From Rubellimicrobium arenae (GTDB lineage: Bacteria > Pseudomonadota > Alphaproteobacteria > Rhodobacterales > Rhodobacteraceae): a stretch of DNA of 64,000 bases. Position numbers and translations under genes: made by a program. The notes beneath the pieces are model-generated. The model searched no databases, was not told the origin of the DNA, and worked only from the letters and a program-made list of their open reading frames with translations. The DNA lies in the NCBI RefSeq assembly GCF_017916275.1, contig NZ_JAFMST010000011.1, forward strand, positions 1 through 64,000, in the 5' to 3' direction. Position 1 is the first letter of the stretch. Each line of letters opens with the position of its first letter. Of the stretch, positions 1 through 64,000 are shown piece by piece.

Positions 1-10
1 CAACCCTCGC

Positions 11-87
<77 letters not shown>

Positions 88-127
88 AGTTGAGCGAACG
101 AACCAGCGCAGGTGATAACCTGCTCTG

Positions 128-155
128 TGATTTGGCCCCCATTTGATCGGACACT
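128..155. repeat. Terminal inverted repeat of the IS, orfB side
   Basis: Begins TGATTTGGCCCC and ends CGGACACT. It matches the reverse complement of 1407-1436 at most positions with one single-base gap. It is directly preceded by CTCTG, the 5-bp target duplication. The orfB stop codon touches its inner edge. Confidence 0.85.
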
Positions 156-1024
156 CAGGCGGTTGCGGTTTGGGCAGCGATGAACTCGCGAGGCGAGCGC
201 ATCTTCAGCCCGGAGTGCGGGTGGTGGGCGTTGTAGTCCTCGAACCAGGAGGGGAGCAATCCGAGGACCACCTCGGCGCTGGGGAGTGGGGTCACCTGGA
301 CGTAGTCGCGTTTCAGCGTGCGCACGAAGGCCTCCGAGATGCCGTTGCTCTGGGGGCTTTTCACCGGGGTGAAGCAGGGCTTGAGGCCGAGTTGGCGGGC
401 GAAGATCCGGGTGTCCTTGGCGGTGTAGGGCGAGCCGTTGTCGCTGAGCATCTCCACCGGTTGGGGTGCCCGGCAGCCGCCAAAGCGCTTCTCGACGGCC
501 TCCAGCATCATGTCCCGGACATCGGAGCCGCTGATGCCGGCGTTCGCCACGGCGCACCAGCTGATGATCTCGCGGTCGTGCGCGTCGATGATGAACGCAC
601 CTCTCACCACCTCCCCGTTCCAGCACGTGAACTCGAAGCCGTCTGAACACCAGCGCAGGTTAGAACGCATGACGATGACCTTGCCATCGTGCGTCACGTC
701 CGGCCGCTCCTTGTAATGACGGGCCAGAAGGAGGCTGTGAGCCTGCAGGATGCGGTAAACGCGCTTGTGGTTCACCGGGACCAGCCCGTCCGCCCGGAGC
801 TGCCGGTTCAGCACGGCCGTGATGCGCCGGTAGCCATAGGTCGGCCGCGCTGTCGCGAGAGCCATGATGGGCGGCACCACCGTCGTGTCTTGCGCCTTGT
901 GATAGCGCCGACGCGGCTTGGTCGCGCCCTTCAGCCGGTCGTGCAGGTTCGAGCGAGCCACCCCGAGCACCTCCGCGATGGCCTTCATCGGAAACCGTCC
1001 TTGAGCGGCGATGGCGCTAGCCAC
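155..1024 (-). CDS. IS3-family transposase OrfB (DDE catalytic domain)
   Basis: A 289-residue OrfB with an HTH_21-like N-terminus and an rve integrase core. The DDE residues are visible: the first D in RWCSDGFEF (near residue 127), the second in MLSDNGSPY (near 194), and the E in SNGISEAF (near 230), in the usual IS3 spacing. The frame opens with GTG, but the protein is normally made as an OrfAB fusion by -1 frameshifting. After slipping on A7 the reading runs KKTDVASAI straight into this frame. No internal stop is seen, so it is probably functional. Confidence 0.9.
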   Translation of the reverse strand: MASAIAAQGRFPMKAIAEVLGVARSNLHDRLKGATKPRRRYHKAQDTTVVPPIMALATARPTYGYRRITAVLNRQLRADGLVPVNHKRVYRILQAHSLLLARHYKERPDVTHDGKVIVMRSNLRWCSDGFEFTCWNGEVVRGAFIIDAHDREIISWCAVANAGISGSDVRDMMLEAVEKRFGGCRAPQPVEMLSDNGSPYTAKDTRIFARQLGLKPCFTPVKSPQSNGISEAFVRTLKRDYVQVTPLPSAEVVLGLLPSWFEDYNAHHPHSGLKMRSPREFIAAQTATA

Positions 1025-1362
1025 ATCGGTTTTTTTGGGCGCGCCTTGTCCAAAGCCTCCTTCAGGATCTCGATTTCCAGCGTCTTGCGCCCGAGCTGGC
1101 GCTCAAGCTCGCGGATGCGGTCTTCCATCTGCCGGACGAGTTTGTTGCTCGTCACCTCGTCGTCGCCGGTAACCGCCACGCTCCCGCCCTCCAGCATGAG
1201 CCGTCGCCAACGGTAGTGCAGGTTCGGGGCGACGCCGTTGCAGCGAGCCACGACCGAGATGCTGGCCCGCTCGTCCAACGTCTCCTCGACGATGCGGAGC
1301 TTCTCGGCCGCGGACCAACGACGGCGCCGGCCGCCGTCCGTGATGATCTCAACGTCAGACAT
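985..1362 (-). CDS. IS3-family transposase OrfA (HTH)
   Basis: 125 residues with a helix-turn-helix of the HTH_8 / transposase_8 type (RRRRWSAAEKLRIVEE followed by SISVVARCNGVAPNLHYRWRR) and a C-terminal leucine-zipper-like helix, RIRELERQLGRKTLEIEILKEAL. This is the DNA-binding and dimerisation half of the transposase. It overlaps orfB by 40 bp in the -1 frame. The ATG lies 45 bp inside the inverted repeat at 1407-1436. Confidence 0.88.
   Translation of the reverse strand: MSDVEIITDGGRRRRWSAAEKLRIVEETLDERASISVVARCNGVAPNLHYRWRRLMLEGGSVAVTGDDEVTSNKLVRQMEDRIRELERQLGRKTLEIEILKEALDKARPKKPMWLAPSPLKDGFR
1030..1036 (-). promoter_or_regulatory. A7 programmed -1 frameshift site of the IS transposase
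   Basis: Seven consecutive A on the minus strand, placed as A_AAA_AAA relative to the orfA codons (CCA AAA AAA CCG). This is the standard heptanucleotide for -1 frameshifting in IS3 elements. Slipping here joins OrfA to OrfB with no intervening stop. Confidence 0.75.
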
Positions 1363-1406
1363 AAGCTCGTGATTAGGGCTGTGCCTAAGCCTCCATAATC
1401 ATGCCC

Positions 1407-1436
1407 AGGTGTCCGCTCGAAACAGGGGCCAGTTCA
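1407..1436. repeat. Terminal inverted repeat of the IS, orfA side
   Basis: Its reverse complement begins TGAACTGGCCCC and contains CGGACACC, matching the other end. It is followed directly by CTCTG at 1437-1441, the second copy of the target duplication. Confidence 0.85.
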
Positions 1437-1466
1437 CTCTGGTTTGCACAAAGACCAGACCACCCG

Positions 1467-1500
1467 AAGCCCCCGTTGCAGCGATGCGCGGGGGCTTTGT
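1467..1500 (+). terminator. Hairpin, probable original terminator of tRNA-fMet
   Basis: A perfect 9-bp stem, AAGCCCCCG (1467-1475) with CGGGGGCTT (1489-1497), and a 13-nt loop, followed by TGT. If the IS and one CTCTG copy are removed in thought, the hairpin lies about 65 nt after the tRNA 3' end, a natural place for its terminator. Only a short T stretch follows, so the strength is uncertain. Confidence 0.6.
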
Positions 1501-1587
1501 CGTTCGGGGACGATGTGTCAGCCCCGTGGGTCTTGGGTGCGCCGGCGGGTGCCTCGGGGTGGAGCAAAGCCGTCGCCCCAGAAACAC

Positions 1588-1614
1588 GAAAGCCCGCGCC
1601 ACCTGCGCGGGCTT
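1588..1614 (-). terminator. Terminator hairpin after the recombinase remnant
   Basis: A perfect 9-bp stem, AAGCCCGCG (1590-1598) with CGCGGGCTT (1606-1614). On the minus strand it begins at the last stop codon of the recombinase frame and is followed by TTCGTG. Its position at the end of that frame suggests it was the recombinase terminator. Confidence 0.55.
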
Positions 1615-2891
1615 CAGTCTGGGGTGCGGGGTTGGTCGGGGCTGGCAAGTGGCGCCCCGGCTTTGAGGGGCCGCCTCCCCGACGGCGGCTGCTGGCCGTC
1701 GGGGTCATCCTCCGGATCGACGTCCCTAAGAAGGACCTCGACATCTTGATCGGCGTCGAGCGTGGCGGGCGTAGTTGCCTCGACTTCCAAGCGATCATCG
1801 GGCGAGAACGCGACGGCCCGCGCACCGCCGAGATCGAGAAGGGCGCAAAGCCTCCCCTCGATCGCCACGGTGTGGCTTTCGACCGCCTTGTCCCAGGTGA
1901 CCACGACCTTCTCGATGGGGCTCCGCAGCGCGAGACTCGCCCGGCCGAGCGCTACCTCGTGCGAGAGCGACGCCGCGAGGCGCCGGACCTAACCGCGATA
2001 GACCCGGGGCAGGTCGAAGACGACGGGCGTCATCTCCGCCCGCTTCGCCTCCCAGGTGGCGAGCTGGGCCTCGGCCTTCTCCAGGGCGTCGAAGAGTGCG
2101 GTGCTGGTCCGGCCCTTGGCCATGGCCGCGACGAGGTTGTTGACCGCCTCGCGAGCCTCGGCGACTTGGTCCTCGACCCGCCTGATCTCCCCGTTGGCCC
2201 GTTCTTCCAATACGGCCGCCTCGGTGTCCACGCGAGCCTTGAAGGCGGCGTAGGCCGCGTCGGTGAGGAGGTGCCGCTGCAGGCCCGCGAGCACCCGCCG
2301 CTCGGCCTCCTCCTGGCGGATCCCGGGCTGGCCCTCGCAGATCGCCGAGCCCTTCTGCTTGGAGTCCGAGCAGTAGTACCGCTTGTCCCCAGAGCCTGCG
2401 ATGGTCAGGTACCCACCACAGCGACCGCAGCGCAGCAGGCCCGAGAGCAGGTACTTGATCTTGCGGACCCCTTGGATCTGGGAGAGGCCCTTCGCGCCCT
2501 TGGCGATCCGCTCGGCCCGCTTGACGTCGTGGGCGTCCTGGCGCGTCTTCACGGCCTGCCAGAGATCGTCGGGAACGATGCGAAGGTGCGGCACCGCGGC
2601 GATCTTGTGCTCCGAAGGATCCCGCAGCCGCGAGGCCCGCTTGCGGGTGTCGGGATGGAGCCGGTACTCAAGCCGGTTCCACACGCGGACGCCGACGTAC
2701 AGCTCGTTGTTGAGGATGCCGGTGCCGCGGTCGCGATTGCCCTGGATGGTGGACTGGTTCCAAGCGGGCGTGACTTCCCGCCTGCCAGAGGCGGGGCAGG
2801 GGACGCCCTCCTTGTTGAGCTGAGGCGCGATCTCACGCGGCGTGCGGCCCTCGGCGTACTCGCGGAAGATCTGGAGGCGCCTGACGCGAGC
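1614..2891 (-). pseudogene. Large serine recombinase, C-terminal remnant (broken)
   Basis: The open frame starts abruptly inside the Recombinase domain (LQIFREYAEGRTPREIA, later TGILNNELYVGVRVWNRLEYR). It continues through a zinc ribbon (LLSGLLRCGRCGGYL, YYCSDSKQKGSAIC) and a coiled coil. A TAG at 1986-1988 interrupts it, yet the same frame reads on with family-typical C-terminal sequence (VRRLAASLSHEVALGRASLALRSP, then EGRLCALLDL) to 1614. The N-terminal resolvase domain with the catalytic serine is absent: a TGA at 2892-2894 precedes the first homologous residues and nothing recombinase-like lies upstream. Two independent lesions mark it as a pseudogene. It is a relic of an integrated element near the tRNA gene. 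Confidence 0.85.
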
Positions 2892-3605
2892 TCACACGAC
2901 GTTGGTTCGGCGCCGCGATTGCACAGACCCCTCAGGTGGGCGCGCTCTGGGGCGGTCAGCTGGCAGACAGAGCCTCTCGCTGAGCTGGATCCACGGCGAA
3001 TGCCGAAACCTCGAATTGCCGCGATGGTTCTCAATCGGCAGCCGATAGGCTTGGCGGAGGCGGACACCGGTACGGTCATTCATGCGAGCGCCGGAGTAGG
3101 TGCCACTGTGACGGAGGTTCGTTCGCAAGAATATAGGATCGGGCAGGAAACTGCTGCTGAAGCGACATGACAGATCGGAAGCGCCGAGCCGCATCTGGTT
3201 CTTGCCTCCTGTGCTGAACTGCCTTTCGGGGTGAGGTAAGTATAGGTCCGCTCAGTCGGCCGCTAGCGATGAGCTTCCACGATCGATGGGCTCGATTCTC
3301 TAAACTGCGAACGTTGCGTACCGGTGACCCACCGCATCGCTGATCCCGACAGGGTCACGCGCCTAAGCTGGGCCACTCGCGAGGGCCGGATGCCCGAACC
3401 GACCATCGCGCGGGGCGGGCGCTCGGACGCGGTCCGTGTCCGTCCGGTCGTTGATCCTGTCGCAGGTTGCTGGCGCCGATTGGTCTTGTGCTTGGCATCA
3501 AAGCCGAACGACCTAGCAGTCAGCCATCGCCAGCCGAACCGAACCCGTGGGCCCTGGTGGCTGAGAGAGACGTGCGCTCCCGCCTGCATCGCGAGGAGCG
3601 CGCTT
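2892..3605. other. Intergenic, no supported gene
   Basis: About 0.7 kb on the truncated side of the recombinase. Open frames on both strands are rich in Arg/Pro/Ser and show no domain signature, and none has a persuasive ribosome site. I see no second copy of the tRNA 3' end and no obvious attachment-site repeat. It may be eroded element DNA. Confidence 0.5.
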
Positions 3606-3836
3606 ATGGCCATCCCGACCAAGAACATGTCAGTCACAGCACGCGATCAAGGGCTCATCCAGACCTCGCAAGAGGCCATCCAGCAGTCACGCGACCTGCT
3701 GGACGCCACGGGGTCACTTGTCAAAGGGTCGAAGGCGGCCGGGACGGCGCAACCTTCCGCTCCCAAGGTCGGGCCGTCACCAGAACGGCTTGGCCTCGAA
3801 GGAACAAGCGTCCCCAAGCCGGACAACGGCACATAG
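3606..3836 (+). CDS. Small hypothetical protein (76 aa)
   Basis: Begins MAIPTKNMSVTARDQG and is preceded by GAGGAG about 9 nt upstream. The N-terminal half is a polar helix (GLIQTSQEAIQQSRDLLDATGSLVKG); the C-terminal half is a Ser/Pro/Gly tail. It has no membrane segment and no recognised domain. Composition looks more protein-like than the shadow frames around it, but the call rests only on that and the ribosome site. An internal start at Met8 is possible. Confidence 0.4.
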   Translation: MAIPTKNMSVTARDQGLIQTSQEAIQQSRDLLDATGSLVKGSKAAGTAQPSAPKVGPSPERLGLEGTSVPKPDNGT

Positions 3837-3936
3837 GTTCGCTCCCTTTGCACCGGCCTGCGCCTGGTGCTCAGCGTGCCAGGGCGTCGTGGCAAGACCT
3901 TGGCCCTGCGACATGCCTTTATGGCTGATGGGCCAC

Positions 3937-4308
3937 TTACTCGAACAGGGTCCGAAGGCAGCGCTCCACGTCGAACGGTTTCTCGCAGCGCGGGATGTCC
4001 ACATAGGCCCGAGGCAGCGACCACGCGTCGTAGCCGGTGGCGAACATGAACGGGATGCGCCGGTCGCGCAGGACCTCGGCCACGGGAAAGACCATCTCGC
4101 CCCCGAGGTTCACGTCGAGGATGGCCACGTCGGGCGGTGCACCGGTGGCGAGCAGCGCCAGAGCCTCGGCCACGGTCGGCACGGGCCCCATCACCTCGGC
4201 GCCTGCTTCCTCCAGCTCGGTGCAGAGATCGTTGGCCAGCAGGTACTCGTCTTCCACCACGAGGACACGACGGTCGCGCAGAGAGAAGCGGAAATCGGGA
4301 TCAGGCAT
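3937..4308 (-). CDS. Single-domain response regulator (CheY-like receiver)
   Basis: 123 residues that are only a receiver domain. The acidic pocket is in VLVVEDEYLL (EDE), the phospho-acceptor is the Asp in VAILDVNLGG, and the conserved Thr and Lys appear as FATGYD and RCEKPFD. There is no output domain. It overlaps the 3' end of the large CheB-CheR-HWE kinase gene by 8 nt, so the two are translationally coupled. HWE kinases commonly phosphorylate such stand-alone receivers, so it is the likely partner (inference). What it acts on cannot be seen here. Confidence 0.9.
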   Translation of the reverse strand: MPDPDFRFSLRDRRVLVVEDEYLLANDLCTELEEAGAEVMGPVPTVAEALALLATGAPPDVAILDVNLGGEMVFPVAEVLRDRRIPFMFATGYDAWSLPRAYVDIPRCEKPFDVERCLRTLFE

Positions 4309-7300
4309 CGGCTCGCTCCTCCCGGGAGGACAAGGGCAGGGTGATCGTGCAACGCACGCCGTCCGCTCCGAGTTCATAGGTTGTCTCGGCCTTGAGCTGG
4401 TAGGGGAGCGCCCGCTCGATGAGCTCGCGCCCGTAGCCTGTTCCCTGCGGGGCCGCCCCGGGCTCCGGCATGGCCACCCCTGTCTCGATCCACTCGACCC
4501 GGAGCCGAGGGCCATCCTTGCCACGAAGCATGCGCCAGCGCACGGCAAGCTGGCCGTCCCGCTGGGCCAAGGCCCCGTACTTGGCGGCGTTGGTCGCAAG
4601 CTCGTGGAGCGCCAGCGCGAAGGTCTGGACCGTGCTCGAGCGCAGTCGCACGCCCCTGGGCCCGTCCAGGGTCACGCGCTCGCCGCGGCCATCCGCGTCC
4701 ACTGCGCCCAGGGCGCCGAGCTCGGTGCGGAGGAGCTCGTCAAAGGCGACGCGGTCGCCCTCGTGGAGGCGGGAGAGCAGGCCCTGCACGCGCGCCAGCG
4801 CGTCGAGCCGGCCACGGAAGGCGGGCACGAAAGCCTCCTGGGTCGGGTGCTCCCCAAGCGTCGTGGCCAGTGTCGCGCGCACCACGCCCATGAGGTTGCG
4901 GGTCCGGTGCTGGAGCTCGGCCACCAGCACGCCTTGCCGATCCTGGAGCTCGCGCAGGTGCTGCACATCCGTCGAGGTGCCCAGCCATTCCACAATGGCG
5001 CCCGCTTCGTCGCGGACCGGCCGTGCGCGGGTCTGGAAGAAGCGGTAGGTCCCGCTGGTCGCCTCGCGGATCCGATAGTTGGCCTCGAACGTGCCGGTCG
5101 TCTTCGACTGCTCCCACGCCTCCCGCGCGGCTTGCCGGTCATCGGGATGGAGGGCGTCCAGCCAACCCCTGCCATGGCTGGCCTCCTCGGCCTGTCCGGT
5201 GAAGGCTGTCCACTGCGGGCTGGCCCAGGTCCAGTGCCCGTCATCGACGGCGCGCCAGACGAGTTGCGGAATCCCTTCGGCCAAGGTGCGGAACCGCAGC
5301 TCGCTGTCGTGCAACGCCTGTTCGGCCACCCGGCGTTCGGACACGTCCTGGCCGATCTTCAGGAAGCCCAGGATTTGTCCGTCGGGCCCGGTCAGGGGCC
5401 GCGTGATGCCCTCGATGAACACCCGCGAGCCGTCCTTGCGAACATGCCAGCGCACGTTCGGGGCCTGGCCCGCGTCGCGCGCCTCCTGCCGTTCCGTCTC
5501 GGGCTGGTGCGCCTCCCGGTCCTCGGGGGTGAAGGTGATGTCGACGGGCCGGCCCACGGCTTCTTCGGCGGTCCAGCCGAAGACCTCGTGGGCCCCCGTG
5601 GGCCAGGTCTCGATCCGGCCCCCGGCGTCGGTGGTGAAGATGGCGTAGTCCTTGGCGGTCTCGACGATGGCCCGGAAGCGCTCCTCGCTTTCCCGCAGCG
5701 CCGCTTCGGCCTCACGCCGCTCCGTGATATCCATGGTGACCGCGAGCAGGGTGTCGGGCTGTCCTTCCCCGTGCCGCAGCACCGCGACACGGCTGTTGGC
5801 CCAGATGGCCGAGCCGTCGGGGCGCTGGTAGCGCTTGTCGAGGCTGGCGGTGCTGCCCTGCCGGGCCTGCACGACTGCCTCGAGGCTCGGGGGGATGTCC
5901 TCGGGGTGGGTCACCTCCGGGATCGACAGGCGCAGGAGTTCGTCCCGCGACCGGCCCAGGATGCGGCAGAGCTCGTCGTTGACCTGGAGGAAGCGCCCCT
6001 CGAGCGTGATCTCCGACAGTCCCACCGAGGCCGAGGCGAAAATGGTGGCGAGTCGCGCCTCGCTCTCCTGCAGGGCCTCCTCGGCCTCGCGCCGCTCGGT
6101 CACGTCCAGCACGAACTCCACCACCTCGTCCCCGATCCGGCGGGCGGCGAAGAGACCCCACCAGCGCGAGCCGTCCTTGCGGAAGTACTGCTTTTCGTAA
6201 GGGGTGCTTCCGCCCAGCGTGAGCACCTCCTCGACGGCCTTGCGCGACGCCTCGTGGAACTCCGGCGGGGTCAGGTCGGCCCAGGTCCGGCCCAGCGACT
6301 CCTCGCGCGTGAAGCCGGTCAAGCGCAGGAAGGCGTCGTTCACCTCCGTCAGGGCGAAGTCCTTGCCCCAGAACATCACGCCCACGGTCTGGATCTGCAG
6401 GACGTTCTTCAGCCGCGCCTCGCTCGCGCGCAGCGCCGCCTCAGCCCGCACGCGTTCCACCGCCGCCCAGGTGCGCTCGGTCACCTCCTCCATCAGCGCG
6501 ACCTCGCCCGCCGTCCAGCGCCGGGGATCCGCCGAGACCCCGACGATCGACCAGAGCGGCTTGTTCTCGCCCCGGCGCAGGCTCGCGGCGACAAGCCCGC
6601 GATAGCCGAGCCCTGCGAGGTTCTGCCGGTCCGTGGCGGTCAGGCCCTCTGCCGTCGCGATGTCCTCGATCACCAGGGTCCGGTCGAACGCGACCCGAAG
6701 GGCGGCCGGGAAGTCGGATAGGCGAACGCCTGCGGGCAAAGGCGGCACCCGGTCGTTGCCGACCTGATGGGTGAAGTCCCCGCGGTCCTCCGCGAGCCGG
6801 TAGACGCCGACATAGCAACGGTCGAGCTGCAGGTGCCCGGACAGCATGGCGATCGCGCGGTTCGTCACGGCATCGGCGCTGGGTTCCGCCCGCAGCGCGT
6901 CGCCAAGCTTGAGGAGGAACGCCTGGCGCTCCTCGCTTTCCCTCAGGCGCTCCTCGGCTTCGCGCCGGGCGGTCACGTCCACGAAGGTGACGACGACGCC
7001 GGCGATGACGTTGTCGGTCGAGCGGTAGGGCAGCACGCGCACCGCGAAGCGAGCACCCGTCTCGGGGTCGCCCACCTCCCGCTCGACGGGGACGAGGGTG
7101 CGCAGCACCCGGCGGGCGTCGCGTTCGATCTCGTCGTAGTGGACGCGCGCCTTGATGTGGGTGATGGGTCGGCCTTCGTCGGATTCGAGCAGGTGAAACA
7201 GGTCCGCCGTGGCCGGGGTGAAGTTCGTCACGCGAAGCTCGTTGTCGAGGAAGAGCGTGGCGATCTGGGTCGCTTCGAGAAAGTTCTTGAGGTCGCTGTT

Positions 7301-9496
7301 GGCGCGGCCAAGTTCCTGGACGCGGTGGGCGAGCTCGCCATTGACGGTGGTCAGCTCCTCGTTGACGGACTGGAGCTCCTCCTTGGAGGTCTCGAGCTCC
7401 TCGTTCGCGGACTGCAGCTCCTCGTTGAGGGACTGGTACTCCTCGTTGGAGGACTTCAGCTCCTCGTTGGTGCTTTCCAGCTCCTCGACCGTGCCCTGGA
7501 GGTGGTCGCGCGTGACGCGCAGCTCGTCCTCCAGGCGGCGGGTGTGCTCGACCGGGTCGGCGCTGGACGGCGCGGCGCCCGGCGCGGCGGAGTCGGGGTG
7601 CGGCTGCCGGTCCTTGAAGGCCACGAGGAAGCCCGTCGGCATCCCCGAGGCCGAAAGGCGCGGCTCCACGACCAGGTCGATGAGGCGATGGGGATGGGTG
7701 GCCAGCTCCAGGCCATGCAGCTCCGCCGTATGCCCTTGCTCGGCGGCGCGAGCGAGCGCGGTGCGCAGGTCCAGCCTCAGGGCCGGATGAATGAGCTGCA
7801 GGAGGTTGAGCGAGGCCGCGCCGCGGGAGGGGGCGAGGAACGGGCCGATTGTGCCCGAGAAGTGCAGCACGTTGTGCTGCGGGTCGACGATCACGTAGGC
7901 GGGCGAGAGCTGCTCGATGACCCGCTCGGCCCAGCGGGTGAGGTCGGCGCCATCGGAGCGGGTTGGTTCGGCGGGCGGGAGCGGAGCGCCCTGCGTCAGC
8001 GCCCGCCGGTCCACGGCCGTGAAGGGGAAGTCCGGAAGGACCCGGGTGGCGGTGTCGAGCCGCCGGAAGATCCGGGAGCGAGCCTCGAGAGGCGCGAAAA
8101 GGGCCGTGTGGCGCGAGGCGTTCTCGCTGTTGCCAAGGAAGAGGAAGCGCCCGGGGCGCAGCGCGAAGTGGAAGAGCGGGATCACCCGCTCCTGAAGCTC
8201 GGCGTCGAGGTAGATGAGGAGGTTGCGGCAGGACACGAGGTCGAGGCGCGAGAAGGGGGCGTCCTTGATGAGGCTGTGCTGGGAGAAGACGCACATCTCC
8301 CGCAGCTCCTTGGTGACGCAGTAGGTGTCGCCCTCCTTGACGAAGAACCGGCCCAGCCGCTCCGGGCTCATCTGCCCGGCGATCCGGTCGGCGTAGCGCC
8401 CGGCCCGCGCGGCGGCGAGCGCGCGCCCGTCGAGGTCGGAGGCGAAGATCTGGACGGGCGGAGGGTCGTCCATCCGGGCGCGGTGCTCGGCCAGGAGGAT
8501 GGCGATGGAATAGGCCTCCTCGCCCGTGGAGCAGCCCACCACCCAGACGCGCAGAGGGTCGCGTGGCCCCTTGCCCTCGAAGAGCCGGGGGACGACCTCC
8601 CGCTCCAGCAGCTCCCACTCCCGACGATCGCGGAAGAACTCGGTCACGCCGATCAGGAGGTCGTTGAACAGGTCCTGCGCCTCGGTGGGGCTCGCGCGCA
8701 GCGTCTCGATATAGTCGCTCAGATCGCCGATCATCAGCGCCTGCATGCGCCGCTGCACCCGGCGCAGGAAGGTGCCGGGCTTGTAGCCGTGGAAGTCGTG
8801 GCCGGTGCGGCTCCGCAGGATCCCGGCGATCGTCCCGAGCGCCGCGCGGGCCTCGGGCGTGTCCGGGGCCGCAGCCGCTCCCGGGTCCGCGGTCTCGCCG
8901 ATCTGCTGGATCAGGATCACGATCCGCCCCGCCAGCTCCGCGACGGGCAGCACGGCATCCGCGAGGGCGACGGGGCTGTCGCTGGAGGCCAGGGCGTGGG
9001 CGCGCGATTCCTCGGTGTCCTCGGCCAGGGCCAGGCCCCCGGCCTCCTTGATCTCCTTCACCCCCAGCGTCCCATCGCCGTCCGTTCCATCGAGCGCCAC
9101 CACAAGGGCGCGCCCGCCGCCCTGCGTGGCCAGCGAGACGAGGAAGCTGTCGATCACACCCCGCGCGCCCGGGGCCTGCTCGGCGGGGTGCGTGCGGAAG
9201 CGGCCGTCTTCCAGCGTGGCGATCACGTTCATGGGCGGCAGGTACAGGCGACCGGGCTCGACGGGCATCCCGTCCGCGATCTCCACCAGGGTGTGCCCGC
9301 CGGCCCCGGCGGCGGCCCGCAGCCGCGCCTCGTCCAGCGCCTCGCGGAGCTGGAGCACCATGATGAGCGCGGCATCCTCGCGGGGGGGCAGGGTCGTCAG
9401 CACCGCCTCCAGCGAGCCGATCCGGGCGGCCGAGGCGGTGATCGCGACAAGGACGGAGGCGTCAGCCTCGCGGGTCGGGGTCGTGTTGGGGGACAT
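4301..9496 (-). CDS. CheB-CheR-PAS/GAF-HWE histidine kinase fusion
   Basis: A 1731-residue cytoplasmic protein. Order: CheB methylesterase-like domain (about 13-193), CheR methyltransferase (220-478, SAM motif VVGCSTGEEAYS), a PAS-like segment (518-628), a long coiled coil of NEEL heptads (653-738), PAS (740-850), GAF (855-1020), four PAS domains (about 1025-1525) and a C-terminal HWE kinase. The kinase shows the H-box LQHRTRNLMG, the N-box HELATNAAKYGAL and the WxE motif VEWIETG. The CheB part is degenerate: Ser22 and Asp141 of the triad remain but the histidine position holds Gln49 (MVLQL for the usual VVQHL). I chose the ATG at 9496, preceded by AGGTGA; a GTG two codons earlier is possible. 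It forms an operon with the overlapping receiver gene. Fusions of this kind are found in sensory and stress pathways other than flagellar chemotaxis; the signal is unknown. Confidence 0.93.
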   Translation of the reverse strand: MSPNTTPTREADASVLVAITASAARIGSLEAVLTTLPPREDAALIMVLQLREALDEARLRAAAGAGGHTLVEIADGMPVEPGRLYLPPMNVIATLEDGRFRTHPAEQAPGARGVIDSFLVSLATQGGGRALVVALDGTDGDGTLGVKEIKEAGGLALAEDTEESRAHALASSDSPVALADAVLPVAELAGRIVILIQQIGETADPGAAAAPDTPEARAALGTIAGILRSRTGHDFHGYKPGTFLRRVQRRMQALMIGDLSDYIETLRASPTEAQDLFNDLLIGVTEFFRDRREWELLEREVVPRLFEGKGPRDPLRVWVVGCSTGEEAYSIAILLAEHRARMDDPPPVQIFASDLDGRALAAARAGRYADRIAGQMSPERLGRFFVKEGDTYCVTKELREMCVFSQHSLIKDAPFSRLDLVSCRNLLIYLDAELQERVIPLFHFALRPGRFLFLGNSENASRHTALFAPLEARSRIFRRLDTATRVLPDFPFTAVDRRALTQGAPLPPAEPTRSDGADLTRWAERVIEQLSPAYVIVDPQHNVLHFSGTIGPFLAPSRGAASLNLLQLIHPALRLDLRTALARAAEQGHTAELHGLELATHPHRLIDLVVEPRLSASGMPTGFLVAFKDRQPHPDSAAPGAAPSSADPVEHTRRLEDELRVTRDHLQGTVEELESTNEELKSSNEEYQSLNEELQSANEELETSKEELQSVNEELTTVNGELAHRVQELGRANSDLKNFLEATQIATLFLDNELRVTNFTPATADLFHLLESDEGRPITHIKARVHYDEIERDARRVLRTLVPVEREVGDPETGARFAVRVLPYRSTDNVIAGVVVTFVDVTARREAEERLRESEERQAFLLKLGDALRAEPSADAVTNRAIAMLSGHLQLDRCYVGVYRLAEDRGDFTHQVGNDRVPPLPAGVRLSDFPAALRVAFDRTLVIEDIATAEGLTATDRQNLAGLGYRGLVAASLRRGENKPLWSIVGVSADPRRWTAGEVALMEEVTERTWAAVERVRAEAALRASEARLKNVLQIQTVGVMFWGKDFALTEVNDAFLRLTGFTREESLGRTWADLTPPEFHEASRKAVEEVLTLGGSTPYEKQYFRKDGSRWWGLFAARRIGDEVVEFVLDVTERREAEEALQESEARLATIFASASVGLSEITLEGRFLQVNDELCRILGRSRDELLRLSIPEVTHPEDIPPSLEAVVQARQGSTASLDKRYQRPDGSAIWANSRVAVLRHGEGQPDTLLAVTMDITERREAEAALRESEERFRAIVETAKDYAIFTTDAGGRIETWPTGAHEVFGWTAEEAVGRPVDITFTPEDREAHQPETERQEARDAGQAPNVRWHVRKDGSRVFIEGITRPLTGPDGQILGFLKIGQDVSERRVAEQALHDSELRFRTLAEGIPQLVWRAVDDGHWTWASPQWTAFTGQAEEASHGRGWLDALHPDDRQAAREAWEQSKTTGTFEANYRIREATSGTYRFFQTRARPVRDEAGAIVEWLGTSTDVQHLRELQDRQGVLVAELQHRTRNLMGVVRATLATTLGEHPTQEAFVPAFRGRLDALARVQGLLSRLHEGDRVAFDELLRTELGALGAVDADGRGERVTLDGPRGVRLRSSTVQTFALALHELATNAAKYGALAQRDGQLAVRWRMLRGKDGPRLRVEWIETGVAMPEPGAAPQGTGYGRELIERALPYQLKAETTYELGADGVRCTITLPLSSREERADA

Positions 9497-9631
9497 GTTC
9501 ACCTGCCCTTTGCATCGCGCGCAGCTCGGGGCCGCCCCTGCGCGACGTCACCTTGCCGCCAAGCTGTAGGTCGCGCCGCGGCGAAACGCCAGCCGCCAAG
9601 CCGCTCGCCGGAGCCTGACCCGACTGAGGCA

Positions 9632-10657
9632 TCACGTCGTCTCCTGCCCGCCTTCGTCGCCCGAGGGACTGGCCCGTCCCATGGACATCAGAACCGCCCG
9701 GCGGAGCGTGTCGGCGTAGCGGCGGTACTCCTCGGAGCGCTCCTCGTACATCTCGGCCACGGCGCGGCGCCCCGAGTTGCGGCCGTCCTCCGCCATGCGG
9801 CTGACCAGCTCGGCCCGCTCCTCGATGATGCGCAGCGCCACCCGCAGCGCCTCGTCCACCGTGTTCTCCTGCTCGTAGGCCAGCACCTCGGCGGTCTTGG
9901 CATGCCCCACCTGGCAGCGGAAGCGGAGCGGCCCGGGCCCGCGGACCTGGGACATGACGCCCCCGCAGTCGGGACAGACAAGCGGGGATGGATCGGCAAA
10001 GCGGCTGACCACGCCGCTGTCGACCCGCTCGCCCGCGGCGATGTCGACCTCGAGCTGGATCTCGGGCGGGATCAGGACGCGGGGGCCGGCCGCCTCGCGC
10101 ACAAGGTCCGAAAGCACGTCACCCAGGCGCGTGGAGGGGCCGACGAGGTCCGCCGTCACGGCCCGGAGCCCGGCCAGCGGCATCTCGTCCGCAATGGCGT
10201 CCTGCGGGTCCTGCACGAGCGCGAGTCCCCCGCAGCGCTTGATCGCCGAAAGCCCCGCCGCCCCATCGTTGAGAAGCCCGCTCAGCAGCACGCCCACCAC
10301 GCGAGAGCCGTAGGACACCGCCGCCGAGCGGAACAGCGGGTCGATGGCGGGGCGCGCCATGTTCTCGCGCGGGCCGCGCCCCAGGCGGATGTGCCCGTCC
10401 ACGAGCAGGAGGTGCCGGTCGGGGACACCCAGGTAGATGTGCCCGGGCTCGATGGGCATGCCGTCCTCGGCCGGCCGGACCGGAAGGTGGCTCGCGGCCT
10501 GGGTCACCGTGGCGAGGATTCCGAGGCTCCGTGCCGGGATGTGCAGGACCACGAACACCGACGCGGGCAGATCGGACGGCAGGGCGCCCAGGATGGTCTT
10601 CAGCGGCGCGGTCGCGCCCGACGATCCCCCGATCACGATGATGTCCCGGGTGTCCAC
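9632..10657 (-). CDS. CheB-type methylesterase with C-terminal zinc ribbon
   Basis: With the GTG start at 10657 (AGGAG at 10668-10672) the protein has 341 residues. A CheB esterase domain fills residues 5-180 with all three catalytic residues: Ser12 in GGSSGA, His39 in VVLHIP, Asp131 in LSGLLNDGAAG. There is no receiver domain. The C-terminal half holds a zinc-ribbon-like C-x2-C...C-x3-H set (CPDCGG, then FRCQVGH) and a charged helical tail. The frame is open further upstream, but that extension is Arg/Pro-rich and unlikely to be translated. It lies 135 nt upstream of the CheB-CheR fusion gene and may supply the esterase activity that the fusion lacks (inference). Confidence 0.9.
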   Translation of the reverse strand: MDTRDIIVIGGSSGATAPLKTILGALPSDLPASVFVVLHIPARSLGILATVTQAASHLPVRPAEDGMPIEPGHIYLGVPDRHLLLVDGHIRLGRGPRENMARPAIDPLFRSAAVSYGSRVVGVLLSGLLNDGAAGLSAIKRCGGLALVQDPQDAIADEMPLAGLRAVTADLVGPSTRLGDVLSDLVREAAGPRVLIPPEIQLEVDIAAGERVDSGVVSRFADPSPLVCPDCGGVMSQVRGPGPLRFRCQVGHAKTAEVLAYEQENTVDEALRVALRIIEERAELVSRMAEDGRNSGRRAVAEMYEERSEEYRRYADTLRRAVLMSMGRASPSGDEGGQETT

Positions 10658-10773
10658 GGGGGCCGCGCTCCTGGTAAGGCGTGGGGGGGAACAACCGCCG
10701 GCTTCGATATGTTCCGCAATCAGTCGGGTCCTGGTTGCAGGCAGGCCCGCCACGACGGCGAGGAGGGGAGGCC

Positions 10774-11061
10774 ATGCTGAATCTGGCGACCGAGAGGGCG
10801 ACCCTCGCAAAGGCCGAGCGGGACATCGCGGAGGGCGAAGCGCGCATCGCCAACCAGGCCGATCTCGTGGGCCGACTGCGGGCAACGGGGCAGGACATCG
10901 GCATGGCCGAGGCGCTCCTGGCCACTCTCCAGGGGACGCTGCGGCAGTGGCAGGACCATCGGGACGAGATACTGCGCACCATCGCGCGGCTGGAGCAGGA
11001 GTCGGCGCCAGCCGGGGAGGAGCCGGGTCCCGGCACCACCGGCGGCACGCAGCCTTTGTAG
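10774..11061 (+). CDS. Small coiled-coil hypothetical protein (95 aa)
   Basis: The ATG is preceded by a strong GAGGAGGGGAG. The protein is almost wholly helical and charged (LATERATLAKAERDIAEGEARIANQADLVGRLR in part) and then has a Gly/Pro tail. It has no Cys, no membrane segment and no known domain. It is divergent from the zinc-ribbon CheB gene, with the starts 116 nt apart. Small proteins of this shape are often found beside stress-signalling genes in alphaproteobacteria; the function is unknown. Confidence 0.65.
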   Translation: MLNLATERATLAKAERDIAEGEARIANQADLVGRLRATGQDIGMAEALLATLQGTLRQWQDHRDEILRTIARLEQESAPAGEEPGPGTTGGTQPL

Positions 11062-11149
11062 CGTCGCCGTCAGTCGCAGCGCGCCGGGCCCGTCATGACA
11101 TTCGCTCCGCGATCGTTCGCCTGGGCACGCCCTTGGATCGGGCGCGGCG

Positions 11150-11881
11150 TCAGCCCTTGGCGCCCACCAGCCGGTCGAATTCGCCGGTGATGATGCCGTA
11201 GCACTCGCAGGTGGCGCCCAGGAGGCCCTCGCGGTCGAGGATCAGCATCTGCCCACGCTGGTAGGAGATGAGCCCCGCCTTGGCGAGCATCCCGGCCGCG
11301 ACCGACACCGTGGGCCGGCGCACGCCCAGCATCTGCGCCAGGAACTCCTGGGTGAGGGGGAAGGAGGGCTCGCCCACCCGGTCCTGGGTCATGAGCAGCC
11401 AGCGCGCGCAGCGCTCCTCGACCTCATGCGTGCGGTTGCACGAGGCGTTCTGCGCCATCTGGTTCATGAGCGCGAGCGTGTAGCGCAGGAGCCGCCGGGT
11501 CAGCTCCGGGCAGCGTCCGATCACCGACCGGAAGTCCTCCGCCCTGATCCGGGCTCCTTCGCCCGGAACCTGGATGAAAGCCTTGCTGGCCATCTGGTCG
11601 GCCCCGAGGAAGACCGGCAGGCCGATCATTCCTTCGGACCCCACGGTCGCGAACTCGAGATCGGCGCCTTCCGGCATCTCGGTGACCAACGAGGCGACGC
11701 CGCGATGGATGAACCAGACATGCTCGACCCGGCTGTTGGCCACGTAGAGGTCCTCGCGGTAGAGCAGGGGGACCGTTTCCAGGTGCGGTCCCAGGATCCC
11801 CCGCTCCTCGGGGGGGAGGGCCTCCAGGATGCGGTTCACGGGTGGTCGTTTCGGAACCACGCCCCGGTCTGGCTTCTGCAT
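11150..11881 (-). CDS. Crp/Fnr-family transcription regulator
   Basis: 243 residues: a cyclic-nucleotide-binding-like beta barrel (about 25-140) followed by a Crp-type winged helix (about 160-230) with the recognition region TQEFLAQMLGVRRPTVSVAAGML. It lacks the Cys cluster of Fnr and the conserved Arg/Ser pocket expected for cAMP, so the effector is unknown. It is divergent from a CheB gene, with about 93 nt between the starts. Regulators of this subfamily often sit beside CheB and HWE kinase genes in alphaproteobacteria. Confidence 0.9.
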   Translation of the reverse strand: MQKPDRGVVPKRPPVNRILEALPPEERGILGPHLETVPLLYREDLYVANSRVEHVWFIHRGVASLVTEMPEGADLEFATVGSEGMIGLPVFLGADQMASKAFIQVPGEGARIRAEDFRSVIGRCPELTRRLLRYTLALMNQMAQNASCNRTHEVEERCARWLLMTQDRVGEPSFPLTQEFLAQMLGVRRPTVSVAAGMLAKAGLISYQRGQMLILDREGLLGATCECYGIITGEFDRLVGAKG

Positions 11882-11974
11882 GCGATGTCCCTTCTGGACG
11901 AGGTTGCTGGAACGGCGACCGTGTCATCTGGCGGACAGAGCGGCGGCCACCTATGTAAGCTGTCGAACACAACC

Positions 11975-12601
11975 ATGCCCGATCAGACACGTTCCCCCTT
12001 GTCGCCGCGGCCTTGCGACGCCCCTCTTGCGGCGGCCTTGGCCTATGATGTGGTCGTGATCGGCGCCTCGGCTGGCGGCATCGCGGCCCTGCACGATCTG
12101 CTCTCGCGCCTTTCGGCGGATTTTCCGCTGCCCGTCCTTCTCGCGCAGCACCTCTCGGCCACGCTGCCCAGCAAGCTGCCCGAGGTGCTGGGCTACCGCA
12201 CGGGGCTGCGGACGAAGTGGGCCGAGGACGGAGAGGCGCTGCGTCCCGGCACGGTGTTCGTGGCGCCCCCCGACCGCCACCTCCTGGTGGGACCCGAACG
12301 CCGGCTGGCGCTCTCCTCGGCCGAGCGGGTGGGTTGGTGGCGGCCCGCCGTGGACGTGCTGTTCCGGAGCGCGGCGGACGCCTTCGGGGACCGCACCATT
12401 GCCGTTGTGCTGAGCGGTGCCATGTGGGACGGCGCCAGGGGGATGCGCGCCGTGGCCGAGGCGGGCGGCATCACCATCGCCCAGGATGAGGCCTCAGCGG
12501 GGCACTTCGACATGCCCGCCGCCGCGCTGGACCTTGGTCGGGCGGACTTGGCCATGGCGCCCGGAAAGATCGCCCAAGCCCTTCAGGTCCTGATCGGTTG
12601 A
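11975..12601 (+). CDS. CheB-type methylesterase, catalytic domain only
   Basis: 208 residues, a bare CheB esterase domain after a 22-residue leader. The triad is complete: Ser32 in IGASAGG, His59 in LLAQHLS, Asp152 in LSGAMWDGARG. It has no receiver domain, so activity is not controlled by fused phosphorylation. The ATG at 11975 was chosen because it gives the compact family form; the frame is open upstream without good support. This is the third CheB-like domain within 8 kb. Confidence 0.88.
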   Translation: MPDQTRSPLSPRPCDAPLAAALAYDVVVIGASAGGIAALHDLLSRLSADFPLPVLLAQHLSATLPSKLPEVLGYRTGLRTKWAEDGEALRPGTVFVAPPDRHLLVGPERRLALSSAERVGWWRPAVDVLFRSAADAFGDRTIAVVLSGAMWDGARGMRAVAEAGGITIAQDEASAGHFDMPAAALDLGRADLAMAPGKIAQALQVLIG

Positions 12602-13184
12602 GTATGGATCGGCACGGCGGGGACCCGTCGCGCACTGCGCCATGCACGGCGCGGCAAAGGGCCAGACCCCCGAGCCCGCAGTCATGAACGTGGACAGCCC
12701 GTCGGCAAGGACCGGGGGAACGGGGAGCCTGCGGGAATGATGACCGCAGCTGGGTCAGAAGGCCAATCTGGCCGAACTTCCTCAGGCGAAAGGTGGAAGC
12801 CGGGATCGGGGTCGGCCTACGCGCCCCTTGCGAACTTCCGGCGGGGCCAGGCCCGTTGCAGCGGTGACCAACGATGGCGCAGCAGTCAGGGACGCTGCCG
12901 TTCGACGATCCGCGTCCCGGAACACATGCATCTGGACCGTCGGTCCCGGGATGGCAGGACATGGATGGGCCTGCGGGGACCCGGTCCTGGTTGGCTTGGG
13001 GCGGAGGTCGTCGCTGACAGGAGCCGAGCCGTAGCGCGGGCGAAGGATGCAGGTCCGGGCTGGGCGCCGGTCAGCCGCAGAGGCGGCGCCAAGGTCCCCA
13101 GGGGGTCACCGGCTGGCACGGGCCGGAGCCGTGAAGACGCGGCTTCGGCCCCTGAACGTCTCCCTTTGGACAGCGAAGCTCCAA
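12602..13184. other. Intergenic, no supported gene
   Basis: A 583-bp stretch between the converging CheB and six-PAS genes. Open frames are short and of low-complexity composition. I find no strong hairpin, tRNA or kinase/transposase remnant, and in particular no lost output domain of the PAS protein in any minus-strand frame. Confidence 0.5.
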
Positions 13185-15509
13185 TCAGGCCGAAGCGGCC
13201 ATCGGCCTCGGCCAGCGGTCTTCCAACGGCGCCAGCACGGACACGAAGTGATCATGCCTGCCTTCGGCGTCGTAGGCCGAACTCACCGAAAGGCGGGTCC
13301 GAACCCATTCTCCCGTCGCCGTCCGATAACGCATGGGAACCGAGAATGACGACACCTCGCGCCGCAGCAGCGCCTGGGTCTCGTCCCAGGCCTTGGCGTA
13401 ATCGATCGGATGGGCCACTTGCTGCGCCGTCAGAGCCGTCAACTCCTCCATCGGCCATCCCAGGATCTCGCCGAACCGCTGGTTCGCCTCGATGATCCGG
13501 CCATCCATGGACACACGGGCAATCCCAACGGCCGCCAGTTCGAAGATGCTCCTGTAACGCTCCTGGCTGGCCGCTTCGGCGCGCGCCTCCGCCTGCATGA
13601 TCTCCGTGATGTCCTCGAAGGTGCCGACGGTCTGCACAGGAACGCCGGCATCGAAGACCGGATGGTTCAGGTCACGCACCCAGCGGACCTCGCCGTCCGG
13701 CCGCACGATGCGGTAGACGATCCGGTTGGGCTCTCCTTCACGCTCCCGGGACATCATCTCTTCCACCCGCCCGCGGTCGTCCGGGTGAACCCAGTCGAGA
13801 TAGGTGGCCGGCTCCGACTCCAGGATCCGGGGCGACCTGCCCAGGATGCGCTCACAGCCCGGGGACGAATACAGCGAGCATCCCGTCGCGATATCGGTCT
13901 GGTAGAAGCCCTCCTGCACGGTCTCGGCGATGAGCTTGAGTTGCTCCTCGGTCTTGAGGATCTCGGTCACGTCCTCGACAGTGCCCGCCACATGCGTGAC
14001 GCGCCCGGCCCGGTCGACGATCGGATGGCAGAGGTCGCGCAGGTGCCGGACCGTCCCGTCGGGGCGGGTGATCCGGAAGGCGGTCCGGGTCTGCTGACCC
14101 TGCCGCACCTCCTTCAGCCCGTTGAGGAGCCGAACGCGGTCATCGGCATGAACCCATTCCAGGAAGCCGAAATGGGTCGCACTGCTCTCGGCGAAGGACC
14201 GTCCCCAGATCTTGTCGAGTGCCGGATTGGCATAGAGCACATCGCCCTGCGAGGCGTCGAAGAGGTAGAACCCCTCGCGCACCGTCTCCGTGACCAGCCG
14301 GAGCATGTCCTCGGTCTGCCGGGCGTCCGTGATGTCCTCGACGGAACCCACCACCTGGGTCACCTTGCCGTGGTCGTTCCGGATCGGATAGGCCAGATCC
14401 CGCACCCAACGGATCCGACCATCCGGGTGGGTGATGCGGTACTCCATCCGTCGGCTTCCGCCATTCTCGAGCTGAGCCCAAGCCGACGCCACCACCTCGT
14501 AATCCTCGGGATGGATGGCCCGCTGGTGGGCCCTGACATCATCCGGGAATGTCCCTTCCGGACGGCCGCAGATATCCTCGTAGGCGGGGCTGGCGTAAAG
14601 GAGGCGCCAGTTGTCCCAATCGAACTGGTAGAATCCCTCGCGCACCGTGGTCGTGATAAGATTGAGCCGCTCGAGCGCTTCACGGCCCTCGGTGACGTCC
14701 CGCGACACGCACAGCAGGCTCTGAACCTCGCCATCGGCGTCCCGCATGGGCGTGATCGCCACGTTCCACCATCGACGCTCTCCGGTGGCCGAGATGAACG
14801 GCGCAGTGAAGCGTCCGATGCCGCCCTTGGCCGCATCGCTGACCGCGTTCCAGGCCGAGGCCCGTCCGGCGGCCGTGGGCCAGCGTCCGATCCACGAGCG
14901 GCCCAGCACGACGTCGTCGAGGTCCATCGAGATGGCCGCCGAGCCGGCAGCGTTGATGGTCAGAAGGCGACCGTCGAGCGATAGCGTCTGGATGCAGTCG
15001 GCGTTGGCCTCGATAAGCCGTGCCGCGAATTCCTCCACCTGCCGCCGTTCGGACTCCTTCCGCTCTGCTTCTGCCGTCAGTCGGGCGGCATGGACTTCGC
15101 TCTCGCGCCGACGGTCGTCGACGTCGGTGGCGTGCCCGATCCAGTGCACGATGCGCCGGTTCTCCCGAACCGGCCTTGCGCGGACGAGGTACCAGTCATG
15201 ATCACCCGAGGCCGTCCGGATCCGGTACTCGAGCTCGAAGGGTTCGCTGGCGCTGATCGCTCGTCCCCAGGCACGGGCCACCCGGATGCGATCATCACGG
15301 TGGATGGCGCTGATCCAGCCGCCACCCAGCCATTCGTCTTCGCTCAGCCCGGTCGCCTTCTGCACCTCGGCATTCGCGAAAACGCAGGCTCCGCCCGTAT
15401 CGCAGATGAAGACGAGTGCGGGAATCCCGTCCAGCAGGATCTCGAAATCGACTCGTCTCCGCCACGAGGTTGGTTTCGGAGCCCCACCACTGCCTGCCGT
15501 CCCGTTCAT
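13185..15509 (-). CDS. Six-PAS-domain protein without an output domain
   Basis: About 774 residues, entirely PAS/PAC modules: about 25-140, 160-280, 285-405, 410-530, 535-650 and 660-774. Modules 3-5 are tandem copies, each opening with TVREGFYQFD, TVREGFYLFD or TVQEGFYQTD and each ending in a VEDI/VEDVT/FEDI-TEI type PAC. No HisKA, HWE, GGDEF, EAL, MCP or DNA-binding domain follows; the gene stops a few residues after the last PAS. No signal peptide or membrane segment is seen, so it is cytoplasmic. The ATG at 15509 has GAGG close upstream; a GTG at 15548 is the alternative. It may be an input-only scaffold for another kinase, or a sensor that lost its transmitter. Confidence 0.85.
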   Translation of the reverse strand: MNGTAGSGGAPKPTSWRRRVDFEILLDGIPALVFICDTGGACVFANAEVQKATGLSEDEWLGGGWISAIHRDDRIRVARAWGRAISASEPFELEYRIRTASGDHDWYLVRARPVRENRRIVHWIGHATDVDDRRRESEVHAARLTAEAERKESERRQVEEFAARLIEANADCIQTLSLDGRLLTINAAGSAAISMDLDDVVLGRSWIGRWPTAAGRASAWNAVSDAAKGGIGRFTAPFISATGERRWWNVAITPMRDADGEVQSLLCVSRDVTEGREALERLNLITTTVREGFYQFDWDNWRLLYASPAYEDICGRPEGTFPDDVRAHQRAIHPEDYEVVASAWAQLENGGSRRMEYRITHPDGRIRWVRDLAYPIRNDHGKVTQVVGSVEDITDARQTEDMLRLVTETVREGFYLFDASQGDVLYANPALDKIWGRSFAESSATHFGFLEWVHADDRVRLLNGLKEVRQGQQTRTAFRITRPDGTVRHLRDLCHPIVDRAGRVTHVAGTVEDVTEILKTEEQLKLIAETVQEGFYQTDIATGCSLYSSPGCERILGRSPRILESEPATYLDWVHPDDRGRVEEMMSREREGEPNRIVYRIVRPDGEVRWVRDLNHPVFDAGVPVQTVGTFEDITEIMQAEARAEAASQERYRSIFELAAVGIARVSMDGRIIEANQRFGEILGWPMEELTALTAQQVAHPIDYAKAWDETQALLRREVSSFSVPMRYRTATGEWVRTRLSVSSAYDAEGRHDHFVSVLAPLEDRWPRPMAASA

Positions 15510-15888
15510 CTCCGCCTCTATCGCCGACCGTCCGAGTCGGACGCCCACAACCTACCCCAGCACATCTCTTCTGCTTGCTGGTTGAGGCGGCTTCTAGAGG
15601 GAAGCGCGACAGGTTTGCAGCACGACCGCGTCAGGCGCCCGAAAATTGCCCCAGAGAGTGGGTGCCTGACCGGCTCCCGAATGCACCACATGCCTTGGTC
15701 TGCCCGAGCAATCCCCTCTCTGTGGTGCCTCGGCATCTTTACGACTCGGCCGTCGACGCTCTAGCATCCGCTCAGGCATAAGCGTTTCTGGTCGCAGTCG
15801 AACCAGCAGGCCACTTAGCCGAACTGGGAGGCGCATTGCGACGGCGGCCAGCCGGCCAAGTTCACGATGCATACGAGAGGGTCGATCC
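15510..15888. other. Divergent intergenic region
   Basis: 379 bp between the divergent starts of the six-PAS gene and a hypothetical gene. It must carry their promoters, but I cannot identify -35/-10 boxes with confidence. No repeat or RNA gene is apparent. Confidence 0.4.
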
Positions 15889-16377
15889 GTGTCCGAACAC
15901 TGCATCCAGTCCGCCCCTCGGCCGATGGTGAAAGAGACGGTCGAGACCACTGCCCCGGAGAGCAGGGCTCCTGCTGGATCGCGGCCGACGCTCGGCTTGT
16001 CCTTGGGCTCCACTTCGTCTGGACAGGGCCGGACGCCCCTGGCTACTCCCGTGACTCAGGAGCCGCAGGACTCCGCGTCGCAGCCTGGGGCGCAACTGAC
16101 CGCACTGGCCGAGTTGATGGACAACTGGGGCGCCGCACTGCCCCGATGGGACAGCCAGGTCGCGGAACCCTGGTTCTTCTTCCTTGAACGGGCATACAGC
16201 GCAGAGACCGGGCTGGCGGAGCGGCTGCGCCGCCTCCCGACCTGCCGACTGTCCATGTGTCCGCTGCGGGAGCAGGTGAGGCTGTCCCTCGCGGGCATCA
16301 GCGTGGAAACCGACAGGGGGCTCGCAGCGGCCTGCCAGGCCTGGGCCCAGGAGGCGCGGGTGCTCGGTCGGTCCTGA
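15889..16377 (+). CDS. Hypothetical protein (162 aa)
   Basis: GTG start with GAGAGGG about 8 nt upstream. The first 65 residues are a low-complexity Ser/Thr/Pro/Gly-rich leader. Residues 70-160 look like a folded helical domain (LTALAELMDNWGAALPRWDSQVAEPWFFFLERAYSA in part, then LSMCPLREQVRLSLAGISVETDRGLAAACQAW). The weak resemblance to phasin-like helical proteins is not enough to name it. It stands alone between two minus-strand transcription units. Confidence 0.5.
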   Translation: MSEHCIQSAPRPMVKETVETTAPESRAPAGSRPTLGLSLGSTSSGQGRTPLATPVTQEPQDSASQPGAQLTALAELMDNWGAALPRWDSQVAEPWFFFLERAYSAETGLAERLRRLPTCRLSMCPLREQVRLSLAGISVETDRGLAAACQAWAQEARVLGRS

Positions 16378-16753
16378 AGGTCGATGGCCCAAGCCGACAT
16401 CGTGCTCCGCAGTCCAGCTGGAGGCAGGCCGGTCCGCCTGGGCCTCCGTGCCGGGCCGCGCAGGTTGCAAGAACAGGCGCTGGGCAAGCAGGTTTTCAGT
16501 GCAGTCGACCCGAGCGATCATTCCATGAGTGCGGGCCTTCAGGCCCACTGTCCCGCGAAATGGCGTGCGCGCTTGATCGGTGACGCTGCCGGCCGGTCTG
16601 TCCCATCGGACGACCTTCAAAACGCAGCCAGGTGGTTGCTTCAAGGTCAGGAGTTCGAGAGGGGATGTCCCCCGTTACCGCCTTAGGATGGCCCTTCCAC
16701 CGGGCAGGTTGGGGCGGCCGGTTCTCAGGCCGGCCGGATCCCCGCGCCGGGCC
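16378..16753. other. Intergenic, no supported gene
   Basis: 376 bp. A short open frame at 16384-16686 has no ribosome site or domain. A GC-rich inverted repeat (GGCCGG...CCGGCC) near 16715-16737 lies just past the dehydrogenase stop codon on the minus strand and could help end that transcript, but it lacks a T run. Confidence 0.4.
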
Positions 16754-18070
16754 TTAAGGGGCAGCCGGCGCAGGCGGTGTCGGCTGCTCGGTCGGCGCGA
16801 CCCTCCAGATCGTGTTCGACAGGTCGTCGGCCACGATCAGTGCTCCGCGTGGGTCCACGGTCACCCCGACGGGCCGTCCGCGGGTGTTGTCCTCGTCCAG
16901 AAGGAACCCGGTCACGACATCGATGGGGTCGCCGGCTGGTCGGCCATCCCTGAACGGCACGAACACCACCTTGTAGCCCACCGGTTCGCTGCGGTTCCAA
17001 CTGCCATGCTCACCGACGAAGACCCCGTCTGCGAAGGCATCTCCCATGGCGGGGTTCGAGAACGCGACGCCAAGCGCGGCCACATGCGCCCCCAACGCGT
17101 AATCCGGCTTGATGGCGGAGGCGACCAGATCGGGGTTCTGCGGCTGCGCGCGCGTGTCGACGTTCTGGCCCCAGTAGCTGTAGGGCCAGCCGTAGAAGGC
17201 GCCCTCCTGCACCGATGTCAGGTAATCCGGGACGAGGTCGGGACCGATCTCGTCCCTTTCGTTGACGACTGCCCAAAGCTGGCCTGTCCCGGGCTGGATG
17301 GCCAGAGCGGTGGGATTCCGCAGGCCGGTGGCCAGGGGCCTGTGCGCGCCGGTCGCCACGTCGATCTCCCAGATCATGGCCCGGTTCTCTTCGGCTTCGA
17401 TGCCGCGCTCGGTGATGTTGCTGTTGGAGCCGATGCCGACATAGAGGAAACGGCCGTCGGCGCTGGCGGTCATCGCCTTGGTCCAGTGGTGGTTGATCTC
17501 CGACGGCAGCTCCGTGAGCGTCTCCGGCTCGCCATCCGCTTCGGTCTGGCCGTCGACGTAGTCGAACCGGACGACCGCGTCCTGGTTGGCCACATAAAGC
17601 GCACCATCCACCAAGGCGAGCCCATAGGGCGCATTCAGGCCGTCAGCGAAGACCCCCTGATATTCATAGGTGCCATCCCCGTCGGCATCGCGCAGCAGCG
17701 TCAGCCGATTCCCGCCTTTGACCGAGCTCTTGCCCAGGCTCTTGATGAACCCTGCGATCAGGTCCTTGGGACGTAGTGCCGGCGCGCCACCTCCGGTGCC
17801 TTCGGCGACCAGGATGTCGCCATTGGGCAGAACCAGGGTCTGACGCGGGATCATGAGATCCGTGGCGATAGGCGTGATCGTGTAGCCGTCGGGCACCGTC
17901 GGGAGATCCTCGCCCCACAGCGCGGGCCTTGGAATGGTCATGGAAGGAAGAAGGCCGCGGCTTGGCTCGGGCAGTTCGGGGTCCGAGCCGACCTGCGAGG
18001 AGGCAGACTGGCCCATGGCGAACATGGGGGCGGCCGCAAGTAGGCCGGTCAGCAGGAGCAGGCGCATCAT
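16754..18070 (-). CDS. PQQ-type sugar/sorbosone dehydrogenase, periplasmic
   Basis: 438 residues with a clear signal peptide (MMRLLLLTGLLAAAPMFAMG), so exported. The rest is a beta propeller of the glucose/sorbosone dehydrogenase (GSDH) family: NGDILVAEG, LNAPYGLALVDGALYVAN, LRNPTALAIQPGTGQLW, GAFYGWPYSYWG and FVGEHGSWNRSEPVGYKV are characteristic. Family members oxidise sugars with pyrroloquinoline quinone and pass electrons to the respiratory chain; the actual substrate cannot be read from sequence. Its ATG overlaps the stop of the upstream DUF2231 gene (ATGA), so the two are one unit. The C-terminus is Pro/Ala-rich. Confidence 0.87.
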   Translation of the reverse strand: MMRLLLLTGLLAAAPMFAMGQSASSQVGSDPELPEPSRGLLPSMTIPRPALWGEDLPTVPDGYTITPIATDLMIPRQTLVLPNGDILVAEGTGGGAPALRPKDLIAGFIKSLGKSSVKGGNRLTLLRDADGDGTYEYQGVFADGLNAPYGLALVDGALYVANQDAVVRFDYVDGQTEADGEPETLTELPSEINHHWTKAMTASADGRFLYVGIGSNSNITERGIEAEENRAMIWEIDVATGAHRPLATGLRNPTALAIQPGTGQLWAVVNERDEIGPDLVPDYLTSVQEGAFYGWPYSYWGQNVDTRAQPQNPDLVASAIKPDYALGAHVAALGVAFSNPAMGDAFADGVFVGEHGSWNRSEPVGYKVVFVPFRDGRPAGDPIDVVTGFLLDEDNTRGRPVGVTVDPRGALIVADDLSNTIWRVAPTEQPTPPAPAAP

Positions 18071-18498
18071 CTCATCTCCCTGACGCGAAGCCCGGAGAAG
18101 CCGATCCAGGCGGCCACGAGTGCCAGGGCCGTCGCCAGGATCGACAGGTACAAACCTTCGGGCATGGTAGCCCAGGCATCCTTGGCATGGACGAGGACGT
18201 TGATGAAGCCGGCCACCCAGGTGGCCAGGAGCAGGACAAAGTAGACCACCGCCCGGCCGCTACGGTAGTCGCGGCTGCGGATCAGGTTGATGAAAGCCCA
18301 AAGCAGGGCAAGGCCGCCTCCAAGAAGTCCGCCGGCGTTGAGCCAGGATGCAAAGTTCGCCCACTGAATCTCGAAGGTCCGCGAATAAGCGATGTCACAG
18401 ACGAGAGCGCTCAGGAACAAGGTGAACGGAAAAGCGAGCAGGATGGAGTGAAGCGGATGGAGCGGTCTCAAGGGACCCGGAGCGTATGTGGCAACCAC
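18067..18498 (-). CDS. DUF2231-family integral membrane protein
   Basis: 143 residues from the GTG at 18498, which has AAAGGAGG 4 nt upstream; the longer frame adds an unlikely leader. The start of the fold is the DUF2231 signature RPLHPLHSILLAFPF. Four hydrophobic helices are visible (about 18-38, 48-70, 84-106, 115-135). It is the first gene of a two-gene unit with the PQQ-type dehydrogenase and overlaps it by 4 nt. The pairing suggests a membrane anchor, haem or electron-acceptor partner for the periplasmic enzyme, which is inference. Confidence 0.8.
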   Translation of the reverse strand: MVATYAPGPLRPLHPLHSILLAFPFTLFLSALVCDIAYSRTFEIQWANFASWLNAGGLLGGGLALLWAFINLIRSRDYRSGRAVVYFVLLLATWVAGFINVLVHAKDAWATMPEGLYLSILATALALVAAWIGFSGLRVREMR

Positions 18499-18827
18499 GG
18501 TGCCTCCTTTGGGCTCACATTCGGCGGCGCGACCCCCGATCCAGCCGGGCGGTCGGGGACTCAATGCCTCGGGGGGGCGCAGGTTCCGGAGGGGGCGCCG
18601 ATCCCTTTGCCCCGATCCGCTCCACCGGAACCACCGCTTGGGTCCTGTCCCGCAGCGGGTCGGAGTCGGGTCAGGGGAGCTGCCGTGCAGGGCGGCCCGA
18701 CGGTGAGGCCCCGTGGACCTCGTCGGCGGACGGCTGAAGAAGGGGGTCAGGTGAGGGCGGAGTCACCCCGAATCAACCGCTCCCCCGGCGCACGGATCCA
18801 TCTGGTCCCGGGCCGAACCGCCGCCTG
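18499..18827. other. Intergenic, no supported gene
   Basis: 329 bp between the kup stop codon and the DUF2231 start, both minus strand. It should carry the promoter of the DUF2231-dehydrogenase unit. No convincing open frame, hairpin terminator or repeat was found. Confidence 0.4.
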
Positions 18828-20726
18828 TCAGATCTCCACCTGACTTCCCAGCTCCACCACCCGGTTCGTCGGAAGCCGGAAGAACTCCATGGCGCTGGCG
18901 GCGTTGCGGACCATCAGGGCGAACAGCTTTTCCCTCCAGATGGCCATGCCGGGACGGTCCGAGGCGATCAGCGTCTGCCGACCCAAAAAGAAGCTCGTCT
19001 CCATCACCCGGAACGGAGCGCCGCAGGTCGAAACCTCGGCCAGCGCCGCGGGCACGTCCACTTCCTCCATGAAGCCGTAATGCAGGATCACGCGCCAGAA
19101 ACCATCGCCCAGCTGGACGGTTTCCGCGCGCCGCAGGGGCGCGACCCTGGGGATTTCCTCGACAACGACCGTCAGGAGAACGTTGCGGTCGTGGAGCACG
19201 CGGTTGTGCTTGAGGTTGTGGAGAAGCGCCGGCGGCACGGCCACCGGGTTGGAGGTCATGAACACCGCCGTCCCCGGGACCCGGATGGCCGAACGTCCGG
19301 CCGAGCGAACCACGACCTCGAGTGGCGTCGAGCCTTCCGCCAGACGCTCCTGAAGGAGCCGCCGCCCCGCGGACCAGGTCGTCAGGATGGTGAACACCAC
19401 GGCGCCCACGAGAAGCGGAAACCAGCCCCCGTCCGGAATCTTGGTGAGGTTCGACGCCAGGTAGGCGCCATCAACAAGCAGGAAGGGACCGATCACCGAC
19501 GCGACCAGCCAACGGTTCCAACGCCATATGGTGATGGCGAGGATCCCCAGAAGGCAAGTCGTGATGAACATCGTCCCCGTGACCGCGATCCCGTAAGCCG
19601 AGGCCAGCCGCGTCGATTCCTGGAACGCGAGGACCAGAAGGCCGACAAGGCCCATCAGGATCCAGTTGACCGAGGGAATGTAGATCTGCCCCGCCGCCGA
19701 CTCGCTGGTATGGAGCGTGCGGATGCGGGGCAGGAGGCCGAGCTGCACCGCCTGATGCGTCACGGAGAACGCCCCGGAGATCACCGCCTGACTGGCGATG
19801 ACGGTAGCGAGCGTCGCGATGAGCACGAGCGGCAGCCGCGCCCAGTCGGGCGCCATCAGATAGAAGGGGTTCGAGATGGCCTCGGGCTGGTCGAGCAGGA
19901 GCGCCCCCTGGCCCATGTAGTTGAGCATGAGGCAGGGCCAGACCAGTGTCAGCCAGGAGAGCGCGATGGGACGCCGGCCAAAATGGCCCATGTCGGCGTA
20001 AAGGGCTTCGGCGCCCGTGACCGCCAGCACCACCGAACCCAGGGCCAGGAAGGCGAGGGCCGGATCCAAGGCGAAGAACCTGACCGCCCACAGGGGGTTT
20101 AGGATGCCCAGGATCTCGGGATGATGGACCATGTTGGCCACGCCCAAAATGGCCAGGGTGGCGAAGTAGACGAGGACGATGGGCCCGAACACTGAGCCGA
20201 CACGGGCCGTCCCGCGCGCCTGAATCAGGAAAAGTCCGACGAGAATGATAAGGGCAAGGGGGAGCACGAGTGGTTCGAGCCGCGCCTCGACCACGGTCAG
20301 CCCCTCGACGGCCGAAAGGACCGAGATGGCCGGCGTGATGATGGCATCTCCATAGAAGAGAGCCGTCGCAAGCACGCCGAGGACAAGGAGGGCGGTCGAG
20401 CGCTGTCCGCCAAGGCCCCGGGACACCAGCGCAAGCAGGGCGAGGCTGCCGCCCTCGCCGCGGTTGTCGGCCCGCAGCACGATGGCGACGTACTTGAGCG
20501 TCACGACCAGGGTCATGGTCCAGAAGATCAGGCTCAGGACGCCGTAGATGTGCATCTCGTCCAGCACGAGCGGATGGGGGCCGATGAAGCTTTCCTTCAT
20601 GGCATAAAGCGGACTGGTGCCGATGTCGCCGAACACCACGCCCACGGCTCCGACGGCGAGCTTGAGAAAGCCGTCGCTGGGGTGGGACCGGTCCGAACTG
20701 TCGGCGGTCGAAGGGAGGGATGTCAT
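18828..20726 (-). CDS. kup: Kup potassium uptake transporter
   Basis: 632 residues from the ATG at 20726 (AAGGA 7 nt upstream), the usual Kup length. The family signature near the N-terminus is intact: [23 protein letters not shown], followed by about 12 membrane helices and a soluble C-terminal domain of about 170 residues. Motifs such as [17 protein letters not shown] and [14 protein letters not shown] match Kup/HAK/KT proteins, which bring in K+ driven by the proton gradient. The gene is divergent from a kdpD-kdpE-like pair, which suggests K+-responsive control of kup here (inference). The frame upstream of this start is not family sequence. Confidence 0.95.
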
Positions 20727-20815
20727 GTGCAGGTCCTTGGGCCCGATCGGTTGCGTGCTGGACCGATGATATGAGCCGACCGGCATAAGGAAGCGCGGGG
20801 CAAGTCCGGCCATGA

Positions 20816-20832
20816 CCGTAAGGATTCCGTAA
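20816..20832. promoter_or_regulatory. Tandem CCGTAA direct repeat, candidate KdpE site
   Basis: CCGTAA occurs at 20816-20821 and again at 20827-20832, an 11-bp period (one helical turn), in the 148-bp region between the divergent kup and kdpD starts. OmpR-family regulators typically bind tandem repeats with this period, and kdpE lies just downstream. The repeat is visible; its role is inferred. Confidence 0.4.
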
Positions 20833-20874
20833 AGACGGCTCGCGTCTGGCGCGGCAACGCGTAGGTTCACGCCC

Positions 20875-22386
20875 ATGCGCTACCGACCACCCGTTCTGTT
20901 CGACATCCGTGCCTACGCGGAGACACTGATCGCCGTGTCGCTCGTCACAGCCGGCGCGTTGATCGCGGGGACCGTGCTGTCCTCGGATTCCGCCGACCTG
21001 CTGTACCTTTTGCCCGTTCTGGTCGCCGCCAGCCTGCATGGCCTGGGGTCCGGCCTGTTTGCGGCCGTGCTTGGGGCGCTTGCCTACAATTTCTTCTTCA
21101 CCGTGCCGCTGCATACGTTCAGGATCAGCCGCTCGGGCGACCTTATCACCGTGCTGGTGCTCCTCGCCGTCGCGCTGGTCACGGGGCACCTGACGGCTCA
21201 GCTTCGGAGGCGGGCACGCGATGCGGCCGCGCGGGCGGAACGGGACGCCAGCCTTGCGGCCTTTGCGCGGGTGCTGGTGGGGCCGCTCGGTGACGAGGCC
21301 CTGGGCCACGGGATCTGCAGCGAGACGGGCCGCCTGATGGACGCCAACGCCGTTCTCGTGGTGCCGGACGATGGCCGTTCCCGGCTGCTTTCGAGCGAAC
21401 CTCACATGGACGAACTCGACGCCTTTGCGGCGGAGGCGGCAGAGGAAGCCATGTCGCGGCGGGCGACGACGGGCCGTGGCTCCTCCATCGTCGCCGGGTC
21501 GGACTGGACGTTCCACCCGCTGGCTACGTCGGACAGGGTGGTGGGCGCCCTCGGGTTCGCGCGCGACGATGGCCGTCCGCCGGTCGAGCCGGGGCGCGAG
21601 CCCCTGTTGGCGACGCTGCTCGATCAGGCGGCGCTCGCGCTCGAACGGCAGCGCCTGGCCCGGGAGGTGGCAGAGGTCGCGCGCTTGCGTGAACAGGACC
21701 GGCTGCGCCGTGCCCTCCTGTCCTCGGTCAGTCACGACCTTCGCACCCCGCTGACCTCGATCGTCGCAACGGCGGCAGAGCTTCGACGGGACGGCCGCAG
21801 CGATCCCGCCGCTGTCGGTCTTCTCGAAGACGAGGCACGTCGGCTCGATCGGTATGTCTCGAACCTCCTGGACATGGTGCGGCTTGAGGCCGGGGCGCTT
21901 CGGCTGCGGCTGGAGCCGGTGGATCTCCCCGATGCCGTCGCCGCGGTCGAACGCGATCTTGGCCGGGTCCGGGGCGCGGGTCGTCTACGCGGCGAGGTGC
22001 CGGCCGATCTTCCGCTGGTCCGGCTGGACCCTCAGCTTCTCCATCACTGTCTGCTGAATCTCGCCGACAATGCGTTGCGGCATGGGGGCACCGGACCCGT
22101 CACGATCCGCGCCGAACAGATCCAGGATGGGCTGGTTCTCGAGATCCTCGACAGTGGCCCGGGCCTGAGGCTTGGCCAGGAGGGACGGATCTTCGACAGC
22201 TTCGTACGCCTCGACGGCTCGGACCGGCAGGGCGGCACGGGGCTGGGCCTCGCCATCGTGAAGGGGTTCGCCGAAGCCATGGGCCTGTCGGTCGTGGCGG
22301 GAAACCGGCCTCAGGGCGGTGCGGCCTTCGTCCTGCGGATCCCTGCGCGGCTCCTGATCGACGATTTGCGGGCCGAAGCCGGATGA
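20875..22386 (+). CDS. kdpD: Short KdpD-like sensor histidine kinase
   Basis: 503 residues, against about 900 for full KdpD. It starts directly with the DUF4118 membrane region (helices about 15-110, with [19 protein letters not shown] and [11 protein letters not shown] typical of KdpD), then a GAF-like segment (about 130-250), HisKA with the phospho-site [12 protein letters not shown] (near 286) and an ATPase domain ([24 protein letters not shown]). The N-terminal KdpD and USP domains that respond to K+ and nucleotides are missing and are not found upstream. Its stop overlaps the kdpE start (ATGA). No kdpFABC genes are in the window, so kup is the apparent local target. Confidence 0.88.
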
Positions 22387-23084
22387 GCGGCCCGCCCCGC
22401 GACAAGGTCCTGGTCGTCGATGACGAGCCGCAGATCCGGCGCCTGCTGCGGGTGGCGCTCGAACGTGCGGGCTATGACGTCCTGGAGGCCGCCACCGCGC
22501 GCGAGGCCCTGAGCCGGATCGACATCGAGAAGCCCGGTCTCGTGCTTCTCGACCTGGGCCTGCCGGACCGGGACGGACTGGAGTTCCTCCCGCTGATCAG
22601 GATCCGGAGCGCGGCCAAGGTGCTCGTCGTCTCGGCGCGTGAGGCGACCGAGGAGAAGGTGGCCGCGCTCGACCTGGGGGCCGACGACTTCGTCACCAAG
22701 CCCTTCGACACCGATGAGCTTCTCGCACGGGTGCGCGTGGCCTTGCGGCAGCGCACGGCTGCCCAGGTGGGATCCGACGCCCGGCAGTTCGAGGACGTGG
22801 TCGTGGATATCGCGAACCGTGTCGTCCGACGGGCTGGCAAAGAGGTCCATCTGACGCCCAAGGAGTGGGGCCTTCTGGTCGAGATCGTCCGCCATCCCGG
22901 ACGGGTCGTGACTCATGCCCAGCTTCTCCGCACGATCTGGGGGCCGGCGCACGAGCATGACGTGGAATACCTGCGGGTTACGGTCCGGAACCTGCGCGCC
23001 AAGCTCGAGGCTGATCCGTCCGCTCCAAGGCTCATCGTCAATGAGCCCGGGGTGGGCTACCGCATCGTTGTCGACAGGCCATAG
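22383..23084 (+). CDS. kdpE: KdpE-like OmpR-family response regulator
   Basis: 233 residues: a receiver domain (VLVVDDEPQIRRLLRVAL, phospho-Asp in LVLLDLGLPDRDG, Lys in DFVTKPFD) and an OmpR-type winged helix (VHLTPKEWGLLVEIVRHPGRVVTH, then VRNLRAKLEADP and GVGYRI). The HPGRVVTHAQLL and EPGVGYR stretches are KdpE-like. It is translationally coupled to the short kdpD. Confidence 0.9.
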   Translation: MSGPPRDKVLVVDDEPQIRRLLRVALERAGYDVLEAATAREALSRIDIEKPGLVLLDLGLPDRDGLEFLPLIRIRSAAKVLVVSAREATEEKVAALDLGADDFVTKPFDTDELLARVRVALRQRTAAQVGSDARQFEDVVVDIANRVVRRAGKEVHLTPKEWGLLVEIVRHPGRVVTHAQLLRTIWGPAHEHDVEYLRVTVRNLRAKLEADPSAPRLIVNEPGVGYRIVVDRP

Positions 23085-23307
23085 CTGCGCCGGTCGCCAG
23101 CCGTTCATCCGGTCAGAGCCGACCGCCGGACCTGTGCACGGACTCCAGTACGGCCTGCCAGCAAGGTCCCGACCGGGGCAGGGATAGTGGGTTCCTGGGC
23201 ACGCATGAGGTCCTTCCCTGGCCAGCCGGTTGCCACCGAACGGACCCTTGGTCCGATGCTGCGCGAGCTGGATCCATCGGCACGTTCGGCGCAGGAACCG
23301 ACCCAGA

Positions 23308-23544
23308 TCAGGCTGCAGCTGGTCCGAGGCGAGCGATCGCAGCGTTGCGAAGGGCGCGCGTGGCCAGGACGGTCGCGATTGCCTCGTCAAGTTGGGCGAG
23401 TTCAGAAGCAGCGGCGGACTGGGCCGCGACATCGCCCGCAAGCCGTGCGGCACCCAGACGGATGTTCGCCCGCGTGCGGCGGATGTTGAGCTCGCTCAGT
23501 AGGTCGCCGCCTGGGCTGGAATCCGTGCTCCACTGGCTGGTCAT
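23308..23544 (-). CDS. Small helical hypothetical protein (78 aa)
   Basis: The ATG is preceded by GGAG with a 7-nt spacer. The protein is Ala-rich and helical (ELNIRRTRANIRLGAARLAG, then SELAQLDEAIATVLATRAL). No domain is recognised and there are no membrane segments. It stands alone on the minus strand between kdpE and the siderophore receptor gene. A real small gene is likely but not proven. Confidence 0.5.
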   Translation of the reverse strand: MTSQWSTDSSPGGDLLSELNIRRTRANIRLGAARLAGDVAAQSAAASELAQLDEAIATVLATRALRNAAIARLGPAAA

Positions 23545-23956
23545 GGAAAGGCTCCGGTTACAATCGTGAATTGCTGCTGCCGAAAGGCGTCGTCATGCGA
23601 CATCGTTGAATGATGCCGTCATAATCCGCCGCCCGACGTGGGCCGAGTGGGGAATTCCGGCCTTGGCTGCGAAGGGGCGCGCCGACCCATGTGACCCGCG
23701 CGACTGGTCGGAATCCGTCCTCCCGTCGCGCAACCGGCGGTCGCGGCGTGGACGGCCTGAGGTCATGGCGTTCCACTCATCCGGGCCGATCACCATGGCA
23801 AGCGCGCCACAGCTGGTCGGCCTAGGGTCGTCGCAAAGGAGGGAGGCGGTTTGACCATGTCCCGGGAGGGCCGTAGGCAGACCCACGCCAGCGAGACGCT
23901 CGCGACCCTGGTCGCGCCGGGCCAGCCATCCCCCTATCCTGACCCCGGAATCGTCC
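23545..23956. other. Intergenic, no supported gene
   Basis: 412 bp upstream of the TonB-dependent receptor gene. It should hold the receptor's iron-controlled promoter, but I find no convincing Fur/Irr/RirA-like box by eye. Open frames through it are shadows. Confidence 0.4.
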
Positions 23957-26107
23957 ATGATGCATACGTCCCTTCGGACTCCAACCCGTCGTCCCATCGT
24001 CGCTGCGGCCCGCCCGACATCGAGGCCGAGGATCGTGCGGGTGCTGCTCTGCACCGCCTGCGCCGTCCTGCCGCTGCCGCTCCTCGCGCAGGGGGCCGAA
24101 GAACCCGTCGACCTTGGAACGGTCCGGTTCGAGCTGGAGGGAGCGATCGGACCGGACGGCACCATCGTCGCCACCCGGACCGCGACGGCCAGCCGGACCG
24201 ATTCAGCCATCGTCGACCTGCCCGCATCCGTGTCGGTTGTCACCGAGGCCGAGCTGGAGCGACGCGACGTGGAGGACACCACGGACGCCTTGGCCTACAC
24301 CTCGAGCGTGACCACGGACGAGTATGGGAGCGACGATCGCTACGACTACGTGCGCATCCGTGGATTCTACCAGGCGGGGCTTGGCACCTATCGCGACGGG
24401 CTGCCGGCCGGGACGACGAACTTCACCGGCGGCAAGCTGGAGCCCTTCGGCCTGCAACGGGTCGAGGTGCTCAAGGGCTCCACCTCGACGCTGTTCGGCC
24501 TGAACACGCCCGGCGGACTGGTCAACGCGATCACCAAGCGGCCCCAGGATCATGCCTTCGGCGAGTCGACCATGGCCATCGGGGCCGAGCATCTCGAGTT
24601 CGGCCTCGACGTGGGTCGACCGCTCGATGTGGCGGGCAAGTGGAACTACCGGCTGACCGCCCTGTCGCAGGACGGGGACAATGGCGCGGAGTACACCGAG
24701 GACGACCGCCTCTATGTCGCGCCAGCCCTGTCCTGGCAGCCTAGTGAGAATACCGAGATCACGCTGCTGGCCGACTACAACAAGCGCGACGGGAACCCGG
24801 GCCACGCCATCCCCCTCGGCTCGGAGATCGATCCCGACACCTTCCTGGGCGAGCCCGCCTTCAATGCCATGGACCGGGAGGAGATGAGCATCGGCTGGGA
24901 CGCGTCCCACCGGTTCAGCGAGGGCCTGACCTTCGCCCAGACGGCGCGCTACACCAAGCTCGATCTCACCTACGAGTCCATCTATGGCGCCGCGACCTCA
25001 TCCGACACGCCCCGCTCGGCCTATGCGGTCTACGGGGAACTGGAGAGGTTCGCCGTCAACAGCCAGCTCCAGTACGACACCACGCTCGGCTCCGTGCGGT
25101 CGCGCACGCTGGTCGGCGTCGACTACCTCCGAGAGGATGTGTCCGAGACCTTCAACATCGGGACCGCGGCCGGGATCGACCCGGAGAACCCGGTCTACTG
25201 CGGTCGGTCCTGCGTCGCGATCACCTACGTGGCGGACCAGGATCTGAACACGGAGTCGACCGGTGTCTTCCTCCAGGAGGAGCTGACCTTCGCGGATCGT
25301 TGGATCGTCACGCTGGGCGGCCGCTATGACACGGTCACGACCGAGACAGGCGCGCCCGGGGCGACCACGAGCTTCGAGGACGACGCCTTCACCTCGCGCG
25401 TCGGCCTGACCTACAAGGCCACGCCGGCCATTTCGATCTACGCCAACTACTCCGAGTCGTTCCAGCCGACCGGCCCCTACGACCGTGGCCTTCTCATCAA
25501 GGACGTGGAGCCGCAGGAGGGCACGCAGTACGAACTGGGCACGAAGTACCGCCCGCTTGCCGGGAACGCGCTCTTCACGGCGTCCGTGTTCGACCTGTCC
25601 CAGACCAACCTGGTCACGCAGGTCGCGCCGGCGGTCTATGAGCAGGTCGGCGAGACGCGGGTGCGTGGCGCCGAACTCGAGGGCAAGTGGACCATGGGGC
25701 AGGGGCTGAGCCTGACCGCCGCCTATGCCTATTGGGACGCCGAGATCGTGGAGAACGGGACGGCCGGGAACGAAGGCAACCGCCCCATGCTGGTGCCCGA
25801 GCACAGCGCGTCCTTTTGGGCCGACTACACCGTGCTCGGCGCGGGGGCAGGCGGCGACCTGACGCTCGGCGGCGGCGTCCGCTACACGGGGTCCAGCTTT
25901 TCGGACAACGCGAACACGATCGAGCTGGGCAGCCAGGTCGTCGTGGACGCCGCGGTCAGCTACCAGCTCACCAGCGATGTGGCCCTGGCGCTGAACGTGT
26001 CGAACCTGTTCGACGAGCGCGAGATCGCGTCGGTCGATACTTTCACCGACAACGCCTACTACAACGATGGCCGTGAGATCCGCGCGCGCCTGACCTACAC
26101 CTGGTAG
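23957..26107 (+). CDS. TonB-dependent siderophore receptor
   Basis: 716 residues with a long basic n-region and then a signal-peptide core (VLLCTACAVLPLPLLAQG). The plug domain (about 70-190) shows DLPASVSVVTEAEL, YVRIRGFYQAG and LQRVEVLKGSTSTLFGLNTPGGLVN, as in FhuA-type hydroxamate receptors. The rest is a 22-strand barrel ending in an aromatic residue (LTYTW), the outer-membrane insertion signal. It should import a ferric siderophore with TonB energy; which one cannot be told. No ABC transporter or siderophore synthesis gene is adjacent. A hairpin follows the stop codon. Confidence 0.92.
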   Translation: MMHTSLRTPTRRPIVAAARPTSRPRIVRVLLCTACAVLPLPLLAQGAEEPVDLGTVRFELEGAIGPDGTIVATRTATASRTDSAIVDLPASVSVVTEAELERRDVEDTTDALAYTSSVTTDEYGSDDRYDYVRIRGFYQAGLGTYRDGLPAGTTNFTGGKLEPFGLQRVEVLKGSTSTLFGLNTPGGLVNAITKRPQDHAFGESTMAIGAEHLEFGLDVGRPLDVAGKWNYRLTALSQDGDNGAEYTEDDRLYVAPALSWQPSENTEITLLADYNKRDGNPGHAIPLGSEIDPDTFLGEPAFNAMDREEMSIGWDASHRFSEGLTFAQTARYTKLDLTYESIYGAATSSDTPRSAYAVYGELERFAVNSQLQYDTTLGSVRSRTLVGVDYLREDVSETFNIGTAAGIDPENPVYCGRSCVAITYVADQDLNTESTGVFLQEELTFADRWIVTLGGRYDTVTTETGAPGATTSFEDDAFTSRVGLTYKATPAISIYANYSESFQPTGPYDRGLLIKDVEPQEGTQYELGTKYRPLAGNALFTASVFDLSQTNLVTQVAPAVYEQVGETRVRGAELEGKWTMGQGLSLTAAYAYWDAEIVENGTAGNEGNRPMLVPEHSASFWADYTVLGAGAGGDLTLGGGVRYTGSSFSDNANTIELGSQVVVDAAVSYQLTSDVALALNVSNLFDEREIASVDTFTDNAYYNDGREIRARLTYTW

Positions 26108-26119
26108 ACCACGCGGCTC

Positions 26120-26151
26120 ATGCCGTCCGCAGCCGATGGCCCGGACGGCAT
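26120..26151 (+). terminator. Hairpin after the siderophore receptor gene
   Basis: A perfect 10-bp stem, ATGCCGTCCG (26120-26129) with CGGACGGCAT (26142-26151), and a 12-nt loop, starting 13 nt after the stop codon. No T run follows, so it is a structural guess at a terminator or 3'-end stabiliser. Confidence 0.5.
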
Positions 26152-26276
26152 CCGTGCAAGGAGGCTTCGCCCCAAGGCGCAGGGGTGGTTCGCAAGGACG
26201 GGCCGCGGGACGCCCGTGGTTCCGCCAGTCCGGGCCGCTCCGTCCGGGTCGGGATGGCAACCTGGGATGGCCGAAC

Positions 26277-26930
26277 TCAAGCCATCCCGCTGCTTTCGCA
26301 CGCCTTCAGCCGGAGCTTTCCTTTGACTCCCTGGCGGACAGCCTGGCAGGCGACGGGCCACGCCCAATAGGCTGAGGCCAAAGCCATCACCAGGCTGACG
26401 GCAGGATCGATGAGCCGGGTCTCGCTCTGACCCTCCAGGATCAGCATGAGGAGGAGCGATCCGGCCAGCAGGATGTTGGAGCAGAGCTTGTCGGCGAACA
26501 GGCGCAGTTGCGACCGCAGGAACGGGGAGCCCGGATCGTGCCGGACGCGTTCGCGCCAGAGCATCATCAGCCGCAGGTTCACGAAACCCGAGACCACATT
26601 GAGGCCGAAGCCGATCACGAGGCCGGGTCCTCCGACGGCTGGCTCCCCCCACCAGGCGCGATGCACGGCGCATCCCATCACGCTCAGCATCGACAGGACC
26701 ATGCAGCCGGCGACCAAGGCGGTGACGAGGTGTTCCGCACGGGCGGCGGCGACCGGATCACGATGGTGATGGCGGGCAAAGGCCCAAGCGCCACTGAGGG
26801 CAGCCATGTCGAGCAACGTCAGCAGCAGATCCGTCCGAAGTGCGAGCGAAGTCGAGCTGCCCGCTGCGAGAGCGGTCAGGACGAGGCCGGGCAAGCCTGC
26901 GATGAGGGCGCAGGCCGTCGTCCGGTGCAT
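26277..26930 (-). CDS. CDF-like membrane protein, degenerate and lacking C-terminal domain
   Basis: 217 residues from the ATG at 26930 (AGAGGA about 9 nt upstream; ATG at 26963 is an alternative). About six hydrophobic helices. SLALRTDLLLTLLDMAALSGAW aligns with the second helix of cation diffusion facilitators, and IDPAVSLVMALASAYWAWPV with the DPIASL-type last helix. The metal site looks incomplete: the internal His/Asp of helix 2 is Leu, and helix 5 has RLFAD where H-x3-D is expected. The cytoplasmic C-terminal metal domain is absent. It may be a divergent CDF homologue without ordinary Zn/Fe export activity. Confidence 0.55.
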   Translation of the reverse strand: MHRTTACALIAGLPGLVLTALAAGSSTSLALRTDLLLTLLDMAALSGAWAFARHHHRDPVAAARAEHLVTALVAGCMVLSMLSVMGCAVHRAWWGEPAVGGPGLVIGFGLNVVSGFVNLRLMMLWRERVRHDPGSPFLRSQLRLFADKLCSNILLAGSLLLMLILEGQSETRLIDPAVSLVMALASAYWAWPVACQAVRQGVKGKLRLKACESSGMA

Positions 26931-27132
26931 TCCGTCTGTTCCTCTTGGGTCCGTTCCCGTCATCCGATGCGCCCTCCCTCCGGCTTGGGCAGGCTTAGGA
27001 GAGGCAGGTTGCCGCCCTGCATCGTGGCCGGCCCGGTTGGTTTCATTCGTGTCGTGAACGGCGCCGGCAGGCGATCAGGGTTGACAGAAGAGGGTCGGGA
27101 ACGGTCCGTTGCAGACCGGGAGAACAGGACGC

Positions 27133-29547
27133 ATGGCTCGATCTGCCGACATCCCAGCCCGGACCGAAACAGCAGCGCCCCGCTGGCGAACATGGTTGCG
27201 AGGAGCTCTGGCCCAGTTCCTCGTGCGGCTCTCGCCGGAAGGACAACGTGCCGTCGCACGGCTCGCGGCCAGCGAGGAGCGTTATCGCAGCGTCGTGGAG
27301 ACGCAGACGGAGTTCGTGCTGCGCCAGACCCCAGACGGTCGCCTGACCTTCGTGAATGAGGCCTACTGCCGATTTACCTGCATGAGCCGGGAGGAGCTTC
27401 TCGATCCGAACTGGTGCGACCTCGACCACCTCCTGCCGGAGGACAAGGCGCGCTTCTTCGACCATATCGCCCGGCTGACCCCGGAGAGCCCGGTCGCGAC
27501 CGTCGAACTGCGGAGCATCCCGCGCGGAGGGCGGGAGCGTTGCACCTCCTGGACGGACCGGGGCATCTTCGATGCGGCGGGCCGGCTCGTGGAACTCCAG
27601 TCCGTGGGTCGCGACATCACCGAGCGCGTGCTGGCCGAGCGGGCCAGGGAGGAAGCCGAGCGGCTGCGGCGCACGGTCCTCGAAGCTGCACTCGACGGCT
27701 ACATCTGCATCGACCAGGAGGGCCGGATTCTCGATTTCAACCCGGCGGCCGAGCGCATCTTCGGTCATCCCCGGGAGGGTGTCCTCGGGCAGAGCATGGA
27801 GGATCTCCTCGTGCCGCAGCACAGCCGCGCCCGGCACCGCGAGGGCTTCCGCCGACAGCTGGAGTCGGGCGTTGCGACCATCCTGGGCCGCACCATCGAG
27901 GTCACTGCGCTGCATGCCCGTGGTCATGAGGTCCCGATCGAGATCGTGATCGTTCGGAGCACGTTCGAGGGACGCCCGGTGTTCATCGCCTACCTGCGCG
28001 ACCTGTCCGCCCAGAAGCGGGCCGAGGCGCAGGCCGCGGAGACGGCCGCACGGTTCGAGGCGATCTCGGACGGAGTTCCGCTGCCGATCGTCATCTCGGC
28101 CCTGGATGCGCCGGCCATCCTCTTCGCCAATGCCAAGGCCCGGCAGCTCCTTGGCCTCGAAACCGGGCAGGCGGGCCGAGCGCTCCTGGCTGTCTGGGCC
28201 GAACCTGCCGGCCGTCGTCGGCTGATCGCCGAGCTCGAGGCGCAGGGGGCGGTCGAGGCCTTCGAGACCGTTCTGCGAAACCCGGATGGCGAGCGGATCA
28301 ATGTCCTTATCTCGGCGCGGCGCATCCAGCAGGACGGACGGCCCGCTCTGTTCGCGGCCGTGACGGACATCACCGCCCAGCGCAACGCCGAGGCCGAGAT
28401 CGCCCGGCAGCGCGAGAGCCTGCATCAGAGCGAGAAGCTGACCGCCTTGGGCTCACTGCTGGCAGGCGTGGCCCACGAGCTCAATAACCCGCTTTCCGTG
28501 GTCGTCGGCTATGCCGCACTGCTGGAGGAGTTCTCCTCCGAGCCCGACACGCGGCATCGGGCGGAGAAGATCCATGAGGCCGCGACGCGATGCTCCCGGA
28601 TCGTGCGGACCTTCCTGGCCATGGCCCGCAAGAAGCCCCCGACCCGGGGGCCGGTCGACCTGGAGGAGGTGATCCATGCCGCGCTCGACCTTGCGGCCTA
28701 CGGGTTGCGGTCGGCCGGGGTGGAGGTCGCCTGCCACATCGAACCAGGGCTGCCGATCATCCAGGGCGACGCCGACCAGCTTCCCCAGGTGCTGACCAAC
28801 CTGATCGTGAACGCCCAGCAGGCCCTGCTGCAGGTGCCCCCACCGCGCCGTCTCCGCATCGCTGCGCACAAAGGGGCAGGGGACGTGGAGATCACGGTCG
28901 AGGACAATGGACCGGGCATGCCCCCCGACGTCCTGGCCCGCATCTTCGAGCCCTTCTACACCACGAAGCCGGTCGGGGTCGGCACGGGTGTCGGTCTGTC
29001 CGTCTGCCAAGGCATCGTGGCCGCCCATGGTGGCGCCATCCAGGCACAGTCGAAGCCGGGGCAGGGGGCCGTGTTCTCGATCCGGCTGCCAATGGGCCAA
29101 GGGACCGAGATGCCTGTGGCCGCGGCGGTCGGTGAACCCGAGGGTCGACCCGCCCCGGCGCGGATCCTCATCGTGGACGACGAGCCGGACATCGCCGAAA
29201 TGATGGCCGAGATCCTGCGCGGCGATGGACATGATCCCCGTGTCGCCCCGAGTCCCGAAGCCGCACTGCGCGTCCTCCGACGGGATCGCGTGGATCTGGT
29301 CATCAGCGATGTCCGTATGCCGGGTCTGGACGGCCCCGGGCTTTTCGACGCGATGGTGCGCCTGCGCCCGGCCTTGACCGAACGCGTGCTCTTCGTGACG
29401 GGCGACACGCTGTCGCCCGAGGTGCAGGCGTTCTTTCGCACGACTGGGGCCCGGGTCCTCGAGAAGCCGATCGACGCGCAGGGCCTGCGCCGGTCGGTCG
29501 CCGGGATCCTGGGAATGCAGGACCCAAATGGTCCGGATCCCTCCTGA
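27133..29547 (+). CDS. PAS-PAS-PAS hybrid sensor histidine kinase
   Basis: 804 residues from the ATG at 27133 (a TTG at 27109 is possible). Order: three PAS domains (about 45-165, 175-295, 300-415), HisKA with the phospho-site GVAHELNNPLSVVVGY (about 425-495), HATPase (535-645: NLIVNAQQAL, DNGPGMPP, GTGVGLSVCQGI) and a receiver domain (680-795, phospho-Asp in LVISDVRMPG). No membrane segment, so cytoplasmic. It is a close paralogue of the hybrid kinase at 32334-35126, with near-identical wording around the H and N boxes. Its stop codon abuts the DUF1127 stop tail-to-tail with no intergenic base. No response regulator directly follows. Confidence 0.9.
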   Translation: MARSADIPARTETAAPRWRTWLRGALAQFLVRLSPEGQRAVARLAASEERYRSVVETQTEFVLRQTPDGRLTFVNEAYCRFTCMSREELLDPNWCDLDHLLPEDKARFFDHIARLTPESPVATVELRSIPRGGRERCTSWTDRGIFDAAGRLVELQSVGRDITERVLAERAREEAERLRRTVLEAALDGYICIDQEGRILDFNPAAERIFGHPREGVLGQSMEDLLVPQHSRARHREGFRRQLESGVATILGRTIEVTALHARGHEVPIEIVIVRSTFEGRPVFIAYLRDLSAQKRAEAQAAETAARFEAISDGVPLPIVISALDAPAILFANAKARQLLGLETGQAGRALLAVWAEPAGRRRLIAELEAQGAVEAFETVLRNPDGERINVLISARRIQQDGRPALFAAVTDITAQRNAEAEIARQRESLHQSEKLTALGSLLAGVAHELNNPLSVVVGYAALLEEFSSEPDTRHRAEKIHEAATRCSRIVRTFLAMARKKPPTRGPVDLEEVIHAALDLAAYGLRSAGVEVACHIEPGLPIIQGDADQLPQVLTNLIVNAQQALLQVPPPRRLRIAAHKGAGDVEITVEDNGPGMPPDVLARIFEPFYTTKPVGVGTGVGLSVCQGIVAAHGGAIQAQSKPGQGAVFSIRLPMGQGTEMPVAAAVGEPEGRPAPARILIVDDEPDIAEMMAEILRGDGHDPRVAPSPEAALRVLRRDRVDLVISDVRMPGLDGPGLFDAMVRLRPALTERVLFVTGDTLSPEVQAFFRTTGARVLEKPIDAQGLRRSVAGILGMQDPNGPDPS

Positions 29548-29790
29548 TCAGGTAGTCGGGGCCGGTCTCCTCCCGCGCACCTGCCGCTCGATGTTGCTTG
29601 GCTCAACGCCGATGTCCCGCAGCAGATGGTTGTCCAGCTCGCGCAGTCGCTGCACGGACATTTCGATGTGATGGCGCTCGAGGCTGCGCCGATGAATCGA
29701 CGCGAGCCAGCGGAGCAGTCGTCCTGTCGGGCTGGATTCTTGTGTGGTCAGGCCGCTCGCCTCAACCAACCGAGGGGAAAATGTGCTCAT
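29548..29790 (-). CDS. DUF1127-family small protein
   Basis: 80 residues ending in the DUF1127 motif: LRELDNHLLRDIGVEPSNIERQVRGR, a short Arg-rich helix pair. The N-terminal half (RLVEASGLTTQESSPTGRLLRWL) is an extension. Alphaproteobacterial proteins with this motif have been linked to RNA turnover and to phosphate or stress adaptation; the role here is not shown. It converges on the hybrid kinase gene with zero spacing. Confidence 0.85.
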   Translation of the reverse strand: MSTFSPRLVEASGLTTQESSPTGRLLRWLASIHRRSLERHHIEMSVQRLRELDNHLLRDIGVEPSNIERQVRGRRPAPTT

Positions 29791-29938
29791 CTCAAACTCT
29801 CATCGGAAATGGATCGCATCTGCGAAGCATCGTTGGGGAAAACGTGTGTCCGTAGGCTGATCGCGGGGGCTGACCTGCCCCGGTCACGGTCTGGCCGGAG
29901 CCGCCCCGGCTCGACACCGGGACGCTCCATGTCTGGCG

Positions 29939-31276
29939 TCACAGGAAGAAGTCGGCCGACGTAAGGTCGAGAACTCCGGTCAGGCTCAGGGTCATCTCTG
30001 CGGCGGCGTCGGCATCGACGTTGATCTCGACCAGAGTCGTCCCGATCCCCTGGGTCGCGCGGACCTGCCCGATCATCGAGAAATCCGCGTCGCCGATGAA
30101 GGCGAAGGCATCGTCCGAGGCCGTGGCCGTGTTGGCGTCGATCATCGACAGGCTGATCTTGTCCTGCCCCTTCTGGAAGTCCGTGATGACATCGCGGCTC
30201 AGGGCCCCAGTCCCGCTGTCCGAGGTGAAGAGGAACCTGAACGTGTCGGCGCCCGCCTCCCCGGTCAGCCAATCCTTTCCGCTTCCGCCGATTAGCACAT
30301 CCTGGCCAGCGCCGCCGTTGAGCTGATCGTAGCCCGCCCCGCCGTTGAGGTGGTCGTTGTCGCCGTTCCCGCTGAGTTGGTCCGAGCCGTCGCCGCCCTG
30401 AAGTTCGTCGTAACCGAAGCCGCCCGACAGGCTGTCGTTGCCGGCCCCGCCCGAAAGGTAATCATTGCCGGTGCCTGCATCGGTCCGGTCGTTGCCGTCT
30501 TCCCCGTAAAGGCGGTCGTTGCCGGTCTGACCGTGGATCTCGTCGTCTCCGGTGCCGGCGAACACCTGGTCGTTGCCGGTCCCGCCCCAGGTGTCGTCCG
30601 TGCCGTCACCGCCAGAGAGGTAATCGTCCCCCGCGTCTCCCGACATCCAGTCGTCGCCATCATCTCCGTAGACGGCGTCGTTGCCATCGTTCCCGCGAAG
30701 GCTGTCGTTGCCGAAGCCCCCCCGAATGTCGTCCGCGCCGAGTCCGCCGGACATCGTGTCGATCCCGTTGTCTCCGTAAAGATCGTCGTTCCCGCTGCCG
30801 CCGATGATCTCGTCGTGATCGTCGCCACCATGGATCAGGTCGTCGCCGCCGGCCCCGTCCAGGGTGTCGTTGCCGAAGCCACCGTAGATCTTCTCGCCCG
30901 GCAGGCCGCCCGTCACGCGGTCGTTGCCCTCCTCGGCGTGAATGGAATCCGCGCCCATCAGCATCGTGTCGCCGCCGTTGGTGATGACGTCATCGCCCTG
31001 GCCCGCATAGACGAGGTCCGTCCCCGTGCCCGTGACGATGGTATCGTTGCCGGATTCGCCGTGCAGGATGTCCCAGCCGTCGCCCCCGCTGATCCAGTCG
31101 TTGCCCTGGTTGCCATGCATGATGTCCTCGCCCGCGCCTCCGAAAAGGCTGTCGTTGCCGGCGTTGCCCCAAACGTGGTCGCTGCCGGCGAGGGCGAAGA
31201 TGGTGTCCGCCAGGTCCGTGCCGACCAGGGACGTCAGGAAGGCGTCGTTGAACTGAGTGCCATAAATAACAGCCAT
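29939..31276 (-). CDS. RTX calcium-binding repeat protein
   Basis: 445 residues, nearly all RTX nonapeptide repeats (GGxGNDxLx, for example GGAGNDSLSGGFGYDEL, running from about 30 to 345), then DTFRF and a C-terminal beta domain ending DLTSADFFL. No N-terminal signal peptide; such proteins leave the cell through type I secretion using C-terminal signals and fold on binding calcium outside. No enzymatic domain is present, so it is likely a surface, matrix or adhesion protein. RBS GAGGAT lies about 7 nt before the ATG. The C-terminal residues match those of the second RTX protein at 35881-37422. Confidence 0.88.
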   Translation of the reverse strand: MAVIYGTQFNDAFLTSLVGTDLADTIFALAGSDHVWGNAGNDSLFGGAGEDIMHGNQGNDWISGGDGWDILHGESGNDTIVTGTGTDLVYAGQGDDVITNGGDTMLMGADSIHAEEGNDRVTGGLPGEKIYGGFGNDTLDGAGGDDLIHGGDDHDEIIGGSGNDDLYGDNGIDTMSGGLGADDIRGGFGNDSLRGNDGNDAVYGDDGDDWMSGDAGDDYLSGGDGTDDTWGGTGNDQVFAGTGDDEIHGQTGNDRLYGEDGNDRTDAGTGNDYLSGGAGNDSLSGGFGYDELQGGDGSDQLSGNGDNDHLNGGAGYDQLNGGAGQDVLIGGSGKDWLTGEAGADTFRFLFTSDSGTGALSRDVITDFQKGQDKISLSMIDANTATASDDAFAFIGDADFSMIGQVRATQGIGTTLVEINVDADAAAEMTLSLTGVLDLTSADFFL

Positions 31277-31296
31277 TTAACTCTATCCTCAATGAA

Positions 31297-31319
31297 ATGC
31301 AGGACCTCCTGGTCTGCAT
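31297..31319 (-). promoter_or_regulatory. Hairpin/operator-like inverted repeat before the RTX gene
   Basis: ATGCAG-GACC (31297-31306) faces GGTC-TGCAT (31311-31319) around a 4-nt loop, nine pairs with one bulged G, 21 nt upstream of the RTX start. It could be an operator for the neighbouring OmpR regulator or a 5'-leader hairpin. Only the symmetry is visible. Confidence 0.35.
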
Positions 31320-31401
31320 GAGGATGTCTCGGTGGTCGCGGTTGCGGACGAAGGCCGCCGGACCTTCTCTCCTGTTTCGATCGTCGCGCGAAGCCCAGGG
31401 G

Positions 31402-32112
31402 TCAGCCCGGCGCGAACAGGTAGCCGGCGCCGCGGACGGTCTTGATCAACTCCGGGTGGGCCGGATCCCGTTCGAGCTTGCGTCGAAGCCGCGTCACGCG
31501 ATGATCGATGCTGCGGTCGAAGGGATCGTCCCCTCTGGCCGGAGCCAGATGGAGAAGGTCGTCGCGCGACAGGACCCGACCGGGGCGCGTGGCGAAGGCG
31601 GCCACGAGGTCGATCTCCATCGGTCGAAGCTCGACCGGGCGACCCGCCTCGTCGCGGAGTTCCCAGGCCCGAAGGTCGAGCAGGTAACGGCCGAACCGGG
31701 TGCAACCCTCCGGAACCTCGGCGGACCGGCGGCGGCGCAGGATCGCAGCGATCCGCGCGGCGAGTTCCGGCAGATCGACCGGCTTGGTCACGTAGTCGTC
31801 CGCTCCGACCTCGAGCCCGACGATCCGTTCGGTCGTATCCGACGCTCCGGTCAGCATGACGATTCCCGCATCCCTGTCCGCCCGCAGGCGCCGGGTGAGG
31901 GCGAAGCCGTCCTCTCCGGGCAGGCCGAGGTCCACCACGTAAAGGTCGGCCTGTCGGGCGGCGGGGTCCCGGTCCAGGCCGGCACCATCCGCCACGGCCA
32001 TCACGCTGTGGCCGATGCTGCCGAAGTAATCGACCAGCATGCCCCGGATATCCGGGTCGTCGTCCACCACAACGATCCGTGCCACGATCCAATCCGCCGC
32101 GTCCGACACCAT
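31402..32112 (-). CDS. OmpR-family response regulator
   Basis: 236 residues: a receiver (IVVVDDDPDIRGMLVDYFGSIG, phospho-Asp in LYVVDLGLPGEDG, Lys in DYVTKPVDL) and an OmpR-type winged helix (VELRPMEIDLVAAFATRPGRVLSRDDLL, RVTRLRRKLERDP, GAGYLF). It is divergent from the hybrid kinase at 32334 and lies upstream of, and in line with, the RTX gene at 29939-31276, which it may control. An internal GTG at Val10 is an alternative start. Confidence 0.9.
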   Translation of the reverse strand: MVSDAADWIVARIVVVDDDPDIRGMLVDYFGSIGHSVMAVADGAGLDRDPAARQADLYVVDLGLPGEDGFALTRRLRADRDAGIVMLTGASDTTERIVGLEVGADDYVTKPVDLPELAARIAAILRRRRSAEVPEGCTRFGRYLLDLRAWELRDEAGRPVELRPMEIDLVAAFATRPGRVLSRDDLLHLAPARGDDPFDRSIDHRVTRLRRKLERDPAHPELIKTVRGAGYLFAPG

Positions 32113-32333
32113 GTTGACCCTAGCGGCAGGTGACGTGATCTCAAAGCGGCAATGACGTGCACACGGCCCGAGATCGCCAAAGGCGAAGGCCCGGCCCTGC
32201 GCTACGCGCGATCATTGAAACATGAGATGCCGCCTGAGGCCTCGGCCGGAAACCGGGGCCGGCTCGGCTCTTGACAGGAGGACTGCCCAGGACCTGCAAT
32301 TCCCGGCAGGCGTCGGCAGCGGAGGTCTGGGCG

Positions 32334-35126
32334 ATGGCGGCGGATCGAGCGGTCGGATCTTCCCCTCGGCCATGGGCGGGCCTGCTCATGGTGCTGGGAA
32401 CGACAGGTCTGCTGGTTCTGGGCCTCCTGACGCCAGGGATCCCGCTCTGGCTCCCGCTGATCGGAAGCGTGGCGGTCGCTGTCGCGCTCGCCGTCGGGAC
32501 GGCGCGACGTTCGGCAGAGCTCATCCGGCTCAGGGCTACGGTCGACGCATTGCCGGACGGCATTGCCATCTTCGACCCGGCGGACCGGATCGCATTCTAC
32601 AACGCCCGCTACCCCGAGCATCTTGCGCCTGCGCTGAAGGCGGCGCTGCGCCCCGGTCTTCGCTTTGACGAATGGCTGCGGGCCGGCCTTCAGAACGGTC
32701 CCATCTACCATCCCGACATGGGGGAGGACTTCGCCGCGCGGCGCCTGGCGATCCGCGCCCAGGGTCCCTCCGATCACGTCCACCGGCTCATTGACGGCCG
32801 CTGGGTCCGCATCCGAGAAAGCCGTCTGCGTGATGGAGGACGGGTTCTCCAGACCACCCACATCAGCGACGAACGGCGTCGCGCCGCCGAGCACGCGCTC
32901 TTGGCCGCTGCACTCGAGGAGATCGCGGAGCCGGTGGAGATCACCGACGCGGATCGGCGCTTCACCTATGTCAACCGCGCCTTCGAGGCGGTCACCGGCA
33001 TCCCGGCGGCCGAAGCCATTGGTCGCACCGCGCGCGAGATCCTGTCCAGCGGGGAACATGACGCCGCCTTCTTCGAGGCGATCGACGCCTGCCTGGCGCG
33101 CGGGGAGGTCTGGCGGGGCATCATCGTCAACCGGGCCCGGAATGGGCGGCGGCTGGAACAGGACACCACGATCACGCCCCTGAGGGACGACGGGGGGCAC
33201 CTCGCGCACTTCGTCTCGGTCCGGCGCGACGTGGGGGCCGCGCGCGCAGAGGCCCGAGCCTTGGCCGCCAGCGAAGCCCGGTACCGCGCGGTCGTGGAAA
33301 CCCAGACGGAGTACATCATCCGTGTGGACGACGACGGCTACTGGACTTTCATGAACGCGGCGGCGCAGCGCCGGATCGGCAAATCCCTGGACGAGATCCG
33401 CGCGCTTGGCCAGCGCGACCAGGATTTCGTGCACCCCGAGGATCGCCCGGTCTACGACGCGCACATGGCCCGGCTCACGCCGCTCAACCCGACCGACACG
33501 GTGGAATTCCGGACCATCTACGATGGCAATCGTGTGCACTGGGAGCAATGGACGGACACCGGGATCTTCGACGACCAGGGCCGACTGATCGAGATCCAGT
33601 GCGTGGGCCACGACGTTTCCGACCGTCGCCGGGCCGAAGCCGAACTGCGGGCCTCCGAGGAACGGCTCGCCGCCATCATCGAGGCCAATCCGCTGGCGAT
33701 GAACATCGCGAGGCTGTCGGATCGCCGCCTCCTGTTCGTGAACCAGCCCTGGCGCGACCTGTTCGGCGTCAGCGCCGCCGACCCGAACGAGGCCGACCTC
33801 GCCCGCCTTTACGCCGATCCCGGTGATCGGGACCGGATCTTCGCCGCGATGGCCTCGGGCGAGGAGGTGACCAACCGCGAGTTGAGGTTCCGCCGGGTCG
33901 ACGGGACGGAGATCACCTGCTCGATCACCTCCCGGCCGATCCTGTTCCAGGGAGAGCCCGCGCTTGTGACCAGCACCATCGACCTTACGCAGCTTCGTGC
34001 GGCCGAAGCCGAGATCGCCCGCCAGCGCGAGGCCCTTCACCAGAGCGAGAAGATGACGGCCCTGGGCGCCCTGCTGGCCGGGGTCGCGCACGAGCTCAAC
34101 AATCCGCTTTCGGTGGTGGTGGGCTACAGTTCCATGCTGCGGGAGACGGTGTCCGACCCCGACCTGCTGGAGCGGCTCGGGAAGGTCCACGGGGCGGCCG
34201 ACCGTTGCGCCCGGATCGTGCGGACCTTTCTTGCCATGGCCCGGGCCAAGCCTCCGGTGCGGGGGCCGGTCGACGTCGGGGAACTCGTGCTGGGGGCGCT
34301 GGATCTCTCCGCTTATGCCCTGAGGACCGCAGGGGTGGAGGTTCGAACCGACCTGCCTGCCCGGCTGCCACCGGTCTGGGGTGATGCGGACCAGCTTGGG
34401 CAGGTGGTGACCAACCTGGTGGTCAACGCCCAGCAGGCGCTTCTGGGCCAACCTGCGCCGCGCCGGATGCTGCTGGCCGCGCGGGCCGAAGGCGATCAGG
34501 TCCTTCTCGAGGTGTCCGACAACGGTCCCGGCATGGCGCCCGAGGTCGCCAAGCGCGCCTTCGACCCGTTCTTCACGACCAAGCCGCAGGGCGTCGGCAC
34601 CGGGGTGGGTCTTTCGGTCTGCCATGGCATCGTTGCGGCACACGGTGGCCGGATCGACCTTGAGACGGCGCCGGGGCAGGGCGCGCGGCTTCGGGTCTGG
34701 CTTCCGCGTGGCGAGACCGGGCTGTCGGACCTTGCCGCACCGGACGACCACGAGCCACTCTCGGGCGGACGGGTGCTCGTGGTCGATGACGAGCCCGACG
34801 TCGCCTCGCTGGTGGCCGAGGCGCTTGGCATCGCGGGTTACGAGGTCGACACGGCTCCGAGCGGTCGACGCGCTCTCGCCGCCTTGCGCGCGCGCCGGTT
34901 CGACGCCGTGGTGACCGACCTCAGGATGCCGGACATGGATGGATCGACGCTGGTGGACGCCATCCGGCGCGAACACCCGCATCTGGCCCGTCGGATCGTG
35001 ATCGTTACGGGGGACGCCCTGACCCTGAGCGGACATGACCCGGCAGCGGACGTCCCCACCTTCGAGAAGCCGCTCGACCTTCGCGGTCTCCTCGCGACCG
35101 TAAGGCGAATGATGGAGGACTCATGA
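32334..35126 (+). CDS. Membrane PAS-PAS-PAS-PAS hybrid sensor histidine kinase
   Basis: 930 residues from the ATG at 32334 (GGAGGT 7 nt upstream). Two close N-terminal membrane helices (about 15-55) with almost no periplasmic loop, then four PAS domains (about 60-170, 185-305, 315-435, 440-550), HisKA (phospho-site GVAHELNNPLSVVVGY), HATPase (680-785) and a receiver (805-925, phospho-Asp in VVTDLRMPDMDG). Its kinase core is a close paralogue of the one at 27133-29547. Its stop overlaps the next OmpR regulator (ATGA), which is the likely partner. The short membrane hairpin suggests sensing by the PAS domains rather than outside the cell. Confidence 0.9.
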   Translation: MAADRAVGSSPRPWAGLLMVLGTTGLLVLGLLTPGIPLWLPLIGSVAVAVALAVGTARRSAELIRLRATVDALPDGIAIFDPADRIAFYNARYPEHLAPALKAALRPGLRFDEWLRAGLQNGPIYHPDMGEDFAARRLAIRAQGPSDHVHRLIDGRWVRIRESRLRDGGRVLQTTHISDERRRAAEHALLAAALEEIAEPVEITDADRRFTYVNRAFEAVTGIPAAEAIGRTAREILSSGEHDAAFFEAIDACLARGEVWRGIIVNRARNGRRLEQDTTITPLRDDGGHLAHFVSVRRDVGAARAEARALAASEARYRAVVETQTEYIIRVDDDGYWTFMNAAAQRRIGKSLDEIRALGQRDQDFVHPEDRPVYDAHMARLTPLNPTDTVEFRTIYDGNRVHWEQWTDTGIFDDQGRLIEIQCVGHDVSDRRRAEAELRASEERLAAIIEANPLAMNIARLSDRRLLFVNQPWRDLFGVSAADPNEADLARLYADPGDRDRIFAAMASGEEVTNRELRFRRVDGTEITCSITSRPILFQGEPALVTSTIDLTQLRAAEAEIARQREALHQSEKMTALGALLAGVAHELNNPLSVVVGYSSMLRETVSDPDLLERLGKVHGAADRCARIVRTFLAMARAKPPVRGPVDVGELVLGALDLSAYALRTAGVEVRTDLPARLPPVWGDADQLGQVVTNLVVNAQQALLGQPAPRRMLLAARAEGDQVLLEVSDNGPGMAPEVAKRAFDPFFTTKPQGVGTGVGLSVCHGIVAAHGGRIDLETAPGQGARLRVWLPRGETGLSDLAAPDDHEPLSGGRVLVVDDEPDVASLVAEALGIAGYEVDTAPSGRRALAALRARRFDAVVTDLRMPDMDGSTLVDAIRREHPHLARRIVIVTGDALTLSGHDPAADVPTFEKPLDLRGLLATVRRMMEDS

Positions 35127-35827
35127 GCGGCCGCGTTCTGGTGGTGGATGACGAGCCGGACCTGCGGAGCCTGCTGCGCGACTACCTTCCCCTGCATGGG
35201 TTCGAGGTGCGGACGCTGCCCGGGACTCCGGATCTGGAGCGCGTCCTGCGGGAGGGCGGGACGGATGTCGTCGTGCTCGACGTCAACATGCCCGGCGAGA
35301 CCGGGACCGAGGCGCTGTCACGCCTCCGGGCCGCCGGGATCGGGACGCCTGTCATTCTCCTGACCGCGGCGGGTGGCCTGCCAGAACGCGTGGATGGTCT
35401 GGGACGCGGCGCCGACGACTACGTGGTCAAGCCGTTCGAGCCACGCGAACTCGTGGCCCGACTGCGCGCCGTCCTGCGCCGGGTCCGGGACGAGTCCCCG
35501 CAGGCCAGGCCCGAACCACGTCGCATCCGCCTCGGCTCGCGCGTCCTCGATCTCGACGGCCGCAGGCTGCTCCGGGAGGACGGCACGGAGATCACGCTCA
35601 CCGCGATGGAGTTCGACCTCTTGTCCGTGCTCGCAGCCCACCCCCGCCGGCCGGTCTCGCGCGAGCGGCTGGCGGAGGTCGCCCACGGACGGCAGCTGGC
35701 GCCGGGGGACCGGAGCATCGACATCCGGATGCTCCGGTTGCGCCGCAAGATCGAACCCGATCCTGAAAATCCGCGCATTCTGGTGACCCAGCGGGGCGAG
35801 GGCTATCTCCTCGACCCCGATGGTTGA
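35123..35827 (+). CDS. OmpR-family response regulator, partner of the upstream kinase
   Basis: 234 residues: a receiver (VLVVDDEPDLRSLLRDYLPLHG, phospho-Asp in VVLDVNMPGETG, Lys in DYVVKPFEP) and an OmpR-type winged helix (ITLTAMEFDLLSVLAAHPRRPVSR, IRMLRLRRKIEPDP, GEGYLL). Translationally coupled to the hybrid kinase by a 4-nt overlap. It converges on the second RTX gene. Confidence 0.9.
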   Translation: MSGRVLVVDDEPDLRSLLRDYLPLHGFEVRTLPGTPDLERVLREGGTDVVVLDVNMPGETGTEALSRLRAAGIGTPVILLTAAGGLPERVDGLGRGADDYVVKPFEPRELVARLRAVLRRVRDESPQARPEPRRIRLGSRVLDLDGRRLLREDGTEITLTAMEFDLLSVLAAHPRRPVSRERLAEVAHGRQLAPGDRSIDIRMLRLRRKIEPDPENPRILVTQRGEGYLLDPDG

Positions 35828-35880
35828 GGCCGACCGGCGGGCGCATCGGTCCCTGTCATCCACCGATCCGCAATGGCACG

Positions 35881-37422
35881 TCAGAAGATGAAGTCAGTGG
35901 CGTCAAGGCTGTAGCAGCCCTCGACCGTGAACGACATCTCGATGGCATCATACGGGTGCTGGACGCTTCCTTCCTCCAGGTTGCGGAGGTTCAGGGACAC
36001 CATGACGCCGCCGCCGACCGAGGAGATGGCGATGGTCGCGGCATCGAAGCGGAAGTCCTCATAGGGCCATGTCGAATGGATCAGCGTGTCGAAGGCCTGG
36101 TTTCCGCTGAGGTGCTGGTTCGCATCGATGCCGCTCAGGTCGATCTTGTCGACCCCGCGCTGGAAGTCCTTGATGACGTCGTGGTCGTTGCTCTGCCACG
36201 GGCTGTCGCCCTGGGCGCGGAAGACGAACCGGTCGGCGCCGGCCCCGCCCGTGAGTTCGTCCCCGCCGGCGCCGCCGACGAGCCGGTCCGCCCCGCTGGA
36301 GCCCAGGAGCTTGTCTCTCCCCAGGCCCCCCTCGAGGGTGGAGCCCACGGGACCCGCCCGAAGCGTGTCGGCGAAGTCCGAGCCCGTCAGGTTCTCGATC
36401 GACTCCAGGGCGTCGCCGGTTGCCCAGCCGCCGCCGGCCGCCCCGGTCCCGAGGTTGACGTTCACCGCCGCGGTCGAGAGGGCGTAGCTGACCGTATCGG
36501 TGCCGAGCCCGCCCTTGATCGAATTGCCCCCCGAGCCGGAGTGGACGACGTCGTTGCCGGTGCTGGCGTCGGCGGCCATCGTGTCGGTCAGGATGATCGT
36601 GTCGTTCCAGTAGCTTCCGACGACCTTCTCGATCCGGTAGAACTGATCGATGTCGGTGACGCCGCCGTGCGTGGCATAGACAAGGCCGGTTCGCGCATCG
36701 ACGGTCGTGCCCGAGCCCAGGCCGTTGACCGACATCGTATCATAGCCCGACAGCCCGTCGATCACGTCCGACCCGATGCCACCGTTCAGGACGTCGTCGC
36801 CGTCTCCGCCGAAGAGCTTGTCCTCGCCGCCTTCGCCGTAAAGCTGGTCGGCGTCCTCCGCGCCGTAGAGCGTGTCCCGCCCTTCGCCTCCGTTCAGGAA
36901 ATCCTGGCCACGTCCGCCGTCCAGGTAATCGTCCCCGAACTCGCCGCGCAGCGTGTCCGCTCCGTTGCGGCCGTAGGCCGCGTCGGCGCCGCCGCCGGCC
37001 CGCATCTCGTTGTTGCCCTCGGTGCCCCACAGCATGTCCGAGCCGCCGCCAGTGTAGATGGACTCGAAGTTCATCATCGTGAAGGCGCCTGCGCCGCTCG
37101 GGCTTTGTGCCCCGAACCGCCCGCTGCCCAGGGCAAGGTCGAAGGCGCCAGGGGAGGCAGTTCCACTCAGGTCGAGGATGTCGGCCCCTGCGCCACCGTC
37201 GAACCAGCCCCCAAGGCCCGTGCTCGACACATAATCGTAGCCGCCGCCAGCCTTGATTGTGTTCAGGCCGCTTCCGCCCAGGAGGTAATCGTTGCCGCCC
37301 AGTCCTTCGAGCCAGTCGTGGCCGGCGTAGCCGTAGATGGTATCAGACTGGCCCGTCCCAACCAGATTGGAGCCGCCGAGGTCATTCCGGTCATCGCCCG
37401 GCGTGCCATGAATAATGGACAT
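35881..37422 (-). CDS. RTX calcium-binding repeat protein, second copy
   Basis: 513 residues. RTX repeats occur in two blocks (about 25-75 and 125-225) and again near 345-385 (GGAGGDELTGGAGADRFVF), separated by beta-rich segments (for example VDARTGLVYATHGGVTDIDQFYRIEKVVGSYWND in part). The C-terminus ends SLDATDFIF, like the first RTX protein. No signal peptide; type I secretion is expected, but no ABC exporter or membrane-fusion gene is nearby. RBS AAGGA precedes the ATG. No enzymatic domain is recognised. Confidence 0.87.
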   Translation of the reverse strand: MSIIHGTPGDDRNDLGGSNLVGTGQSDTIYGYAGHDWLEGLGGNDYLLGGSGLNTIKAGGGYDYVSSTGLGGWFDGGAGADILDLSGTASPGAFDLALGSGRFGAQSPSGAGAFTMMNFESIYTGGGSDMLWGTEGNNEMRAGGGADAAYGRNGADTLRGEFGDDYLDGGRGQDFLNGGEGRDTLYGAEDADQLYGEGGEDKLFGGDGDDVLNGGIGSDVIDGLSGYDTMSVNGLGSGTTVDARTGLVYATHGGVTDIDQFYRIEKVVGSYWNDTIILTDTMAADASTGNDVVHSGSGGNSIKGGLGTDTVSYALSTAAVNVNLGTGAAGGGWATGDALESIENLTGSDFADTLRAGPVGSTLEGGLGRDKLLGSSGADRLVGGAGGDELTGGAGADRFVFRAQGDSPWQSNDHDVIKDFQRGVDKIDLSGIDANQHLSGNQAFDTLIHSTWPYEDFRFDAATIAISSVGGGVMVSLNLRNLEEGSVQHPYDAIEMSFTVEGCYSLDATDFIF

Positions 37423-37599
37423 TTCGCTATTCCTTTCACCAATCGCCCCAGGCGGGTCAGCCGGAGCGCGGCGAGGAATGCAGCTGCTGCGTTTCGGGAC
37501 GAGGCCGAGGCGCCTGCGACAGGTTTCGACTGTCCCTCGGCCTGTTCACCGGCAGGTCTGCGATGGCCGGAGTGTCCTGATCCCGGACAGGGAGGAGCG

Positions 37600-37618
37600 G
37601 CCGCCGGAATCCGGCGGC
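37600..37618 (-). terminator. Hairpin after the solute-binding protein gene
   Basis: A perfect 8-bp stem, GCCGCCGG (37600-37607) with CCGGCGGC (37611-37618), and a 3-nt loop, 16 nt past the stop codon at 37634-37636. No T run follows on the minus strand. Probable transcript end or 3' stabiliser. Confidence 0.45.
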
Positions 37619-37633
37619 AGCCGAAGCGGGCCG

Positions 37634-39223
37634 TTACTGCTTGTCGACGAGCCGGTAGTAGACGAAGTCCGAGGTCGCCCCGTTCACGTAGCCCGACACG
37701 CCGGCATCCATCGCGACCTGATAGGTGGCCTGGAACATGATCACGATGGGCGAGCTTTCCTGCACGCGGGCCTGAAGGTCGCGGTACATCTGCTCGCGCT
37801 TGGCGGCGTCGGGCTCGCTCAGGGCGGCTGTCGTCATCCGGTTCATGTCATCCGGCACCGCCCATGCGTTCCGCCATGTGGTGGTCGCCTGATAGGCCTC
37901 GTCCGAGTTGTCGGCGTTATAGGCAAAGGCCTTGGCGTTCGAATGCGGGTCCATGAAATCCGGGCCCCAGTAGAGCAGCATGGCCTCGTGGCTGCGGTCC
38001 CGGTACTTGGTGATGACCTGCGACCCCGTCCCCGGCAGGATCTCGAAGTTGATCCCGGCTTCGGCAAAGCTGGCTTGGAGCGATTGCGCCATGTCGGTGA
38101 AGGGCGCGGAGTTGATGACATCGAGGGTGACGCTGATCGGCAGCTCGACGCCCGCGTCGGCCAGGATCTGTTTGGCCTTCTCGGGATCGTAGGTGTAGGG
38201 CGTCTCGTCCAGCGAGCCCGGGAACCCCTTGGGCCAGAAGGCCTGATGCACCTCCATCTGGCCGGCCAGGAAGCTGCTGGTCATCCCCTCGTAATCCACG
38301 AGGTAACGGGCTGCCTCCCAGACGGCGGGGTTGGTGAGGGACTCGACCTTCTGGTTGAAGGACAGGAAGTGGACCGCGGCCTGCGGATACACCTCGACCT
38401 TGATCGCCTGCGGGTCCAGTGTGGCGATCTGATCGGGGGTCAGGTTCTTGGCCATGTCCACGTCGCCCTGCTGGAGCAGGAGCTGCTGCGTCGCGGATTC
38501 GGCCACGTGCTGGAGGATCACGCCTTCGACCTTGGGCGCGCCCTTGAAGTAGTCGGCATTCGCCTCGAGCCGCACGAGTTCGGCCGGACGGAAGGTCTGG
38601 AGCGAGAAGGGACCCGATCCCGCGCTGTTGGCGTTGAGCCAGGCGTTGCCCATGTCGCCATCGACCTCGTTCTCCATGACCGTGACCATGTCGACGACCG
38701 AGGCGGGGCGCGAGGCCAGGACGTTCAGCACGAAGGCGGGCGAAAAGTCGCCCTCATAGCGGACCGTGACGGAGTTGCCGTCAGCGGTGACCATCTGCTC
38801 CACGTTCTCGGGCGTCCAGCCGAGTTGGGTCAGGATGAAGGCCGGGGTCAGGTTCAGCTTGATCACGCGCGCGAACGATCCGACCACGTCCTCGGCCCGG
38901 ACGGGATTGCCCGAATGGAAGGTCACGCCATCGCGGAGCGTGAAGGTGATGGCCTTGGCGGCCTCGTCCACCGTCCATTCCGAGGCCAGGCCCGGCGAAA
39001 GGACGGTCGGGTCCTCGGCGTCGTACTGCACCAGCCGGTCGTAGATGTTCGTGACAAGCTCGCCGCTCGTGAACTCATAGGCCTGGGCGGGGTCGATCGC
39101 GACGATGTCGTCGATGTTCTGCGCGACCACGAGGATGTCGTCCGGCGTCTCGGCCCAGGCGGCGGGCACGGCGAGCGGCAGGACCAGCACGCTTGCCAGG
39201 AGGGTCGTCCGAAGGGTTGTCAT
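37634..39223 (-). CDS. Peptide/nickel-type ABC transporter substrate-binding protein
   Basis: 529 residues with a Sec signal peptide (LLASVLVLPLAVPAAWA, cut near 24) and the SBP_bac_5 fold: FTLRDGVTFHSGNPVRAEDV, SAGSGPFSLQTF, YTYDPEKAKQILADAGV, YWGPDFMDPHSNAKAF. This family binds oligopeptides, opines, metals complexed to peptides or related solutes; the ligand cannot be read here. Its ATG overlaps the stop of the XRE-cupin regulator (ATGA). It is split from its permease and ATPase genes, which lie divergently at 39983-43567. Confidence 0.92.
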   Translation of the reverse strand: MTTLRTTLLASVLVLPLAVPAAWAETPDDILVVAQNIDDIVAIDPAQAYEFTSGELVTNIYDRLVQYDAEDPTVLSPGLASEWTVDEAAKAITFTLRDGVTFHSGNPVRAEDVVGSFARVIKLNLTPAFILTQLGWTPENVEQMVTADGNSVTVRYEGDFSPAFVLNVLASRPASVVDMVTVMENEVDGDMGNAWLNANSAGSGPFSLQTFRPAELVRLEANADYFKGAPKVEGVILQHVAESATQQLLLQQGDVDMAKNLTPDQIATLDPQAIKVEVYPQAAVHFLSFNQKVESLTNPAVWEAARYLVDYEGMTSSFLAGQMEVHQAFWPKGFPGSLDETPYTYDPEKAKQILADAGVELPISVTLDVINSAPFTDMAQSLQASFAEAGINFEILPGTGSQVITKYRDRSHEAMLLYWGPDFMDPHSNAKAFAYNADNSDEAYQATTTWRNAWAVPDDMNRMTTAALSEPDAAKREQMYRDLQARVQESSPIVIMFQATYQVAMDAGVSGYVNGATSDFVYYRLVDKQ

Positions 39224-39918
39224 GTCCTCTCTCTCCTGTTGGATTCGTTCTTGGATTCGTCATGCCTGCGTCCGCCGGCGCGAACGGACAGCGGCGGCGG
39301 AGCTTGGCTGCGGCGCTGGTGCAGGACGCTGAGCGTCCCGGTCCACAGCAGCCGGGCGGGCGTGCCGCCACGGTTCGCCCAGGCATGGGGCGTGGCGCCG
39401 CTGTAGTGCAGGCTGTCGCCGGGACGCATGGCGATCACCTCGCCGCCCAGCGTCTGCTCGATCTCGCCGTCCAGGATGAGGATGATCTCCTCGCCGTCGT
39501 GGGTCACCGTCTCCGAGACGTAACCCGGCGGAACGTGGAGGATGTAGGAGGACAGCTCCGACCCCGGATACTCCGAACTGATCGCTTCATACCCGATCGG
39601 AGAGCCCGGGAGAGAGAACCGGGGGCGTCCATCGGCCCGGGACAAGGCATCCGCTGGCTTGGGCTGGGCCACGAAGTAGTCGAGGCCGACCTCGAGTCCG
39701 GCTGCGATCTGCGCCAGGGTTCCGAGTGTTGGCACCGCCTTGTTGTTCTCGACCTGGCTCAGATAGCCGACGGAAAGACCCGCGCGATCGCAGAGCTGCC
39801 GCAGGGTGAGGCCAAGCTGCCGACGGCGCCTGCGGAGCATCGGCCCGAGCATCGGCCCCGATCCGGTGCGCGTCGTGGCATCAAGGCTGGACAGGCTCAC
39901 CCGCGACCCGCTTCTCAC
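39220..39918 (-). CDS. XRE-family regulator with C-terminal cupin domain
   Basis: 232 residues: a helix-turn-helix (about 30-85, LGLTLRQLCDRAGLSVGYLSQVENNKAVPTL in part) followed by a cupin_2 domain (about 150-210, GEEIILILDGEIEQTLGGEVIAMRPGDSLHYSGATPH in part). This is the PuuR-like architecture, in which the cupin binds a small effector. The frame opens with GTG at 39918; later starts before the HTH are possible. It is the first gene of a unit with the solute-binding protein and is divergent from the permease genes, so it probably controls both directions from the palindrome at 39928-39942. Confidence 0.87.
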   Translation of the reverse strand: MRSGSRVSLSSLDATTRTGSGPMLGPMLRRRRRQLGLTLRQLCDRAGLSVGYLSQVENNKAVPTLGTLAQIAAGLEVGLDYFVAQPKPADALSRADGRPRFSLPGSPIGYEAISSEYPGSELSSYILHVPPGYVSETVTHDGEEIILILDGEIEQTLGGEVIAMRPGDSLHYSGATPHAWANRGGTPARLLWTGTLSVLHQRRSQAPPPLSVRAGGRRHDESKNESNRRERT

Positions 39919-39927
39919 AAAAATTTG

Positions 39928-39942
39928 TTTGATCTAATCAAA
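39928..39942. promoter_or_regulatory. Palindrome, candidate operator of the XRE-cupin regulator
   Basis: TTTGAT (39928-39933) and ATCAAA (39937-39942) form a perfect inverted repeat with a 3-nt spacer. Flanking TTG and ACAA extend it imperfectly. It lies in the AT-rich 64-bp gap between the divergent regulator and permease starts, the natural place for an autoregulatory site. Confidence 0.5.
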
Positions 39943-39982
39943 ACAATCTGTAACTGCCAAGGCCAATCTCGGCTGCCCCGCC

Positions 39983-41077
39983 ATGGGTGCGGCTGCCCCA
40001 AGCAAGAGGCTGCGCCGCCCCGTGACCGCCACGCCCCGTCCTGTCACCGCGCCAGCCCGGCTCCTGCGCCACACAAGGTCCGCTGCCGGATTCGTGGTGG
40101 TGACGGCGCTGACCTTCCTGGGTCTTCTGGCGATCACGTTCTTCATCGGGCGGGTCATCCCCATCGATCCGGTGCTTGCCGTCGTGGGCGACCGCGCCAC
40201 CCCCGCGCAGTATGAGGCCGCGCGGGTCGCCATGGGGCTCGACCGTCCGCTGGCGGTCCAGTTCGTGGACTACGTGGGCGACGTGCTGCGGGGCGACCTA
40301 GGGATGTCGGTCTCGACCAACGGCCCTGTCGCACGGGACCTCGCCCGGGTGTTTCCCGCAACGCTCGAGATGGCGACCATCGGGATCGTCATCGGGGTGC
40401 TGCTGGGGGTTCCCATGGGCGTGCTGGCCGCCACGCGGCAAGGAAGCTGGGCGGATCAGTTCATCCGGGTCTTCGCCCTGCTGGGCTACTCGGTGCCGGC
40501 GTTCTGGCTGGGGCTCGTGGGTCTGGCCGCGTTCTATGCCCGGCTGGGCTGGGTCGCGGGGCCGGGGCGGATCGACGTCTTCTACGACGGCCTCGTCGAC
40601 CAGGTGACGGGCCTCCTTCTCGTTGACAGCCTCATCGGTGGCGAGCCCGACGTGTTCTTCAATGCCCTGTCGCACATCATCCTGCCTGCGACGATCCTGG
40701 GGTTCTTCTCGCTGGCCTACATTGCCCGCATGACGCGCAGCTTCATGCTGGATCAACTGAGCCAAGAGTATGTGACGACGGCGCGGGTGAAGGGCCTGCC
40801 CGAATGGCGCGTGATCTGGGTCCACGCCTTCGGGCCGATCCGCGTGCCCCTGATCACCGTCATCGGGCTGAGCTACGCGGGCCTGCTCGAGGGATCGGTC
40901 ATGATCGAGACGGTGTTCTCCTGGCCGGGGATTGGCAACTATCTCACGACGGCGCTGTTCAACGCCGACATGAACGCCGTCCTGGGCGCGACCCTCGTCA
41001 TCGGGGCGGTCTTCATTCTCATCAACAAGGTGTCGGACGTGCTTTACCGCATCCTCGACCCGCGGAGCCGGGCATGA
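39983..41077 (+). CDS. ABC transporter permease (DppB/OppB type)
   Basis: 364 residues, six membrane helices with the first near 38-58 and the permease signature EYVTTARVKGLPEWRVIWVHAF (EAA loop, near 265-290). A longer-than-usual cytoplasmic or periplasmic insert follows WVAGPGRIDVFYDGLV. Forms the channel with the overlapping DppC-type gene (ATGA). No clear ribosome site precedes the ATG, so the start is uncertain. Confidence 0.9.
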   Translation: MGAAAPSKRLRRPVTATPRPVTAPARLLRHTRSAAGFVVVTALTFLGLLAITFFIGRVIPIDPVLAVVGDRATPAQYEAARVAMGLDRPLAVQFVDYVGDVLRGDLGMSVSTNGPVARDLARVFPATLEMATIGIVIGVLLGVPMGVLAATRQGSWADQFIRVFALLGYSVPAFWLGLVGLAAFYARLGWVAGPGRIDVFYDGLVDQVTGLLLVDSLIGGEPDVFFNALSHIILPATILGFFSLAYIARMTRSFMLDQLSQEYVTTARVKGLPEWRVIWVHAFGPIRVPLITVIGLSYAGLLEGSVMIETVFSWPGIGNYLTTALFNADMNAVLGATLVIGAVFILINKVSDVLYRILDPRSRA

Positions 41078-41976
41078 GCGCGCGCGACTGGCTCCTGGAC
41101 GAAAGCCCCACCTCGCGCTGGCAGGCCGGCGCCGGGCGCGCCTATGCGGCTGCGCGGCTCCTGCTCCGGAACCCGCTGGCCGTGGTGGGCGGGGGCATCA
41201 TCCTGCTCCTTGTGCTGACCGCCGCCCTTGCGCCGCTGATCGCGCCCGAAAGCCCCCTGGGCCAGAACCTCTCGAACCGCCTGCTGCCGCCCTCGTCCGC
41301 ACATTGGATGGGCACGGACGAACTCGGCCGGGACATCTTCAGCCGGGTCGTCTTCGGTGCGCGGATCACCCTCATGATCGTTGTCCTGGTGGCCGTCATC
41401 TCGGCCCCGCTGGGCATGATCGTGGGCGCAGTCTCGGGATATTTCGGCGGATGGACGGATCGGGTCCTGATGGGGCTGACCGACATCTTCCTGTCCATGC
41501 CCAAGCTCATCCTGGCGCTCGCGTTCGCTGCCGCGCTGGGGCCGGGGATCGAGAATGCGGTCATCGCCATCGCCATCACCACCTGGCCCGCCTACGCCCG
41601 GATCAGCCGGGCCGAGACCATGACCTGGCGCAACTCCGAATTCGTGGCCGCGACGCGCCTGCTCGGGGCATCGCACGCACGGATCATCGGACGGCACATT
41701 CTCCCGCTCTGCGCGTCCTCGACGATCATCCGCGTCACGCTGGACATGGCCGGGATCATCCTGACCGCGGCCGGACTGGGCTTCCTGGGGCTCGGCGCCC
41801 AGCCGCCGCTGCCGGAATGGGGCGCGATGATCTCGCGCGGGCGGACCTTCATCCTCGACCAGTGGTGGGTCGCCACCATGCCGGGCCTCGCCATCATCCT
41901 CGTCAGCCTGGGGTTCTGCTTCCTCGGCGATGGCCTTCGCGATGCGCTCGACCCGAAGGGGCAGGCCAAGTCATGA
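41074..41976 (+). CDS. ABC transporter permease (DppC/OppC type)
   Basis: 300 residues with six helices and the OppC_N leader (NPLAVVGGGIILLLVLTAALAPL). Family motifs: HWMGTDELGRDIFSRVVFGAR, EFVAATRLLGASHARIIGRHILP (EAA loop), GLGFLGLGAQPPLPEWGAMI. It overlaps both neighbours by 4 nt, so the four plus-strand transporter genes are coupled. Confidence 0.92.
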   Translation: MSARDWLLDESPTSRWQAGAGRAYAAARLLLRNPLAVVGGGIILLLVLTAALAPLIAPESPLGQNLSNRLLPPSSAHWMGTDELGRDIFSRVVFGARITLMIVVLVAVISAPLGMIVGAVSGYFGGWTDRVLMGLTDIFLSMPKLILALAFAAALGPGIENAVIAIAITTWPAYARISRAETMTWRNSEFVAATRLLGASHARIIGRHILPLCASSTIIRVTLDMAGIILTAAGLGFLGLGAQPPLPEWGAMISRGRTFILDQWWVATMPGLAIILVSLGFCFLGDGLRDALDPKGQAKS

Positions 41977-42812
41977 CCGCGCCGCTCCTGTCGGTCCGCG
42001 ACCTTCGGGTCAGCTTTCCTCGGCGCGACGGCGGCCGGATCAATGTCGTCGACGGCCTGTCGTTTGACCTTGGCCGCGAACGGCTGGGGATCGTGGGCGA
42101 AAGCGGCTCGGGCAAGTCCATGACCGGGCGCGCCATCCTGCGACTTGTCAGGCCCCCGGGCCGGGTCGAGGCCAGCCGCCTCGCCTTCGAAGGGGAGGAC
42201 CTGACGACGCTGTCCGAGCGGCGGATGCGCGCGCTGCGGGGCGCGCGGATCTCCATGGTCATGCAGGACCCGCGGTACTCGCTGAATCCGGTGATGACCG
42301 TGGGCCGCCAGATCGCCGAGGCTCTTCGGGTGCATACGCCCCTCGGCCGGGCGGCGACCCGCGCGCGGGTGCTCCAGATGCTGCAGGACGTGCGGATCAA
42401 CGATCCGGAGCGGGTGGCCGCGATGTACCCGCACGAGGTCTCGGGCGGCATGGGCCAGCGGATCATGATTGCCATGATGCTGATCCCGCGCCCGAGCCTC
42501 CTGATCGCCGACGAGCCGACCAGCGCCCTGGACGTGAGCGTGCAGGCGCAGGTCCTTGGTCTGATGGACAGCCTCGTGCGGGGGAACGGGATGGGGCTCA
42601 TCCTCATCAGCCACGACCTCGACCTCGTGGCGCGCTACTGCGACCGCATCCTCGTGATGAACGCCGGGCGCGTCGTGGAAACCTGCGAGGCCCGCCGCCT
42701 GGGCGAAGCCACGCATCCGTACACACGCGGCCTGCTCGCCGCGGTGCCCCGGATGCGGGAAACGCGGGCAGAGCTTCCGACGCTGGACCGCCGCGCCTGG
42801 GAGGGAACATGA
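41973..42812 (+). CDS. ABC transporter ATPase (DppD/OppD type)
   Basis: 279 residues with Walker A GESGSGKS (near 41), Q-loop VMQDPRYSLNP, signature VSGGMGQR, Walker B LLIADEPTSALD and H-loop ISHD. The C-terminal HPYTRGLLAAVPR is the oligopeptide-type tail. It powers the import complex with the following ATPase. Confidence 0.93.
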   Translation: MTAPLLSVRDLRVSFPRRDGGRINVVDGLSFDLGRERLGIVGESGSGKSMTGRAILRLVRPPGRVEASRLAFEGEDLTTLSERRMRALRGARISMVMQDPRYSLNPVMTVGRQIAEALRVHTPLGRAATRARVLQMLQDVRINDPERVAAMYPHEVSGGMGQRIMIAMMLIPRPSLLIADEPTSALDVSVQAQVLGLMDSLVRGNGMGLILISHDLDLVARYCDRILVMNAGRVVETCEARRLGEATHPYTRGLLAAVPRMRETRAELPTLDRRAWEGT

Positions 42813-43567
42813 CCGCCATTGCCCTGCGCGGCCTGAACATCGCCTATGCGGGCACTCCGGTCGTCCGGGATGTCACCTTGGACGTCGCCGAAGGCGAGAG
42901 CTTTGCCCTTGTCGGCGAGAGCGGGTCGGGCAAGTCCACCGTCCTCAAGGCCATCACGGGTCTCGCGCCCGAATGGACCGGATCGATCGAGGTGCTGGGT
43001 CGGCCCGCCGCGCATCACCCGGACCGCAAGTTGGCCCGGGTGGTCCAGATGGTGTTCCAGGACCCCTACGGCTCGCTCCACCCGCGCAAGACGGTCGACG
43101 CCGTCCTGACCGAGGCGCTGGCGATCCACGGGATCGGCGACCGCGACGCGCGGGTCGAGGCGGTGCTGCGGGATGTCGGGCTCGATCGTCGGTTCCGCTT
43201 CCGGTACCCGCACCAGCTCTCGGGCGGGCAGAGGCAGCGGGTCGCCATCGCCCGAGCGCTGGTGCTGGAGCCCCGGATCCTGCTGCTCGATGAGCCGACG
43301 AGCGCGCTGGACGTGAGCGTGCAGGCCGAGATCCTGAACCTGCTCAAGCGGCTCCGGGCCGAGCATCGGCTGACCTATCTCCTGGTCACGCACAACCTGC
43401 CGGTCGTCAGTTTCATGTGCGACAGGGTTGCGATCATGAACCGGGGCCGCGTGGTCGAGATCGCCCCGGCCGCCGCTCTTCACGATGGCGAGTTCCAGGA
43501 CTCTTACTCCCGGCAACTCTATGCCGCGAGCGGGGGAAACTCTCCCATGGAGTCGGCTGGCCGATGA
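42809..43567 (+). CDS. ABC transporter ATPase (DppF/OppF type)
   Basis: 252 residues with Walker A GESGSGKS, Q-loop MVFQDPYGSLHPRKTV, signature LSGGQRQRVAIARAL, Walker B ILLLDEPTSALD and H-loop VTHN. Last gene of the coupled plus-strand set. The C-terminal Fe4S4-like Cys cluster of some OppF proteins is absent and the tail is short. Confidence 0.93.
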   Translation: MTAIALRGLNIAYAGTPVVRDVTLDVAEGESFALVGESGSGKSTVLKAITGLAPEWTGSIEVLGRPAAHHPDRKLARVVQMVFQDPYGSLHPRKTVDAVLTEALAIHGIGDRDARVEAVLRDVGLDRRFRFRYPHQLSGGQRQRVAIARALVLEPRILLLDEPTSALDVSVQAEILNLLKRLRAEHRLTYLLVTHNLPVVSFMCDRVAIMNRGRVVEIAPAAALHDGEFQDSYSRQLYAASGGNSPMESAGR

Positions 43568-43928
43568 CCGAACCCGGTCTGGGTCGCGGTGGCCCATGAA
43601 CCACTGGCGCCGGGGCGGATCTGGCGGCGGACCGGACCAGGAGGCGGGGCCGCACCGCTTCCCGGGCGACGAAGGGCGGGAGATCCGATCACGCTCCGCT
43701 GCGTTACGGCTCGGATCAGGTGACACCTCCGAACATCGAGCTAACCTTCAGGCATGATTGCCAAGTCCTGCCGGTCCGGCCCCTTGACTCAGTTGCTTCC
43801 CAGAGGCGTTGAACGACCGGCCCCTGAACGGCGTTACGCGTTGGCAACCGAAACGCGTCGAGCAGGCCGACGCTCGCTGGTCAGGATTGGGGAAACGGGT
43901 GTCCGGTTGGAAGGGGACGGCGGCGCAC
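43568..43928. other. Intergenic, no supported gene
   Basis: 361 bp upstream of the hybrid kinase. A frame beginning with TTG at 43809 runs into the kinase but its sequence is not PAS-like, so I leave it untranslated. No terminator with a T run or recognisable promoter was found. Confidence 0.4.
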
Positions 43929-46751
43929 ATGAATGAGATCGTTCATCGGCCGCTGGGCGATGTCACGCCTGCTTCGGACGGCAGTGACATGGCGCGCCGC
44001 ATCCGGCAGCACGACTGGGCCACGACGCCGCTTGGCCCACAGGACGGCTGGCCACTGTCCCTGGTCACGCTTGTCGGCGTCATCACGGGATCGAACCAGC
44101 CGATGTTCGTGGCCTGGGGCGCGGATCGCACGCTGATCTACAATGACGCCTATGCCGGCATCTTGGCGCAAAAGCACCCGGCCGCCCTGGGACAGCCGCT
44201 CCTGGAGGTGTGGGACGAGATCCGGGACGATCTCCTGCCCATCGTGGAGCGTGTTTGCGACGGCCATGCCGTCCAGATGGATGACATCGACTTCATCATC
44301 GAACGGAACGGCTACAAGGAGGAGGCGCACTTCGCATTTTCTTATACGCCCGTGCGCGACGGGGCGGGCGGCATCGGCGGCTTCTTCTGCGTCTGCCAGG
44401 AGATCACCAGTCAGGTCCTTGCCGAACGTCGACTGCGCCAGAGCGAGACAAGGCTGCAAGGCATTCTCGACGGCATGGGCGAGGCCTTTGGACTCCTGGA
44501 CCGGGATTTCTGCATCCTGACCTTCAACCAGGCGGCCCTGCAGATCGAATCGCGTCCGCTGAACGAGATCCTTGGGCGGTCTCACTGGGAGGTGTATCCC
44601 GGCTCGGAGAACAGCGAGATCGGACGTCTGCTCCGTCGGGCGATGTCCATGCGTGAGCCGATCGCCTTGGAGCACCGCTACAGTTGGCAGGACGGCACCG
44701 CGCGGTGGCTCGAGACGCGGGCCTATCCGGTGCCCGAGGGGCTGGCGGTGTTCTGGCGCGATGTCACCCGTCGGAAGAACGACGAGGCCGAACGTCACAT
44801 GACCGAGAACGCCCTTCGCGAAAGCGAGGCCCGCTTCCGGCTCATGGCGGACGCCGTGCCGCAGATCGTCTGGATCACCGACCCCGAAGGCCGCACCGAG
44901 TTCTTCAACAAGCAATGGTCGGACTACACCGGCGCGGTCTATGAGCCGACGACCGCCGCCGACATCGCGGCAAGCTTCGTCCACCCGGACGACGCCGTGG
45001 CCACGCTGGACGCCTTCAACGAGGCGCGCGCGACCGGCGGCACCTTCCAAGTCGAGCATCGGATCCGCTCGAAGGCGGGCGACTACCGCTGGTTCCTTGT
45101 GCGCGGCGTGCCCTACCGCGATCCCCGGACCGGCCAGATTGCGCGCTGGTTCGGTGCCTCGGTCGACATCCACGATCGGCGGCAGGCCGAGGCGGAACTG
45201 CGCGCGAGCGAGGAGCGCCTGCGCGAGTTGAACGAATCCCTGGAGGCCCAGGTCGCCGAGCGTACGGCCGAACGCGACCGGATGTGGGAAACCTCGCCCG
45301 ACCTGATGCTGGTGATCGATTTCGAGGGCGTGTTCCGACGGGTCAACCCGGCTTGGACGATGGTTCTGGGGTATGCCCCCGAGGAGTTGATAGGCCACCA
45401 TGTCAACGAGTTCGTCGTGCCGGACGATCACGACGAGACGGTCGAGGCCTATGAGTTCGCGGCCCAAGGAGGGTCGCCACGCCTCATCAATCGGTATCGC
45501 CACAAGGACGGGTCCCTGCGTTGGGTTTCCTGGACGGCGGCGCCCGCCGGGGATCTGACCTATGCGACGGGCCGCGACATCACCTCCGAGAAGGACCGGC
45601 AGACCGAACTGGACTCCGCGCAGGAGCAGCTTCGCCAGAGCCAGAAGATGGAGGCCATGGGCCAGCTGACCGGAGGGGTGGCGCACGACTTCAACAACCT
45701 GCTGACCCCGATCATCGCCAGCCTCGACATGCTCCAGCGCCGCGGAGTGGGAGGCGAGCGCGAACGGCGGCTCATGGACGGAGCCTTGCAATCGGCCGAG
45801 CGGGCCAAGGTCCTCGTGCAGCGCCTTCTGGCCTTCGCGCGACGCCAGCCGCTGCAACCGGGCCCGGTGGACGTGAAGCGCCTCGTGACCGACATGGCCG
45901 GGTTGATCGCCAGCACGTCGGGGCCTCGGGTCGAAGTGCGCGTGGACCTTCCGGACGACATGCCGCCAGCCCTGGCCGATGCCAACCAGCTCGAGATGGC
46001 GCTCCTCAACCTCGCCGTGAACGCCCGCGACGCCATGCCAGACGGAGGCCTGCTGTCCATCTCGGCCGCCCGCGACTCCGTCCGCGAGCCGCGCCATCCG
46101 GCAAAGCTTCGTCTTGGACACTACGTCCGCCTTTCGGTCCGGGACACCGGCACGGGCATGGACCAGGCCACGCTTGCCCGTGCGGTGGAGCCGTTCTTCT
46201 CGACCAAGGGCATCGGACGCGGCACCGGCCTGGGGCTGTCGATGGTGCATGGGTTGGCGTCGCAACTGGGAGGCGGGCTCACGATCTCCAGCCGTCCTGG
46301 GGCGGGCACGACGGTCGACCTTTGGTTGCCCATCAGCGCGGGGGCCATCTTCGAGGAGGGCCGCAGTCACCGTCCGGCGTCGGTCGCGCAGGCGGTCGGC
46401 ACCGTGCTCCTGGTGGATGACGAGGACATCGTGCGGATGAGCACGGCCGACATGCTGACCGACCTTGGCTACGAGATCACCGAAGCGCGTTCGGCCGAAG
46501 AGGCCATGCGCCTGGTGGAGGAGGGGTTCCGGCCCGACCTCGTCGTGACCGATCACCTGATGCCTGGCCTGAGCGGCGTGGACCTGGCCCGTAGTTTCCG
46601 CGCCCGCCTGCCGGGCCTGCCGGTGCTGATCGTGTCGGGCTACGCCGAGATGGACGGGGTCGCGCCCGGCATTGCCCGTCTCAGCAAGCCGTTCCGCGCT
46701 TCGGAACTTGCCAAGAGCCTTGCCGATCTGAGGTCGTCCAGCCCGGCCTGA
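43929..46751 (+). CDS. Four-PAS hybrid sensor histidine kinase
   Basis: 940 residues from the ATG at 43929 (GGAAGGGGA upstream). Four PAS domains: the first (about 25-170) is the type that begins WPLSLVTLVGVITGSNQPMFVAWG and reads a bound ligand; others at about 175-300, 305-430 and 450-570. A short coiled coil (about 415-450) lies between PAS3 and PAS4. HisKA follows with the phospho-site GVAHDFNNLLTPI (585-650), then HATPase (690-800, NLAVNARDAMPDGG, GTGLGLSMVHG) and a receiver (820-935, Asp in LVVTDHLMPGLSG). Cytoplasmic. This core differs from the two paralogous kinases at 27-35 kb (DFNN rather than ELNN). No partner regulator adjoins. Confidence 0.9.
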   Translation: MNEIVHRPLGDVTPASDGSDMARRIRQHDWATTPLGPQDGWPLSLVTLVGVITGSNQPMFVAWGADRTLIYNDAYAGILAQKHPAALGQPLLEVWDEIRDDLLPIVERVCDGHAVQMDDIDFIIERNGYKEEAHFAFSYTPVRDGAGGIGGFFCVCQEITSQVLAERRLRQSETRLQGILDGMGEAFGLLDRDFCILTFNQAALQIESRPLNEILGRSHWEVYPGSENSEIGRLLRRAMSMREPIALEHRYSWQDGTARWLETRAYPVPEGLAVFWRDVTRRKNDEAERHMTENALRESEARFRLMADAVPQIVWITDPEGRTEFFNKQWSDYTGAVYEPTTAADIAASFVHPDDAVATLDAFNEARATGGTFQVEHRIRSKAGDYRWFLVRGVPYRDPRTGQIARWFGASVDIHDRRQAEAELRASEERLRELNESLEAQVAERTAERDRMWETSPDLMLVIDFEGVFRRVNPAWTMVLGYAPEELIGHHVNEFVVPDDHDETVEAYEFAAQGGSPRLINRYRHKDGSLRWVSWTAAPAGDLTYATGRDITSEKDRQTELDSAQEQLRQSQKMEAMGQLTGGVAHDFNNLLTPIIASLDMLQRRGVGGERERRLMDGALQSAERAKVLVQRLLAFARRQPLQPGPVDVKRLVTDMAGLIASTSGPRVEVRVDLPDDMPPALADANQLEMALLNLAVNARDAMPDGGLLSISAARDSVREPRHPAKLRLGHYVRLSVRDTGTGMDQATLARAVEPFFSTKGIGRGTGLGLSMVHGLASQLGGGLTISSRPGAGTTVDLWLPISAGAIFEEGRSHRPASVAQAVGTVLLVDDEDIVRMSTADMLTDLGYEITEARSAEEAMRLVEEGFRPDLVVTDHLMPGLSGVDLARSFRARLPGLPVLIVSGYAEMDGVAPGIARLSKPFRASELAKSLADLRSSSPA

Positions 46752-47173
46752 GGCCGGATGCACACGTTCGCCTTCCTGATCCACTGCGCAGACGGTCGAC
46801 GAGCCGCTGCGGTCTCGCATAGGAATGCCCGGACCGCCGGGGCGACCCAGGAGGCGGGCGCCCGTCCACCATGAAGATGCTGACTGCGGCCTCACCGACG
46901 GGCCTGCAGGACGATCCCCCCAGGCAGGTTCAGTGACGGCCCGCCGGGTTGGCGGCAACGGGGTCAGCGCCTCGGTGGGTCATGCTCCGGTCCCGGCCGG
47001 ACCGAGACGATGCGACGCCCAAGGTAGGTTCACGGCCCGGGTCCAGCCGGAGAAGAAACTCCTACAACCAGCGGCAATTAAACACGACCAATTCTATCGT
47101 GTTTTAGGCGCCCCTGGAGTAGTGTTTCCTCGAACCCCGCAGAACCTGTGCGGACTAAAGCCGAGGCCCCAAC
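46752..47173. other. Intergenic region before the second ABC operon
   Basis: 422 bp. The first 280 bp show nothing of note. The last part is unusually AT-rich and holds the perfect inverted repeat at 47080-47104, so it is the promoter region of the operon that starts at 47174. Confidence 0.55.
47080..47104. promoter_or_regulatory. Perfect 8-bp inverted repeat, candidate operator
   Basis: AAACACGA (47080-47087) and TCGTGTTT (47097-47104), perfectly symmetric with a 9-nt AT-rich spacer, 69 nt before the GTG of the solute-binding protein gene. It stands out in a GC-rich genome. LysR- or TetR-type regulators bind such sites, but no regulator gene is adjacent, so the protein is unknown. Confidence 0.5.
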
Positions 47174-48817
47174 GTGACACGAACCTCCTTGTCCCTGACC
47201 CGCCGAACGCTTCTGGCTTCGCTGGCCGTCATGGCGCTGCCGGCGCGCCGTTCGGTGGCCCTCGAGACCGGCACTCCTGTCCAGGGTGGCACCCTGATCT
47301 ACCTGGAGCAGCAGCCGCATACGCAGCTGTATCCCCCGGCAGGCGGCTTCTATCCCAATTCGGGCGTGCTCAACCAGATCACGGACAAGCTGACCTGGCA
47401 GAACCCGGACACGCTGGAGATCGAGCCCTGGATCGCTGAACGCTGGGAGGTCAGCGACGACCTTCGGCAATACACCTTCCACATCCGACCGGGGGTGACC
47501 TTTTCGGACGGCACGCCGCTGGACGCGAGTGCCGTGGCGCAGAATTTCGACAGCTTCGGCCTAGGCAATCCCGATCGGAACTTCCGTCCTTCGGAGGTCG
47601 TGAACAACTACGACCGTAGCGAGGTGCTTGATCCGCTCACCGTGCGGTTCCACTTCAAGCAGCCCTCGCCGGGATTCCTGCAGGGAACGTCGGTCATCGG
47701 GTCCGGCCTGGTCGCCCCGGCGACGCTGGCGCGCAGCTTCGACGAACTGGGCGATGCGACGCTGGTCGTCGGATCGGGCCCCTTCGTCGCCGCCAGCCAG
47801 ACCACCGGGACCGAACTCATCCTCAGGGTCCGCGAAGACTATGCCTGGGGACCCAAGGAGCTGCCACATCAGGGCCGGGCGCTTCTGGACGAGGTCAGGA
47901 TCCTGATCGTGCTCGAAGATTCGGTGCGCATCGGCGCGCTCCTGTCGGGGCAGGCCGATGTGGTGCGGCAGATCCAGGCCTACGACGAGCCGCAGATCTC
48001 CGCAGCCGGGTTCAACCTCTACGCGCCGCCGACCCGGGGGATCAACAACTCGGTGGTCTTCCGGCCCGACAATCCGCTGGTCGCGGACGTCCGGGTCCGC
48101 CGCGCGCTGCTGCATGGCACCGACACGGCCGAGATCGTGGCGACGCTCTTCTCGGGCAACTATCCACGCGCGACCTCGATCCTGTCGTCTCAGGCGCAGG
48201 GCTACGTGGACCTGAGCGCAAAGCTCGCCCACGACCCCGAACTGGCGGCAAGCCTCCTGGACGAGGCAGGCTGGGCTCTGGGGCCGGACGGCCTGCGGCA
48301 AAAGGATGGGACAGCCCTGGTGCTGACGGCCTATGAGTCACTGCCCCAGCCGCAGAACCGCGCGGCGCTCCAGCTGATCGCGCAGCAATGGGCGCGGCTT
48401 GGCGTGACGCTGAACGTCCTGCCAGGGGATGCCGGCAGCGCCACGGTCGACAACCTCGATCCGGCCAAGACGCCGGTTTCGCCGGCGATGGTAGGCCGGG
48501 CCGATCCGGACGTGATCAAGAGCCAGTACTATCCAGCGAACCGCAACGTCCTTCTCCAGAAGGGTGGGGTGAGCCAGGAGGTCGACAGCTTCGTCGACGA
48601 CCACCTCAACGGCCTTCTCGAGGGGATCGCCTCCGAGATCGACCCCGCGAAGCGTCTCGCGCTCGTGGCCGAGGCGCAGGAGTACGTCGTCGACCAGGCC
48701 TACGCCATTCCGATCTTCGAGGAGCCGCAGGTCTTCGCGAGCGCCCCGCACGTCCATGACGTCGCCTTCGAAGCGGTGGGACGCCCCAGCTTCTATCGCA
48801 CCTGGAAATCCGCCTGA
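47174..48817 (+). CDS. ABC transporter substrate-binding protein, KPN_01854-like family
   Basis: 547 residues from a GTG. The leader carries a twin-arginine-like motif (SLTRRTLLASLAVMALPA), suggesting Tat export. The body is SBP_bac_5-like: FHIRPGVTFSDGTPLDASAVAQNFD, VVGSGPFVAASQTTGTELIL, LDEAGWALGPDGLRQKDGTALVLT. The set of genes behind it (two permeases, fused ATPase, luciferase-like monooxygenase, two CMD/AhpD proteins) is what I know for the KPN_01854 subfamily. The ligand is unknown; it is unlikely to be a plain nutrient peptide given the enzymes. A strong hairpin follows the stop. Confidence 0.88.
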   Translation: MTRTSLSLTRRTLLASLAVMALPARRSVALETGTPVQGGTLIYLEQQPHTQLYPPAGGFYPNSGVLNQITDKLTWQNPDTLEIEPWIAERWEVSDDLRQYTFHIRPGVTFSDGTPLDASAVAQNFDSFGLGNPDRNFRPSEVVNNYDRSEVLDPLTVRFHFKQPSPGFLQGTSVIGSGLVAPATLARSFDELGDATLVVGSGPFVAASQTTGTELILRVREDYAWGPKELPHQGRALLDEVRILIVLEDSVRIGALLSGQADVVRQIQAYDEPQISAAGFNLYAPPTRGINNSVVFRPDNPLVADVRVRRALLHGTDTAEIVATLFSGNYPRATSILSSQAQGYVDLSAKLAHDPELAASLLDEAGWALGPDGLRQKDGTALVLTAYESLPQPQNRAALQLIAQQWARLGVTLNVLPGDAGSATVDNLDPAKTPVSPAMVGRADPDVIKSQYYPANRNVLLQKGGVSQEVDSFVDDHLNGLLEGIASEIDPAKRLALVAEAQEYVVDQAYAIPIFEEPQVFASAPHVHDVAFEAVGRPSFYRTWKSA

Positions 48818-48833
48818 CGATCATCGGGCGGTC

Positions 48834-48878
48834 GGTGCCCGCTTCGAGGGGTCTCCTCCCTGACTCGAAGCGGGCACC
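48834..48878 (+). terminator. Strong hairpin between binding-protein and permease genes
   Basis: A perfect 15-bp stem: GGTGCCCGCTTCGAG (48834-48848) with CTCGAAGCGGGCACC (48864-48878), 15-nt loop. It has no T run and sits inside the operon. Such hairpins after a binding-protein gene usually stabilise the upstream mRNA and cut read-through, so the binding protein is made in excess over the channel. Confidence 0.7.
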
Positions 48879-48902
48879 TGGTTCGCCCCGAAGGAGAAGG
48901 CC

Positions 48903-49847
48903 ATGACGACCATCGTACTCCATCGCCTGGGGCAAGCCGTGCTGGTCCTGTGGGCCGCGTTCACGCTGTCCTTCCTGCTCGTGCAGATGATGCCCGGCGA
49001 CGCGGTCCTGATCCGTTTCCTCGACCCCAACATGGGGATGACCCCCGAGGACATCGCCCGCATCCGGGCCTTCTACGGGTCCGACCAGCCCGTCGTTCAG
49101 CAATACGTCTTCACGGCCTGGAGCTTTCTGCGGGGCGATTTCGGCTATTCGGTTCAGTCCGGCGTGCCGGTTTGGGACGAGATCGCGCTGAACCTGCCGC
49201 CGACCCTGACGCTCGCCGGGCTGGCCGTCCTGGTGGCGGGAGCCCTTGCCGTCGTGCTGGCCTGGGCGGCGACGCTGTCGCCGTTCGGGTGGTTGCGCCA
49301 CGCCCTGGGCGCTCTGCCTGCGGTGATGATCTCCCTCCCGGTCTTCTGGATCGGCATCATGCTGGTCCAGGTCGTGTCCTTCCGGCTGGGCTGGGTGTCC
49401 GTGATTGCCCCCGGCCCGTGGGAACGACTGGTCCTGCCAGTCCTGACGCTGGCGCTGCCGATCGCAGCCCCGCTCGCACGCGTGCTGCTGAGCAGCATCG
49501 AACGCATCGAGCGCCAGGCGTTCGTGACCGTGGCGCGTGCCAAGGGCCTGTCGCGCCAGGCGACACTGTGGCGCCACGTCCTGGGCAATGCGGCGCTCCC
49601 CGTGCTGGCGGTTGGCGGCCTGCTCCTGGGCGAGCTGGTCGCCGGGGCGGTGGTGACCGAGACGGTCTTCGGCATGAACGGCCTGGGGCGGCTCGCCGAG
49701 CGGTCGGTGCGAACCCAGGACATCGCGGTCCTGCAGGCGATCGTCGTGATCTCGGCGCTGGGCTTCGTGCTCGTCAATCTCGCGGTCGACCTTGTGTCGA
49801 TCGTTCTGGACCCGCGGATCCGCCGCACACGGGAGGCCCTCGCATGA
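48903..49847 (+). CDS. ABC transporter permease (DppB type) of the monooxygenase cluster
   Basis: 314 residues with RBS GAAGGAGAAGG. Six membrane helices and the EAA loop FVTVARAKGLSRQATLWRHVLGNA (near 200-224). LVQMMPGDAVLIRFLDPNMGM and GDFGYSVQSGVPV are DppB-type. The stop overlaps the next permease (ATGA). Confidence 0.92.
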   Translation: MTTIVLHRLGQAVLVLWAAFTLSFLLVQMMPGDAVLIRFLDPNMGMTPEDIARIRAFYGSDQPVVQQYVFTAWSFLRGDFGYSVQSGVPVWDEIALNLPPTLTLAGLAVLVAGALAVVLAWAATLSPFGWLRHALGALPAVMISLPVFWIGIMLVQVVSFRLGWVSVIAPGPWERLVLPVLTLALPIAAPLARVLLSSIERIERQAFVTVARAKGLSRQATLWRHVLGNAALPVLAVGGLLLGELVAGAVVTETVFGMNGLGRLAERSVRTQDIAVLQAIVVISALGFVLVNLAVDLVSIVLDPRIRRTREALA

Positions 49848-50695
49848 CGTCGCGCGATCTCGATGCTCCTCTCCTGACCACCTCGCGGCGGTTCTCGCCA
49901 CGGCTGCCGCGATTGGGGCTCGTTCCGGCATGGCTGGTGCTGATCGTGGTGCTGGCCTGGGCGGTGGGACCGACGCTCTTCACCGGACAGAGCGCCACGA
50001 CCGGCCTGCCGGGCGCGCAGCTCCAGGCGCCCGGGCTCGACCATCCGCTCGGAACCGACGAGCTTGGCCGCGACCTCCTCGCCCGGATCATCCACGGAGC
50101 CCGGCACACTCTGGCAGGGGCTACCGTCGCCGTCGGCGTGGGCCTTCTTGCCGGGAGCCTGATTGGTCTGGTCGCAGGCGCCGTGGGCGGGCGAACCGAT
50201 GCGATCGTCATGCGCGCAGTCGACGTGCTGCTGGCGATCCCCGCGCTGCTTCTGTCGCTGTCCCTCATCATCATCCTTGGCTTCGGTCCGATCCAGGTGG
50301 CTCTGGCAGTCGGTGTCACGTCCGTCGCGACCTTCGCACGGCTGATCAGGTCCGAGGTGCTGACGGTGCGCCAGGCCGACTACGTCGAGGCGGCGTTCGG
50401 CAGCGGCGGAACCTTCGCGCGGGTGCTCTGGCGGCACGTCCTGCCCAACTCGGTGACGTCGGTGCTGGCCTTCGCGGCCATCCAGTCCGGCTGGGCCATC
50501 CTTCAGATCTCCACCCTGGGCTTCCTTGGTTACGGGGCGCCGCCACCCACGCCCGAATGGGGCCTGATGATCGCGGAAGGGCGCAATTACATGACGACCT
50601 CCTGGTGGCTCACGCTCTTCCCGGGCCTGGCCGTGATCGCGGTCGTCCTCGCGGTCAACGCCGTCGGCCGATCGATGCTGAGGGCTGACGCATGA
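49844..50695 (+). CDS. ABC transporter permease (DppC type) of the monooxygenase cluster
   Basis: 283 residues, six helices. DHPLGTDELGRDLLARIIHGARHTL and the EAA loop YVEAAFGSGGTFARVLWRHVLPN are DppC signatures, and GFLGYGAPPPTPEWGLMIAEGR marks the C-terminal part. It overlaps both neighbours by 4 nt. Confidence 0.92.
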   Translation: MTSRDLDAPLLTTSRRFSPRLPRLGLVPAWLVLIVVLAWAVGPTLFTGQSATTGLPGAQLQAPGLDHPLGTDELGRDLLARIIHGARHTLAGATVAVGVGLLAGSLIGLVAGAVGGRTDAIVMRAVDVLLAIPALLLSLSLIIILGFGPIQVALAVGVTSVATFARLIRSEVLTVRQADYVEAAFGSGGTFARVLWRHVLPNSVTSVLAFAAIQSGWAILQISTLGFLGYGAPPPTPEWGLMIAEGRNYMTTSWWLTLFPGLAVIAVVLAVNAVGRSMLRADA

Positions 50696-52350
50696 CCCTA
50701 TCGCGCCCCACCCCCCAGCCACCGGAATCCGGTCTCGAGATCCGGGATCTGTCGATGTCCTACGTGACTCTTGGCCAGGCCCGGCCCGTGCTCCACGGCC
50801 TGAGCCTGTCCGTGAAGCCGGGCGAGGTGCTGGCCCTGGTCGGAGAGTCCGGCTCGGGCAAGACGACGACGGCCCAGGCGATCCTGGGGCTCCTTCCCGC
50901 GAATGCCCGGATCGACGGGGGCTCCGTTCATCTTGGACAGCAATCGCTGCTTGGCCTGTCGGACCGGGCCTGGATGCAGCTTCGCGGGCGACGCATCGGG
51001 TTGATCCCGCAAGACCCCGGCTCTTCGCTCAACCCGGTCCGGACCGTCGGCGCGCAGCTGGCCGAAGTCTTTGTCGTCCATGGCCTCGAGACGCGCTGGT
51101 CGGTGCGGGAGCGGGTGCTGGACGCGCTGGCCGAGGTAGGCTTGCCCGATCCCGCGCGCCACCATGACCAGTACCCGCACGAGCTGTCGGGCGGGATGCG
51201 CCAAAGGGTGCTCATCGCCATGGCGCTGGCGCTCAGGCCCGAGCTCGTGATTGCCGACGAACCCACAAGCGCGCTCGATGCCACGGTGCAACGGCACGTC
51301 CTGGACATGATCGACCGCCTGCGGGCCGAGCGGGGGACGGCCGTCCTCCTCGTCACCCATGACCTCGCCATGGCCGGCGATCGGGCGGACCGCATCGCCG
51401 TGCTGCGCAACGGGCGTCTGGAAGAGCAGGGCTGCGTCACCGCCGTCCTCGCGCATCCCGTGAGCGCCTACACCCGCCGCCTCCTGTCCGATATCCCGTC
51501 GCTCGCGCCGGCCCGCAGCCCTGCAATCCTCCGCGAAAGGAGGCGCGATGCCGCCGTGACGGTCGAGAACCTCGTCCAACGGTTCGCGACGCGGGGCAGG
51601 GGGACGATCCAGGCCCTGGACGGCGTGTCCTTCGAGGTCGCCCGGGGGACCACCCACGCCATCGTGGGCGAAAGCGGCTCCGGCAAGACGACCGCCATGC
51701 GGGCCATCGTCGGCCTCCAGCGACCGGCATCGGGACGCATCCTCGTCGGCGGCGAGGAGGTCACCGGGCTGAGGGGCGAAGACCTGAGGCAGTTCCGGCG
51801 CAGGGTGCAGCTCGTTTACCAGAACCCGTTTGCCTCGCTGGATCCGCGCCAGACGGTGCGGGCCATCGTGGAGGAACCCCTCCTCAATTTCGACCCTGTC
51901 CCCCGGGCCGAACGCGAGCGGGCCGCGGCTCAGGTGCTCGAGCGTGTGGCCTTGCCGGACGAGGTCTGGGACCGTCGTCCGGTCGCGCTGTCCGGCGGCC
52001 AGCGCCAGCGCGTCGCCATCGCGCGTGCCCTGGTGCTGAAGCCCGAGGTCCTGGTCCTGGACGAAGCGGTCTCGGCCCTGGACGTGACTGTCCAGGCCCA
52101 GATTCTCCGGCTTCTCGACGAACTCCAGCGTGACCTGGGGCTGACCTACCTCTTTGTTTCGCACGACCTTTCGGTGGTGCGGGCCATCGCGGACAGCGTT
52201 TCGGTGCTCCATCGCGGGCGCGTGGTGGACGATGGCCCGGCACACCGGGTCTTCGCCGCCCCAAGGAGCGAGCACACCCGCGCCCTCATCGCCGCCATCC
52301 CGGGCGGCCAACCCCGTTCGGCCAGGACCCTTGAAGGAGCGACCTCATGA
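50692..52350 (+). CDS. Double-ATPase ABC protein (DppD-DppF fusion)
   Basis: 552 residues with two complete nucleotide-binding domains in one chain. Half 1: Walker A GESGSGKTT near 52, signature LSGGMRQR, Walker B LVIADEPTSALD. Half 2: Walker A GESGSGKTT near 324, signature LSGGQRQRVAIARAL, Walker B VLVLDEAVSALD (Ala in place of the usual Pro after DE). Each half ends with an H-loop VTHD or VSHD. It supplies both ATPases of the importer, unlike the first ABC system in this window, which has two genes. It overlaps the monooxygenase gene by 4 nt. Confidence 0.93.
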   Translation: MTLSRPTPQPPESGLEIRDLSMSYVTLGQARPVLHGLSLSVKPGEVLALVGESGSGKTTTAQAILGLLPANARIDGGSVHLGQQSLLGLSDRAWMQLRGRRIGLIPQDPGSSLNPVRTVGAQLAEVFVVHGLETRWSVRERVLDALAEVGLPDPARHHDQYPHELSGGMRQRVLIAMALALRPELVIADEPTSALDATVQRHVLDMIDRLRAERGTAVLLVTHDLAMAGDRADRIAVLRNGRLEEQGCVTAVLAHPVSAYTRRLLSDIPSLAPARSPAILRERRRDAAVTVENLVQRFATRGRGTIQALDGVSFEVARGTTHAIVGESGSGKTTAMRAIVGLQRPASGRILVGGEEVTGLRGEDLRQFRRRVQLVYQNPFASLDPRQTVRAIVEEPLLNFDPVPRAERERAAAQVLERVALPDEVWDRRPVALSGGQRQRVAIARALVLKPEVLVLDEAVSALDVTVQAQILRLLDELQRDLGLTYLFVSHDLSVVRAIADSVSVLHRGRVVDDGPAHRVFAAPRSEHTRALIAAIPGGQPRSARTLEGATS

Positions 52351-53378
52351 CCTCGAAGCGCATCGGCTTCTTCTCGCGTCTCCTCGACGACGCGCCGCCC
52401 GGCGAGCGCTACCGGATGGGCGTGGAGCAGGTTCTCAGGGCCGAGGCGCTCGGCTTCGACAGCTTCTGGATCGCGCAGCATCACTTCGACGGGACCGAGG
52501 GCGGAATGCCGTCGCCGCTCCTGTTTCTGTCGCACCTCGCGGCACGGACCTCGTGGATACGTCTCGGGACCGGGATCGTGACCTTGCCGATGGAGCAGCC
52601 GCTTCGGGTCGCCGAAGACGCGGCGGTGCTCGATGCGCTGTCGAACGGGCGGCTGGAGATCGGCCTCGGCTCCGGGGGAACCCCCACCTCCTTCGCGGCC
52701 TTCGGACTTGACCACGGCGCCCGGTCCGAGGTCTTCGACCGGCATCTGGCTGTGCTGCGGTCCGCCTGGGCCGGCAAGGACGTAGGCGGCGGCAACCTCC
52801 TGTATCCTGCCGCGCCCGGACTGAATGACCGGGTCTGGCAGGCCACCTTCTCGGTTCGGGGCGGCGAACGCGCCGGGCGGGACGGCGATGGCCTCTTGCT
52901 GTCGCGCACTCAGCCCCGCCCGCCGGGCGAGCCGCTCCTGCCGCTGCACGAGATCCAGCTGCCGATCGTCGACGCCTACCACGCCGCGCTGCCGCCCGGA
53001 CGGGCGCCGCGCATCCTGGCCTCCCGCAGCGTGTTCGTCGCCGACAGCCGGGCCGATGCAAGGACCTTTGCAGAGGCCGGCCTGCGCCGGATCGCCGAAC
53101 GGTTCCGCCGTGCCGGCCACGAACTCCCGGGCACGAGCATCGACGACCTGATCCGCGCCTTCGATACCCATTGCGGCACTCCGGACGAGGTCGCCGAGAG
53201 CCTGTCGCGGGATGCCACCCTGGCGCACGCCACCGATGTGGCGGTGCAGGTCCATTCCGTCGACCCGCCTCACCGGTTCATCCTCCGCTCGCTGGAACTG
53301 TTCGCCCAGCAAGTGGCTCCGGCGCTCGGATGGACCGCCCTACCAGCCCGGCCACGCATGGCCGCGCTCCGCCCCTGA
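52347..53378 (+). CDS. Luciferase-like flavin monooxygenase, KPN_01858-like family
   Basis: 343 residues with a bacterial-luciferase TIM barrel: GFDSFWIAQHHFDGTEGGMPSPLLFLSHLAARTS in part, IRLGTGIVTLPMEQPLRVAEDAAVLD and LEIGLGSGG are the conserved FMN and substrate regions. Such enzymes use reduced FMN and oxygen, often to break C-S, C-N or C-C bonds or to make esters. Coupling by a 4-nt overlap to the ATPase gene says it acts on the imported compound (inference). No dedicated flavin reductase is in the window. Confidence 0.88.
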   Translation: MTSKRIGFFSRLLDDAPPGERYRMGVEQVLRAEALGFDSFWIAQHHFDGTEGGMPSPLLFLSHLAARTSWIRLGTGIVTLPMEQPLRVAEDAAVLDALSNGRLEIGLGSGGTPTSFAAFGLDHGARSEVFDRHLAVLRSAWAGKDVGGGNLLYPAAPGLNDRVWQATFSVRGGERAGRDGDGLLLSRTQPRPPGEPLLPLHEIQLPIVDAYHAALPPGRAPRILASRSVFVADSRADARTFAEAGLRRIAERFRRAGHELPGTSIDDLIRAFDTHCGTPDEVAESLSRDATLAHATDVAVQVHSVDPPHRFILRSLELFAQQVAPALGWTALPARPRMAALRP

Positions 53379-53390
53379 AAGGACCTGACC

Positions 53391-53990
53391 ATGACCGATC
53401 TCATCACCCGGCTCTCGGGGCTGTCCGTGGGCTCGCCCGAGGACCGGGCCTTCGCGAACCGCGCCGAAGCCCGCCGCCAGTCCGAGGACAGCTATCTGCT
53501 GCTGCTTCACCCCGCCGATTCCGGCCCCGTGTCGCTGGTCGAGCGGCGGGCCGTCGCAGCCTTCGTCGCGGTGCTGCATCAGCAGCCCGAGACGGCGGCT
53601 CATTACCGCGCCCTCCTTGAGGGGACCGACTCCGTCCTGGCACCTACGGTCCTTCGGCTGGCCGAGAGCGCGCGCGGCCCGGGTCCCTGGGGTCGCTACC
53701 CATCCGGTCCGCTGTCACATGAAGACCAGCCCGGGGCGCCGTTCCGGCTGACGCGCGAACAACGCGACGCCATCGGCCTTCGCCTCGCCGCCGCCCTGGA
53801 GCATGCGCATCTCCTGACCTTGCACCCGCGGGACGCCTCCAGGGACGCCCTGCAGGCCCTCTTGGACGCGGGGTGGACGACGCCGGGCATCGTCACGCTG
53901 TCCCAGCTCGTGGCCTTTCTTGCGTTTCAGATCCGTGTCGTGGCCGGCCTGACCGTCCTTCAGGCCGCCCGTTCCGCTGTTCCCGCCTGA
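53391..53990 (+). CDS. CMD-domain protein, Avi_7170-like family
   Basis: 199 residues with RBS AAGGACC. A helical carboxymuconolactone-decarboxylase-type fold (VERRAVAAFVAVLHQQPETAAHYRALLEG, LTREQRDAIGLRLAAALEHAHLLTLHPRD in part) but without the CxxC pair of AhpD, so it is not an ordinary peroxidase. It stands between the monooxygenase and the CxxC-bearing homologue, suggesting a heteromer or a sequential step (inference). Confidence 0.8.
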   Translation: MTDLITRLSGLSVGSPEDRAFANRAEARRQSEDSYLLLLHPADSGPVSLVERRAVAAFVAVLHQQPETAAHYRALLEGTDSVLAPTVLRLAESARGPGPWGRYPSGPLSHEDQPGAPFRLTREQRDAIGLRLAAALEHAHLLTLHPRDASRDALQALLDAGWTTPGIVTLSQLVAFLAFQIRVVAGLTVLQAARSAVPA

Positions 53991-54002
53991 TCGGAGATCC
54001 GC

Positions 54003-54608
54003 ATGACCGACACCGTCCTGAGCCATCCCGGCAACCATGAACCCGACCGTTTCACCACGGACAACCTCGGCTGGCTGCCGTGGCTGCCGCCGTTGGCGGA
54101 GGAGGAGCTGACCCAACGCCATCGCGACGGGCTGGCAGATCCCTCTCGCGCGAAGTCTCCTTATTTCATGCTGCTGGCGCATGATCCCGAAGTCTTAGGC
54201 GCACGCACCCGGGTCGACCGCGACATCTTCTACAACACGCAGGGCGGGCTCCCGCGGGCCGACCGCGAGCTGGCCGCGACCGCTGTCTCGCGGGTGAACG
54301 GCTGCATCTTCTGCGCCTCGGTGCATTCACGCTTCGCCGCGCGCCACTCCAGACGCGAGACGGACGTGCAGGCACTTCTGGACCATGGCCCGACGGTCCC
54401 GCTTGGCGAGCGCTGGGGTGCCATCGTCCGCTCGGCGACAGCCCTGACCGCCACGCCCCCGGCCCTTGCCCCGGAGAACGTGGACGACCTGAACCGCGAG
54501 GGCCTGACCGCTGAAGAGCAGGTGGACCTGGTCCTTGCCTCGGCCTTCTTCCACTGGGCGAACCGGCTGATGCTCTCGCTGGGCGAGCCCACAGCGGCCG
54601 GAGCCTGA
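54003..54608 (+). CDS. AhpD-like peroxidase-family protein, Avi_7169-like family
   Basis: 201 residues with a GGAG ribosome site. The CMD/AhpD fold carries the redox motif: RVNGCIFCASVHSRFAARH, with C-x2-C followed by His three residues later, as in AhpD active sites (near 99-106). It may reduce a peroxide made by the monooxygenase step or take part in the reaction itself. Spacing to the previous gene is 12 nt, so it is the same operon. Confidence 0.85.
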   Translation: MTDTVLSHPGNHEPDRFTTDNLGWLPWLPPLAEEELTQRHRDGLADPSRAKSPYFMLLAHDPEVLGARTRVDRDIFYNTQGGLPRADRELAATAVSRVNGCIFCASVHSRFAARHSRRETDVQALLDHGPTVPLGERWGAIVRSATALTATPPALAPENVDDLNREGLTAEEQVDLVLASAFFHWANRLMLSLGEPTAAGA

Positions 54609-54618
54609 GGGCGCGAGG

Positions 54619-55356
54619 ATGGCACTGGATCGTCAGAGCCCAGGGCAGGAGGGGCAGGTCCGGGTGCGATTCCACCTTCGGTCGGGGCCGTTCTGCCCGC
54701 TCGCGCAGCGCGTCATGGTGGCCCTTGCGGTGTGTGGAGCCTCTTGGTCGAACGATCCGACCGCAGCGGATGGCGAAGCTCCCACCCTCGTCGTCACGCG
54801 TCCAAGGGTGCCTCGGCTGGTGGAACGGGATCATCTTGCCATGCTCGATCTGGTCGAGGCGTTCCGTCCTGGGCCGAACCGCCGGCCCGGCACCCTCACC
54901 GGGCCTGAGACGACACGGAGGATCATCGACCTGGGCGTGTCGGTGCAGTCGGGCCTTTCGGCCGTGACGCGGGCGACGGAGTCGAACGAGCACGACATGG
55001 CCATCTTTCGCCTCCGCGATCGGCTCCAGCGGCTCGAGGATCTGTTGCCGCCTGACGTCGGAGTCCCCGGGGCCGTGCTGCACCGGCACGAGGTCGTGCT
55101 GGGGCCGACCCTCTGGCGGTTGAGGGTGCTCGACCAGCACTGCGAGACTTACCTGATGACAGGCCTGCCCCGGATCGCGGCTTGGGAGCGGACGATCACC
55201 GGCCATGCCGCGATGCGGGCCGTGTTCCCCGCCGACGCCGAGCGGATCTACCTTTCCACGCTCAGGAGGCGCGGCGCCGTCCTCCTGTCGATCGCCGACG
55301 CGGCGACATGGCGCCTCCTGATCGGCCATTCAGGACAGCTTCGCGGCGCGGGCTGA
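54619..55356 (+). CDS. Glutathione S-transferase-like protein
   Basis: 245 residues, ATG 10 nt after the previous stop, so part of the operon. The N-terminus has a thioredoxin-like start (RFHLRSGPFCPLAQRVMVALAVCG; a SGPFCPLAQR active-site style stretch). The C-terminal half is helical (DMAIFRLRDRLQRLEDLL, LVTRPRVPRLVERD before it). The middle is divergent from standard GSTs and the cis-Pro motif is only approximate (RPRVPRLV). It could conjugate or detoxify a product of the pathway. Confidence 0.65.
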   Translation: MALDRQSPGQEGQVRVRFHLRSGPFCPLAQRVMVALAVCGASWSNDPTAADGEAPTLVVTRPRVPRLVERDHLAMLDLVEAFRPGPNRRPGTLTGPETTRRIIDLGVSVQSGLSAVTRATESNEHDMAIFRLRDRLQRLEDLLPPDVGVPGAVLHRHEVVLGPTLWRLRVLDQHCETYLMTGLPRIAAWERTITGHAAMRAVFPADAERIYLSTLRRRGAVLLSIADAATWRLLIGHSGQLRGAG

Positions 55357-55504
55357 GCCCTCTGCAGGTTAGCGTTCAGGCCGACGGCGCCCGAAGGGGG
55401 CTGCCTCGAAGGACAACGGAGGATCTGTGGAGCCGATACGTCCGAAAGAGAGCTTGGCCGCCGAACCATGACCAAACCACGGGCCGCCAGCGACTCCGCC
55501 CTCG

Positions 55505-56125
55505 TCAGGACCACGGGGAGCGCGGCGCGCTCCAGCCGCGCTGGACGCTCACGACCCTCAGGATGAAGGCGGCGACGACCCCGATGACGGCCAGGACGGG
55601 CTCCGGACCACCGACCTGCCGGCCGATCACCGGAATTGCGGCCCCGACCAGGGCGGCCAGGGCATAGATCTCTTCCCGAAGGACCCGAGGCACCTCGGCG
55701 ACCAGGAGATCGCGGGCGGCTCCGCCTCCGACTGCGGTCATGACCCCGAGCAGGATGCTCGCCACGGGGTCGAGCCCGAATTCCATGGCCTTTCGGCAAC
55801 CGGTCACGGCGAAAAGTCCAAGGCCCAGGGCGTCGAACAGCATCACGGGCTTTCTCAGCCGGTTCAGCAGTGGATGGAAGAAGAACGCGACCAGGCCCGC
55901 CCCGAACGCCGCGAGAAGGTAGCGCTCGTCGACCAGAGACGCTGCAGGCGTCGCGCCCAGCAGCGAGTCCCGCAGCATCCCGCCCGCCAGAGCCGCCGCC
56001 GCGGCAAGGGTCAGGACGCCGACGATGTCGAGGCCACGGCGCACCGCCAGCGTACCGCCACTCAGCCCGAAAACGAAGGTGCCAAGAAGATCGAGAGCAA
56101 TGAGCAGGGACGACGGGTCCGTCAT
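55505..56125 (-). CDS. TRIC/UPF0126-family membrane channel protein
   Basis: 206 residues with about seven membrane helices and two internal repeats, each with the glycine-rich motif: ALAGGMLRDSLLG near 45-58 and AVGGGAARDLLVAEVP near 130-146. This GGGxxRD pattern defines UPF0126/TRIC proteins, trimeric cation channels in prokaryotes. It converges on the ABC/monooxygenase operon and is not obviously linked to it. Confidence 0.9.
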   Translation of the reverse strand: MTDPSSLLIALDLLGTFVFGLSGGTLAVRRGLDIVGVLTLAAAAALAGGMLRDSLLGATPAASLVDERYLLAAFGAGLVAFFFHPLLNRLRKPVMLFDALGLGLFAVTGCRKAMEFGLDPVASILLGVMTAVGGGAARDLLVAEVPRVLREEIYALAALVGAAIPVIGRQVGGPEPVLAVIGVVAAFILRVVSVQRGWSAPRSPWS

Positions 56126-56327
56126 TGGGGCCCGGCCCCTTGGTCAGAATCCCGCCGGAGCCTCCTGTCAGCCGCTGCCTCCGGGAAAGGGACGCAAGCC
56201 GTCCGGGTGTTGTCCGGTCGACCGGCCTGATCGATCACAAGGGCGCGGCTGACTCGTGGCACGGACCTGACCGCGCGGTTCAATCCGGGCCTTGTGTCGC
56301 CGCCTATGCTGCCAGTTCTGGTCGTCA

Positions 56328-57305
56328 TCACGTGATTCCGGTCTGCGTGGAGCGCCAGGCCTCCGGAGGCATCCCTTCGGCCTCCCGGAAGGTCCGCGTC
56401 AGGTGCGAGGTATCGCAGAATCCGGTCTCAGCGGCGATCTGGGCCACGGACCGGCCTGTGCGGCTCAGCAGGTGCTTGGCCTGGGCGAGACGGATGCGGC
56501 GATCCGCCTCCTTGGGCGTCACTCCGAGCGCGTCCCCGAAATGACGCTCCAGCTTCCGTCGGCTCACGCCCAGCCGTTCCGCCAGATCGGTCACCCGCAG
56601 GGGCGCCTCCATGGACTGCTGCATGGCGAGAAGCGCCCGCCGGACGAGCGGCTCCTTGGTTGTCAGCTCGAGCGGAAGGCCGGGTTGCGGACGCTCGGCC
56701 CCCAGGGCCTCGTCGATGATCATGATGGCAAGGCTCTTGCGTGCCGCCGCCGGGCCGATGTGCCGATCCACGAGAAAGGCGGCCAGATGCGCCGAGGAGG
56801 CGCCGCCAGAGCAGGACAGCCGATCCCGATCGACGACGAAGATCTGGTCCGACACCGGCACGAGCCCATCGAACTCCGTCAGGAAGTCGTCATGGTGGAA
56901 CCAGCTCACGCAGGCCTTGTAGCCGTTGAGCAGCCCGGCCCGGTGCAGGATGAAGGTGCCGGTGCAGACGCCAACCAGGGGAACGCCGGCCTCGGCGGCG
57001 CGGCGCAGGAATGCGGTGTGGTCGGGGTGCAGGCGCTCGATCTCGTCCATGAGGCCGCCCACCACGACGATGTAATCGAAGCGGGTCGGGTCCCCGAGCC
57101 GCTCCTCGGGATGGATGCGGATGCCGCAGCTCGACTCCACCGGGTCCATGGTGGGTGACAGCACACGCCAGCGGCACAGGATGGGGCGGGACCGGTCGCC
57201 TTCGTCGGCCGCAAGCCGCAGCACGTCCACGAAGTTCGCGAAGGCGCAGAGCGTGAACCGGGGCGCCAGGATGAAGCCGATGCGGAGGCGCGGGGCAGGG
57301 GTCAT
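56328..57305 (-). CDS. GlxA-family AraC-type regulator, GbdR-like
   Basis: 325 residues from the ATG at 57305. N-terminal DJ-1/PfpI-like domain (about 5-180; [46 protein letters not shown] in part) and two AraC helix-turn-helix units (about 215-310; [40 protein letters not shown]). GbdR and related regulators of this type activate glycine-betaine/dimethylglycine/sarcosine breakdown. It is divergent from soxBDAG with 124 bp between the starts, which fits that role (inference). Confidence 0.87.
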
Positions 57306-57429
57306 CTTGCTTGGTCCGGGTTCGAGAACGGTGTCCCAAAGATACAACGATTCTGCCGCAGGAATACAGGTGAGCGGCAACGGCTGTGACATAATGCGAC
57401 GATCCGGCTGGCCGCCACCGAGAGCCCCC

Positions 57430-58683
57430 ATGACCCATTACTCCGCCTTTTCCCTCCTCAAGAACGCCCTCTCCGGCCACAAGAACTGGCGCGAGCAGTG
57501 GCCCGACGCCCAGCCCAAGGCCGAATACGACGTGATCATCGTCGGCGCGGGCGGGCATGGACTCGGCGCGGCCTACTACCTCGCCAAGGAGCATGGCATC
57601 ACCAACGTCGCGGTGATCGACAAGGGCTGGCTGGGCGGCGGAAATACGGGGCGCAACACCACCATCATCCGGTCGAACTACCTGTATGACGAAAGCGCCA
57701 AGCTTTACGACCACGCGCTCGACCTTTGGGAGGACCTGAGCCAGGACCTCAATTACAACGTCATGTACTCCAAGCGCGGCGTCATGATGCTCGCGCACAA
57801 CGTCCACGACATCCAGAGCTTCAAGCGCCACATCCACTCGAACCGGCTGAACGGCGTGGATAACCGCTGGCTCACGCCCGAAGAGGCCAAGGAGTTCTGC
57901 CCGCCGCTCAACATCTCCAAGGACGCGCGCTACCCGGTCATGGGCGCGGCGCTGCAGATGCGGGCGGGGACGGCGCGGCACGACGCGGTGGCCTGGGGCT
58001 ATGCCCGCGCCGCCGCCGCGCGGGGCGTCGACATCATCCAGAACTGCCCGGTCATCGCGATCCGGCGCGGGCCCGACGGCGCCGTGCAGGGCGTGGACAC
58101 CGCCAAGGGCTTCATTAAGGCCAAGAAGGTCGCCGTCTCGACCGCCGGGAACACCTCGGTCGTCATGCAATCGGCCGGGCTCAGGATGCCGCTCGAAAGC
58201 TATCCGCTGCAGGCGCTGGTCTCCGAGCCGGTGAAGCCGGTCTTCCCCTGCGTGGTGATGTCGAACACCGTGCACGCCTATATCAGCCAGTCCGACAAGG
58301 GCGAGCTGGTGATCGGCTCGGGCACCGACCAGTATGTCAGCTACTCCCAGCGCGGCGGCCTGCCGCTGATCGAGCATACCGTCGCGGCCATCTGCGAGGT
58401 GTTCCCGATCTTCTCGCGGATGCGGATGCTGCGGAAATGGGGTGGCATCGTGGACGTGACGCCCGACCGCTCGCCCATCCTGGGCAAGCTGCCGGTCAAG
58501 GGGCTTTACGTGAACTGCGGCTGGGGCACCGGCGGCTTCAAGGCCACGCCGGGCGCCGGGCACCTCCTCGCCTGGACCGTCGCCAAGGACGAGCCGCACC
58601 CGATCAACGCGCCCTTCACGCTCGAACGTTTCACCACCGGTCGGCTGATCGACGAAGCCGCCGCCGCCGCCGTCGCGCACTAA
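57430..58683 (+). CDS. soxB: Sarcosine oxidase beta subunit
   Basis: 417 residues, the usual length. The FAD-binding glycine motif [20 protein letters not shown] is at 33-52 and [20 protein letters not shown] follows. His184 in [14 protein letters not shown] fits the covalent FMN site of the beta subunit. It forms the demethylating core that oxidises sarcosine to glycine, with methylene transferred to tetrahydrofolate by the alpha subunit. First gene of soxBDAG. Confidence 0.96.
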
Positions 58684-58694
58684 AGGACACGCCC

Positions 58695-58997
58695 ATGCTC
58701 CTGATCCATTGCCCCTACTGCGACGACACCCTGCCCGAGCCCGAGTTCGCCTACGCGGGCGAGGCGCACATCGCGCGCCCCGCCGATCCCATGGCCCTCT
58801 CGGACGAGGAGTGGAAGAACTTCCTCTTCATCCGCTCGAACCCGCGCGGCACGCATTACGAACGCTGGCGGCACATCCATGGCTGCGGGCGCTTCTTCAA
58901 CGCGATCCGCGACACCGTCAGCGACAAGTTCGTCATGACCTACCGCGCCGGTGAGCCGCGCCCGAACCTCGACGCCCTCAAGGAAGCCGCAGAATGA
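58695..58997 (+). CDS. soxD: Sarcosine oxidase delta subunit
   Basis: 100 residues with the zinc-binding CPYCDD at 6-11 and the later HIHGCGRFF (His and Cys ligands near 61-65). NPRGTHYERWRH is typical of SoxD. Spacing to soxB is 11 nt and its stop overlaps the soxA start (ATGA). Confidence 0.95.
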   Translation: MLLIHCPYCDDTLPEPEFAYAGEAHIARPADPMALSDEEWKNFLFIRSNPRGTHYERWRHIHGCGRFFNAIRDTVSDKFVMTYRAGEPRPNLDALKEAAE

Positions 58998-61993
58998 CGC
59001 AAGCGTTCCGCATCCCCGGCGCCGGTCGGGTCAACCACGCCAAGGCCGTCCGCTTCACCTTCGACGGCAAGATCATCGAGGGCCGCGAGGGCGACACCGT
59101 CGCCTCGGCGCTGCTGGCGAACGGCGTCCACCTCCTGGGCCGCAGCTTCAAGTACCACCGCCCGCGCGGCATCGTCTCGGCCGGCTCCGAGGAGCCCAAC
59201 GCCCTCGTCGGCACCTCGCGCGGCCCGGGCCGCTTCGAGCCCAACACCCGCGCCACCATGCAGGAGGTCTGGGACGGCCTGACGGTCGAAAGCCAGAACA
59301 AGTGGCCCTCGCTGGCCTTCGACGTCGGCGCGATCAACGACCGGCTCTACATGCTGTTCTCGGCCGGGTTCTACTACAAGACCTTCATGTGGCCGCGGTC
59401 CTTCTGGGACAAGGTCTACGAGCCCTTCATCCGCCGCGCCGCGGGTCTGGGCAAGTCCCCGACCGAGCCCGATCCCGATCACTACACCAGCCGGAACCTG
59501 CATTGCGACGTGCTCGTGGTGGGCGGCGGCCCGGCGGGGCTGGCGGCGGCGCTGGCGGCGGGCCGGTCGGGCGCGCAGACCGTGCTGGTCGATGAACATG
59601 CCGAACTGGGCGGCACCCTCCTGTCGGAGCCCGGCGTCCGCATCGACGGGCAGGGGGCCTGGGGTTGGCTGGAAACGACGCTGGCCGAACTGCGTGCCCT
59701 GCCCAACGTCCGGCTGATGAGCCGCACGACCGCCATCGGCTACTACCACCAGAACATGGTGGGCCTGTGCCAGAAGCTGACCGATCACCTGGCCACCCCG
59801 CCCGAGGGCGCGCCGCGCGAACGGCTCTGGCGCGTGCGGGCCGGACAGGTCGTGCTGGCGCAGGGCGCGATCGAAAAGCCGCTGGTCTTCGACGGCAACG
59901 ACCGGCCCGGCGTGATGCTGGCGGGTGCGGCGCAGACCTTCTTCCAGCGCTTCGGCGTCAAGGTCGGCACCCGTGCCGTCGTAGTGACCAGTCATGACAG
60001 CGCCTGGCACACCGCCTTCGACCTCGCCCAAGCGGGCGTGAAGGTCGCGGCCATCGTCGACATCCGTCCCCAAGTGTCGGCGGAGCTGACGGCCCGCGCC
60101 AAGGCCCTGGGCATTGAGGTGCTGGCCAGCCACACCGTCACCAGCACCACCGGGCGGCTGCGCGTGGCCTCCGTGCATGTCAACCGCGTGCGCAACGGCC
60201 ACGTCGACCCCTGGCGGAGCATCGACTGCGACGCCCTGCTGATGTGCGGCGGCTGGACACCCTCGCTCCACCTCTTCTCTCACACCAAGGGCTCCCTGGC
60301 CTGGGACGCGCAGGCCGGGGCCTTCCTCCCCGACCGCAAGACCGAGGAATGTCACATCGCCGGCGCGGGACGCGGCCTTTGGGGCATCGCCGCGGCGCTG
60401 GAGGATGGCGCCAGGGCGGGCGCGGCGGCGGCCAAGGCCCTGGGCCGGGCCGCGGGCGTCGGCAGCTTCGCCGTCGAGGGGGACCGGACCGGGGACGGCG
60501 TCGTCGTCAAGGAACTGCCGACCGACCGCGATCCGGGCAAGGCCAAGGCCTTCATCGACTTCCAGAACGACGTGACCGCCAAGGACATCCGCCTCGCCGT
60601 GCGCGAGGGGATGCGCTCCATCGAGCACGTGAAGCGCTACACCACCAACGGCATGGCGACCGACCAGGGCAAGCTGTCGAACATCAACGGCCTGATGGTC
60701 GCCGCCGACGCGCTGGGCAAGCCCGCGCCCGAAGTGGGCCTGACCACCTTCCGCCCGCCCTACACGCCGACGACCTTCGGCGCGCTGGCGGGCCTGCGCC
60801 GGGGCCGCCACTTCGAGGTCACGCGCAAGACGCCCATCGACGCCTGGGCCGAGGCGCAGGGCGCCGTATTCGAGCCCGTCTCGCTCTGGCGGCGCGCGTG
60901 GTACTTCCCCAAGGCCGGCGAGGACATGCACGCCGCCGTCGCCCGCGAATGCCGGGCGGTGCGGACCTCGGTCGGCCTGTTCGACGCCTCCACCCTCGGC
61001 AAGATCGAGGTCATGGGCCCGGACGCCGCCACCTTCCTGGAGCGGATGTACACCAATCCCTGGGCCAAGCTGCAGCCGGGCCGCTGCCGCTATGGCCTCC
61101 TGCTGGGCGAGGACGGCTTCATCCGCGACGACGGCGTGATCGGGCGCCTTGCGGTCGACAAGTTCCACGTGACCACCACGACGGGCGGCGCGGCGCGGGT
61201 CCTGAACATGATGGAGGACTACCTCCAGACCGAATGGCCCGACCTGAACGTCTGGCTCACCTCCACGACCGAGCAATGGGCCGTGGTCGCCGTCCAGGGC
61301 CCCAACGCCCGCAAGGTGCTGGAGCCGCTGGTCGAAGGGCTGGACCTGTCGGATGCAGCCTTCCCGCACATGGCGGTCGCGGAATGCACGGTGGCGGGCT
61401 TCCCCGCGCGCCTCTTCCGCGTGTCCTTCACCGGGGAGCTGGGCTTCGAGGTCAACGTCCCCGCCCGCCACGGCCGCGCGCTGTGGGAGGCGATCTGGGC
61501 CGCCGGGCAGGCGCACGGGATCACCCCCTACGGCACCGAGACGATGCACGTCCTGCGCGCCGAAAAGGGCTTCATCCTCGTGGGCCAGGACACCGACGGC
61601 ACCGTGACCCCCGGCGACGCCGGGCTCGACTGGGCCATCGGCAAGCAGAAGCCCGACTTCGTGGGCAAGCGCTCGCTCCAGCGGCCCGACATCGTGGCCA
61701 AGGGACGCAAGCAACTCGTCGGCCTCCTGACCGAGGACCCGAGCGTGGTGCTGGAGGAAGGGGCGCAGATCGTCGCGGACCCGAACCAGCCGCTGCCCAT
61801 GACCATGATCGGCCACGTCACCTCCTCCTACTGGTCCGAGGCGCTGGGCCGCTCCATCGCCATGGCCCTGATCGAGGGCGGGCGCGACCGGCAGGGCGAG
61901 ACCCTTCACATCCCCATGCCGGGCCGCACCCTGCGCGCCAAGGTGACCGGCACCGCCTTCGTCGATCCCGAAGGCCAACGGCTCAAGGTCTGA
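58994..61993 (+). CDS. soxA: Sarcosine oxidase alpha subunit
   Basis: 999 residues. N-terminal ferredoxin-like fold (RFTFDGKIIEGREGDTVASALLANG, KYHRPRG), an NAD-binding flavoprotein domain (CDVLVVGGGPAGLAAALAAGR near 172-192, LVDEHAELGGTLL), and a C-terminal GcvT-type aminomethyltransferase domain (about 600-999; SLGLFD-like RTSVGLFDASTLGKIEV, RVSFTGELGFEVNVP). The last domain passes the methyl-derived carbon to tetrahydrofolate. Confidence 0.96.
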   Translation: MTQAFRIPGAGRVNHAKAVRFTFDGKIIEGREGDTVASALLANGVHLLGRSFKYHRPRGIVSAGSEEPNALVGTSRGPGRFEPNTRATMQEVWDGLTVESQNKWPSLAFDVGAINDRLYMLFSAGFYYKTFMWPRSFWDKVYEPFIRRAAGLGKSPTEPDPDHYTSRNLHCDVLVVGGGPAGLAAALAAGRSGAQTVLVDEHAELGGTLLSEPGVRIDGQGAWGWLETTLAELRALPNVRLMSRTTAIGYYHQNMVGLCQKLTDHLATPPEGAPRERLWRVRAGQVVLAQGAIEKPLVFDGNDRPGVMLAGAAQTFFQRFGVKVGTRAVVVTSHDSAWHTAFDLAQAGVKVAAIVDIRPQVSAELTARAKALGIEVLASHTVTSTTGRLRVASVHVNRVRNGHVDPWRSIDCDALLMCGGWTPSLHLFSHTKGSLAWDAQAGAFLPDRKTEECHIAGAGRGLWGIAAALEDGARAGAAAAKALGRAAGVGSFAVEGDRTGDGVVVKELPTDRDPGKAKAFIDFQNDVTAKDIRLAVREGMRSIEHVKRYTTNGMATDQGKLSNINGLMVAADALGKPAPEVGLTTFRPPYTPTTFGALAGLRRGRHFEVTRKTPIDAWAEAQGAVFEPVSLWRRAWYFPKAGEDMHAAVARECRAVRTSVGLFDASTLGKIEVMGPDAATFLERMYTNPWAKLQPGRCRYGLLLGEDGFIRDDGVIGRLAVDKFHVTTTTGGAARVLNMMEDYLQTEWPDLNVWLTSTTEQWAVVAVQGPNARKVLEPLVEGLDLSDAAFPHMAVAECTVAGFPARLFRVSFTGELGFEVNVPARHGRALWEAIWAAGQAHGITPYGTETMHVLRAEKGFILVGQDTDGTVTPGDAGLDWAIGKQKPDFVGKRSLQRPDIVAKGRKQLVGLLTEDPSVVLEEGAQIVADPNQPLPMTMIGHVTSSYWSEALGRSIAMALIEGGRDRQGETLHIPMPGRTLRAKVTGTAFVDPEGQRLKV

Positions 61994-62002
61994 GAGGCTT
62001 CC

Positions 62003-62530
62003 ATGACCGCACATCCCCGCTCCCTTGCCCAGCCGCCGGTGACCGTCGAGGTGCTCCCCCCCGCGGCGCGATTCTCGCTGCGCCTCCGCGCCGAGGCTCG
62101 CCCGGTGGCCGAGACGGCGCTGGCTCTGCCGCTCCCCGACCGGATCGGGCGCCGGTCGGTCGGCGCGACCCGGCAGGCGATCTGCCTGGGTCCCGACGAA
62201 TGGTGGATCGACGCTCCTGCGGCCGAGGCGGACGCGATCCGGTCCGCGCTGGACGGGCTGGTGCCCCACGCCCTCGTCGAGATCACCGACCGGGAGATCA
62301 CGTTCCAGATCGACGGGCCCGGCGCGCTGGACCTCCTCGCGATCGGCATCGCCCGGGACCTGAGCCGCCTGGAGGTCGGACGGGGTGCCCGCACGGTGTT
62401 CGATGGAGTGCAGGCGGTCCTGGTCCGCGAGGCGGAGCACCGCTTTACCCTGTCCGTCTGGCGGAGCTTCGCCCCCCACGTGGGCGAACTCCTGGAGCAG
62501 GGCGCGAGGGAGATCGCCCTCGGGCTCTGA
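62003..62530 (+). CDS. soxG: Sarcosine oxidase gamma subunit
   Basis: 175 residues of the SoxG family, a truncated GcvT-like fold: ICLGPDEWWIDAP, DREITFQIDGPGALDLLAIGIARDL in part, and VLVREAEHRFTLSVWRSFAPHVGELLEQG in part. Last gene of the sox unit, 9 nt after soxA. Folate genes often linked to sox operons (glyA, purU) do not follow here. Confidence 0.92.
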   Translation: MTAHPRSLAQPPVTVEVLPPAARFSLRLRAEARPVAETALALPLPDRIGRRSVGATRQAICLGPDEWWIDAPAAEADAIRSALDGLVPHALVEITDREITFQIDGPGALDLLAIGIARDLSRLEVGRGARTVFDGVQAVLVREAEHRFTLSVWRSFAPHVGELLEQGAREIALGL

Positions 62531-62554
62531 CCCGCCGCCAAGCGTCACAGCGGC

Positions 62555-62580
62555 GCTGCCGACCGGAAGCCTCGGTCAGC
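62555..62580 (+). terminator. Weak hairpin after soxG
   Basis: GCTGCCGA (62555-62562) faces TCGGTCAGC (62572-62580), eight pairs with one bulged T, 25 nt past the soxG stop. No T run; a weak candidate for the end of the sox transcript. Confidence 0.3.
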
Positions 62581-62632
62581 AGCAGCAGGTCGGCGCCAGC
62601 GCCCAGATCGAACGGCAGAAGCCAGACTGAGG

Positions 62633-64000
62633 TCAGGGCGCCAGCGCGAGGTCGATGAGGCCGTCCCACAGCGCCGTGGCCGTGGGGTCGGCGTCGAAGG
62701 AGTCGCGCATCAGCCGGAAGGTCGAGATCACGAGCTTGCCCTTTCCAAGCCTTTTCTCGATCACGAAGGCCGCGGGGCGGTGGACCCAGCCCACGACCGT
62801 CCCGGAATGGACGCGGCCCCGGAACTCCCACGACCGCTGATGCGTCAGGACCTGGTGCGGGATCACCCGCGCAAAGCTCAGGTCCAGCAGCGGGCCGCCC
62901 GGAATACGGGCAAAGGCGCCATCCCGGCGCAGCCACGGGAAGTTGCCCACCCAGTCGCCGCGCCAGATCGTGTTGTGGCGGTTCTGGAGGGCATAGCCAG
63001 GGAAGCTGAAGTAGGGCTCGGACCGGGTGCCGCCCGGAGCGTCCTCGATCTGGAGCGTCATCGGCCCATCGCGCGGCGAGGTGTCGTCCCGGAGACGGCG
63101 CTGCCCGTGGTCCACGATCTGCAGGTAATGCGCGCCGGCGTGGATCGCCTCGACCCGGGGCCCGTCGAGCACGTCGGTCACGAAGAGCTCGGCGTCCTCG
63201 GCCTCGACCTCCCGGTGGCCCAGCACGAGCAGGCGCTCGCCCACCAGGGGCCGGTCGGTGCGGAAGCGGACCTGACGGCTCGGGCCGGACCGCTCGGGGT
63301 AGAGAGCAAAGGCCTCGCGGTTCTCGGCGATCATGCGTCCGTCGGGCGCGAGGACGGCCAGCTCGAGGGCTGCCATCTCGGCGGCCGCGACCTGCGGCGC
63401 GCGCAGGGTCAGGGCCACGCCGGCCACCTCCATCGGCGCGGTCGCCGGGAGCGCGACCGTGCCCCGGTCGTCGTTCAGCCGCCATTCGAGATGCGCGCCG
63501 TCCGGCAGCTCCGCGCCGCCTGTCGCGACCTTGAGGTCGAGATGGATGTCCTGGCCCGCGCGCGCCGCATGATGGCGTGCGCCCGGCGCGATCACCACGT
63601 CCGCATTCACATGCGACAGCGCCTGGGCGAAGACGCGCGGATTGCGCGCCATGTCCATGAGGCCGTTGCCCTCCCAGTGGACGTCGGTGAATTCGGTGAT
63701 GACGTATCCGGCGATCGGCTGGTGCGAGCGTAGGTCCTCGATCTCGAACTTCAGGTTCATGAACTGGTGCCACTGCACCTTCTCGATGAACTGCGTGAAG
63801 CTGCCGAAGACCTGGTCGAGCCCCAGCTCGTGGAAGCGGTGCTCGACCCCCTGCGGCAGCGCCACGCCCACCGCCCAGGTCGCGCCATAGGGCATCCACC
63901 AGGGGTCCTTGCCATCCTCGCCCCGGAGCCTGGCGGGATCAGGCAGGCCCCAGACGCCGAACTCGGACACGATCAGGGGTTCGTTCCCCTGCCATTCGGC
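62633..64000 (-). CDS. Glycoside hydrolase family 2 protein, C-terminal part (cut by window end)
   Basis: The frame is open to the window edge, so the true start lies outside. The visible 455 residues begin inside the TIM barrel at WQGNEPLIVSEFGVWGLP, where the Glu of SEFG is the expected catalytic nucleophile of GH2, followed by GYVITEFTDVHWEGNGLMD and C-terminal beta-sandwich domains. A GTG at 63970 is an internal codon, not a start. Family members include beta-galactosidase, mannosidase and glucuronidase; the specificity cannot be told. It converges on the sox operon. Confidence 0.8.
   Translation of the reverse strand, partial: AEWQGNEPLIVSEFGVWGLPDPARLRGEDGKDPWWMPYGATWAVGVALPQGVEHRFHELGLDQVFGSFTQFIEKVQWHQFMNLKFEIEDLRSHQPIAGYVITEFTDVHWEGNGLMDMARNPRVFAQALSHVNADVVIAPGARHHAARAGQDIHLDLKVATGGAELPDGAHLEWRLNDDRGTVALPATAPMEVAGVALTLRAPQVAAAEMAALELAVLAPDGRMIAENREAFALYPERSGPSRQVRFRTDRPLVGERLLVLGHREVEAEDAELFVTDVLDGPRVEAIHAGAHYLQIVDHGQRRLRDDTSPRDGPMTLQIEDAPGGTRSEPYFSFPGYALQNRHNTIWRGDWVGNFPWLRRDGAFARIPGGPLLDLSFARVIPHQVLTHQRSWEFRGRVHSGTVVGWVHRPAAFVIEKRLGKGKLVISTFRLMRDSFDADPTATALWDGLIDLALAP

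Follow-up and report, generated by a model that had tools for sequence, protein, structure and literature searches.

We analysed a 64,000-nt stretch of DNA, hereafter the window, corresponding to positions 1-64,000 of Rubellimicrobium arenae contig NZ_JAFMST010000011.1 (GCF_017916275.1). Eight + strand open reading frames run in the same direction from 47174 to 55356, all of them found where the original prediction had placed them. The locus contains the following features:

47080..47104, no strand: perfect palindrome AAACACGA-N9-TCGTGTTT, 8-bp arms with 9 nt between, possible operator
47174..48817, + strand: periplasmic substrate-binding protein, SBP_bac_5 fold, TIGR04028 (819 bits, cut-off 468.5)
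48834..48878, + strand: perfect 15-bp inverted repeat in the gap from the binding-protein gene to the first permease gene
48903..49847, + strand: ABC permease 1, DppB/NikB type (BPD_transp_1)
49844..50695, + strand: ABC permease 2, DppC/NikC type (profile matches)
50692..52350, + strand: double ABC ATPase, both ATPase domains on a single chain (two ABC_tran stretches)
52347..53378, + strand: luciferase-like monooxygenase (LLM), TIGR04027 (537.2 bits, cut-off 412.9), homologue of PDB 8K74
53391..53990, + strand: CMD protein, TIGR04029 (166 bits, cut-off 100.75), probable AhpD fold, cysteine-free
54003..54608, + strand: AhpD-like dithiol protein (AHP), TIGR04030 (255.1 bits, cut-off 233.15)
54619..55356, + strand: divergent GST/SspA-like orphan, whose small family is linked to serine O-acetyltransferase (SAT)-like and CMD genes

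The intergenic gaps along the eight genes are 85, -4, -4, -4, 12, 12 and 10 nt, in agreement with the proposed operon layout; the genes had been called "fused in one operon", which is right for their co-location, but no gene fusion occurs within the window. The four family names put forward were correct, each protein scoring above its curated cut-off (4/4), and these families, TIGR04027-04030, are hypothetical equivalogs at NCBI. The gene order is binding protein-permease-permease-ATPase-LLM-CMD-AHP, then the GST-like gene, and none of the eight genes encodes a flavin reductase. Composition gave no sign of recent foreign origin (G+C 0.693 for the operon, 0.684 for the window).

The palindrome, whose first base is the start (47080) of the originally predicted region, lies 70-94 nt upstream of the first start codon and occurs once in the window, with a chance expectation of 0.04 at up to 3 mismatches. 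Upstream of the 13 relatives listed (260 nt, start codons estimated from alignment), no repeat of this kind with exact arms of at least 7 was found, and an operator common to the relatives was discarded, no palindrome being shared by the 14 upstream regions listed (exact arms of at least 7). The 15-bp stem at 48834-48878 corresponds to the "internal hairpin" previously described; terminator prediction did not call a terminator there, and the repeat possibly sets the ratio of binding protein to permease expression. A riboswitch or other structured RNA was also set aside, with no Rfam match at E<=1 over 46700-56200.

The N-terminus of the binding protein reads like a twin-arginine-type signal, and permease 2 is 74% identical to a P. 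denitrificans plasmid copy. Outside its own family, the binding protein most resembles NikA, opine and peptide binders; nickel models score best for the permeases, all below cut-off, and the double ATPase exceeds the NikD and NikE cut-offs, passes that are summed over its two domains and are obtained likewise with dipeptide models. A nickel importer was rejected, since the NikA, NikB and NikC models stay below cut-off despite the ATPase result, with TIGR04028 far above. To our knowledge, known metallophore uptake systems do not include a flavin monooxygenase, which also counts against the import of a metal or metallophore (nickel/staphylopine-like) assisted by redox enzymes and adjusted to iron or heme status. 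We regard such a role as very improbable, even with siderophore genes near the Pantoea vagans operon, higher KPN_01858 in iron-limited Klebsiella (PMC7194016, excerpt) and reported control of Corynebacterium glutamicum cg2675-cg2678 by the heme regulator HrrA (PMC9491836, excerpt); the same iron-limitation study lists KPN_01858 with TauC.

The monooxygenase and the CMD/AHP pair

The LLM carries a Bac_luciferase domain (PF00296; 153.6 bits, cut-off 27.9), scores 23.5 bits against TIGR03860, under its cut-off of 279.7, and matches no SsuD/SfnG/NtaA-type C-S monooxygenase model above curated cut-off. The alkanesulfonate and dimethylsulfone monooxygenases SsuD and SfnG belong to the luciferase-like family too, and they or related genes are found close to some of the homologous loci, but their models, TIGR03565 and TIGR04021, are absent among the best 25 of the 29 families listed for the window LLM.

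PCX02514 of Klebsiella sp. PCX (PDB 8K74) is a close homologue (phmmer E 3.6e-121) and shares four of its five proposed active-site residues with the window LLM. These residues, R11, R126, S186 and R187, are present in 23/23 aligned sequences, and the fifth, H253, is not conserved and is F in the window. The conserved pocket arginines would suit an anionic substrate. According to excerpts of PMC11354265, which mention neither an operon nor an importer, purified PCX02514 with NADPH lowers the molecular weight of poly(acrylic acid), and mutants R10A, R125A, S186A, R187A and H253A are weaker on this polymer. The original remark, that no established substrate was known to its author for this gene set, is corrected by this published activity. 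The LLM could accordingly be viewed as degrading polycarboxylates, poly(acrylic acid) or a natural oligocarboxylate that it mimics, with the operon serving carbon supply or detoxification, a reading that the homology and the shared residues favour and that we nevertheless hold to be improbable. Cleavage of poly(acrylic acid) is an unlikely physiological role because the kcat is 0.00214 s-1, because the enzyme works with NADPH but not with FMNH2 (PMC11354265, excerpt), in conflict with its class, and because the substrate is a long polymer, which would hardly pass through a peptide-type importer.

The AlphaFold model of CMD (pLDDT 71.7) has AhpD-fold chains as its best PDB matches, suggesting that the protein probably adopts this fold. 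The AhpD active site consists of Glu, Cys-x-x-Cys and His. It is retained in the window AHP, where E89, C101xxC104 and H108 are found in 28/28 aligned sequences, and not in the window CMD, which contains no cysteine (absent from 27/28 aligned CMD sequences). CMD precedes AHP in all 51 loci that have both, and the two are fused in 12 of these 51, elsewhere than in the window. In the L190 AHP, checked outside the 28-sequence alignment, C104 and H108 are no longer present, and AHP is missing beside the CMD of L138 and L191, indicating that AHP redox chemistry is not universal.

Genomic neighbourhoods of related loci

The order of the first seven genes is found again in Alphaproteobacteria, Enterobacterales and Actinomycetota, frequently on plasmids, among them rhizobial and Pantoea megaplasmids. 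Allorhizobium ampelinum S4, source of the Avi_ reference set, has a seven-gene order identical to that of the window, bordered by two proteins for which SfnB is the best model and an LLM whose best matches are SsuD then SfnG, all below cut-off, and by an ABC set annotated as taurine type. In one genus (g144), the LLM-CMD-AHP order is kept, followed by a Liv-type importer, with a MetQ-like gene upstream in 5/6 loci; another locus (L120) has MetQ-like, SsuA-like and NtaA/DmoA-type neighbours.

With a sulfur-gene panel put together after some cluster loci had been seen, and whose queries DmoA, MetQ2, SfnB1, SfnB2, SsuD2 and TauA1 derive from cluster loci, a panel gene was found in 6/17 cluster loci (3/11 genera) and in 1/34 control regions lying 60 kb from them in their own genomes. 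Restricting the panel to queries from outside LLM clusters gave 6/17 against 0/34. The remaining 11 of the 17 matched loci have no panel gene, nor has the window over 44001-64000, nor any of 12 Microvirga loci, nor 9/10 loci from Enterobacterales or family f49. Among 27 further cluster loci lacking matched controls, five have a panel gene, one of them (L078) being a query source.

In P. denitrificans, LLM-CMD-AHP has sarcosine oxidase, folD, purU and a GlxA-type regulator as neighbours; sarcosine oxidase-like genes are also present in the window, starting at 57115, and cluster with the P. denitrificans ones. Together with the proximity of the binding protein to NikA, opine and peptide binders, these genes suggest that a nitrogenous or methylated compound (an amine, a betaine or an opine-like chelator) could be imported and oxidised as a nitrogen or carbon source, the AhpD pair clearing peroxide leaked by the oxygenase. 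We find this unlikely: the sarcosine-type neighbourhood was seen in the window and P. denitrificans genomes only, and there are sulfur links for the C. glutamicum regulon and for several relatives.

The C. glutamicum genome has matches above the TIGR04029 and TIGR04030 cut-offs by profile search, but no TIGR04027 LLM above cut-off. Published excerpts describe cg2674-cg2678 as a CMD-annotated protein and a peptide-type ABC whose ATPase is duplicated, predicted to be regulated by McbR and induced at pH 6 together with Met/Cys genes (PMC2807442), and assign cg2678-74 to the McbR regulon, with lower transcription in a cysR mutant (PMC2580772). Judging from annotation and operon, cg2674 appears to be the protein that matches both models, and would therefore probably be a CMD-AHP fusion. 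Excerpts of PMC10460364, otherwise about another gene and relevant for this statement alone, report that C. glutamicum AhpD2, presumably cg2674, regenerates peroxidases with Lpd/SucB/NADH.

VOC genes (L077, L079, L086, L114, L118) and M20 genes (L079, L118, L138, and control region L150) are recurrent and not universal, and were rejected as core members; we take B. subtilis YxeP to be a member of the M20 amidohydrolase family. In one genome (G1121), a binding protein beside an NtaA/DmoA-type LLM passes the putative urea model TIGR03427. Excerpts of a Gordonia transcriptome (PMC7661421) contained nothing matching the operon.

The GST-like orphan

The GST-like protein has no Pfam or NCBIfam match and, in the PDB, a weak resemblance to SspA, which has a GST fold (E 0.002); a family member in L138 reaches GST_C_2 at 27.3 bits (cut-off 24.9). 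At the position of window Cys26, the four aligned members have Cys in two and Ser in two. A single-sequence AlphaFold model was discarded (mean pLDDT 37).

The suggestion that this gene is a local addition stands insofar as it is absent from the other surveyed cluster loci (0/55). A random acquisition seems unlikely, however: a SAT-like gene adjoins the small orphan family in 5/5 other loci examined, with CMD nearby in 3/5, and the two members found after the SAT idea was noted both fit. Lower-scoring GST homologues have a sulfur-panel gene in 0/7 loci. In L138, the order is LLM-like, CMD, GST-like, SAT and taurine-type importer; an M20 amidohydrolase lies farther upstream. In L190, it is encapsulin 2A, cysteine desulfurase cargo, CMD, AHP, O-acetylhomoserine/serine sulfhydrylase, GST-like, SAT and taurine-type binding protein. 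That CMD, the orphan, serine acetyltransferase and a sulfur encapsulin should be linked was not expected and offers a lead; among the accessories of family 2A encapsulin operons, serine O-acetyltransferase is one of the most enriched (PMC8346489, excerpt).

A proposed route and its relation to known systems

Taken together, these data make it reasonably probable that the operon is an organosulfur-scavenging module. This reading is favoured by the C. glutamicum sulfur regulon, the sulfur neighbours of relatives, the GST-like/SAT loci, the matched control, the listing of KPN_01858 with TauC and the pocket arginines. It is weakened because the window and most relatives have no nearby sulfur-panel gene and the panel is post hoc with partly cluster-derived queries; because the published poly(acrylic acid) activity is flavin-independent (PMC11354265, excerpt); because the P. 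denitrificans copy adjoins sarcosine/folate genes; because cg2675-cg2678 are reported to be under HrrA and C. glutamicum has no LLM above cut-off; because the L190 AHP lacks two active-site residues and L138 and L191 have none; and because of the urea-model binding protein and the missing flavin reductase gene among the eight. The original interpretation is partly supported: its order of import, O2/flavin cleavage and product handling remains a fair reading, and for the substrate class that it left open, organosulfur is now favoured.

We propose that the binding protein, permeases and double ATPase import a small organosulfur compound, probably anionic and peptide- or amino-acid-like. The LLM would break its C-S bond using O2, with FMNH2 from a reductase encoded elsewhere. 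CMD and AHP would form one unit whose target is the sulfur product after oxidation, or peroxide arising en route; more specifically, we guess that a sulfenic acid is converted to a thiol by the AHP dithiol, which the lipoyl system would recharge. As thiol carrier or adaptor, the GST-like protein may be a helper common to SAT-carrying loci, where serine O-acetyltransferase would supply the acceptor needed to build cysteine from the freed sulfur.

CMD occurs with a TIGR04027 LLM and a peptide- or Liv-type importer, with a TIGR04027-like LLM and a taurine-type importer, or with no LLM. It is tentatively conceivable, and rather doubtful, that CMD, usually with AHP, is a sulfur-handling unit serving various importers and oxygenases and feeding O-acetylserine-based cysteine synthesis, that the GST-like protein helps to keep the released sulfur in a thiol-safe form, that one lineage diverts sulfur to an encapsulin/cysteine-desulfurase store, and that AHP is a small-molecule sulfenic-acid or persulfide reductase. 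Such a reductase role for AhpD proteins was not met in the literature excerpts retrieved. In the literature covered, the locus tags led to a proteomics mention, the model names to nothing and the PDB code to the polymer-degradation paper. A sulfur role, if true, would explain the operon on rhizobial and Pantoea megaplasmids, place AhpD-fold proteins in sulfur assimilation, and open direct growth and enzyme tests.

Among known systems, the window passes all four curated models of the TIGR04027-04030 set (KPN_01854, KPN_01858, Avi_7169, Avi_7170) and differs by its extra GST-like gene. PCX02514 shares the LLM as a reported NADPH-dependent poly(acrylic acid)-cleaving enzyme, and C. glutamicum cg2678-cg2674 shares the peptide-type ABC, duplicated ATPase and CMD/AhpD protein within a sulfur regulon. 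Family 2A encapsulin/cysteine desulfurase operons (PMC8346489, excerpt) meet CMD, AHP, GST-like and SAT genes in L190, whereas the window's genome has no encapsulin match. With respect to B. subtilis yxe/scm (YxeK, S-(2-succino)cysteine; PMC9706529), the window has neither acetyltransferase nor deacetylase among its eight genes, its LLM is TIGR04027 and misses the TIGR03860 cut-off, and the yxe components given in that paper do not include an AhpD/CMD pair, but M20 amidohydrolases near some relatives (L079, L118, L138) add a likeness. Like the proposed module, both yxe/scm and the CmoO/CmoJ S-alkylcysteine route (PMC10863075) combine an importer, a flavin monooxygenase and tailoring enzymes that recover cysteine.

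Organization of the operon and its surroundings

The original prediction described an array of eight co-directional genes and assigned four of its products to named families, and both observations are correct. ORF calling yielded eight genes in one direction at 47174-55356, with intergenic gaps of 85, -4, -4, -4, 12, 12 and 10 nt, and the four respective proteins (4/4) exceed the curated cut-offs of TIGR04028 (binding protein), TIGR04027 (luciferase-like monooxygenase, LLM), TIGR04029 (CMD) and TIGR04030 (AhpD-like, AHP). The region comprises:

47080-47104, perfect palindrome 5' of the operon
47174-55356, eight-gene operon encoding, in order, a family-5 solute-binding protein, a permease, a second permease, a double ATPase, LLM, the CMD-domain protein, AHP and a GST-like protein
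48834-48878, 15-bp hairpin directly 3' of the binding-protein gene

The Rfam search of the operon region returned no family, and the operon has the same G+C as the window. A second, more distant peptide-type ABC importer (40133-43546), with permeases and ATPases 29-45% identical to those of the operon, is located upstream of a large gene (43809-46751) for a putative PAS/receiver histidine kinase. After the operon, in the 56328-62000 region, a gene reading like a GlxA-type regulator (56328-57431, minus strand) precedes sarcosine oxidase-like genes (57115-58683 and on), which cluster with those of P. denitrificans.

Gene order and distribution in relatives

A neighbourhood survey, as proposed in the original prediction, was carried out on 55 loci collected by similarity to LLM or AHP. 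The seven-gene set was found in the window's order in 29 of them (11 from Microvirga), a count that is not a frequency given this mode of collection. The six loci of genus g144 carry LLM-CMD-AHP without the peptide-type importer, with a Liv-type importer downstream and, in five of the six, a MetQ-like gene upstream, and one locus (L128) combines importer, CMD and AHP without LLM. The order of CMD and AHP was compared in 57 loci, namely the window, 52 of the 55 (three distant loci omitted) and four later finds. Both genes are present in 51, with CMD first in every case (51/51), and they constitute a single reading frame in 12 of these: four named Enterobacterales plasmids, six genomes of family f49, which we take to be Enterobacteriaceae, and L123 and L127, from the order of Prescottella. 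The remaining loci hold AHP only (one), CMD only (two) or neither (three, one being a contig end). Such recurrent fusion points to joint action of CMD and AHP.

The operon is patchy in distribution and often located on large plasmids, as judged from low genome counts and from plasmid records. Of 120 genomes sampled from the window's own family, only that of the window passed the TIGR04027 cut-off; the counts were 8/297 for the order of G154 and 1/119 for that of G337 (the centre G337 itself). TIGR04030 was over its cut-off in 15 of 398 genomes sampled from the phylum, including that of the window. In the plasmid collection, an LLM relative at E<=1e-40 occurred in 126 records, mainly Pantoea, Rhizobium, Ensifer, Erwinia and Sinorhizobium.

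Several loci displayed variations. Plasmid 1 of P. denitrificans PD1222 (L074, 13458-17209) bears a reduced operon made of permease 2 (74% identical to the window's), a short ATPase stretch, LLM, CMD and AHP, with no binding protein or permease 1 detected, downstream of a GlxA-type regulator, sarcosine oxidase, folD and purU. In Erwinia, Pantoea, Rhizobium BT04 and two further genomes (L077:14186-15031, L079:13265-14110, L086:12262-13233, L114 and L118), the AHP region is closely followed by a VOC gene; that of L086 is a Glyoxalase_3, and an M20 amidohydrolase gene intervenes in L079 and L118. Dihydrolipoyl dehydrogenase and lipoyl acyltransferase genes adjoin the Rhizobium sp. BT04 operon on the opposite strand (L086:13286-15930), recalling C. 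glutamicum AhpD2, whose reported electron source is Lpd/SucB. Finally, a Burkholderia stagnalis plasmid (L082) carries five tandem LLM genes, two of them 41-42% identical to the window LLM, neighboured by a TonB receptor, an SfnB-family gene and a peptide-type importer.

The GST-like family and links to sulfur

The window's GST-like protein is an orphan, with no Pfam or NCBIfam match and weak similarity to SspA. Its gene had been considered a possible local addition; it is absent from all 55 compared loci, yet family members adjoin a serine O-acetyltransferase (SAT)-like gene in all five other loci examined (P. yeei, G1008, G1128, G1240 and G1255). The three loci L137, L138 (G1008) and L139 (G1128) supplied queries to our sulfur-acquisition panel and hence are not independent for this link. 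G1240 and G1255, added after the sulfur hypothesis had been formulated, both fit. The GST-like gene belongs to a sulfur-linked family, of which the window is the only member without an adjoining SAT; the best SAT candidate at another site of its genome shares 38% identity with the query, over a part of its length only. Searches of 248 own-family genomes with the protein and of 394 genomes with a profile gave 5 and 14 matches, respectively, the window's genome in both. Membership was set by score, at 71 bits or more (G000, the window's genome, with G1008, G1128, G1240 and G1255); the other nine profile matches scored 54.4 bits or less, and the loci of six of them were compared. G023, one of these six, and G036 are ordinary GSTs by Pfam; none of the six loci of these lower-scoring homologues, nor that of G036, contains a panel gene (0/7). 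The plasmid search returned four Paracoccus yeei records, of which one locus was examined.

CMD lies next to or near the GST-like gene in three of the five loci (G1008, G1240, G1255). In G1008, an LLM-like gene (TIGR04027 at 104 bits, below cut-off) is followed by CMD, GST-like, SAT-like, taurine-type binding protein, ATPase and permease genes; upstream lie genes for an M20 amidohydrolase and two amino-acid-type binding proteins. In L139 (G1128:C24), the GST-like gene is 2 nt (ORFs as called) from the divergent SAT-like gene, amid MetN/MetQ-like, SsuA-like, SsuD (over cut-off) and choline-dehydrogenase-like genes. The richest GST-like locus is that of G1240:

L190:6660-16396 (G1240:C9), minus strand, all genes co-directional: encapsulin 2A shell, cysteine desulfurase cargo, CMD, AHP, O-acetylhomoserine/serine sulfhydrylase, GST-like, SAT-like, taurine-type binding protein, ATPase-like stretch

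A 335-nt gap separates the upstream encapsulin and desulfurase genes from CMD, which is 57% identical to its window counterpart. SAT is common to this locus and to family 2A encapsulin operons, in which serine O-acetyltransferases are reported to be enriched (PMC8346489); the word "alkylhydroperoxidase" (that word alone, as distinct from AhpD or CMD) is absent from the main text of that article, and a search of PMC8049743 by other terms likewise gave nothing relevant. The window's genome has no encapsulin match of this kind.

Several relatives of the operon also point to sulfur. C. glutamicum exceeds the cut-offs for TIGR04030 and TIGR04029, with matches that we infer to be cg2674. The genes cg2674, cg2675, cg2677 and cg2678 are reported as one operon with McbR as predicted regulator, induced at pH 6 along with Met/Cys genes (PMC2807442); cg2678-74 are named among genes of the McbR regulon whose transcription is reduced in a cysR mutant (PMC2580772), and cg2675-cg2678 are also reported to be HrrA-regulated (PMC9491836). 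Flanking the Avi_ reference locus are two proteins with SfnB as best model and one LLM with SsuD models best, none of which reaches the cut-off, and an ABC set with a taurine-type annotation. L120 neighbours MetQ-like, SsuA-like and NtaA/DmoA-type genes. The neighbours of CMD and AHP in G1121 are a gene resembling cysteine desulfurase (below cut-off) and, in convergent orientation, an NtaA/DmoA-type LLM, although the binding protein beside this LLM passes a putative urea model.

In a matched control, we ran the panel against 17 cluster loci and, from the genomes carrying them, 34 regions at a distance of 60 kb. Matches were obtained in 6/17 cluster loci (four in genus g144; 3 of 11 genera) versus 1/34 controls, small numbers from a panel put together after some loci had been seen. 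The sole control match involved a query that itself derives from a cluster locus, and queries from outside LLM clusters only (from L137, L138 and L139) gave 6/17 versus 0/34; the Fisher value of 0.012 compares genera with regions and omits the one control match. Among 27 further cluster loci, without matched controls, five had a panel match, one (L078) being itself a source of queries. The 12 Microvirga loci in this search gave no match, nor did the surroundings of the window operon (44001-64000). Eight low-scoring AHP loci (L121-L125, L129-L131) were left out. We regard this enrichment as support for a sulfur role and not as proof.

Conserved residues, reported substrate and proposed pathway

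AHP retains E89, C101, C104 and H108 in 28/28 aligned sequences, and CMD is cysteine-free in 27/28. The best PDB matches of the CMD AlphaFold model (three-row alignment, mean pLDDT 71.7) are AhpD-fold chains (Foldseek prob 1.00, TM-score about 0.5-0.6, best E 4.8e-4). CMD therefore probably has the AhpD fold but lacks the thiol site. The AHP of L190 is devoid of C104 and H108, which counts against a universal dithiol role of AHP. In LLM, R11, R126, S186 and R187 are kept in 23/23 aligned sequences, and the position equivalent to H253 of the published homologue is not conserved.

The original prediction knew of no established substrate. One has been published: the closest solved structure to the window LLM, 8K74 (E 3.6e-121), is PCX02514 from Klebsiella sp. 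PCX, for which cleavage of poly(acrylic acid) has been reported, in a reaction requiring NADPH, with FMNH2 ineffective and a kcat of 0.00214 s-1 (PMC11354265). Its natural relevance is nevertheless doubtful, and we take this activity as a sign of an anion-binding pocket rather than of the natural role. Literature searches by the four model names found nothing; the reference locus tags occur in one paper.

Sulfur appears to us the likeliest purpose of the operon, with moderate confidence. Three published routes serve as template: YxeK converts N-acetyl-S-(2-succino)cysteine to N-acetylcysteine and oxaloacetate (PMC9706529), CmoJ converts S-alkylcysteine sulfoxides to a sulfenic acid needing reduction (PMC10863075), and C. 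glutamicum AhpD2 receives electrons from Lpd/SucB/NADH (PMC10460364). By analogy, the importer would take up a putative organosulfur substrate, oxygenolytic C-S cleavage would follow, the CMD/AHP unit would reduce the product, and the sulfur would be passed on to cysteine. The initial reading of an importer, an oxygenase and an AhpD pair is partly supported, with sulfur added as the likeliest purpose and the GST-like gene re-read as sulfur-linked. The gene set is already known by name and the proposed function is not stated in the literature found; we therefore view the operon as a probable variant of organosulfur-scavenging systems.
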